NCBI GenBank assembly: GCA_003171315.1
Contig: PMYE01000114.1
Location: forward strand, 1,872-42,050
Direction: 5' to 3'
DNA: 40,179 nt
Source: Acidobacteriaceae bacterium
GTDB lineage: Bacteria > Acidobacteriota > Terriglobia > Terriglobales > Acidobacteriaceae
The translations under genes and the position numbers were made by a program. This document shows, in pieces, positions 1 through 40,179 of the stretch. Every line of letters starts with the position of its first letter. Position 1 is the first letter of the stretch. The notes beneath the pieces are model-generated. The model was not told the DNA's origin, did not search any database, and saw nothing but the letters and a program-made list of their open reading frames with translations.

Positions 1-284
1 GCCAAAATTCGCTCAGGATGACAGCTTATTTGTGATGCGAACTTCTGACTCACCACACTAGTGATTGTCATCGCAAAATATGCGGCGCTTCCCGCAGAAA
101 CTGCGTGGAGTAAGTCGTGATCGCCTCAACGCCCATGAATTTGTGGCAGGATCGGAGGATTCCATCCCATATGGAGAGTCGAGATGTGGCGCGGTGGTTT
201 AGGAGCCGCCTATCTGTTTCCGGCCCTTTCGTATGCCGGTGCCTCATTAGCTGCTCCCTGCTCCGTTTCCACATCCCGCTCGTC

Positions 285-318
285 GAACCTGGACATGCGG
301 ATTTCCCGCATCCGGCTC
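285..318 (-). ncRNA. Group II intron domain V (34-nt catalytic hairpin)
   Basis: Reverse complement GAGCCGGATGCGGGAAATCCGCATGTCCAGGTTC is exactly 34 nt, with GAGCC/GGTTC ends, a GAAA loop and a 2-nt 3'-strand bulge, located just downstream of the maturase ORF on the same strand. Confidence 0.8.
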
Positions 319-330
319 ACGGAGGAAACT

Positions 331-1053
331 TCACGACTTCGCCCACGAAAAGCTGGTTGTCCGCTGTGAGAGCCGGATCAGGCCAAGTTGCTGGTCGATA
401 TAGCGATCCGAAAAACGGTGGATCGCTGGCCAGTGCACTTGGTGTTTTCTGCACAGCCACTGACGAAGCCTTCGGCGGGCATGTCGTTCAATTACCCGAT
501 AGGCTTGGCTGACTGGACCGAGGCAGAAGTAGTTAGCCCATCCGTTCATTGTCCGGTTGAGTGATTCCACCACCTTCTCCGGCTCCAGCGGGAGCTTTGT
601 CCGTCCGGTCTCGGTACTGATCACCGCACAGATACGCATCACGCGCTTCTTCGACGGTACCGTGCCCAGATAGGCCCGTCCCGTCTGCGGTGAAAAGCAT
701 CGTCCAAACGTATATCCCAGAAAATCGAACCTCTCTTCCGGCAGCCTCGCAACCCGCGTCTTGCTTTCGTTCACCGTCAGCTTCAGCTTGGTCATCATGA
801 CCCGCATCGCGGCCAGAGCTTCTTCTGCTCTGCCCCGACAACAGATCACCAGATCATCAGCGTAGTTGACGATGCACGCTCCCAGACGTCTTTCGTGTCC
901 GAGTTTCTTCCACCCCAACACGAACCGGCGCATGTAGATATTGCTGAGCAGTGGACTGACCGGAGAACCCTGTGGGGATCCTCGGCCCTCATCCCGATTG
1001 CGCGTATTCCGATGCTTCTTCCCGCGCATCGGGTTCATCGTGACGAACCTGAC
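331..1053 (-). pseudogene. 5'-truncated group II intron reverse transcriptase/maturase (C-terminal part only)
   Basis: RGSPQGSPVSPLLSNIY, NYADDLVICCRG, FDFLGYTFGRCFSP and the maturase-like NGWANYFCLGPVSQAYRVIERHARRRLRQWL. The N-terminal RT blocks are absent and the frame hits a stop at 1054-1056. Confidence 0.85.
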
Positions 1054-1235
1054 TTAAGAGACTCGAGATCACGCCCGAGATAACCGGTTTATGGCAAGTG
1101 GAAGCCCGTAAAGATCCCTCTTTTGCACGCTATATTGATTTAGACATCCAGTACTTAAATAGATGGAGCCTCTGGCTAGACATCAAAATCTTGCTGAAGA
1201 CAGCAATTGTAACATTTGCCGGAACCGGCCAGTAA
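1053..1235 (+). pseudogene. 3' remnant of an exopolysaccharide polyprenyl glycosylphosphotransferase (bacterial sugar transferase)
   Basis: Hand translation in frame 1053: LKRLEITPEITGLWQVEARKDPSFARYIDLDIQYLNRWSLWLDIKILLKTAIVTFAGTGQ*. This matches the well-known family C-terminus (RLxxxPGITGLWQV...NWSLWLDLKILLxT). In-frame stop at 1050-1052; not in the ORF track. Confidence 0.82.
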
Positions 1236-1314
1236 GGTAAGATTCAACCTTCGACGCACCATCGCATCAGCTGAGCCGTCATTGAGGAACGTAGGCTCAT
1301 CCGAAAAGTTAGCT

Positions 1315-4300
1315 TTAATTTGCAGATGCTGCTTGTGCGCAACCTGGTGTTACCAGCCCGGTCGGCAGATTTGTCACGCTGCACAGCCATTGCGGGTATA
1401 GAGGGTCGTAGGCCGGTGTGCTGCTTGGTATCTGATAGCCGTAGCCCTTCGCTGCCGCATTTGTCGGCGTAAAGTTGGCAATCAGCTGCGCCATACAAGC
1501 CGACACACTGACGGTGCCATTGCAAGACGGCGCGCCCGGATTTACCGGGTTAGTGAAAGTGGGATTCATATCCGTAACCAAGTTCGGCCCGGATGAAAAG
1601 CCGGCGCTGTTGTACGTTCCCACATTGTTTCCCAGAGCGCTATAGGCATACGTCGAGTAAATCTTATCAGTGGCGTTACCGTTGGAAATCCAGTACGCAT
1701 ACGCTTGGCCGCTGGCGCATCCGGGAGTTGACGCTTGGACGACGGCCAAATTCTGATCGATCAGCGTGTACTCGCCTGGATTAGGAGAATTGTTCAGCGC
1801 GATTTGACCACAGGGAAGTGGGGTCAGAAGAGAGGAGGAGTAGTTGCCGTAAGCCGTGTTATGCTCGACGTAGACGTTTGCGGCTGTATTCCCACCGCCC
1901 CCCTCAACAACCCCTGCAGCACCATTGAAAACCGTGATGTTGTTATCGACGACGATCTGTTGATTGTAGGCCGAAGACAGGCCTTCTTGCGATCCGTCCA
2001 GCGTGTCGAGAATGATTCCGCTTCCGTCATACGCGCATCCGGCAGGATCGACGTTATCGAACGAGAAGTTCCCGGCTATGTAGAGGTGTGTCCCCGCTAG
2101 CGAGTCGGAGGCAATCGGTTCATAGACGCTCATCCCTGAATAACATTCTGTGTTCGACTGCGCCGCATTGTAGGCGATATTCCCAATGATCGCCACATAG
2201 TCGAAACTTGCGCTTACGGTAGTATTTGATAGCCCGATTCCTGACGCTTCGCATCCATTGGCGATGTTGTCCGCAAAAATAATGTGGTGAATTGGCATAG
2301 TGCTGTAGGCGGTGAAGCAGGCAGCATAGTTATTCCCGCCGCTGGTTGTGACTTCGAAGCCCTGCACGCCCCAGTAAGACTTTCCGATCTGGATGCCAGG
2401 CTGCCCTGATGGTGAATTGATCTTGCAGCCGTCGAAAGTAGCACACTTCACCCACGCCACATTGTTTCCCGCGGCGCACGTTACGATCCCCCATTCCCAG
2501 GATTGGAAGTTTCCGGATGAGTAGGTTCCTGCCTCCGCTGTCAACACATCACCGCAGTTGACAGAGTGATTTGGCGTGAGCCACGGTGTAGTCGGGGACA
2601 GGCCGTTGTTGGAGTCGTTGCCGCCGGCCGAGGCTGGGGCAAGGTAATACGTAGCGCCGGGAGGCGGCAAAATTGTCACGGATGCTGAGGCAGATTTGGT
2701 TGTATCCGAAACGCTGGTTGCGGTAATGGTCACAGCTGCAGGAGACGGTACAGCGGCAGGGGCGGTATAGAGCCCGCTCGAGGAGATCGCACCGCAAGTT
2801 GCTCCGCTGCAGCCAAGCCCCGATTCCGTCCATGTGACTGCCGTGTTCGACGCGCCGGTGACGGAAGCTGTGAATTGTTGAGTGGTGCCGGTAGTGACCG
2901 ACGGGTTGGTGGGAGTCACGGCGACGGAGACCGCTGGCACCGGCGTACCTGTGCCGCTCAGGCCAATCACCGCCGTACCGTTGGCCGAAGAGTTGCTGGT
3001 GATGGTCAGTTGACCTGTCGCGGCACCCACGGCGGTGGGATCGAACGATATATCCACTGTCGTCGCTTGGTTCGGTGTCAACGTTATGGGGAGCGCAGGC
3101 CCCGACAACGTGAAACCGGCGCCCGTCAGCGTTATTCCGTTAATCGTTACCGGTGCAGTGCCGGTGGAGGTCAAGGTTATCTGCTGCGTCGTCGGAGTGT
3201 TGACGACGACGTTGCCAAATGCCACGCTGGCGGGGTTGATGGTCAGCGCGAGTATTGTCGCATTCAGCTGCAGTGTATAGCTAGTGAACATGCTGCCCAC
3301 GCTTGCTGTTATCGTCGCCGTCTGAGCTGTCGCCACCGAGGATACGGTGGCCGTGAACTCAGCGCTGGCCACACCCGCCGGTATTGTCACCGTACTCGGC
3401 ACCGTTACAGTCGAATCGCTGCTTGACAGGTTCACCGTCAAGCCGCCACTAGGCGCCGCAGCGGTCAGGGTCACAGTGCAGGTATCCGTTCCCGCTCCCG
3501 TTATGGTTCCGCTACTGCAGGATAGCAGGCTCAACGCCGCGTTCACGGTGACGGAGACGGAATCTGTGGCCGTTGCGTAGTCGGTAGTGTCGGTCGGCGT
3601 GAAGGTCGCTGTGATGGTGTGGGCGCCCGAGCTCAGCACGGTGCCCGCCGCCGGCGAGTAGCTGAAGGCGCCGGCTACGGTTGAGGTAGCGTCAAGCTGA
3701 GTGCTGCCCAGAGCCGTTCCGTAGGTAATGGCGGCTGGGGAGTTCCAAAAGATCGCGGGCGTTGCCTTGTTCACAACCTGAGTAATCGCGCCAGATGTGA
3801 TGGCGGCGTAATTGCTGTTTCCTGGCCAGTTTGCGGTAATGGTGTGGGATCCCGCGATCAGCGAACTCGTTGTGAGCGTCGCAATTTCCCCATTTATAGT
3901 GGCAACGCCGATGGAGATGGCGCCATTATAAAATGTTACAGTGCCCGTGGGGCCGCTGGAGATTGTGGCCGTGAAGGTCACTGTGCCGCCGTATGTGATT
4001 GGCGAGTTGGAAGTCGCCACAGTTAGCGTTGGCACCGATGCGTTCAACTGCATGACAAAGGTCTTGGTGGCACTGCCCGCACTGGCCGTCAGCGTCACCG
4101 CCTGAGCGGTCGTCACTGGGGACACCGTAGCCGTGAATCCTGCGCTAGCCGCACCCGCCGGGACTGTCACCGTGCTCGGCACCGTCACCGCCGAACTGCT
4201 GCTTGACAGGTTCACAATCAGCCCGCCGCTTGGCGCCGAAGCAGTCAGCGTCACCGTGCAGGCGTCCGTGCCCGATCCCGTCATGACCCCGCTACTGCAG

Positions 4301-5364
4301 GATAGCGCGCTCAACGCCGCCGGCGCCGCCGTTCCTGCGCCGCTGAGACTGATTACGGTCGAGCTGCCTGTGGAAGAGTTGCTGGTGATGGTCAACTGAC
4401 CCGTCACCGCGCCTGCGGCGGTTGGCTCAAACTCTACATCTAGCGTCGCCGCCTGGCCCGGATTCAACGTCGCCGGAAAGGTGATTCCTGACACCGTAAA
4501 GCCAGTACCCGTTAGGGCTGCCCCGTTGATCGTTACCGGCACAGTACCGGTCGACGTCAGGATCACGGGCTGCGGCGCAGCCACCGTGTTCACCACCACA
4601 CTGCCGAAGGCCACACTGGTCGAGTTGACGCTAAGCGTGGGCACTGCCGCGCCCAGCTGCAGGGCGAAAGTCTCAGACACGCCGCCCGCAGTGGCCGTTA
4701 GCGTCACCGTCTGCGCGGTGCTGACCGAAGATGCCGTAGCCGTGAACCCGGCGCTGATTTTGCCGACGGGTACCGTCACCGTGGACGGCACCGTGATCGC
4801 GCTATTATTACTCGCCAGACTGACCGTCAGGCCGCCGCTACCCGCCGCCGCGCTCAGGGTCAGCGTGCAGGCATCCGCGGCTGACCCTATTAGGGCACTG
4901 CTGGTGCAGCTCAACGAGCTCAAGATTGCTCCGCCGGCGGTCGCGCCCGTACCTCTGAGGCCGATCACCATTGCTCCGCTGCTGGAGGCGTTGCTGGCGA
5001 TCGTTAGCTGACCCGTTGCCATCCCCGCAGCGGCCGGATTGAATTGCACATTCAAACTATAGGTTCCACCAGCGGCTATGGTGACAGGGAGGTCGCTCGG
5101 ACTAACAAGGGAGAAGGACTGCCCAGTTAGGCTGAGTTGAGTAATCTGGACCGGCGCCGAACTCCCATTTAATAGAGCGAGTGGAGTGCTCGCCGTTTGG
5201 CCGAGGGACACAGCCCCAAAGGTGACTGTGTTGGGAGATGCAGTGAGGGCTCCCGTACCTGCTCCGTTCACCACAAAAATGCCGCCGCAGCCTGACAGGG
5301 CGAAGAGGATCCAGCAGGACGAGACGATGAGTAGAACCGTGCACCAGTAGTTGAGGCGACACAT
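1315..5364 (-). CDS. Very large secreted lipoprotein: repeated choice-of-anchor/ASPM-SPD-2-Hydin-like and Ig-like domains plus C-terminal right-handed beta-helix-like region
   Basis: Start re-assigned to MCRLNYW... with TM-like segment and lipobox LSGC. Repeats of xxxVAFGxVxVNTxxxQxITLTSTGTAPVTI..GLSGTGT. C-terminus YYLAPASAGGNDSNNGLSPTTPWLT... beta-helix style. Confidence 0.8.
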   Translation of the reverse strand: MCRLNYWCTVLLIVSSCWILFALSGCGGIFVVNGAGTGALTASPNTVTFGAVSLGQTASTPLALLNGSSAPVQITQLSLTGQSFSLVSPSDLPVTIAAGGTYSLNVQFNPAAAGMATGQLTIASNASSSGAMVIGLRGTGATAGGAILSSLSCTSSALIGSAADACTLTLSAAAGSGGLTVSLASNNSAITVPSTVTVPVGKISAGFTATASSVSTAQTVTLTATAGGVSETFALQLGAAVPTLSVNSTSVAFGSVVVNTVAAPQPVILTSTGTVPVTINGAALTGTGFTVSGITFPATLNPGQAATLDVEFEPTAAGAVTGQLTITSNSSTGSSTVISLSGAGTAAPAALSALSCSSGVMTGSGTDACTVTLTASAPSGGLIVNLSSSSSAVTVPSTVTVPAGAASAGFTATVSPVTTAQAVTLTASAGSATKTFVMQLNASVPTLTVATSNSPITYGGTVTFTATISSGPTGTVTFYNGAISIGVATINGEIATLTTSSLIAGSHTITANWPGNSNYAAITSGAITQVVNKATPAIFWNSPAAITYGTALGSTQLDATSTVAGAFSYSPAAGTVLSSGAHTITATFTPTDTTDYATATDSVSVTVNAALSLLSCSSGTITGAGTDTCTVTLTAAAPSGGLTVNLSSSDSTVTVPSTVTIPAGVASAEFTATVSSVATAQTATITASVGSMFTSYTLQLNATILALTINPASVAFGNVVVNTPTTQQITLTSTGTAPVTINGITLTGAGFTLSGPALPITLTPNQATTVDISFDPTAVGAATGQLTITSNSSANGTAVIGLSGTGTPVPAVSVAVTPTNPSVTTGTTQQFTASVTGASNTAVTWTESGLGCSGATCGAISSSGLYTAPAAVPSPAAVTITATSVSDTTKSASASVTILPPPGATYYLAPASAGGNDSNNGLSPTTPWLTPNHSVNCGDVLTAEAGTYSSGNFQSWEWGIVTCAAGNNVAWVKCATFDGCKINSPSGQPGIQIGKSYWGVQGFEVTTSGGNNYAACFTAYSTMPIHHIIFADNIANGCEASGIGLSNTTVSASFDYVAIIGNIAYNAAQSNTECYSGMSVYEPIASDSLAGTHLYIAGNFSFDNVDPAGCAYDGSGIILDTLDGSQEGLSSAYNQQIVVDNNITVFNGAAGVVEGGGGNTAANVYVEHNTAYGNYSSSLLTPLPCGQIALNNSPNPGEYTLIDQNLAVVQASTPGCASGQAYAYWISNGNATDKIYSTYAYSALGNNVGTYNSAGFSSGPNLVTDMNPTFTNPVNPGAPSCNGTVSVSACMAQLIANFTPTNAAAKGYGYQIPSSTPAYDPLYPQWLCSVTNLPTGLVTPGCAQAASAN
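3301..4920 (-). repeat. Diverged intragenic nucleotide repeats encoding the Ig/choice-of-anchor modules
   Basis: Recurrent blocks near 3430-3530, 4200-4310 and 4800-4920 (e.g. ctgcttgacaggttca..gtcaagccgcc..ggcgccg..gcagtcag..gtcac..gtgcagg). Confidence 0.7.
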
Positions 5365-5923
5365 TTGAATACAGCCGCGAGCACGGCGGCGCTTCGATCG
5401 CAAGCCTCTGTTGCAGGACGACCCAATGTAGCTTGCAGAATCGAGATCCGGTGGGGCGGGGACCAGAACTCCGTGCACGGCTTCACCTCTGCGAGTACTT
5501 GGAGAATCAAGTACTCACGGGCCCTCACTTCCTTTTCGGAAGACGTCAATCAGAGTTTAGCAACGCTGTCGGCACTTAGGTAACCATTTAGTGTTACCTT
5601 TAGATTACTTTGGTGTTGTCTAGCTTAAGCGTTTTGTATTTATTACTTAGGGCAGAACGACGTCCATTGAATGCCGCAGATCCACTCGGGGCGAGCAGAC
5701 TTGGGGCCTTAGGGGGTGTCGATTGGTGCTAACGGTGAGCCTTGGACGCGGCTCCATCGAGTAACCCTTTTCGCTTGTACTTTGGTTTATCAGATGTGCA
5801 CTTTAGGCCTCTGACTATTCGCCACAAATTGAGCTAGAATTGCTGAAAGTCAAAGCCAAAACTTTCCCACGGATCCCCACAGGCTGACGAGCCGCTTCAC
5901 GATTTCGCTTCGAGTGGAAGGCT

Positions 5924-7687
5924 ATGAAGATCATTGGAATCAGCGGGTTGGAGAACTCAGTTCCCTTCAAGCGGGCAACGTGGCCGGGCCTCGAGGAACG
6001 CGAATACCGCATAGCCCAAGGAATGGATGCGGCCGCTGCGCTAGTCATCGACGGCCAATTGGTTGCCGCTGCCGAGCAAGAGCGATTCAACAGAAAAAAA
6101 CACTCCGGAGAGTTTCCCATCGATGCCGTCCGTTTCTGTCTGGCGGAAGCTGGAATGTCTCTCGAGGAAGTTGACGAACTGGCCCATGGATTCGACTACG
6201 AGCCTTATCGCACCGTTTACTCCCAAGATAAGGTTTCGGCCGCGCTGTTCAGGGAAGTTTTTTCAAAAGAAGCGCTTCTCGCCCAGGTGCGCCGCGATCT
6301 GCCGGGGTTTCCAGAACAGAAGGTCCATTGCGTTAGGCATCATCTGGCGCATGCAGCCAGCGCGGCATTCACATCTGGTTGGGATGAATGCCTTGTCATT
6401 GTGAACGACGCGATGGGTGAAGTTGAGTGTCTCAGTGTCCACGATTTCCACGACGGAAAACTCGACGGTATCTACTCACTGAGCGCGAATGACTCCATCG
6501 GCATCCTCTATTCTCTTGTGACGCTGCAACTGGGTTTTGACTTCAACTCCGATGAATACAAAATCATGGGACTGGCTCCCTACGGTGACCCTTCCCACTT
6601 CAGGCCGTTTTTCGAACAAGCCGTCGAGCTTTGCCCGAATGGGACGATTCGAATCCCGATTCTCAGATTGAATCGAACGCGCGAGGAGCGTGAAGGCTAT
6701 CTTGCAACCCGCGCTTGGCTTGACCAGCACCTGATCCCACGCAGGCGGCCGGATGAAGAATCAGTCAGTTCCATCCATGAGGATGTAGCGGCCGCATTGC
6801 AGGAGTGTCTGGAGCACGTGATCATGCACATTTGCGGGCACTTCGGAATGAAGACAGGGCTCCGGCGTCTAGCGCTAGCGGGCGGCGTTGCGTTGAATTG
6901 CACAGCCAACGGGAAGCTGATGCATTCGGGTCTTTTCGACGAAGTCTATGTACAGCCAGTGGCAGGCGACGATGGCTCTGCGCTCGGAGCCGCCCTATAT
7001 CGAAATTCGCTCGCCCAGAAGATTCCAATCAGCCGATTTCCGGCCCCTCTCTTCGGGCCCCAGTTTTGCAGTTCCGACGTGGAAAAGGCTCTTCATCGCT
7101 TCGACGGGAAGATCCAGTTGAAACATTTCGACACAGTGGAGGAGACTTGCGCGCGTGCTGCGCGCCTCATCGCTGATGGACGCGTAATTGCATGGTCCCG
7201 GGGCCGCATGGAGTTCGGCCCGCGTGCGCTTGGAAATCGAAGCATTCTTGCCGATCCTGGTCGCGCAGAGATGCGTGATCGCATCAACGCAATGGTGAAA
7301 AAGCGTGAAGCCTTCCGCCCATTCGCGCCCGCTTGCACCGTCGAGGAAGTTCATCGCTGGTTCGAAGTGGCTCCAGGGACCGAAATGCCGTACATGATCA
7401 GCATTGTTTCTGTCCGCCCAGAGGTTCGAACGCAACTTCCAGCCATCACTCATGTCAACGGCTCGGCCCGTCTTCAAACTGTGTCTGAACGCGACAATCC
7501 CGACTTTCACGCTCTTCTCCGCGCCGTCGGCGAAGTCACGGGAAAGCAGGTCGTCCTGAATACGAGCTTCAATGTGAAAGGACAGCCCATCGTAAACACG
7601 CCCGAGGAAGCGATCGAAACGTTTCTCGGAACAGGCATCGAGGAGCTTTTCCTGGAGAACTTCCATGTCAGTCGCTGCGTCCCTTGA
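5924..7687 (+). CDS. Carbamoyltransferase, NodU/CmcH/TobZ family
   Basis: MKIIGISG...GMDAAAALVIDGQLVAAAEQERFNRKKHSGEFP, HHLAHAASAAFTSG, EYKIMGLAPYGDP, LALAGGVALNCTANGKL, GRMEFGPRALGNRSILADPGRAEMRDRIN, FRPFAP: diagnostic family motifs. Confidence 0.93.
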   Translation: MKIIGISGLENSVPFKRATWPGLEEREYRIAQGMDAAAALVIDGQLVAAAEQERFNRKKHSGEFPIDAVRFCLAEAGMSLEEVDELAHGFDYEPYRTVYSQDKVSAALFREVFSKEALLAQVRRDLPGFPEQKVHCVRHHLAHAASAAFTSGWDECLVIVNDAMGEVECLSVHDFHDGKLDGIYSLSANDSIGILYSLVTLQLGFDFNSDEYKIMGLAPYGDPSHFRPFFEQAVELCPNGTIRIPILRLNRTREEREGYLATRAWLDQHLIPRRRPDEESVSSIHEDVAAALQECLEHVIMHICGHFGMKTGLRRLALAGGVALNCTANGKLMHSGLFDEVYVQPVAGDDGSALGAALYRNSLAQKIPISRFPAPLFGPQFCSSDVEKALHRFDGKIQLKHFDTVEETCARAARLIADGRVIAWSRGRMEFGPRALGNRSILADPGRAEMRDRINAMVKKREAFRPFAPACTVEEVHRWFEVAPGTEMPYMISIVSVRPEVRTQLPAITHVNGSARLQTVSERDNPDFHALLRAVGEVTGKQVVLNTSFNVKGQPIVNTPEEAIETFLGTGIEELFLENFHVSRCVP

Positions 7688-9521
7688 ACGGTCGCGGGAG
7701 GTGGCGCGAGACGGCAACACGGTCGCCGATCTTTTCTCCCAGCAGGTCGCACGCACCCCCGACCTGGTAGCCGTGATTGCAGGTGAACGCCAATTGAGCT
7801 ATGAAGAACTCGAGAGGCGCTCCTCTGTTCTCGCGTCCAATCTTCAGGCCCTTGGCGTCGTGCCCGACACACTCGTCGGCGTTGCCATGGAGCGATCCGA
7901 GATTCTCGTCATCAGCCTGCTCGCAATTCTCAAGGCCGGAGCGGCCTACGTTCCACTTGATCCAGGTTATCCCGCGGAGCGCCTCGACTGGATCATCGAG
8001 GACTCGGCGATGAGAATTCTGCTGAGCACTCGAAAAACACTGGAACGACTTTCACTCGATCAGCGACGAATCAAGATTGTTGATGCCGAGGCAGCATCGG
8101 CGACAGACTGTACACCAGGTGCCATCGTATCCTCTGCCACTGGCTCAAGTCTCGCCTACGTGATCTATACCTCCGGTTCTACAGGAAAGCCGAAGGGTGT
8201 CATGGTCGAAAACCGGAATGTCGTCAGCTTTTTTGGCGGAATGGATCAGGCTATCGGTTGTGAGCCGGGCACATGGCTTGCCGTTACGAGCATTTCCTTC
8301 GACATCTCCGTCCTGGAACTCCTCTGGACACTCTGCCGGGGATTCACCGTGGTGGTCCACGCAAATGAAGATACAGCCGCGATTGTCGACGAAATGGAGC
8401 GCCACTTCGTGACCCATCTGCAAATGACTCCGTCGCTGGCGCGGATGCTTGCGCTCGACGCACGGTCCTTTGCGGCGCTCGGCTCACTCAGACAGTTGCT
8501 GCTCGGCGGCGAGGCCGTGCCTGTTTCCCTCATTCAGCAGGTGCGCCAGGTAGTCAAAGGAAAGATTTACAACATGTACGGGCCGACCGAAACCACCATT
8601 TGGTCCACGACCTGCCGCATCAAGGAGGTGAGCGGGACGGTACCCATCGGCTGGCCCATTGCAGGCACTCAAGTGCACCTGCTGGACGTACAGATGAACC
8701 CTGTTCCTCAGGGTGATATCGGAGAATTATTCATTGCCGGAGACGGCGTGGCCCGTGGCTATTGGAACCGTCCTGATCTCACTACTGAGCGCTTTGTGCG
8801 GGTTCCTTCGCTCTCGCCACGGCCGATCTATCGTACCGGCGACTTGGCTCGATGCTTGCCTGACGGGAGCCTGGAGTTCCTGGGCCGTGCCGATTTCCAA
8901 ATCAAGCTGCGCGGCCATCGTATCGAGCCCGGTGAAATCGAGACCGCTCTCGAAGAATGTCCCGGCATCCGTCAGGCTGTTGTTGTGCTGCGTGAAGAGA
9001 GGCCGGGCGACACGCGCTTAGTGGCCTACCTGGTCAGCGCAGGCCGGGATGGCCTTGCAGGCGTTGATCTGCGCGATAGGCTTGCATCGCGCCTGCCGGA
9101 CTACATGATTCCGTCAAATTTCGTTTTTCTGCCGTCTTTGCCTCTCACCGCGAACGGCAAGATCGATCGTAAGGCCTTGCTCAATTTGCCGCCTCCGAGT
9201 CCATCCGGGAGCGAAGCCGAGCTAACATCCTCGCAACTGCCTTCCAGTGAGATGGAGAAGATCGTCGCCGGCGTTTGGCAAGAGGCTCTGGGAATCCCCT
9301 CGGTCGGAGTCGATGCCAACTTTTTCGACCTGGGCGCTCACTCTCTCACGGTTGCTGAGGTGAACGCGAAGCTCGAGCAAGCGCTCGGCCGCGAAGTCGC
9401 GCTGGTGGACTTGTTTCAGTTCACCACGGTCAAGACCCTTGCCGCGCATCTTGCTGGAACCAAGCCGCGCGTCACCTACTCTGACCGCGCTCAGCGCCGA
9501 AGGAAGGTCAGGCAATTTTAG
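7665..9521 (+). CDS. Stand-alone NRPS adenylation-PCP didomain (no condensation domain); predicted Gly-type specificity
   Basis: A-domain cores YVIYTSGSTGKPKGVMVENRN, NMYGPTETTIWS, YRTGDLARCLPDG, GRADFQIKLRGHRIEPGEIE, NGKIDRKAL; PCP FFDLGAHSLTVAEV. 23-nt overlap with the upstream gene; RBS-like ggagaa before the ATG. Confidence 0.93.
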   Translation: MSVAASLERSREVARDGNTVADLFSQQVARTPDLVAVIAGERQLSYEELERRSSVLASNLQALGVVPDTLVGVAMERSEILVISLLAILKAGAAYVPLDPGYPAERLDWIIEDSAMRILLSTRKTLERLSLDQRRIKIVDAEAASATDCTPGAIVSSATGSSLAYVIYTSGSTGKPKGVMVENRNVVSFFGGMDQAIGCEPGTWLAVTSISFDISVLELLWTLCRGFTVVVHANEDTAAIVDEMERHFVTHLQMTPSLARMLALDARSFAALGSLRQLLLGGEAVPVSLIQQVRQVVKGKIYNMYGPTETTIWSTTCRIKEVSGTVPIGWPIAGTQVHLLDVQMNPVPQGDIGELFIAGDGVARGYWNRPDLTTERFVRVPSLSPRPIYRTGDLARCLPDGSLEFLGRADFQIKLRGHRIEPGEIETALEECPGIRQAVVVLREERPGDTRLVAYLVSAGRDGLAGVDLRDRLASRLPDYMIPSNFVFLPSLPLTANGKIDRKALLNLPPPSPSGSEAELTSSQLPSSEMEKIVAGVWQEALGIPSVGVDANFFDLGAHSLTVAEVNAKLEQALGREVALVDLFQFTTVKTLAAHLAGTKPRVTYSDRAQRRRKVRQF

Positions 9522-9530
9522 GAGAACTCG

Positions 9531-12500
9531 ATGAAGTCCTCTCCAATTGCGATTGTTGGCATGGCTGGACGCTTTCCGGGCGCCCGCTCCGTCGCGGAGC
9601 TGTGGCAAAACCTTCGCGACGGCGTGGAATCCATTCGCGACCGCTCCGACGCCGAACTTCTGGCTGCCGGCGTCACTCCGGAGGAACTTGCCAACCCGGA
9701 CTATCTAAAGAGGGCGTCGATTCTCGATGACGTTGAGCTCTTTGATGCAGGCTTCTTCGGTTTCAGCCCCCGCGACGCCTCTATCATGGATCCCCAGCAC
9801 CGTCACTTCCTCGAATGTGCATGGGAGGCGCTTGAAGACGCCGGCCATCCGCCGAATCGCTTCGCCGGTTCAGTCGGAGTCTTCGCCGGATCAGGGTTGA
9901 ATGCATATCTGATCCACAACCTGCTCGCCAATCGCCGGCTGGTTGAAACATCAAGTATGTTTCAGCTCAAACAAACCGGCAACGACAAAGATGTTCTGGC
10001 CACACGCGTGTCGTACCAGTTTGACCTGCGCGGCCCGAGCGTGAACGTCCAGACCGCATGCTCAACTTCGCTCGTTGCAGTCCATCTTGCATGCCAAAGC
10101 CTCCTCAACTTCGAGTGCGATATGGCGTTGGCGGGTGGAGTAACGATCGAAATTCCCCACGGTCTCGGATATGTTTACCGCGACGGCGAAATCCTGTCAC
10201 GCGACGGCCACTGTCGCACCTTTGATGCAGCATCGAGCGGCACAGTCTTCGGCAGCGGATTAGGCATCGTGGTCCTGCGCAGGCTCGATGAGGCAGTCTC
10301 AGATGGCGATTTTATCCATGCCGTGATTCTCGGTTCAGCGATCAACAATGACGGTGCACGTAAGATCGGCTATCTCGCGCCCAGCGTAGAGGGTCAGGCT
10401 GAAGTCATTGCGGAGGCTCTGGACTTCGCAGGCGTCAGCGCTGACGACATCTCCTATGTGGAAACCCACGGGACAGGGACCCTGGTCGGGGATCCTATCG
10501 AAGTTCGTGCCCTTACGCAGGCGTTTCGCAGATCAAGTTCGCGTTGTGGCTACTGCGGAATCGGATCATTGAAAACGAACGTCGGGCACCTCGACGCTGC
10601 AGCAGGGATTGCGGGCCTTATAAAGACCGTCCTTGCGCTTGAGCACGCCCAGCTGCCTCCCAGCTTACACTTCAAGAACCTTAATCCTCACATTGAGTTA
10701 CAGGACAGCCCGTTCTTCATCAGTGACAAGCTCAAGGCCTGGCCTGCGGGCGGAACGCCTCGTCGTGCGGGCGTAACTTCACTCGGTATTGGGGGAACGA
10801 ACGCCCATCTGGTCCTTGAAGAGGCGCCAGGCCCGTCGCTCACGCGAAAACCAAAGCCCTGGCAGCTGCTCACGGTTTCGGCGAAAACCGAGGCAGCCGC
10901 CAATCGAGCTCTGGCTAACCTCGTTGCTCAATTCGAACGAGATCCTTCGCTGGATGTTGCCGATGCTGCGTTTACTTGCCAACTTGGACGGCATGAACTC
11001 GCGCACCGTCGTGCGCTGATAGTCGAACACTCGCAACAGGCGATTGCAGCGCTCGCCGCGAGTGGTGCAAGACCGACAGTATCGGGTGTAGCTGCAGCTG
11101 CCTCACCTGGCGTAGCCTTCATGTTTTCCGGACAAGGCTCGCAGTACCCAAACATGGGGCGAGAGCTCTACGCGTACTCACCTGTTTTCCGCCAAGCGCT
11201 GAATCAATGTTCAGACGGACTTAAGCCCCATCTTGGAATTGACCTTGTGCATGCGCTTCATCCGTCTGAAAGCGAAAAGGACGCCGCAACAGCAAAGCTG
11301 AATGAAACGTGGCTCACGCAGCCAGCCCTCTTCTCGATCGAGTATGCGCTGGCCTGCTGGTGGATGTCTCTTGGCATCCAGCCGGTGGCAATGGTCGGTC
11401 ACAGCATCGGCGAATACGTCGCCGGCTGCCTGGCAGGCGTCTTCTCACTTGAAGATGCACTGGCCATTGTCGCCTTTCGCGGACGCCTTATTTTCGACCT
11501 TCCCTCCGGTTCCATGCTTGCCGTTCCTGTGGCCCCGGACGAACTGGCACTCGATACAGAGCTGTCGGTTGCTGCGATCCACAATCCGCGCATGTGCGTG
11601 ATCTCGGGCCCCACTCCCGCGATCATGGCCCTGGAGGAGCGGCTTGCGCGGCAATCCATCGCGTGCCGCCAGCTCCACACCTCGCACGCGTTCCACTCGA
11701 AGATGATGGATCCCGCTCTTGGCGCCTTTGAGGAACGCCTTCGCTCCGTCAATCTTTCGCCGCCCCGCATCCCATACCTTTCCAACGTCACTGGAACTTG
11801 GATTCGAGCCGAAGAGGCCACTGATCCTGCCTACTGGGCTCGGCATATTCGGCAAACGGTTCGCTTCTCGGATAATCTTGCGGAGCTCTATCGCACCCCG
11901 GGCCAAATCCTGCTCGAGGTAGGCCCGGGCAACGCTTTGACATCGCTGGCAAGGCAGAATGGCAGATTATCCGCCAAGGCCTTTCAGTCCCTGCCGCATC
12001 CGCGCGAATCAACCTCTGAGCTTCGCTGCGCCTTGCAAACTCTTAGCCAGTTGTGGGTTGCAGGCAAGGAGATCGACTGGTCCAGGCTCCATGAACCAGG
12101 CTCAGTGCGACGGGTGCCCCTGCCCACATATCCCTTTGAGCGGCAGAAACATTGGATCGAACCAGACCGTGCGCAATCTAGATCCGAAGCTACGCTCACT
12201 GCTGCGCCACGGGAGGAAGCGAACGACGGCATCTTGTTTTACCGTCGTGATTGGAAGGCCGTACCGCTACCCGACGCAGTTCCCTCTGCACCCGGCCCGT
12301 GGCTGGTGTTCCGAGACGAACTCGGCATTGCAGATCAAATCGTCGTGCAGCTAAGAACCGCTAAGCAGAAAGTGATTCTCGTTGGCCGCGGCAAAGGTTA
12401 CAAGCAGCTCAAAAAGGACCGCTACGTGATGCGCTGCGCCGTCCGAACCGACTACGACGCGCTCGTTGCCGATCTCATCAGGACCGGAACGCCACCGAAG

Positions 12501-15500
12501 CGATTCCTCCACCTGTGGTCCGTTGCAGAAGAGCACCCCGAGCCGCCCCTCGAAGAAACACTTGATCGCTGCTTTTTTAGTCCCCTTTACCTCGCTCAAT
12601 CACTGGCGGCTCAGGATTTGGCGGATATTTCCGGCCTTTTCGTTTCCAACCGACTGGAAAAAGTGGCCGATGAGCCGATTCACGATCCAGCCCGCGCTGT
12701 ACTTCATGGTCCGTCGCGCGTAGTTCCCAAGGAGATCTCAGGGTTTGTCTGCAAGACCGTCGACCTCGATGTCGGTACCAGCACAGCAGAGGAATGCGCG
12801 GCGCTTCTACTTGCTGAGTCGGCGGTCGGTGAAATTGCGACAGTCGCTTATCGTCGCGGGAAACGGTTCATCGAGACTTTGGTTCCCTATCAACTCCAGG
12901 CTGCTGTCGAGCGCCACCGCCTCCAGCGCGGAGGCGTTTACCTCATCACAGGTGGACTTGGAGCGCTCGGGCTTACGGTCGCAGCGCAGCTGGCACGCGA
13001 GTTTCAAGCACACCTGGCGCTGGTCGGTCGTACTGGCCTGCCACCGGCCACCGAGTGGGATTCCGTCCTGCGCGATGCCACGCGTTCAGAGGAGGAAAAG
13101 GAAAGGATCCGCAAGCTAATCGAGATCCGCTCGCTTGCCGGCGGGCTGCTCGTCTTACGGGCTGATGTGACAGATCGCGACCAGATGCGGTCCGTCGTAA
13201 CTCAGGTGCGCGCGCAATTTGGCAAGATCGACGGCGTTTTCCACGCTGCGGGCGTGCTCGATGAAGGTCCATTCATGCTCAAGACTGCAAGTGGCGCGTT
13301 AGACGTCCTCAATCCGAAAGTCCGAGGCATTCAAGTGCTCGAGGAGGTTCTGCGCGGCGAACCACTCAGCTGTTTTGTTCTTTTTTCGTCCATCAGTTCC
13401 ATCCGTCCTCCCGGCGGGCAGGTGGACTATGCTGCCGCCAACTCCTTCCTCGACGCATTCGCCGCCTGTCGCGGGGAGCCGGTCATAGCTGTCAACTGGG
13501 GCGCATGGCGCGAGATCGGCATGGCAGCGCGCAGCGGGTCGCCACACCCATGGCTGGACGAGCGCGTGCTTGATGGGCCAGACGCAAGAGTATATTCCGG
13601 CCAGTTCTCACAACGGCGGAATTGGGTTCTTGCTGAACACAGATTCAAGAACAGCAAGGCAATCATGCCCGGGACCGGATATCTCGAAATGGCTGCTGCC
13701 GCCTTCTCGGGACGTTCTCCAAATGGCGCTGTCGAGTTTGAAAGTGTCGCTTTTCTGGCACCGCTGTTGTTTTCCGCCGACGAGAGCCGAGAGATTCGCG
13801 TTCTACTTCGTGTTGAACACGATGTTGAGACCACACCGGGGGCATTCCGGTTCGGAGTCTATTCGCACGCTGACGACTGGGTCGAGCACGCCACAGGAAT
13901 CATCTTGCCCTGCCGCTCGCACCCTACGTCCGCAGTCGATCGAGAGGCGATCGCCGCGCGCTGCAAAAGACGCGAAATCGTGTTCGACGAGCAGAACCGC
14001 ACACGTCAGGAAAGCAGATTTGAGTTTGGGTCTCGCTGGCACTCACTAAGACGCCTGCATATCGGCAACCGTGAGGGACTGGCGGAACTGGTCCTCGCTG
14101 ATGAATTCTCCAAAGAGGTGACCTCGCTGCGCCTGCATCCTGCACTCCTCGATATGGCGACCGGATGCTCGCTCTACGTGACCGAGGGCTACGAGCAAAC
14201 CGACGACATTTACCTTCCGTTTTCCTATAAGAAGCTGTGCCTCTACCGCCCGATCCCGGCACGGATCTTCAGCCATATCCGAGCTCGGCAAGAGAATGAA
14301 GCTCACGGCGAGGTGGAACGTTTCGATATCACGCTCTTCGATGAAAAGAATCAAGTCCTGGCGGAGATAGAGGAATTCACCATGCGGCGTATCACCGATC
14401 GCTCAAAGGCCGTTGAAGGTGTGCTTGCAACTCGCGAGTCCATTCCTCCGGCCGTGAGACAAACGATCAAAAGCGCCTCTGGTTCCGGTATTTCCCCGAC
14501 CGCCGGCGCGAGGACTTTGACCCGAATCCTCCTCGCTGCAACGCCCGCCTCGATTATCGCCGTCTCGCAGCCTCTCAACGAACTTGATGACAGCACTCCG
14601 GCCCCGTTGCGGCGCGCAGTGACTCCCTCTGCTCCTTCCTCTGCTCCGGCCGCGGAAGACATCGAAGCAACGCTTGCTACATGGTGGCGGGAACTGCTCG
14701 GCGTTGAAGACGTACACCCTGACGATGACTTCTTTCTTCTTGGCGGCCACTCTCTTGTTGGCGTCCGCCTCTTCGCAAAGATCAAGAGCAACTACAGAGT
14801 TAACCTCGAACTTGCCACGCTCTTCGAAGCCCGCACAGTACGTCTGCTGGCGGAAGTGATTCGTAAATCGCTGCAACCGGCCGCCGTGGTGGAGAAGAAG
14901 TGGTCCTGCATCGTGCCGATTCAACCGAACGGCTCTCAGATTCCCTTGTTCCTTGTTCATGCAATTGGCGGCGAGGTGCCGTTTTACGAGCCCCTTGCGA
15001 AGGCGTTGGGACCTGACCAACCGCTCTATGCGATCCAGTCGGCGCTTGCAAATCAGGAGGAGATCACAGAGATAACCATTGAAGCGCTGGCGGCCACCTA
15101 CGTCAGCGAGATTCGGTCGTTCTATCCCCAGGGCCCGTACCTTTTAGGAGGCCATTCCTACGGAGGCATTGTCGCGTTTGAGATGGCGCACCAGCTTATC
15201 GTGCAAGGTACGGAGCCGGGAATCATTGTTATGCTGGATGCAGTTGTTCCGGGAAGCAAAGAGCATGTCGGACGCTCGGCTCAGATCTCAAGCCTTGTCG
15301 CGAATCTTCGAAACCAAGGTATGCACTATTTGTCTCGCAAGGCCCACGCCAAAGGCCTGGTTTGGCGACAGAAGTTGATTCGATCAGTTGACCTGGCGGT
15401 TTGCTCTGTCTATCACATGCTGGGGCGGAAGCTCTCCGCAAACCTCCGGTATGCTCTGATGGAAGAGATGCACGCTCGTGCATTGAGCCGCTATGCCTTC

Positions 15501-15743
15501 AGGCCATATCCCGGCACAATCACCGTGATTCGCGCAATCGACCGCGGGTATCAGGGGGTTTCAAGTCTCAGTGAGCTTGACGACCCAACTCTTGGCTGGG
15601 AAGCGCTCGCCGGCGGTGGGGCGCAAATTCACCAAGTACGCTGCGATCATATGAGTATGCTCATCGAGCCTTTTGTTCGGGACGTTGCGGAAGAGCTCAA
15701 ATCAATCGTTTTGCAATTGCGGCCTAAAACCATCGCGTTATAG
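9531..15743 (+). CDS. Type I polyketide synthase, single module KS-AT-KR-DH-ACP-TE
   Basis: KS: VQTACSTSLVAVHLAC, VETHGTGTLVGDPIE, LKTNVGHLDAAAGIAG. AT: GHSIGEYVAG and HAFH (malonyl-type). KR: YLITGGLGALGLTVA, FSSISS, DYAAAN. DH-like: EHRFKNSKAIMPGTGYLEMA and HPALLDMATG. ACP: FFLLGGHSLVGV. TE: LLGGHSYGGIVAFEMA...CDHMSML. Confidence 0.95.
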   Translation: MKSSPIAIVGMAGRFPGARSVAELWQNLRDGVESIRDRSDAELLAAGVTPEELANPDYLKRASILDDVELFDAGFFGFSPRDASIMDPQHRHFLECAWEALEDAGHPPNRFAGSVGVFAGSGLNAYLIHNLLANRRLVETSSMFQLKQTGNDKDVLATRVSYQFDLRGPSVNVQTACSTSLVAVHLACQSLLNFECDMALAGGVTIEIPHGLGYVYRDGEILSRDGHCRTFDAASSGTVFGSGLGIVVLRRLDEAVSDGDFIHAVILGSAINNDGARKIGYLAPSVEGQAEVIAEALDFAGVSADDISYVETHGTGTLVGDPIEVRALTQAFRRSSSRCGYCGIGSLKTNVGHLDAAAGIAGLIKTVLALEHAQLPPSLHFKNLNPHIELQDSPFFISDKLKAWPAGGTPRRAGVTSLGIGGTNAHLVLEEAPGPSLTRKPKPWQLLTVSAKTEAAANRALANLVAQFERDPSLDVADAAFTCQLGRHELAHRRALIVEHSQQAIAALAASGARPTVSGVAAAASPGVAFMFSGQGSQYPNMGRELYAYSPVFRQALNQCSDGLKPHLGIDLVHALHPSESEKDAATAKLNETWLTQPALFSIEYALACWWMSLGIQPVAMVGHSIGEYVAGCLAGVFSLEDALAIVAFRGRLIFDLPSGSMLAVPVAPDELALDTELSVAAIHNPRMCVISGPTPAIMALEERLARQSIACRQLHTSHAFHSKMMDPALGAFEERLRSVNLSPPRIPYLSNVTGTWIRAEEATDPAYWARHIRQTVRFSDNLAELYRTPGQILLEVGPGNALTSLARQNGRLSAKAFQSLPHPRESTSELRCALQTLSQLWVAGKEIDWSRLHEPGSVRRVPLPTYPFERQKHWIEPDRAQSRSEATLTAAPREEANDGILFYRRDWKAVPLPDAVPSAPGPWLVFRDELGIADQIVVQLRTAKQKVILVGRGKGYKQLKKDRYVMRCAVRTDYDALVADLIRTGTPPKRFLHLWSVAEEHPEPPLEETLDRCFFSPLYLAQSLAAQDLADISGLFVSNRLEKVADEPIHDPARAVLHGPSRVVPKEISGFVCKTVDLDVGTSTAEECAALLLAESAVGEIATVAYRRGKRFIETLVPYQLQAAVERHRLQRGGVYLITGGLGALGLTVAAQLAREFQAHLALVGRTGLPPATEWDSVLRDATRSEEEKERIRKLIEIRSLAGGLLVLRADVTDRDQMRSVVTQVRAQFGKIDGVFHAAGVLDEGPFMLKTASGALDVLNPKVRGIQVLEEVLRGEPLSCFVLFSSISSIRPPGGQVDYAAANSFLDAFAACRGEPVIAVNWGAWREIGMAARSGSPHPWLDERVLDGPDARVYSGQFSQRRNWVLAEHRFKNSKAIMPGTGYLEMAAAAFSGRSPNGAVEFESVAFLAPLLFSADESREIRVLLRVEHDVETTPGAFRFGVYSHADDWVEHATGIILPCRSHPTSAVDREAIAARCKRREIVFDEQNRTRQESRFEFGSRWHSLRRLHIGNREGLAELVLADEFSKEVTSLRLHPALLDMATGCSLYVTEGYEQTDDIYLPFSYKKLCLYRPIPARIFSHIRARQENEAHGEVERFDITLFDEKNQVLAEIEEFTMRRITDRSKAVEGVLATRESIPPAVRQTIKSASGSGISPTAGARTLTRILLAATPASIIAVSQPLNELDDSTPAPLRRAVTPSAPSSAPAAEDIEATLATWWRELLGVEDVHPDDDFFLLGGHSLVGVRLFAKIKSNYRVNLELATLFEARTVRLLAEVIRKSLQPAAVVEKKWSCIVPIQPNGSQIPLFLVHAIGGEVPFYEPLAKALGPDQPLYAIQSALANQEEITEITIEALAATYVSEIRSFYPQGPYLLGGHSYGGIVAFEMAHQLIVQGTEPGIIVMLDAVVPGSKEHVGRSAQISSLVANLRNQGMHYLSRKAHAKGLVWRQKLIRSVDLAVCSVYHMLGRKLSANLRYALMEEMHARALSRYAFRPYPGTITVIRAIDRGYQGVSSLSELDDPTLGWEALAGGGAQIHQVRCDHMSMLIEPFVRDVAEELKSIVLQLRPKTIAL

Positions 15744-16467
15744 CGGAAACTAACGACCGAGGCTCTGCAAGCACTGGCCTCACCTCGCAGAGTTGGAGAA
15801 AGGCATCTGCCATTCGCTCTGTTACGACTGCAATGCGGTGACCGAGGTGCTCGAACAGGGAGAACTGCCAGCGTCCCGAATTAATGCCCAAATCCGGATC
15901 CACTTCCAAACGAGCTTCATCGCCTTCGAATAGGAACGAGAGTCTTGTCAAGGGCAACGAAAGACCCATCCCGCAGGCTTTCGTGAAGGCTTCCTTTAGC
16001 GTCCACAGCGACAGGGCGCGGTTCAGCTTCTCCTGAGCCGTGAGTAGTTCGAATTGTATGAGTTCAGATGGCGACAAGACCCGGGGCGCGATCTCTACAA
16101 TTTTGCCTGCGCGTTCTTGTGGCTCGAGGTCGACACCTACCTCGATCCCACGAGAAACCAGGCAGATCACGAGTTTTGGAGAGCGGGAGAGATTAAACCG
16201 AAGGCCGAATTCTGATGGGATCTGGGGCTTGCCATATGCATTCGTGCTAAAACGCCATTCCTCCGGGGCGAGCGGATACGAGTGGCTCAACGCATTCCGT
16301 AATAGTGCGTGCAACGCCAGAAATACCCGGCGGTCTTGGCGGAAACGGAATGCTCGCATTCGAGTTCTTTCGTCCTCTGACAAACATGCTTCGCACGATT
16401 GCGCAATCTTTTCAGAGAGAAGATCGTCTGGATAGGCACACCACAAGGTTAGGCTGTTATGATCCAC
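15724..16467 (-). CDS. 4'-phosphopantetheinyl transferase, Sfp/Gsp type
   Basis: KPQIPSEFGLRFNLSRSPKLVICLVSRGIEVGVDLEP and LSLWTLKEAFTKACGMGL. Convergent with the PKS, 3' ends overlap by 20 nt. Confidence 0.88.
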   Translation of the reverse strand: MDHNSLTLWCAYPDDLLSEKIAQSCEACLSEDERTRMRAFRFRQDRRVFLALHALLRNALSHSYPLAPEEWRFSTNAYGKPQIPSEFGLRFNLSRSPKLVICLVSRGIEVGVDLEPQERAGKIVEIAPRVLSPSELIQFELLTAQEKLNRALSLWTLKEAFTKACGMGLSLPLTRLSFLFEGDEARLEVDPDLGINSGRWQFSLFEHLGHRIAVVTERMADAFLQLCEVRPVLAEPRSLVSAITRWF

Positions 16468-16842
16468 GGCGGTTTCTGTCAGATATCGTAAACCGATCTT
16501 ACTGCGTCAGACACGTAGTGCACCGCGTATCTGCAGAGGCGCTAGCACTACTGTGTTATAAACTGGATACGTTTGATCGCGTCACCCCAGCGCGCCTAAA
16601 AGTTAATCCCCGCTCCACAACTACACAGCCTTGCCGAAAACTCACGAACAAGCAATCCAAACACGAGTATTAGCACGCGCGCCATGGCTGGGCTATATCA
16701 TAGAAAACACAGTAGGATTGGGCCGGATGGAGTTTTGGCGATGCACAACACCAATCTGCGGAAGGGGACCAGCCACAGAGAGACGCCGGGCCAAAGAGAA
16801 GGGACATCCGGGCATACCTATTAGCCCCTAGCGCAAACCTTC

Positions 16843-16864
16843 TGGGGGTATTATTGGGGGTATT
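16843..16864. repeat. Two direct copies of TGGGGGTATT with 12-bp period
   Basis: ctgggggtattattgggggtatttcc in the intergenic region between the PKS locus and the TIR cassette. Confidence 0.75.
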
Positions 16865-16982
16865 TCCGGTAAGCATTTCGTTACACGAATGAAAATAAAT
16901 GTCTTAATTAACGATACGAATCCAGTCGTGCCCCTTGAAAATCCATGGTCTGGTTGGCTGACCTGTTCTTTCTACCCCTGCC

Positions 16983-17711
16983 TTAAGGCAGCTTCGCCAT
17001 ATCGGTCTTGAATATCTTGTTGGCCGGCGCCACCGCCTCATCCCGTTCGTATCCGTCTTTACGCAGGAAGATGTGAACGGTTGCCGGTTCCGGCTGCGGG
17101 AGTTGGATGGTGCAGGCGCCGTCGCTGCCGGTGAAGGCGCGGTTTATCTTGCCCTGGCCTGTCTGCACATCCACCTCCACGCCGGAGACAGGCACTCCAG
17201 TGACACGGTCGGTGACCTCTGCGCTGAATTGCCACGGCGGAGGAGGGCGAAGGGCATACCAAAGCGCGATGCCGGCCAGGCAAGCCGCCAGCACGCCCAG
17301 CGCGGTCCAAAGCCTGCGCCTACGCGCAAGCGTCCAACCCAACGCGCGCTGGAGCTGCGCGGCTGCTTGCGCGGCGTCGGTGGCAGTGATGCCCTGAACC
17401 TCAAGCATCGCAGGCAGCGGCGTCTTATCCAGCAGCCAGGGAAGCACCGGCCTGCGCAGCGCCTCGGCGCGCGAATACTCGAAGGTGATGTATTCGGAGC
17501 CGCGCGTGTTTTGCGACCAGCACAGCACTATCGTGCGTGAGGCGCCAATCGAGCGTTCGAGCCGGCGCTTCCACTGCTCGCCGGGATCGATCGACTGCAC
17601 GTCGAAGAAGACGCGATAGCCCATGCGGCGCAACTCGTCGCGCAGCGGCGCTACGAGTTCCGTGTCCGCGCGCGAGTAGCTTAGGAATACGTCGTATTTC
17701 GTCATGGACAT
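16983..17711 (-). CDS. TIR-domain protein with single TM and C-terminal carboxypeptidase-regulatory/PEGA-like domain
   Basis: KYDVFLSYSRADTELVAPLRDELRRMGYRVFFDVQSIDPGEQWKRRLERSIGASRTIVLCWSQN...YITFEYSRAEAL (TIR, conserved Glu). TM LWTALGVLAACLAGIALWYAL. Then AEVTDRVTGVPVSGVEVDVQTGQG.... Confidence 0.9.
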   Translation of the reverse strand: MSMTKYDVFLSYSRADTELVAPLRDELRRMGYRVFFDVQSIDPGEQWKRRLERSIGASRTIVLCWSQNTRGSEYITFEYSRAEALRRPVLPWLLDKTPLPAMLEVQGITATDAAQAAAQLQRALGWTLARRRRLWTALGVLAACLAGIALWYALRPPPPWQFSAEVTDRVTGVPVSGVEVDVQTGQGKINRAFTGSDGACTIQLPQPEPATVHIFLRKDGYERDEAVAPANKIFKTDMAKLP

Positions 17712-17716
17712 AAAAG

Positions 17717-19963
17717 CTATTGTTGCAAAAGCGGCTCAATCTGGTGCAGGGCTGCGGTCATGCCGGCGGAGTCACCATTCTGCAGGCTGGTAAAGAGCGC
17801 GATCCAGGAAGCGCGGCCCTTTTCGAAGGCGGGCGAATGCGAGAGGAAGTGGATCGTGCCGGTGAAGTCCCAAAAGTCCGTCTGGAATACAGGAGGCTTC
17901 GAGGCAAGGGCCGTCTCGGTCGCGGCGGCTGCGCCCCTGTCTCCGGTACCCCATTGGCAGGCAAGCTTCATCGCATCCCGGATAGCGAGTCCCGGTGGGG
18001 GCAACGAGTTGTCCTCCAGCACCGCGGCCTGCTGAAGGCAGACTGTAAAGTGACCGGCCCAGAGGTTAAGTTCCATCCGATTCATTTGCGTTCCGGCCCA
18101 TTTCTCGGGCAGATCGGCTTTGGTGTAGACCTCCAGCGCACTGCGATACGCCTGGTCCGCCTGATCGAATAAGGCAACGGCCCTGTCTCCGCTGGCGAGC
18201 TCTCCCTCCTCCTCGAGCGCAAGCCCGAGATTATTTTGCGTCGCGGCCCAGTCCTGGGGCAGATCGGCTTTCGTGCGTACCTCCAGCGCGCTGCGATACG
18301 CCTGCACCGCCTGATCGAGCAACCCAGCGGCCTTGTCTGCGCCGGCCCACTCTTCTGCATCCATGAGCGCAATCCCCAGATTGTTCTGCGCACTGGCCCA
18401 TTCCTGCGGCTGATTGGCTTTGGTGTAGACCTCGAGCGCGCTGCGGTATGCCCGCACCGCCTCATCGAGCAGGCCGGCGGCCTTGTCTCCGCTGGCTCCC
18501 TCTCCCTCGTGCATGAGCGCAATCCCCAGATTGTTCTGCGTCCCGGCCCAGTCCTGGGGCAGATCGGCTTTGGTGCACACCTCGAGCGCGCTGCGAAACG
18601 CCCGCACCGCCTCATCGAGCAGGCCGGCAGCCTTGTCTCCGCTGGCCCGGTCTGCCTCATGCATGAGCGCAATCCCCAGATTGTTTTGCGTCGCGGCCCA
18701 GTACCGGGGCAGATCGGCCTGCGTGTAGACCTCGAGCGCGCTGCGATACGCCTGCACCGCCTCATCGAGCAGGCCGGCGGCCTTGTCTCCGCTAACACGC
18801 TCTCCCTCCTCCTCGAGCGCAACCCCGAGGCCGTCGTGTGCCGCCGCTGCCTCCTGGCGATCTCCCAGCACCGCGTATTCGCGCGCCAGCGACTGGAAAT
18901 CGCTGGCGGATTGAGCCAGCAATGCGAGGCTCTCGCCGGCTGCAGTCACCTCGCCCTCCCGCCAGCGCGCGTCCGCAGTGTCCCAGACCGCCTGCAGCCA
19001 GAGCTCGTGAAAGCCTTTGTCTTCCGGATGTTTTTTATTTTCCGCGTCCGCGGCGGCCTCGGCGTTCTCCAGCGTCAGCGTGGCCTGGTGATACTGCAGG
19101 TTGAGCCGATAAGCGCCGGCGGCCTGTTCGCTGTGGTCGAGAAGCTGGCGCAACGGGGTTCGCAGCTTCTCCATGAGAGCCTGCTGCGCCGCCTGCAGGG
19201 CCTGTACCTGCGCCTGCAGAGCCTTCTCCTGCGACTCTACCGAATCGATTTGTTGGCGATCCGCGTCGCCGGCCTCATTGAACAGTTGAGCTGCGTTGGC
19301 GAAGTGGTTGAGTGCGAGTTCCGCCAGGGCCTTCTGCTCGGCGGTGGTGGCCTGCGCGGATTGCCGCTGGATTCCTTGCGCCCATTGCTCCACCTGCTGC
19401 TTAACCCGATCGTCGGAGAAGCCGTTGGCCTGAGCCCATTCGGCCAGCGCGGCGCCCAGGTCCGGCTTCTGGTTTTGCGCTGCCGCGGTCTGCTTCAACG
19501 CGGTCACTTGCTTCTGCAGGCTGCTCACCTGCACCAGCGTCCGGTGGAGCATGGCCTCAATCTGCGCCGGCCCCAGCAGCGCGGTGGACCCCTTGGGCAG
19601 CATCCTCACATTGATCGTTCCGGGCAGCGTGGCCAACTGGCCGTCGGCCGGCTGAAAGATCACCAGATTGCTGGCGCCGGCGATCTCAATGCGCAGGCCA
19701 CCGCGTTGGGCCACATCCTCTGACACATCCAGCCACGTCTGGCCTCTGGGGTTGGTAACAGCGCGCACCTCCGTCACCAGCACAGCGTTGTCGAGATAGT
19801 TCAGCGAGACGCGCACGGTCGGAACGGGCTGGGTTGGCTGAGTGTGCGCATCCGCGACCACTACTGCTATGGTCCGCTGGGCTGGAGTCTTTTGCGCCAC
19901 CGCCGCGCTGTAGGCACAGCCGAGGCATGGCAGCAAAACCGCCCATGAAACCCGAGCTTTCAT
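17717..19963 (-). CDS. Secreted/periplasmic TPR (kinesin-light-chain-like) repeat protein
   Basis: Signal peptide MKARVSWAVLLPCLGCAYSAAVAQ. Repeats YRSALEVYTKADLPQDWAxTQNNLGIALxxEGExASGDKAAGLLDEAVxA. Stop lies 5 nt before the TIR gene. Confidence 0.88.
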   Translation of the reverse strand: MKARVSWAVLLPCLGCAYSAAVAQKTPAQRTIAVVVADAHTQPTQPVPTVRVSLNYLDNAVLVTEVRAVTNPRGQTWLDVSEDVAQRGGLRIEIAGASNLVIFQPADGQLATLPGTINVRMLPKGSTALLGPAQIEAMLHRTLVQVSSLQKQVTALKQTAAAQNQKPDLGAALAEWAQANGFSDDRVKQQVEQWAQGIQRQSAQATTAEQKALAELALNHFANAAQLFNEAGDADRQQIDSVESQEKALQAQVQALQAAQQALMEKLRTPLRQLLDHSEQAAGAYRLNLQYHQATLTLENAEAAADAENKKHPEDKGFHELWLQAVWDTADARWREGEVTAAGESLALLAQSASDFQSLAREYAVLGDRQEAAAAHDGLGVALEEEGERVSGDKAAGLLDEAVQAYRSALEVYTQADLPRYWAATQNNLGIALMHEADRASGDKAAGLLDEAVRAFRSALEVCTKADLPQDWAGTQNNLGIALMHEGEGASGDKAAGLLDEAVRAYRSALEVYTKANQPQEWASAQNNLGIALMDAEEWAGADKAAGLLDQAVQAYRSALEVRTKADLPQDWAATQNNLGLALEEEGELASGDRAVALFDQADQAYRSALEVYTKADLPEKWAGTQMNRMELNLWAGHFTVCLQQAAVLEDNSLPPPGLAIRDAMKLACQWGTGDRGAAAATETALASKPPVFQTDFWDFTGTIHFLSHSPAFEKGRASWIALFTSLQNGDSAGMTAALHQIEPLLQQ
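18090..18840 (-). repeat. About five near-identical 150-bp (50-aa) tandem repeats inside the TPR gene
   Basis: Block 'gcgctgcgatacgcctgcaccgcctcatcgagcaggccggcggccttgtctccgct' recurs with exact 150-bp spacing (phase near 18291, 18441, 18591, 18741). Confidence 0.92.
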
Positions 19964-20281
19964 GCAGACCTCCGGCGCGACGGGGCCGATTCGATGAGGA
20001 GGGCAAGCCCTGTTGATTGGGGATTATATCGAAACTCGGCCTGGGAGTCTGCCGAATTTGTTGTTTGCGGCGAAGTAATCTTCGGCCCCGGTCGATCGCG
20101 CTCCATCATTCCGCCGCAACAAGTACGCCTTCCTGCACAGGAGGCGAGGCCGGTAACTCGGTGAGATCGTTTGCGCCCCGTTCGGACGACCTGCAAACCG
20201 GCAGCGATTCTCAAGTGTCGATAGCAGCCCTTCCCGTGAACCGAGCCTGGGCGATCCATCCGGCGCGGTTCGTCTGGGACT

Positions 20282-22003
20282 TTATCTGTGACCTATGTCC
20301 CACTCGCCGCGGGCGCGCAACTCTGCGATCTCCTGCCGGGCCATTTCCTGGGCGCGTCCGTAGTCCGGCTTGACCACGCGGTTCAGCGGCATGTGGCCGG
20401 GTTCCAGAACGATCCAATGGCGAGGCCGCATGTAGGACGGCAAGGAACGCGCGTGCCGATCCAGTTCCCGCCGGTTCAGTTCGACTCCGGGCCGCTTCTC
20501 CACCACTGCCACAACCGCTTCGGATACGACGGCGTGCGCCACGCCCACCACGACGCAGTTGGCTACTTTGGCTGAAAGTGTACAGATGTGCGATTCCACG
20601 TCGCCGGGAAATATCTGGTAGCCAAACGACTTGATCACCCACTTTTCCCGGCCGGTCAGATGCAGGCCCGCGGCGTCTTTGCGGCCAAGATCGCCGGTAT
20701 ATAAAAAGCCGTCGCGCGAAATGGTCTTGGCTGTCGCGGCAGGATCGTTGACGTAGCCAAGAAAGGTCTGTGGCCCGCGAAAGCACACATGGCCTGTCTC
20801 GCCGGACGGCAGTTCCTCGCCGGCGTTGCCGTCGGCGCGCATGGGTCCGCGAATGGAGCACGGATAGATCGGCATGTCCTGGCCAAGCCCGGCGAGAAGC
20901 GTCTCCCGGCCGCTCGTACTCGCCTGCGTATAGGTGCAGAAGCCGGCAGCTTCGGTGAGCCCCAGTCCGGTGCCGATCGCAGGCGCCATGGCGGCAAGCT
21001 GGTCCATGAATGGCCGTGAAACCGCATGTCCGCCGTAGGCGGCAAACCTCAGGCTGGAAAGGTCGTGGCGTTCGTAATCTTTCAGCATCCACTCGAGTTG
21101 AAACATGGCCGGAATCTGGCCCAGGATCTCAACGCCATGCCGGGTGATGGCGCGCAACGAACGGCCGGCGTCGAAGACCTCCAGGAGGACCGCCGTGCCT
21201 CCGCCGAAGAAGGTGCTCATCATGGCCTCCGTCTGACCGCCTACGTGAGATGGGGGCAGATTGACCAGAGTGCGGGAGCCGCGGTCTCCGCCAAAAAAGG
21301 CGCCGCACAGGCACATATTCTGTACCGCGATGTTGCGGTGCGAAAGCAGGGCGGGCTTGGGCGAACCGGTTGAGCCGGTGGTAAAGATCACCAGCGCGCC
21401 ATCGTTCTCGGTCACGGTGGAGGCGATCTCGGCCAGTGCGGCAGAGTCTGGTTCCGTCCCGGGGATTGCATCCGCCACGGTACGCAACGCCGGCTCCGCA
21501 ATCGACGCGAAGGATCGCGTGCCGGGAATCTCTTCTTCGGAGTCCACCACGATGGAATGCCGGATCCAATTGCACTGCGCCCGCACGGCGCGCCACAGTT
21601 CCCTAAAATCGAAAGGCGCTTTCACGCCAAGACCGACAAGCCCGAGGGGCCGGAGAATTTGCAGGGATCGAATCACCTCGGCGGAGGACAAACGCAGATC
21701 CAGCGGGGCGACGATCACTCCGATTTTGAAACAACTGTATTCCAGCAATACGTGATCCACGGAGAGCGGCAACAGGGTGACCAGGAAATCGCCCTTGGCG
21801 AAGCCCAGGCGTAGCAGTTCCCCCGCCAACGCCGTGGTGATGCGGTCGAAATCGCTCCAGGTGACGGCGCGATCGCCCTCCGCGCTGAGAATCGCAGGAG
21901 CATCCGGCCTGGCCTTTGCCCACTTCGCCACCACGCCATGCAACAGATGACGATCGGCAAAAATTGTTTCGTAATCATCGAGGGTAAACAGAGGCAAGTT
22001 CAT
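20282..22003 (-). CDS. AMP-dependent synthetase/ligase (acyl-CoA synthetase-like)
   Basis: LVIFTTGSTGSPKPALLSHRNI, GTGLGLTEAAGF, FLYTGDLGRKDAAGLHLTGREKWVIKSFGYQIFPGDVE, and C-terminal NRVVKPDY. Confidence 0.88.
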   Translation of the reverse strand: MNLPLFTLDDYETIFADRHLLHGVVAKWAKARPDAPAILSAEGDRAVTWSDFDRITTALAGELLRLGFAKGDFLVTLLPLSVDHVLLEYSCFKIGVIVAPLDLRLSSAEVIRSLQILRPLGLVGLGVKAPFDFRELWRAVRAQCNWIRHSIVVDSEEEIPGTRSFASIAEPALRTVADAIPGTEPDSAALAEIASTVTENDGALVIFTTGSTGSPKPALLSHRNIAVQNMCLCGAFFGGDRGSRTLVNLPPSHVGGQTEAMMSTFFGGGTAVLLEVFDAGRSLRAITRHGVEILGQIPAMFQLEWMLKDYERHDLSSLRFAAYGGHAVSRPFMDQLAAMAPAIGTGLGLTEAAGFCTYTQASTSGRETLLAGLGQDMPIYPCSIRGPMRADGNAGEELPSGETGHVCFRGPQTFLGYVNDPAATAKTISRDGFLYTGDLGRKDAAGLHLTGREKWVIKSFGYQIFPGDVESHICTLSAKVANCVVVGVAHAVVSEAVVAVVEKRPGVELNRRELDRHARSLPSYMRPRHWIVLEPGHMPLNRVVKPDYGRAQEMARQEIAELRARGEWDIGHR

Positions 22004-22247
22004 AGGTTTGCTCGGCCACGATCCTGAACCAGTCGATCATTCGCGGCAGCACGCGTCAAGGACCGCCTGACGAAGGTTCGTTCCTCCCGCAGGCGGGGGG
22101 ATGCCGAGGATTCCCAAATGGTTCTTTCAGAAGGACAACCGCTGCGGCGCGCGATTTTGCAGGCGAGTTCAGCGACACCCATCACCGGTGACGTCATATC
22201 TCGTCCTCTTTGAGCCACATGTGCCGGCGCCCGGATAGACTTAGCCC

Positions 22248-22775
22248 ATGTCCGGCTTTGTTCTGTTGGCCACGCCCTGGTGGGTGAACCTCCTCATCCT
22301 CATTCCTGCTGTCGCCTTTCTCAACTCGAGAAAGCAGAAGATTCGCATGGAGAAGAAGCGGCTCTTGCCGGCCGCGCTCATCGCCATAGCTTTTGGGTTT
22401 GTGGAAGCAGCCGTCGTGGTCTATCTCAGGGCCGCCACCGGACTTTGGCCCGGCCCGCCGGTCAAAGCGCTCGTTACCCTCCCTGGGGCCCTGTTAAGGA
22501 TCGAGTATTTCAGAGAAGCGGCAACCCTAATCATGCTCGCCGGCATCGCCTGGCTTGCGGGGCAAAGCATCAAGGCAAGGTTCGTTGCCTTTCTTTGGAC
22601 CTTCGCCATCTGGGACATCTTCTATTACGTCTGGCTTCGTCTCACGATTGGATGGCCTACCTCGTTCCTCAACTCTGACCTGCTCTTCCTGATTCCCGTG
22701 CCATGGACGGCGCAGGTGTGGTTCCCCATCCTGGTCAGCGGCCTCACCGCAACGGTCATTTGGTTCCGCTCTTGA
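22248..22775 (+). CDS. Hypothetical multi-pass membrane protein
   Basis: Open frame with several hydrophobic helices (LATPWWVNLLILIPAVAFL, LLPAALIAIAFGFVEAAVVVYL, AQVWFPILVSGLTATVIWF). Confidence 0.6.
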   Translation: MSGFVLLATPWWVNLLILIPAVAFLNSRKQKIRMEKKRLLPAALIAIAFGFVEAAVVVYLRAATGLWPGPPVKALVTLPGALLRIEYFREAATLIMLAGIAWLAGQSIKARFVAFLWTFAIWDIFYYVWLRLTIGWPTSFLNSDLLFLIPVPWTAQVWFPILVSGLTATVIWFRS

Positions 22776-22927
22776 ATGCGTGCTTGCGCAGGAGTTCCAG
22801 GCCGCGGCCTGCCGTTCGGCAGAACACCCAGCTTCCCGCCGACGGGCTTTGCCCTGGTTCCTTCCTGCCGGGCATGCGCCTCGACATCAACCCCCATGAG
22901 CCTCCTGCCGCGATCTCGCGCCGTGAT

Positions 22928-24760
22928 ATGCTCAACCCAGATTTAAGGAGCGCCGTCTCTCACCGCGCCATGGCCCCTCGCCAGTCAAGCTCGCCGCCGC
23001 GGCCCCGCCAGGTGGTTCAAATTGGTGTGACCGGCCATCGCCTCAACCGGCTGCCGCCTCAGATCGCCGCCGTCCTTCCGGGCCAATGCGAGCAGATTCT
23101 CAAGGCCGTTGCGCATCTGGCCGCCTCCGCGCACGATCATCAACTGTATTCGCCCCAACCCCCGCTGCTGCGCATCCTCTCTCCGCTGGCCGAAGGCGCG
23201 GACCGCATCGTGGCCCACGCCGGCCTCGCCCTGGGCGCGGACTTGCAGTGCCCGCTGCCGTTCCTCGCCGCCGAGTACTGCCACGACTTCGAAGACGCCG
23301 CTTCCCGCGACGAATTCCACTCGCTGCTTGCAAAGGCCTCGGCGGTGTTTCAGATGGAGGGCTCCCGCGCCGGAGAAGACGCGGCTTACGAACGCGTCGG
23401 GCGCATGGTGCTGGAGCAATCCGATCTCCTGATTGCCATCTGGGATGGCGAACCGGCCGCGGGCAGGGGCGGCACCGCGCAGATCGTGGAGGAGGCGCTG
23501 GCGCAGCACGTGCCCGTGGTCTGGCTCCATGCGTCCGAAGCGAAGGAGCCGTGCATTCTCCTCGCCGATGAATCGGGCGGGCGCCAGGTTCAGTCGCTGG
23601 ATCATCTCAAAACGATCTTCGACGGGCGCTTTTCCCAGGGCGGCGGCCAGGAGAAGGACTTCAACTTCAGCCACGCTTACTTCGCCGAGAAACAGCCGGG
23701 CTTCGATCCCGGCCGGATCTTTCGCATCTTTCGCGATCTTGTCGCCCGCGGCCGCCTGCGCAGGGGCGCGTGGCGCGTCGCGAATTTCGAGAAGTCCTCG
23801 CGGGAAGAATGGGAGAAGACGGTCGCAAGCTCTCCCGAGCTGCCCGATGATACGCGCCACTACCTGCTCGACCGCCTCTGCCCTCACTATGCCTGGGCCG
23901 ACGGATTGTCCGGTTACTATGCCGGCGCTCTTCGCTCGAGTTCTCTGGCGACAAGCCTGATGGCGGCCTTTGCTGTCCTGGTTCCGATGGTGGATTACGT
24001 TTGCAGCAGGCACCAAATCGACCTGGGCCGGTTTCCCGCGCTCACCGAATTCTCACTGATCGCGATCATTCTCGCCATTACCTGGCACGGCCGCCGGAAG
24101 CGCTGGCACGAGCGCTGGCTCAACTTGAGGCAGCTGGCCGAGCTATTGCGCCAATACTGCTACCTGGCTCCACTGGGCTGCGCGCTGGCTGCGCCGCCCC
24201 CCCCGGCCCACTTCCGATCCGGCTTCGACCGCTCCTGGGTCGATGGCATGTTTCGCAACATCGCGCGCGATCTCGGCCTGGTAAACGCCCAGGTCAACCA
24301 CGCCTATGTCTCCTCCGTCGCCAAGCTGATCGCGGACATTCTCGATGGCCAGGTGAAATATCACGAGCGCAACCACGAGACGATGCACAAGTTGAGCCAT
24401 CACCTCCATCTCATCGGCACGGCTTTGTTCATTGCAACGCTGCTGGCCTGCGCCTGGCACGTGATCTTCGGGGAATCGCCCTGGCTGCTTCTGCTGGCCA
24501 CCGTTCCGCCCGCCTTCGGCGCAGCGTTTTACGGCATCGCGAATCACGGAGAATTCTCGCGCACCGCGGACCGGTCGCTGGCCATGGCCCGCGAGCTTGA
24601 GGCGATCCAGTCCGCCGAATTGGACAAGGCGCTCGCTTCGCCGCACGAGAGTTTCGCGGCTCTGCGCCAGACCGCCGAGAAGATCGCAAGCGTTATGATT
24701 GCCGAGACTATGGATTGGAGCTTCGTCTTCCGCTACCGGACGTTGAACCTTCCGGGCTGA
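22928..24760 (+). CDS. SLOG (DprA/LOG-like nucleotide-binding) N-terminal domain fused to a SLATT/DUF4231-like four-TM domain
   Basis: VVQIGVTGHRLNRL...LLRILSPLAEGADRIVAHAGLALGADLQCPLPFLAAEY...AYERVGRMVLEQSDLLIAIWDGEPAAGRGGTAQIVEEAL. Two TM pairs in the C-terminal half. Start moved from 22703 to 22928 because the longer form overlaps the upstream gene. Confidence 0.78.
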   Translation: MLNPDLRSAVSHRAMAPRQSSSPPRPRQVVQIGVTGHRLNRLPPQIAAVLPGQCEQILKAVAHLAASAHDHQLYSPQPPLLRILSPLAEGADRIVAHAGLALGADLQCPLPFLAAEYCHDFEDAASRDEFHSLLAKASAVFQMEGSRAGEDAAYERVGRMVLEQSDLLIAIWDGEPAAGRGGTAQIVEEALAQHVPVVWLHASEAKEPCILLADESGGRQVQSLDHLKTIFDGRFSQGGGQEKDFNFSHAYFAEKQPGFDPGRIFRIFRDLVARGRLRRGAWRVANFEKSSREEWEKTVASSPELPDDTRHYLLDRLCPHYAWADGLSGYYAGALRSSSLATSLMAAFAVLVPMVDYVCSRHQIDLGRFPALTEFSLIAIILAITWHGRRKRWHERWLNLRQLAELLRQYCYLAPLGCALAAPPPPAHFRSGFDRSWVDGMFRNIARDLGLVNAQVNHAYVSSVAKLIADILDGQVKYHERNHETMHKLSHHLHLIGTALFIATLLACAWHVIFGESPWLLLLATVPPAFGAAFYGIANHGEFSRTADRSLAMARELEAIQSAELDKALASPHESFAALRQTAEKIASVMIAETMDWSFVFRYRTLNLPG

Positions 24761-24788
24761 CACCGCGCCGTGGATTGCAAGGAGAACT

Positions 24789-26810
24789 ATGGGTAAGCGC
24801 TTCGAAAGGGTCATTCTCGTTGCCTTCGCCATTCTCGCCGTGGGGCTCGGCTTTTGGGGATATGCAAGGGCCGGCAGCGGTTACATGGCCGGCCACGCAT
24901 GGAATCCGGCTGTGCCCTTCACGTTCCTTGAAGCCATTCGCTGTCTCATCAGTTCCATGGGGCTGCTCAGGCTCTACGACCTGTTCCAGCCCGTGCAGGA
25001 TCCGTGGCAGCTCGTGGTTGCGCAGGTACTGGTGCCCGGCATCGCATTGGTTTCCGCGGCGCAACTGTTCCTCACCGGAGTCAGAAAGAATCTCCGCACC
25101 GCGATGGCGCGCCGCAAAACCAACCATACCGTCGTCTGCGGCATCGGCGACGTAGGCATGCAGATCGTGCAGAACCTGCGCGCCGCGCATCATCGCGTTG
25201 TCGCCGTCGATCTGCTGGGCGATTCGCCCAACGCCGCGACCTGCGAGAACAGCGGAGTCCCGGTGCTCCAAGGCGACGCCAAGAATCCTCAGGTGCTGCT
25301 CGCTGCGGGCATCCGCCGCGCGCGAACGGCCGTCGTCACCACCGGCTCCGACAGCGAGAACGTCGATATCGCGCTCCAGATCAAGGCCGTCTACGATCGC
25401 CCGGCCTATCTCAAGCCGGGAAGAATCCAGGTGCTGGCCCAACTGCGCAACGACTGGATGCACAAGCGGCTGATTGCCAGCGACAAGGCGTCCCTCGGCT
25501 CTGCCAATGTGGATCTGCGCCTCTTCAATCCCTTCACCGCTGCGGCGCGCATGTTGATCAAGCGTCTCCACCTGCCGCCTAGCCCCGAGTTTGAGGCGCG
25601 CACCCTTGTCCTCGTTGGGTTCGGGGCGTATGGCCGCGAGATCGCACTGCATCTCATCCGATCCTCTCCGGTCGCGCTCGGCCGCACGCTCAAGATCGTC
25701 GTCTTCGACCAGGATGCCGATGCGGAAAGGGAAAAATTCTCCATCACCAATCCCGCCGTTGCGGAGATCGCCGCGATCGAGTTCGTCGCGGCTACGGTGA
25801 CGCCGGGATCTCCCGACCTGGCGCGCGTCGTCGAGCGCAAGCTTGAATCAGCCGGACCTTTGCTCGGCATCGCGCTTGCCCTGGGCGACGACGAGGTGAG
25901 CCTATGCGCCGCCCTCGAAATGCGCTCGCTGCTCGACCACAAAGGCCATCTCCACGTCCCCATCTACGTGCGCCTCGAGCACTATCGCCGCCTGGGCGAT
26001 GTGGTGCGCAGCGTCGAAGACATCTCCTGCTTCGGCGACCGGCTGCAGGTCTTCGGAACTCTCGAGGAAACGCTCAGCCCGGAAGTATTATTCGGCTCAA
26101 AACTGGATGCCTTTGCCCAGGCCCTCCACGAAGATTACCGGCATCGCTCGCAGGACACGATCAATCCCCAGGCCAATGTCCCCTGGCACGACCTGCCCGA
26201 GTTCATGAAAATGTCGAATCGCTGGCGCGCCGACCACACGCCCCTGCTTATGGAGCTGGCCGGCCTGCACCTGGCAGACGATGTGCACTCGTCGGCCGTC
26301 ACCTCATTGACCGGCGAACAGGTCGAGCTGCTTGCCCAGCTCGAGCACCGCCGCTACACCATCGAACGCCGCCTCGTCGACAGCCGCTTCCCGCTGCGCG
26401 CGCACATGGCGCAGTGGAGCGAACTCAGCGCCGAGCAGAAGAATTGGAATCGCCTGGAGGTTGCCCGCCTGCCCGGGATCATGGCCGGCCTCGGCATCGA
26501 GCTGCATCCTGTGCGCCCCGTGCGCCTCTATGGCAAGCATCTGGCCGGCGCGCCCGCGGAACTCGATCGCTTGTTCGCCGCCCCGGCCTCCGCCCATTGC
26601 AGCCTGGTCGTCGATCTCGACGAACCCCAGGCCGTGAACGCCGCCGCGCGCGCCCTGTCGCTGCCTTCGCTGGGCCTCTGGCTGTTCTCCCGCGAAGAGC
26701 CTCGCGAGTTCTCCCTGCGCAGGCAGCAAATCCAGGGGAGCAGCCGCTCCGCCTTGATTCAACGCGCCAACGGTTGGGCGCAACGGGACTCGGTGGCTCT
26801 CGACGCATGA
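24789..26810 (+). CDS. Membrane protein with N-terminal TM segments, TrkA-N/RCK domain and two C-terminal RyR-like repeats
   Basis: TVVCGIGDVGMQIVQNLRAAHHRVVAVD, VLQGDAKNPQVLLAAGIRRARTAVVTTGSDSENV. RyR-like FAQALHEDYRHR...NVPWHDLPEFMKMSNRWRADHTPLLMELAGLHL and LAQLEHRRYTIERRLV...WSELSAEQKNWNRLEVARLPGIMAGLGIEL. Confidence 0.82.
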   Translation: MGKRFERVILVAFAILAVGLGFWGYARAGSGYMAGHAWNPAVPFTFLEAIRCLISSMGLLRLYDLFQPVQDPWQLVVAQVLVPGIALVSAAQLFLTGVRKNLRTAMARRKTNHTVVCGIGDVGMQIVQNLRAAHHRVVAVDLLGDSPNAATCENSGVPVLQGDAKNPQVLLAAGIRRARTAVVTTGSDSENVDIALQIKAVYDRPAYLKPGRIQVLAQLRNDWMHKRLIASDKASLGSANVDLRLFNPFTAAARMLIKRLHLPPSPEFEARTLVLVGFGAYGREIALHLIRSSPVALGRTLKIVVFDQDADAEREKFSITNPAVAEIAAIEFVAATVTPGSPDLARVVERKLESAGPLLGIALALGDDEVSLCAALEMRSLLDHKGHLHVPIYVRLEHYRRLGDVVRSVEDISCFGDRLQVFGTLEETLSPEVLFGSKLDAFAQALHEDYRHRSQDTINPQANVPWHDLPEFMKMSNRWRADHTPLLMELAGLHLADDVHSSAVTSLTGEQVELLAQLEHRRYTIERRLVDSRFPLRAHMAQWSELSAEQKNWNRLEVARLPGIMAGLGIELHPVRPVRLYGKHLAGAPAELDRLFAAPASAHCSLVVDLDEPQAVNAAARALSLPSLGLWLFSREEPREFSLRRQQIQGSSRSALIQRANGWAQRDSVALDA

Positions 26811-26984
26811 ACCGTGCCCGCGTTTACCCCTGCGTTCCCGGCTTGCGAGTTCGGGCTCTGGAATGGCGATTCGGATTTGAACGGTAGATGCCACAGAAAG
26901 CAATTGACGAGTCCTGTTCGTTTCTGCATGATGAATGAAAAATCCCCGTGCTTCTCACCCGCCGTAAGAAGCCTGGAGGGCCCA

Positions 26985-29900
26985 ATGCACACAAGATTGT
27001 TTCTCGTAAGGTCTTTTTGCCTGCTGTCCGTCTCGACGATCTTTCCGCTGCTGTTTGCCGGCGCTCTCCGCGGACAAACAACCCAGACTGAGATCGACTA
27101 TACGGGCAGCCTGATGGGTTACTACCGGATCGAAGCCACCGAGACCGCTCCTGTTCTTCAGCCGGTTAGAGATTTTCTCAAGTTTCGCGATGACGAAGCC
27201 CAGGACCCGAAGGACCGCCGCCTGTTGCTGGGAATGGGAGACGACTTCGGCCCCGAGTTCGGCGCTGCGCTGCAGTTCGAAAACATCGGTCTGGGCGATT
27301 GCAAGTTGCCGCAAAAAACGGGACTGCCCGACAACGATGGCCCGCCGGAGAGCCTCTATAAGGACGACGATCGCATTGCTCGCGCCGCCTATTGCGACAA
27401 TGTCCTCAACTTTCTCATGACCGCCGGATTCCGCGCCGTGGTGCCGGGTCGCGAAGACTTTATGTATTCGGCGGGCTGGCTGCGCGGAGTCGCGCGCCTG
27501 CTCGCCGAGGAAAGCGAACGAGAGAACCCTAGCGGCCAGAGTGAGGCTGGCAAACAGAATCAGGCGACCAACTCGCTGCGGATCGAGAACGAAGATCATC
27601 GCTTATTCCTCCTCGCGGCCAACCTTCGCATGGCGCTGACAGCAAAGCTTAAATTGCTGCCCAATGACGGTCCAGGTTCTGCCTACGGGCTGAAGAACAA
27701 TTGCCCATTGCTTTTCGCCGGCAATCCGTTCGCCAGGGGCTCGGTAAAATGCGTCAACCAGGGCAGCGGGGCCGGGGGGGGCGGTAGCGCAGGAACCGCC
27801 CCGGAAGTCGAGCCGCTCGACTGGCTCGACCGCCTCGACCGGCTTAGCTCGGAACGAGGTAAAAATCCGGCCGTTACCGCAATGCGGCAACTGGCCGCCG
27901 GAACCACAAACGTACGCAATGCCTTAGTCAGTGACGAGGTCGCCATTATGCAAGCGGCGTGGTGGTCGCCACAGGCATTCAAGTCAGCCGACAAAATTCA
28001 ACTTCCTGCTCTGCCCGGAAAATTCGCTTTCGGAGGACACGAAAGTGGCAGCCCGGACCTGGATCCGGATTTGATAACCAGCCTGTCGGCAATTTTGCAC
28101 AGTCTCGATTCCTCCGTGTGCCAGGCCGGAGCGGTCTTTAACGATCCCGCCAACAGGGACAATGCCCGCGATTTGTGCGCTTACCGTGACAGGCTGCTGC
28201 TGATCCTCTTGAATTTGAAGGACAACTTGGCCAAACCCGGCGAGCCGCTTGAAAATTGCACGGCAGACAATGGAGATTCCAGCGCGGGCGCATGCTTTCT
28301 TCTCAGCGAGGCGTCGCGCAAAGCCGCAATCCGCGGATTGCTGCGCACCATCGCCAGGGAACAGAAAGACGTCGGCTATACCGTCGCCGAGGAAAATGGG
28401 CAGAAGATTCTGGTCATCGGAGTCGTCGGACAAGACACCATGGAGGCGGTCTCAGAAACCAACCTTCGCCTTTGCATCGGCGGTAAAGGCAGTCAGGACC
28501 TCCCTAACGAAGCGTTGAACGGCAAAAACTGGCCCAAGGACTTTGGCCGCTGCGACGATGCGGTGCCCGCGGCGGAAGTGGTGGTGACCGATCCCACCGT
28601 AGTCACCGGGGCCCTGGTACGCGGGGCCAGTCTCGAATATGGGTCTTTCGATGCCGTGGTTGTGATGGCGCAAATGACGCACACAGAAGCCGAAGTCCTC
28701 GCCACGCGCGTGTGGGCCAAGCTGAGGTCCGCGGGCGAACGCCCTGTCGACCTTGTTTTGAGCGAGCCCGAGGCCGGCTACGACACGCCCGCGCTCGAGT
28801 TATCCTACGCGCTTCCCGCTCAGAGAACCGCAAGTGCCGGGCAGGCAAACCCCGCCGGCGCTCAAGGATCTTCAGCTCGCGCCCAGGCAACAACGAACCC
28901 GGCCCAGGCTGCGGCCTCCGCGAACGCCGCCTATCCCGCCCCCGTCCTGACCCCGGTGAAGGGCTACTCCTCATCGGTGGGCTACTCCTCGTTCGGCAAT
29001 CAATTCCCAGGCACGGTGTCGCGCGTCACGCTCGTCTCCCCCTCCGGGAGCAGCGGCCCCAAAATCGACAATTCCAAGAGCACCTTCGTCCCCAAACCTG
29101 CCGACAACCGCATCACTGCCGTTTCGCTCCTCTTCGACCTGATCCACAAGTTGCGTGGCGACCAAGCATCGCCAATCGTTGCCGCCGGCGCCGATGCTGA
29201 AATCGAAAACGAAAACAGAGCGGAATTGATGCTCCTCCAGTACCTCGAGAAGGCATCGCAGCCCACATCTGACCTGGTGCTCCTCGAGAGCCGCGACATG
29301 CAGTTGGACACCATCGGGCAACAGGCAGTGTTGGATTCGAACGGGAAGCCGGCCCCGCTGGATGACTTCGGGCGTCAGGTCGTGTCGGATGCGAACGGTC
29401 GCCAGGCGCCGGTTAACGACTATGCGGACTACGGTATGTGCCCCGTTTCGCCCGAGAGGCAAAAAAACATCTGCATGTTGCGCATCGCCCTCGACCGCAT
29501 CCTCTGGAAGGGCGATTACATGGAGAATGTGGCCGTCACCGGAAAAGACCTCCAGGCCATGCTCGCGGCTTCGGAGCAGTTGATCGAGCAGCAGTCCGAC
29601 CTGGCCGACAGAGACATTACCAAGGAGTGGCTCGCCTCCTACGGTATCGTTCAGGCCTCGTTGTCGAATCTCACCGAGGTCAACCGCAACAACGAGCCTC
29701 TTTGGGTTCCCGTCGATCCATCGTGTACCCCATCCCCGACAGCCAGGAGTACCTATTGCATCGATGGAACGCCCATCGCTGACGATGCCTACTATTGGCT
29801 GCTCACCACCGATCAGATGGCGCAGGATAAGCTGGTTTATGGGGCCCTCCAGAAGCTGCCCCAGGCCTATCACCAAACCAGCCGCTATTTCGTGACCCAC

Positions 29901-31238
29901 CGGTTATCGCACTTTCTCATCGATCGTTTGCAGGACCCTGACGTTGAAATCGCACTTACCGGCCAGGCCAAAGGGCAACCCCGGCCGGTCGAAGAAACTG
30001 TCACGGCGTCGAACGAGCGCTTCCAGCAGTTGCCGATTTGGCAGGTGGATTTCACCAAGCTCGTCGCCGGCTTCACTTCGCGGCAACCGGTGGGCGGAAA
30101 CGCACAATCCCAAAATTTCCAGGGTGTCTCTGACTCGCGCGCCTCCGTGCCCACTCAGCAGGAGCTGGACCTCGAACTGGCAAGCCGCGTCACGGGGAGC
30201 TTCTTCGGCCCGGCTGGCAGCGGCAAATCGTTTGCGCCGATCTCTTTTGGCATCCAAAGCGCGTTCGCTTATGACCGCTCCGTCATCGGCAATCTCACCA
30301 ACAGGCCGATCAACGCTTCGTATTCCCTCAACAACATCACCGAAGCAGGCTTCATCCAGGTTCGCCTTGGCGGCAAAAGCGGCGACTCCGTCCGCGGCGT
30401 GCACTCGCTCCCGCGCGCCCTTCTGGTCTTCACCCCGCGTCAATATCAGCTTGAAATCGACAACCCGTATTTGTTCTTCTCTTTCGCGGCTGGTTCCGCC
30501 GTGCCTGGCGAGCTCACGGTCAAGCTTCCCCGCATCTCGGCTTGGACCGATCGCGGCGGCTTAAGGGCTGAGTTCGCCGGAAACCGGCCAAGGTCCTTCT
30601 CCTGGTTCTGGTTATCGGGAGGAAGCTATCTGGAGACGGGCATGGAGTTTAGCACGCAAAACAACGTCCTGTCGGCGCTCACGCTGCAAGACACCAACCA
30701 GACGACAGGCGCGACGACGACACATACCTGCCAGGTCACAGCGAACGTCACGCTGCAAACCTGCTTCACCAGCGCTAGGTTCGCAATCAACAACACCACC
30801 ACGGTTGTCGGGTTGCCGGCCGTAAAAACACTGCATTCCCCCGGCTACTATTGGGATTTCCACTTCCAGAACCACCTCTGGCCTCGCGGAGGAGGGAGTG
30901 GCCCCGGACCCGGCAAACAGTGGAGCCTTGTCACCGACTCGCAGGGCGACTATTACTTCGGCCGCTCCCCTTCCGCCGAGTTGCCCACGCAAACGGAGTA
31001 CGCCATCCCGCTGAGCCTGTCGCTGGTCATTCCCGCTTACGGGAATCTCTCCTTCGCGCCCACCTACTCCGGCTTCTTCTACAAGTCGCAATTGAGCGCT
31101 CAAAGCCTGCAGGTGAACTCATTTTCCATCACGGCACGGTGGTACTTCGCCCGCAATGCTCGCGTGCCCGTCCGCAGGCAGACCCCGCTTCCCGGACCGG
31201 CGTCCGCGGATCAGACCCATACTGGAAAGGGGCATTGA
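26985..31238 (+). CDS. Large secreted protein: divergent 5'-nucleotidase/metallophosphoesterase-like N-terminal half, beta-barrel-like C-terminal half
   Basis: Signal peptide MHTRLFLVRSFCLLSVSTIFPLLFAGALRGQ after RBS-like ggaggg. LLLGMGDDFGPEF, FLMTAGFRAVVPGREDFMYS, LFLLAANLRM, NGQKILVIGVVGQD, DAVVVMAQMTHTEAE, DLVLSEPEAGYDTP and MENVAVTGKDLQAML follow UshA-like motif order. C-terminus ends ...SFSITARWYFAR.... Confidence 0.6.
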   Translation: MHTRLFLVRSFCLLSVSTIFPLLFAGALRGQTTQTEIDYTGSLMGYYRIEATETAPVLQPVRDFLKFRDDEAQDPKDRRLLLGMGDDFGPEFGAALQFENIGLGDCKLPQKTGLPDNDGPPESLYKDDDRIARAAYCDNVLNFLMTAGFRAVVPGREDFMYSAGWLRGVARLLAEESERENPSGQSEAGKQNQATNSLRIENEDHRLFLLAANLRMALTAKLKLLPNDGPGSAYGLKNNCPLLFAGNPFARGSVKCVNQGSGAGGGGSAGTAPEVEPLDWLDRLDRLSSERGKNPAVTAMRQLAAGTTNVRNALVSDEVAIMQAAWWSPQAFKSADKIQLPALPGKFAFGGHESGSPDLDPDLITSLSAILHSLDSSVCQAGAVFNDPANRDNARDLCAYRDRLLLILLNLKDNLAKPGEPLENCTADNGDSSAGACFLLSEASRKAAIRGLLRTIAREQKDVGYTVAEENGQKILVIGVVGQDTMEAVSETNLRLCIGGKGSQDLPNEALNGKNWPKDFGRCDDAVPAAEVVVTDPTVVTGALVRGASLEYGSFDAVVVMAQMTHTEAEVLATRVWAKLRSAGERPVDLVLSEPEAGYDTPALELSYALPAQRTASAGQANPAGAQGSSARAQATTNPAQAAASANAAYPAPVLTPVKGYSSSVGYSSFGNQFPGTVSRVTLVSPSGSSGPKIDNSKSTFVPKPADNRITAVSLLFDLIHKLRGDQASPIVAAGADAEIENENRAELMLLQYLEKASQPTSDLVLLESRDMQLDTIGQQAVLDSNGKPAPLDDFGRQVVSDANGRQAPVNDYADYGMCPVSPERQKNICMLRIALDRILWKGDYMENVAVTGKDLQAMLAASEQLIEQQSDLADRDITKEWLASYGIVQASLSNLTEVNRNNEPLWVPVDPSCTPSPTARSTYCIDGTPIADDAYYWLLTTDQMAQDKLVYGALQKLPQAYHQTSRYFVTHRLSHFLIDRLQDPDVEIALTGQAKGQPRPVEETVTASNERFQQLPIWQVDFTKLVAGFTSRQPVGGNAQSQNFQGVSDSRASVPTQQELDLELASRVTGSFFGPAGSGKSFAPISFGIQSAFAYDRSVIGNLTNRPINASYSLNNITEAGFIQVRLGGKSGDSVRGVHSLPRALLVFTPRQYQLEIDNPYLFFSFAAGSAVPGELTVKLPRISAWTDRGGLRAEFAGNRPRSFSWFWLSGGSYLETGMEFSTQNNVLSALTLQDTNQTTGATTTHTCQVTANVTLQTCFTSARFAINNTTTVVGLPAVKTLHSPGYYWDFHFQNHLWPRGGGSGPGPGKQWSLVTDSQGDYYFGRSPSAELPTQTEYAIPLSLSLVIPAYGNLSFAPTYSGFFYKSQLSAQSLQVNSFSITARWYFARNARVPVRRQTPLPGPASADQTHTGKGH

Positions 31239-31335
31239 GACACTGGATCGAGGAATTGCCCGCTTCAAAAGCGCGATGAAGAAGATGGTCAACGCGGCAA
31301 GATTTGGCTCATAGCATTCGCCTGAGCCTTCTCGC

Positions 31336-32469
31336 TCACGGCTGGGGCCGTTCGATCTCCTTCTTGCCGCCAAGCAATCCATAGCGCCGCATCATGACGA
31401 GCCAGAGAATCACCCCGGCGACAAACAGCGCCAGGAAAAGCGGAAGCACGGACCACTGTGTCGCTACCGCGAATTGCCCCGCGTGGAAGTACGGACTCAG
31501 ATAGGCATCGCGCAGGAGGTCTCGCATGACCGCCATGCAGGCGATGGTCACCGCCAAAACGCCCGGCGCATACAACGCAGCGGCACGGATATTCTCGTTC
31601 CGCAAGGCTCCGGACATGACGAAGATGGCGGCAATGCCGCCCGTGATGCCAACCAGAAGCAGCGTGGCCGCCAGGGGGCTGTCGCCCATGAACAACATGC
31701 GCAAGCCGCGTGGGAGGCTGACGAGGAAGACCAGGCCCACCACAAACTGCGCCATGGTGGCGTACATAAACGCCTTGCCGCCAAACTGCAACACCTGCCG
31801 GGCATATTCCCTGTCGCGCTTCCAATTGGCCAGAGCCACGAACACCAGGAAGATTCCTCCCACCGCCACAGCGGCAGTGAAAAAGTGCAGGAAGCGCGGG
31901 ATCAGAGCCGGTTCCGTCAGGTTCAGATTCCAGCCGCCCGGATCGGCAAAGTACTTCGTGGCCCATCGCGCGGGAGTCTGGCTCAGGGTGAGATTGTTGC
32001 TGAACAAAAAGCCGATCAGGAAGACCAGGATCACGCTGACGAGCATTACGCCGCCGGCTTTTCCCCCATGCTGTCCGCTGCGGAACGAGACGTAATAGAA
32101 GCCGTAGTAGGCGGCGGTGAGCATCGCCAGCACCAGGAACCATGGCCAGGCCATCACGATCGATGAGGTGTAAAAGAACTGGCCGTAAAGCACCTGCACG
32201 AAGAGCAGCGGAGCAATCCCCAGAGTGATGGTCGCAGGCAGCAGAACCGGCATCTTCTTGGCAACATCGGAAAAGAGGCGTCCGCCGAAGCCCCCGTTTT
32301 TCGCGCGCCATTTGGCGGTGAGCGCAAGCACTCCTCCGCCCAGAAGGAAGTTCATGGCGACAATGTGAAGGACGAACGTCACAATCAGGAGCAGTTTGAA
32401 GACCCAATACGGCGCGGGCAGCGGGTTCGGGTCAAGAGCCGGAATCGGATTGGACTGCATCATCTTCAC
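31336..32469 (-). CDS. Multi-pass membrane protein, cytochrome bd superfamily (CydA-like)/respiratory membrane subunit
   Basis: Nine or so TM helices. N-terminal VLHIVAMNFLLGGGVLALTAKW parallels ILHVFVSHFAVGGGLFLVVTEH of the partner gene. 4-nt overlap with the upstream gene. Confidence 0.6.
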   Translation of the reverse strand: MKMMQSNPIPALDPNPLPAPYWVFKLLLIVTFVLHIVAMNFLLGGGVLALTAKWRAKNGGFGGRLFSDVAKKMPVLLPATITLGIAPLLFVQVLYGQFFYTSSIVMAWPWFLVLAMLTAAYYGFYYVSFRSGQHGGKAGGVMLVSVILVFLIGFLFSNNLTLSQTPARWATKYFADPGGWNLNLTEPALIPRFLHFFTAAVAVGGIFLVFVALANWKRDREYARQVLQFGGKAFMYATMAQFVVGLVFLVSLPRGLRMLFMGDSPLAATLLLVGITGGIAAIFVMSGALRNENIRAAALYAPGVLAVTIACMAVMRDLLRDAYLSPYFHAGQFAVATQWSVLPLFLALFVAGVILWLVMMRRYGLLGGKKEIERPQP

Positions 32470-34043
32470 TTCCCTCCTTGCGCGGGGTTACCGAACCCTT
32501 TGGCGCTGCGCTGCGCATTGATCCACTCCGCCAGCGCCGTGCGCTGCGGACCGGTGAGCTTCAGGTCCGGCATCAGCGGAAACAGAGCGGTCAAATCCTT
32601 CAGCGCCTCGCCGGCCGCGGCCGGATCGCTGGTCAGGTTCTTGAAGAGCGGATCGCTGGCGTTCACGCGATGGCACATCGAACAGTTCTGGTCAAAGACC
32701 GTCTGGCCGTCGGTGGCAGCTACCGCAGCCTCGGCGGAGATGGGTTCGATGGTATTGAGATAAACCGCCAGAACGCCGCGCTCCGCATCGGTCCCGGCGA
32801 ACGGCGGCATCACGCCATTGTGCATGAATTCAAGGCCGCCGGCCATGGCTTGTATCTTGCTCTCATCCCATTGACGCAACGCGATGTAATGCTTGAGCCC
32901 GCGATAGGCGTTCGCCGTGTGGCAGCTCTCGCACTCCACGCGAAAGATCTCGTGCCCCACCCCGGCTAGATTGCTGCCCGCCAGGTCGCGGTTGCTCGCC
33001 CATTTCGCCGACGGCAGAACCCCCGCCGCATTCACTTCGTCCACGCTGAAACCGCCATCCCCCGGAATCTGCGTGGAATAGAGCGAGTTCGCATACAGGT
33101 AGTTCGAGATCACGAAGGGCTTGCGAATGGCTTCACGGACGAACTCGAACGAACCCATCGCGCCCAGCGCCACCAGCGCGACCAAAAGACTGAACGACAG
33201 GTGCATGCGGCCCGGCTTGAGCAACGAAAGCAACGCCAGCACAAACGTGACGGCCAGCAGCACAACGGCGAACCCGGCGTAGTGCGTAGCCGTGGGCATG
33301 GGGCCGCGAGCGCTGGCCCACACATCGGCGGGAATCCGGCGGATGTACCACCACCCCAGCGGCGGCAGAACGGCTAGCGAGGGCACAATCCACCACGCGC
33401 ACCAGCGCACAATGCGCGCCTTCAAACCGGCATCCTTCTCGACGCTCGCGGTGATCAACGCGTAGATTCCCGCCAGCGCCAGCGCAATGGCCGTACGAAA
33501 TGCCAGCGACGGAAAGTAAGTGGGATTGAAAAAGCCCTTCCAGAATTCGTGATTCTTTGTCCAGCTCCCCGAGGTCAGCATGAAGGCGATAATCCCGTTG
33601 ATGATCACCAGGCTCAGGTACGCGGCGCCGAAATAAATCCACCCGTACCACAGGTGCAGCCGCGGCTCCAGCTTGTCCCATCCGTACAGGTAGAGCAGCG
33701 CGGCCGTAATCTCCAGGAAGAAGAACACCCACTCGATGGCCCAGCCCCACACGTACGCATGAATCAGGTTGCTGGTGGCCGTGGGGCTGATCAACGCGAT
33801 CGTGAACCAGATGCCCACCCCGCTGATGGCGCCGAACACCACCGTGACCAGCACAAAGAACCTGGTATGCTTCTTGAGCCAGCCGAGCAGTGCGGCGTCG
33901 TTCTTGCGCCGGGCCCTGTGTTCCGTCACCACCAGAAACAGCCCGCCACCCACCGCGAAGTGAGACACGAACACGTGAAGAATCGCCACTAGGGCAATCA
34001 GCAGTCCGGCGCCAAACGCAACGTCCCAAACGGGATAATTCAT
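32466..34043 (-). CDS. CydA-like membrane quinol-oxidase-type subunit fused to C-terminal cytochrome c domain(s)
   Basis: CydA-like TM region (HVFVSHFAVGGG, VFGAISGVGIWFTIALISP, IEWVFFFLEITAALLYLYGWDKL). Two CxxCH sites: CESCH and CSMCH. Confidence 0.75.
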   Translation of the reverse strand: MNYPVWDVAFGAGLLIALVAILHVFVSHFAVGGGLFLVVTEHRARRKNDAALLGWLKKHTRFFVLVTVVFGAISGVGIWFTIALISPTATSNLIHAYVWGWAIEWVFFFLEITAALLYLYGWDKLEPRLHLWYGWIYFGAAYLSLVIINGIIAFMLTSGSWTKNHEFWKGFFNPTYFPSLAFRTAIALALAGIYALITASVEKDAGLKARIVRWCAWWIVPSLAVLPPLGWWYIRRIPADVWASARGPMPTATHYAGFAVVLLAVTFVLALLSLLKPGRMHLSFSLLVALVALGAMGSFEFVREAIRKPFVISNYLYANSLYSTQIPGDGGFSVDEVNAAGVLPSAKWASNRDLAGSNLAGVGHEIFRVECESCHTANAYRGLKHYIALRQWDESKIQAMAGGLEFMHNGVMPPFAGTDAERGVLAVYLNTIEPISAEAAVAATDGQTVFDQNCSMCHRVNASDPLFKNLTSDPAAAGEALKDLTALFPLMPDLKLTGPQRTALAEWINAQRSAKGFGNPAQGGK

Positions 34044-34157
34044 GCGGACCCTCCTGTTCCGGCGCTTGATTTTTCTCTCGTTCGGCCAGCAAGCACACCC
34101 GTGCGCTGCGCCTGCTGCTCAGGACTTCCATTCCCACTCTCGCCGGTGACAACTCGC

Positions 34158-34173
34158 CGTGATCGGCATCACG
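34158..34173. promoter_or_regulatory. FNR/CRP-superfamily-like palindrome CGTGAT-CGGC-ATCACG
   Basis: Perfect 6-bp arms with 4-bp spacer, core TGAT-N4-ATCA, about 115 bp upstream of the CydA-like/cytochrome c operon start (34043, minus). Confidence 0.45.
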
Positions 34174-34292
34174 ACGATTGGTGATCCCCTGCCGGCCGCA
34201 AAACCGATGCACAATCTCCGCCCGGAAGCTCGAGGACGCGCGTTCCGCCCAACCATTCCGGGAACGCATCGCTCCCCATCCGCGCGCCGCCG

Positions 34293-35102
34293 TCAGAGGG
34301 GCTGTACGTGGTTATGCGGCCTGTCTCTCAGGATGCCGTTGCCCTTCGTGAGCCACGCTACGCCGAACGCGATCATCGCCAGCGATTCGCAGGTCAGCAG
34401 CGGGTTGATCGGTCTCAGCAATCGCTCCGCGCGGTCCAAAGTCAGGCTGACCATCAGCGCGTCGCAGACCAGGATCACCGTGCCGCAGACCGCGTAGACG
34501 GTGTTTCTGTGCCGCTTCCGGCGCGTGAGGCTTTTCCCTGGGGCGGTCTTGCGGAACAGATACAAGCAGAAGTAGGCCAGGACCAGAAACATCTGTGCGG
34601 CAAACACGGTGTGGACTGTATTCAACTCCAACTGCAGCGGTGAGTGCACAGGGTCTCGCGGGTTCACCGAGGGGCACAGTGCCACACCCAGAGCAAGAAA
34701 TCCGGCCAGATACCCCGTGATCTCGTCCGTCCAGTCGTAGCCTCGGGAGCACATCAGGAACGCCGCGATCGCGCACAGGCCTCCCACATAGCAATCCCCC
34801 ATGGCCGTGTAGCGATAGTCGCTGATCGATCGCTGCAAAAGAGGCTGGGGCAGCGCATGGCTGGACCCTAAGAGTGAGATCAAAATGGTCCCGCCGGCAA
34901 GAACGAAAGGAAGCAGAAGCGCGATCCTGCCGACCATTCTGCGCATAGCGTGGTGCGACAGAACCGCTGGATTCTTGTACGTCGCGTGATTCAACATCGC
35001 GCCTGTCACGACGGGATTCCTCAGGACGAAGCAGAATACAGCATTTGCTTCGATCGCGGCTGCCGCCGAATCCCTGAAGACACCCCCCCCGATCTCCCTC
35101 AT
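34293..35102 (-). CDS. Hypothetical multi-pass membrane protein
   Basis: MREIGGGVFRDS...VGRIALLLPFVLAGGTILISLL... several TM helices. Start 20 nt after the GtrA-like gene's stop. Downstream start MLNHATYKN is possible. Confidence 0.55.
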   Translation of the reverse strand: MREIGGGVFRDSAAAAIEANAVFCFVLRNPVVTGAMLNHATYKNPAVLSHHAMRRMVGRIALLLPFVLAGGTILISLLGSSHALPQPLLQRSISDYRYTAMGDCYVGGLCAIAAFLMCSRGYDWTDEITGYLAGFLALGVALCPSVNPRDPVHSPLQLELNTVHTVFAAQMFLVLAYFCLYLFRKTAPGKSLTRRKRHRNTVYAVCGTVILVCDALMVSLTLDRAERLLRPINPLLTCESLAMIAFGVAWLTKGNGILRDRPHNHVQPL

Positions 35103-35122
35103 CGGCGCCGTGCTTCCCCGCT

Positions 35123-35533
35123 TTAGCCCTGCCGCGCCTCCGCTCTCGCCGCGAAAGCCCAGTTGTGCCCCAGGCAGAAATTCCCCAGCGAGCAGCAGAG
35201 AATCGCAATCGCGTTCGATGCTACCACCGGGATGCGGGCCTCCTCGACCAGAAGCGGCATCAGCGCCAGATTCCCCAGCAGCGAAACCAGCCCGTTGGAA
35301 AGATGAAAGCGCACGAACTGCCCCGGCAATGCCGAGCGGTCGCGCCGGTCGCGCCACGTGTAGCGCAGGTGCCACACAAAGTTGTGCACCAGCGTCAACT
35401 CCAGCGCCGCGGCCGTTGCCACAAGGTAGCGGCCCGCGGTCAACCGGTTGAACAGCGCCAGCGCGGCAAGCTGCACCGCCATGCCCATGGCGCCCACCAC
35501 GTTGAACTTGCCCCAACGGATGAGTGCGTTCAT
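35123..35533 (-). CDS. GtrA-like membrane protein
   Basis: MNALIRWGKFNVVGAMGMAVQLAALALFNRLTAGRYLVATAAALELTLVHNFVWHLRYTWRDR...FCLGHNWAF, with four TM helices typical of GtrA. Confidence 0.82.
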   Translation of the reverse strand: MNALIRWGKFNVVGAMGMAVQLAALALFNRLTAGRYLVATAAALELTLVHNFVWHLRYTWRDRRDRSALPGQFVRFHLSNGLVSLLGNLALMPLLVEEARIPVVASNAIAILCCSLGNFCLGHNWAFAARAEARQG

Positions 35534-36234
35534 GGCAACGGCTCCTGCCGGTAGAGTTGCGCGGTGTGGCGCGCCGCCACGGCAATCGCCATCGCCGCCA
35601 TCCCCAGCGTCGCGATCGTCCCTCCCAGATCGAAGAGCAGCACTCTGTGGCCGAACACCGTCGAATACGGACTGCGCAGCGCGGCCAGGCTGCCGAGGAT
35701 CAGCAGAATGCGAATCTCCGTGGGCCCGAAGATGCCTTGCGAAAGCTCGAAACACTGCAGCGTGTACGTGGCCAGGTAGCTCTCGCTCGAAAGCACCAGA
35801 AACGCGATCAGCATCGCCATCGCCGTCGGCCAGTGCAGCAGCCCTGAGGCGCCCAGCCCGCACATCAGCGCCACCGCTCCAAGAACGTCCACCATGTGAT
35901 CGACATAGAATCCGTAACGCGGCCGCTCCTGCCGGCGCACGCGCGCCAGCGTCCCGTCCAGGCTGTCGCCCAGCCAGTTCAGCGCCAGGCACACGATCGC
36001 CGGCAGCAATGCCCGGCGGTCGAAGCGCGACAACGCATAGCAGATGCCCGCCCCGATCTGCGCGCCCAGGCCCAGCGCCGTCAGTTGGTCCGAGCTTACC
36101 CATCGCGGCGCGCGCCCGGCCATCCACTGCAAGGCGCGCTTCTCCAGGCGGGCCGTCAACCCCTGGTTCACCCGGCGCGCGCTCTCAAACCCCGCTTCAT
36201 CCTTTGCTGTTGTTGTAACAACTTGTTCGCCCAT
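35530..36234 (-). CDS. CDP-alcohol phosphatidyltransferase family protein
   Basis: GDSLDGTLARVRRQERPRYGFYVDHMVD fits D-x2-DG-x2-AR-x8-G-x3-D-x3-D. 4-nt overlap with GtrA-like gene. Start could also be 36267. Confidence 0.87.
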   Translation of the reverse strand: MGEQVVTTTAKDEAGFESARRVNQGLTARLEKRALQWMAGRAPRWVSSDQLTALGLGAQIGAGICYALSRFDRRALLPAIVCLALNWLGDSLDGTLARVRRQERPRYGFYVDHMVDVLGAVALMCGLGASGLLHWPTAMAMLIAFLVLSSESYLATYTLQCFELSQGIFGPTEIRILLILGSLAALRSPYSTVFGHRVLLFDLGGTIATLGMAAMAIAVAARHTAQLYRQEPLP

Positions 36235-36335
36235 CTTCGATTCCTCCTCTGCAAACCAGCTCCCCAAACAGGTTCCGTGTCAGGGCGCGAACCCAGGGGC
36301 TCAGCCCCCGATGGCGCGCCCTCTTTTCCCGCCTC

Positions 36336-37157
36336 TCACGGCTTCCGCAGCGCGTCCCGCGCCGCTCGCAGCGTGAACTCCAGCGACTCGCGCGGAATGC
36401 TTTCAATAAACGGCCCAATCGCCCACCCCAACCCCGTGGGAATGGATCGCGTAAGCGAAACCGACTCGATCTGGATATACAGTCCGCCGTCCCGCTCCTG
36501 GTAGCTCCAGTAGGTGTTCAACCGCCACAGAAACCCGTGCTCTTCGCTGGGGCTCAACGCGCGCTCTTGCGCCGTGCCCGCCGACTCAATCTCCACAATC
36601 TGTGTGCTGCGCGAAACGCTGTACCCATGCTGTGCGCCCGTCCCTCCGGAATTGTCGCGTCCAAACGTAACGTCGTACGTTGTATCCATCACCACCGTCA
36701 GAACGTGCTTCTGCCGCACCCGCATCGTCGCCCGATAGTGATCACCCTCTTGCGCCGGCACTGTGGCCTTGAGCACCTGCGGCGAAAAATAGCGGGGATA
36801 GCCGCGGAAATCCCGCATCACCCGCTCGAAGTCCGCGCCCTTCGCGCCCGGCACAAACGCTGTCCCGCGCCAGTCATGCAGCAGCGCTCCCGGCAGCTCC
36901 GCGCCCGCCGCCGGCGTCAGTTGTTCAATCACCAGGCTGCCCGCCCGCAGGCGCGCCGAATCCTCAGGGGCCAGGTACGCCTCGGCCGACCCGTGCTGCA
37001 CGTCCAGCCGCGACTCCACGCGGCCGATATAGGAGTTGAACCCCGCAACCGCCGCTGGACTGGGCTCCTCCGCAACCGAAGCCCCGGCCGCCAGAAGAAA
37101 CAGCAATGCGACTGCAATCGGTAACCTTCTCGAATTGGAAATTCGGCCGTGCGTCAT
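36336..37157 (-). CDS. Hypothetical secreted protein (SRPBCC/START-like by appearance)
   Basis: Start re-assigned to MTHGRISNSRRLPIAVALLFLLAAGASVAEE (signal peptide). Rest is a single open frame to ALRKP. Confidence 0.65.
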   Translation of the reverse strand: MTHGRISNSRRLPIAVALLFLLAAGASVAEEPSPAAVAGFNSYIGRVESRLDVQHGSAEAYLAPEDSARLRAGSLVIEQLTPAAGAELPGALLHDWRGTAFVPGAKGADFERVMRDFRGYPRYFSPQVLKATVPAQEGDHYRATMRVRQKHVLTVVMDTTYDVTFGRDNSGGTGAQHGYSVSRSTQIVEIESAGTAQERALSPSEEHGFLWRLNTYWSYQERDGGLYIQIESVSLTRSIPTGLGWAIGPFIESIPRESLEFTLRAARDALRKP

Positions 37158-37250
37158 GTCCTGCACCTTATCTTGTTGACGTGCGCCAGGCAATGCTTGG
37201 CGCCTCACCCATCTGTGAATGTTTCTCACCGTGCAAGACCTTCCAGCCGT

Positions 37251-37294
37251 TGAACTTCCGTGAACTTGTCACTTGAGCCGGCCGAAGTTCGGCC
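37251..37294. promoter_or_regulatory. Candidate operator: TGAACTT direct repeats (10-bp period) followed by perfect palindrome GGCCGAAGTTCGGCC
   Basis: TGAACTT at 37251-37257 and 37261-37267; GGCCGAA-G-TTCGGCC at 37280-37294, 32 bp before the regulator ATG. Confidence 0.4.
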
Positions 37295-37326
37295 CAACTC
37301 TCCATCGGCTACACTGATCGACAGAC

Positions 37327-38268
37327 ATGGCGGACGACAACACCGACTCTCGGCCAGCCCGGCGCTATCGCTTTGGAATCTTTGAGGCGGACGCCGCCAC
37401 GGGCGAACTGCGCAGGCAGGGATTGCGCGTCAAACTGAACGCGCAGCCTTTCCAGGTGCTTCTCATGCTTCTGGACCGGTATTTGGAGCGCCCCGGCCAG
37501 TTGCTCACGCGCGAAGAGATCTCGCGCGAGCTCTGGCCCGACGGAACCTTCGTCGACTACGAGCACGGCGTCAACTCGGCGGTGAATCGCATCCGCGAAG
37601 CCCTCGGCGACACCGCCGGCAGCCCCAGATTTATTGAGACTCTGGCCCGCCGCGGCTATCGCTTCCTGGCTCCCGTCGAACGCATCGCTCCCGGCGCCGA
37701 TGCGCAGCCTCTGGTCGCCGGGTCTTCGGCTCCCGCACTCCCTGAATGCCCGCCTTCCGCGTCCTTTGCGAACACAGCCGCTCCCGGCGAGCCCGAACTC
37801 AAGCTTCGCACCCGGCTTCTGGCCACTCCACAGGACCTTCCCAAGACATCCCATCGGGTGGTGCAAACGCTCTTCATTCTCTTCCAACTCATGTACCTGG
37901 GATTCTATGTGGGCGCGCTCACCAATCTGGCGGAGATTGCCGATCTCCTCTCGCCGCTGCCCAAAGCAACCATCGTCTTTCACGTCCTCGTCGTCACGGC
38001 CGCCGTCCTCATCCCCGTTCGCGCCTTTGTCCTCTGCGCCGTCCTCTTCCACGCGCCGGGCGTCCGCCGGAAGATCCTCACCCTCTGGCCCTTCCTGCTG
38101 CTCTTCGATGAGCTTTGGTCGCTTTCGCCCTTCCTGCTTCTGCACCACATAAACTTCGGCCTGGCGCTCGCCTGCACCACGCTCCTCGTCTACTCGCCCT
38201 TCGCCCAGCGCTCGCTGGTCCTTATGGGCGCGGGCCGCAAACCTGACGAGCCCACGCTGACTCGCTAG
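37327..38268 (+). CDS. Winged-helix (OmpR/PhoB DNA-binding, CadC-like) regulator with C-terminal TM helices
   Basis: RRYRFGIFEADAATGELRRQGLRVKLNAQPFQVLLMLLDR...LLTREEISRELWPDGTFVDYEHGVNSAVNRIREALGD...RFIETLARRGYRFLAPV; 3-4 hydrophobic helices after 37850. Confidence 0.87.
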   Translation: MADDNTDSRPARRYRFGIFEADAATGELRRQGLRVKLNAQPFQVLLMLLDRYLERPGQLLTREEISRELWPDGTFVDYEHGVNSAVNRIREALGDTAGSPRFIETLARRGYRFLAPVERIAPGADAQPLVAGSSAPALPECPPSASFANTAAPGEPELKLRTRLLATPQDLPKTSHRVVQTLFILFQLMYLGFYVGALTNLAEIADLLSPLPKATIVFHVLVVTAAVLIPVRAFVLCAVLFHAPGVRRKILTLWPFLLLFDELWSLSPFLLLHHINFGLALACTTLLVYSPFAQRSLVLMGAGRKPDEPTLTR

Positions 38269-38276
38269 CCGCGAAT

Positions 38277-38328
38277 TCCCTAAGTCCCTTTGTCCCTAAG
38301 TCCCTAGTCCCTGGTCCCTGGTCCCTGT
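38277..38328. repeat. Short degenerate tandem repeat of (T)CCCT(AAG/TTG/AG/GG), 7-8 bp period
   Basis: tccctaagtccctttgtccctaagtccctagtccctggtccctggtccctg between convergent genes, followed by tcttttttc. Confidence 0.9.
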
Positions 38329-38334
38329 CTTTTT

Positions 38335-39906
38335 TCAAAAGTCGGTGTGGAAGCGCAGCGCGGAAACGGCCACCGGCCCGCGCGCCTGGTTATAGCCGGG
38401 GTCGTTGATGTGCTGGAAGTCGTAGGAAATGAAGAAGCCGCGCCAAAGGTGAGCAGTGTAAAAGACTTCGACGATCTTCTCCCTGCCGTAAGTCAGTGCG
38501 CCGTCGCCGAGCAGAAAGCCGAGTCCGCCCAGGGCAAGATACTCCTGATGCGCGGCCACAATGCCGTTGGTCACGAACGCCACGCCGGCGCGATCGCTAC
38601 TGCGGCGCCATGAGCTGCCCATGGCAACGCCGCCGACCTGCACCGTGCGGTCGTCTTCGGTGTAGCAAAAGGTTTCGTTATGCCCGTCGCTCCAGCCCAG
38701 CCGGCCAAACACGCCCACCTGCGCCGCGATCGCCTGCTCGAAGTTCAAGCCGAAACCATAGCGATGCCGTCCCTGCCGGCGCGTCGCAACGATCTCCGGT
38801 GTCGCAGTCTCGCCATCCAGGAACTCCGCAATCGCCTCGCGGTAGCTTCCCATGTCGGCATGATTGAGGTAGCCCAGCACCCGCACCGTGCCCTTCCGGT
38901 GGGCAATGAGTTTGCCCCGCGCTTCCAGCTCCAGGTTCTCCGCGCGCGACCGCGCCACATCGGCATCAAGGTACTCTCCGTTCGCAACCTTCGGCATCAG
39001 CGCTTCGGCAAAACGCGCCGACCACGAGCGATCGTCGTACTCCACGATCGCGCCGTCGGTGTAACCCCGCGTGTTTGAGGCCACGTCATAGGCGCCATTG
39101 CTGTCCACCGTCCAGTTGAGGAACTGCAGGTTGCTGTCGGAGCCATAGGTGTTCGTATCGAAGAAATCCGTCAAATCCATCTTGCCTGCGCGCAACTCCA
39201 GGCGGCGCGCGGGAAGCGAAGTGGCCAGATCCAGTTCGTCGCGGTCCGTATCCACGCGCTCTTTCGTCAGCGGGACGATCTGGCGCAGCATGAACTGCGC
39301 CAGGTAAGGGGTCTTCGACAGCGGCCTGCCTTCCACCACTCGCACCGCATCCAGGTTGACGTAACCGGCGAGGCCGTTGGCGTTCCCGATGCCGTTGCCG
39401 GTGGCATCCTCTATGTCGGCAAAGACTTCGGTCGTAGGCGTGAGCTCGTAACCGGTGTAGAGCGTCAGCAAATGCGTGGTCGCCGTTTGCGCCCAGTTGG
39501 TTAAGCTGTTCGGTCCGCTGTACTTCGCCGGGAACGCCCCGTGACCCTGCAAAATGACGTTTGCCTGCCCCGAGATCCAGTAGCGCCCCGTCTCTGTGTG
39601 CGGGAAAATCGTCTCGGCATCGCCGGAAGCGGACTCGTCTGCGCTCGGTTCGTCATTCGCTGCCTGGCCGCCGCGAGCGTCCTTCGCTGCCGGTGCGGCG
39701 GGTTCCGCGCCGGTCTCCGCTTTTTGCGCGGGTGCTTGAGTGGCCTGGTCTGCGTTCGCTTGAGCCGGTCCTGTCGCCTGCGCGGCCGCGCGCGGCGCGC
39801 AGCAGAGCGCCGCGAGAGGCAGGCCGCAAGCAACCTGCACAACAAGCCGCTGGATGAGGCGCCGCATTTTTTCACCGGCAGCGCGCTTTTTCGAGCCAAC
39901 CGTCAC
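38335..39906 (-). CDS. OprB-like carbohydrate porin / outer-membrane beta-barrel protein
   Basis: Signal peptide (MRRLIQRLVVQVACGLPLAALCC..AAAQ). GRYWISGQANVILQGHGAFPAKYSGPNSL, LRAGKMDLTDFFDTNTYGSDSNLQFLNWTVDSNGAYDV, terminal ...RFHTDF. Confidence 0.82.
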   Translation of the reverse strand: MTVGSKKRAAGEKMRRLIQRLVVQVACGLPLAALCCAPRAAAQATGPAQANADQATQAPAQKAETGAEPAAPAAKDARGGQAANDEPSADESASGDAETIFPHTETGRYWISGQANVILQGHGAFPAKYSGPNSLTNWAQTATTHLLTLYTGYELTPTTEVFADIEDATGNGIGNANGLAGYVNLDAVRVVEGRPLSKTPYLAQFMLRQIVPLTKERVDTDRDELDLATSLPARRLELRAGKMDLTDFFDTNTYGSDSNLQFLNWTVDSNGAYDVASNTRGYTDGAIVEYDDRSWSARFAEALMPKVANGEYLDADVARSRAENLELEARGKLIAHRKGTVRVLGYLNHADMGSYREAIAEFLDGETATPEIVATRRQGRHRYGFGLNFEQAIAAQVGVFGRLGWSDGHNETFCYTEDDRTVQVGGVAMGSSWRRSSDRAGVAFVTNGIVAAHQEYLALGGLGFLLGDGALTYGREKIVEVFYTAHLWRGFFISYDFQHINDPGYNQARGPVAVSALRFHTDF

Positions 39907-40008
39907 GAATTTAGTAGATCATCCGGCAACCGCATCCGTCGCCCCACGGATCGCTCAACTTCCCGCTTTGGCACACTTTCTGCCAATGCCGCACCGTCTG
40001 CGCAACCT

Positions 40009-40179
40009 TTATTTGGGCGGGTTATTTGGCTCGGAATTCTGCGGTTGCCCGTTTTTGGTGATGGCCTGCCCGTTGTAGAACACCGTGCTGGTCGATCCGT
40101 AGCGCTTGTAGTCGGCGTATTTGATGGTCTCGCGGATGTGCACGTCTTGCGCCATGTAGCCGTAGCCGCCGGAGAAGTG
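40009..40179 (-). CDS. C-terminal end of a CDS running off the window (unknown product)
   Basis: Hand translation of the minus strand: HFSGGYGYMAQDVHIRETIKYADYKRYGSTSTVFYNGQAITKNGQPQNSEPNNPPK*. Confidence 0.65.
   Translation of the reverse strand, partial: HFSGGYGYMAQDVHIRETIKYADYKRYGSTSTVFYNGQAITKNGQPQNSEPNNPPK

Follow-up and report, generated by a model that had tools for sequence, protein, structure and literature searches.

In a 40,179-nt stretch of acidobacterial DNA (the window), we identified two closely spaced genes encoding a SLOG-SLATT protein and a TM-TrkA_N-RyR protein (TrkA-RyR), followed by a gene for a predicted exported protein with a degenerate 5'-nucleotidase-like region (the surface protein). 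Our joint reading, to which we assign a probability of about 0.5, is that the pair is a membrane effector module that senses an NAD/ADP-ribose-type signal, and that the surface pseudo-enzyme is co-inherited with it. The trio looks like a known kind of bacterial conflict system, one signalled by nucleotides, in a variant that has an unexpected component at the cell surface.

An ORF check of the window confirmed four co-directional genes on the + strand at 22248-31238 (Table 1), as the sequence-only reading had described. The claimed spacing also held. The SLOG-SLATT stop (24760) and the TrkA-RyR ATG (24789) are 28 nt apart, and the third large gene, said to follow after ~170 nt with its own ribosome-binding site, begins at 26985, 174 nt after the TrkA-RyR stop (26810) and behind a Shine-Dalgarno-like GGAGGG. 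The suggestion that all four genes form one system was not supported. The first gene, for a 175-aa protein, has no counterpart at any of the other loci, and we rejected a four-gene operon on this ground. Promoter and terminator scans at the locus gave counts at or below shuffled expectation and were not used as evidence. PADLOC returned 0 matches for any of the four proteins.

Table 1 Features of the locus and the nearby TIR gene, in window coordinates.
Feature	Coordinates	Strand	Basis and remarks
175-aa predicted integral membrane protein, neighbour rather than member of the module	22248..22775	+	Family matches at noise level; no counterpart at other loci
SLOG-SLATT protein	22929..24760	+	Start ATG 22929 or 22970; SLOG N-terminal, two 2-TM SLATT modules C-terminal
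SLOG domain of the SLOG-SLATT protein	about 22997..23701	+	
TM-TrkA_N-second Rossmann-RyR x2 protein, 673 aa	24789..26810	+	TrkA_N 4.7e-20; RyR via aligned relatives; clade-specific C-terminal extension
Predicted exported pseudo-5'-nucleotidase with C-terminal outer-membrane beta-barrel, 1417 aa	26985..31238	+	5_nucleotid_C in relatives; Foldseek; barrel model
Predicted pseudo-nucleotidase passenger: metallophosphatase-like part, insert, 5_nucleotid_C-like part	27078..29932	+	Model confidence low, pLDDT 62
Predicted outer-membrane beta-barrel, autotransporter/FapF type	30036..31163	+	AF2 pLDDT 71, pTM 0.69; Foldseek matches
TIR-domain gene, ~5 kb upstream	16983..17711	-	TIR_2 2e-21; one of 8 TIR_2 loci in the genome

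We compared the locus across 61 genomes, of which about 36 belong to the source genus (G000 is the window's own genome). Full-length SLOG-SLATT orthologs were found in four genomes (G000, G006, G013 and G023), and full-length matches to TrkA-RyR and to the surface protein in the same five, namely these four and G015. The sequence-only reading had linked the three large genes, and a search for their co-occurrence found them as neighbours, in the same order and on the same strand, in three further genomes (G006, G013 and G023), so the trio passed the refutation test that this reading had set. The spacing between SLOG-SLATT and TrkA-RyR is 27, 28, 29 or 31 nt across the four genomes. Identity to the window copy is 61-70% for the SLOG-SLATT orthologs of G006, G013 and G023, and 58-75% for TrkA-RyR. 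In G023 the flanks differ and no shared flank gene adjoins the trio, with a pirin copy and matches to a 275-aa flank gene lying on other contigs, while the trio stays adjacent, which indicates that the trio travels together. The arrangement in G015 counts against the module model, as TrkA-RyR is present there with no detectable SLOG-SLATT and the surface gene lies on a short separate contig. A scan of genome contigs found the G013 record alone. The window comes from a soil acidobacterium, and the trio is common to it and three relatives.

A serious contender, if short of even odds, is that the pair works as a two-gene system by itself, with the surface pseudo-nucleotidase as an independent protein (for example an adhesin or a phage receptor) that is merely co-inherited. 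The gap before the surface gene is 174-240 nt, and in G006 it grows to ~2 kb and holds an opposite-strand TIR gene; because this gene splits the G006 locus, the surface gene is probably transcribed on its own. Members of the surface family also occur alone elsewhere in the class, including in a same-genus complete genome, and no TrkA-RyR was detected in G592 or G558, which both carry the family. Orthologs of the surface protein are 46-54% identical to the window copy over the N-terminal passenger and 60-66% over the barrel. The protein diverges ~2-3 times faster than those of the neighbouring genes, as is expected of a surface protein. However, the surface protein and TrkA-RyR occur in the same 5 of 61 genomes, the trio also stays together where its genomic surroundings differ, and all five system-linked surface proteins group in a single clade (100/100) that excludes the standalone same-genus copy. 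The surface-protein tree was also checked for discordance, which was not significant (p-AU 0.054). Co-inheritance within one genus is what ties the surface protein to the pair, and we judge its membership of the SLOG-SLATT/TrkA-RyR circuit somewhat less than probable.

SLOG-SLATT proteins were reportedly described by Burroughs et al. in 2015 as effectors of nucleotide-centric conflict systems. The window protein shares with these effectors the fusion of SLOG to SLATT transmembrane modules, and its homologs likewise lie beside TIR and STAND genes. It differs in having a TM-TrkA_N-RyR partner and a locus with an added surface pseudo-nucleotidase. The SLATT assignment of the sequence-only reading was confirmed by Pfam DUF4231 (1.6e-5, above cut-off) and by NCBIfam SLATT_1 (4.7e-8, below the curated cut-off), and a relative matches Pfam SLATT_1 above cut-off (1.5e-8). 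Four hydrophobic stretches C-terminal to SLOG make up two 2-TM modules. The SLOG assignment was confirmed through relatives. The window protein has no direct Pfam SLOG match, and a PDB profile search with it gave antibody noise only. Its SLOG domain aligns with 12 diverse relatives in which the GVTGHR, AEGAD and WDGEP..GGT motifs are conserved, and single relatives match the SLOG-superfamily Pfam models YAcAr (4.5e-5), DRHyd and DprA, the latter two weakly. SLATT proteins are predicted nucleotide-responsive membrane effectors (PMC7159879, PMC9503650).

The TrkA-N domain proposed earlier for the second protein was recovered as a direct match (4.7e-20), and the GxGxxG motif is invariant in both Rossmann domains. 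The proposed RyR repeats were borne out indirectly. The window protein has no Pfam RyR match itself and one ortholog reaches 0.025; six proteins found with PF02026 align to the TrkA-RyR family model over ~510 positions (1e-49 to 1e-56), and the two of these that were scanned in Pfam each contain two RyR stretches above cut-off. The motif His is retained in both repeats. In the window clade, repeat 2 has Tyr in place of the canonical Trp (Cys in G015), and Asn or another residue in place of the Asp; the correspondence of these positions to RyDEP residues is inferred. The loss of the adenine-bracing Trp and the canonical Asp from repeat 2 makes ligand binding by the RyR repeats uncertain. The repeats of the window clade look like binding modules and not enzymes. 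RyR-domain proteins of phages bind or cleave 2'/3'cADPR (PMC13232231). The window protein shares the RyR domain with these phage RyDEP/RyR-domain proteins, including the motif His, but lacks the canonical Trp and Asp in repeat 2, and it is chromosomal, membrane-anchored and equipped with Rossmann domains. TM-TrkA_N-RyR proteins with Pfam TrkA_N and RyR matches (e.g. L106 and L109) have the same architecture over ~510 residues, whereas the window protein has degenerate RyR repeats and a C-terminal extension of ~100 residues, and its partner is SLOG-SLATT where that of L106 is STAND-RyR. The C-terminal half of TrkA-RyR is unmatched elsewhere in 250 genomes of the class, a sample that holds no sister genomes.

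The sequence-only reading had also proposed that the TrkA-type domain gates a channel, and a role in potassium or osmotic homeostasis would follow the same line, with TrkA-RyR gating an ion channel, SLOG-SLATT as an accessory channel and no part in conflict. TrkA_N does belong among the RCK domains of K+ channels and transporters. However, inspection of the transmembrane region by eye revealed no TVGYG-like filter, either in the window protein or in the six aligned relatives, so channel gating is not supported, and no TrkH/KtrB-type partner was recognised among the genes adjacent to TrkA-RyR. The patchy presence of TrkA-RyR (a full-length match in 5 of 61 genomes) and the fusion or adjacency of its relatives to STAND, kinase, TIR and SLOG modules also argue against homeostasis, which we consider unlikely. 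A loop between the first two hydrophobic stretches (window positions about 24876-24911) is hypervariable in length among orthologs and much longer in L041 and L042. It is probably periplasmic and is a possible contact site.

The 1,417-aa surface protein itself gave no domain match in the family search, and an initial PDB profile search with it gave nothing useful. Its distant relatives match 5_nucleotid_C (PF02872) above cut-off, and the best 30 Foldseek matches of its model all belong to the 5'-nucleotidase family (CD73, UshA, NadN, SoxB and others), in a search that used a low-confidence model (pLDDT 62) and gave low TM-scores. The N-terminus is hydrophobic. The C-terminal 420 residues form an all-beta barrel in the AF2 model (pLDDT 71, pTM 0.69), with EstA (7.5e-7), FapF (1.8e-6) and AIDA-I (4.8e-6) as best Foldseek matches at low TM-scores of 0.2-0.5. 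Our analyses predict a passenger of 5'-nucleotidase fold on an autotransporter-like outer-membrane barrel, and the earlier description of a secreted or outer-membrane nucleotidase-like protein is supported, with the qualification that the nucleotidase part is degenerate. Fold and domain order are those of UshA, NadN and CD73, but the metal site is lost, a large insert is present and the protein is fused to a predicted barrel. The autotransporters and FapF-type barrel proteins (EstA, AIDA-I, NalP) have a C-terminal barrel behind an N-terminal passenger with a signal peptide, and the surface protein would have the same layout if its hydrophobic N-terminus is a signal peptide; unlike in those proteins, the passenger is a pseudo-nucleotidase, and the likeness is structural and not in sequence.

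Across 13 aligned family members, one of which is a fragment without the N-terminal motifs, the metal-binding motifs have been lost or have degenerated. DxH has become a YTG-type sequence, GNHE has become G-x-x-DF, and both His-containing motifs are gone; GD alone is kept. The third motif still has its His in some standalone family members. In the system-linked clade, the base-binding loop has degenerated. From the motif losses, we conclude that the surface protein is probably catalytically dead and not a nucleotidase, and the idea that it handles an extracellular nucleotide is not supported. That it is an active ecto-nucleotidase, scavenging nucleotides and supplying the signal, is suggested by the 5'-nucleotidase fold and C-terminal domain but is rejected on the loss or degeneracy of the metal-site motifs, and we regard it as very improbable.

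The gene neighbourhoods of relatives count in favour of a nucleotide-sensing module. SLOG-SLATT relatives in the class adjoin TIR genes at six loci (L067, L069, L070, L073, L074 and L077), two of which also have STAND NTPases (L067 and L069). At L067, the closest SLOG-SLATT outgroup, a SIR2-TIR gene and nSTAND1 lie downstream. RyR proteins recur as partners: the gene immediately before SLOG-SLATT in L110 encodes STAND-RyR, as does a neighbour of SLOG in L105. A single chain encoded in L114 (6890-9265) carries RyR and TPR-S together with a nucleotide cyclase domain and a SLOG-like region (hhalign 97.5%), and its gene adjoins a ThsB-like TIR gene.

Several other arrangements were seen among these loci. 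TM-TrkA_N-RyR and STAND/AAA-RyR genes are 3 nt apart in L106:7665-11933, and L107 has a similar pair (9202-11052 and 13493-16006) that is not adjacent. TrkA_N-RyR is fused to a Ser/Thr kinase in L113:9375-11711, and RyR is fused to a kinase in L104:7556-8923. In L105:2877-6586, a SLOG-like domain is fused to a low-molecular-weight phosphatase domain, and the gene overlaps that of STAND-RyR.

In the window, no gene for an enzyme that would make a nucleotide signal (TIR, SMODS etc.) adjoins the trio, and the G013 and G023 loci have no TIR gene. Among the window genome and its four sisters, G006 alone carries a TIR gene within the locus. The TIR gene ~5 kb upstream in the window is a possible source of an NAD-derived signal. 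It is not supported as a dedicated partner, given that TIR_2 loci are many (eight in the window's genome and 2-11 in the four sister genomes), so its proximity may be a coincidence. After the TIR domain, its product has a carboxypeptidase-regulatory-like domain that scores below cut-off. Thoeris (TIR plus SIR2-SLOG) similarly uses SLOG as the presumed sensor of an NAD-derived signal, but the window has no SIR2 domain or dedicated adjacent TIR gene and its output would be a membrane protein. We rejected Thoeris and any other PADLOC-listed system on the missing PADLOC match, the missing SIR2 and the missing adjacent TIR gene in the window.

For the NAD/ADP-ribose-type module, we propose that the closely spaced inner-membrane pair is the core. 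SLOG-SLATT would be the effector, with its cytosolic SLOG domain binding an NAD-derived nucleotide such as ADP-ribose or a cyclic-ADP-ribose isomer; once bound, SLOG would cause the two SLATT 2-TM modules to alter inner-membrane permeability. TrkA-RyR would be the membrane-anchored partner, responding to that nucleotide or to the balance of NAD and ADP-ribose and thereby setting the pore's threshold. We propose it as a sensor because the dinucleotide motifs of its two Rossmann domains are intact and its tandem RyR repeats come from a family that binds nucleotides. NADases of the TIR or SIR2 type, encoded at other sites in the genome, would probably supply the signal. The surface protein, if functionally linked, would most plausibly act as a surface receptor, a decoy or an envelope-integrity sensor of the same stress. 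A stronger version, in which a dead-nucleotidase autotransporter is a tripwire (it may respond to e.g. phage adsorption or envelope damage) that arms the SLOG-SLATT pore via the TrkA-RyR sensor in a surface-to-cytoplasm immune circuit, strikes us as a long shot.

The conserved unit is short and joins SLOG and RyR, both linked to cyclic-ADP-ribose signals in bacterial immunity. Their placement beside a membrane effector offers a compact system in which to ask if prokaryotic RyR regulates nucleotide-gated membrane proteins, a question that bears on the origin of nucleotide sensing in animal ryanodine receptors and TRPM channels. If the surface pseudo-enzyme does act in the pathway, it would add a cell-surface component to systems thought to be intracellular.

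The rest of the window includes a fragment of a group II intron reverse transcriptase/maturase (331-1038) and a biosynthetic cluster (5924-16467) with carbamoyltransferase, AMP-binding/PCP, type I PKS with thioesterase, and phosphopantetheinyl transferase. Downstream of the trio, a cytochrome bd subunit I-like domain is fused to C-terminal cytochrome c domains (32466-34043), and the next gene, at 31336-32469, encodes the multi-TM partner of this fusion.
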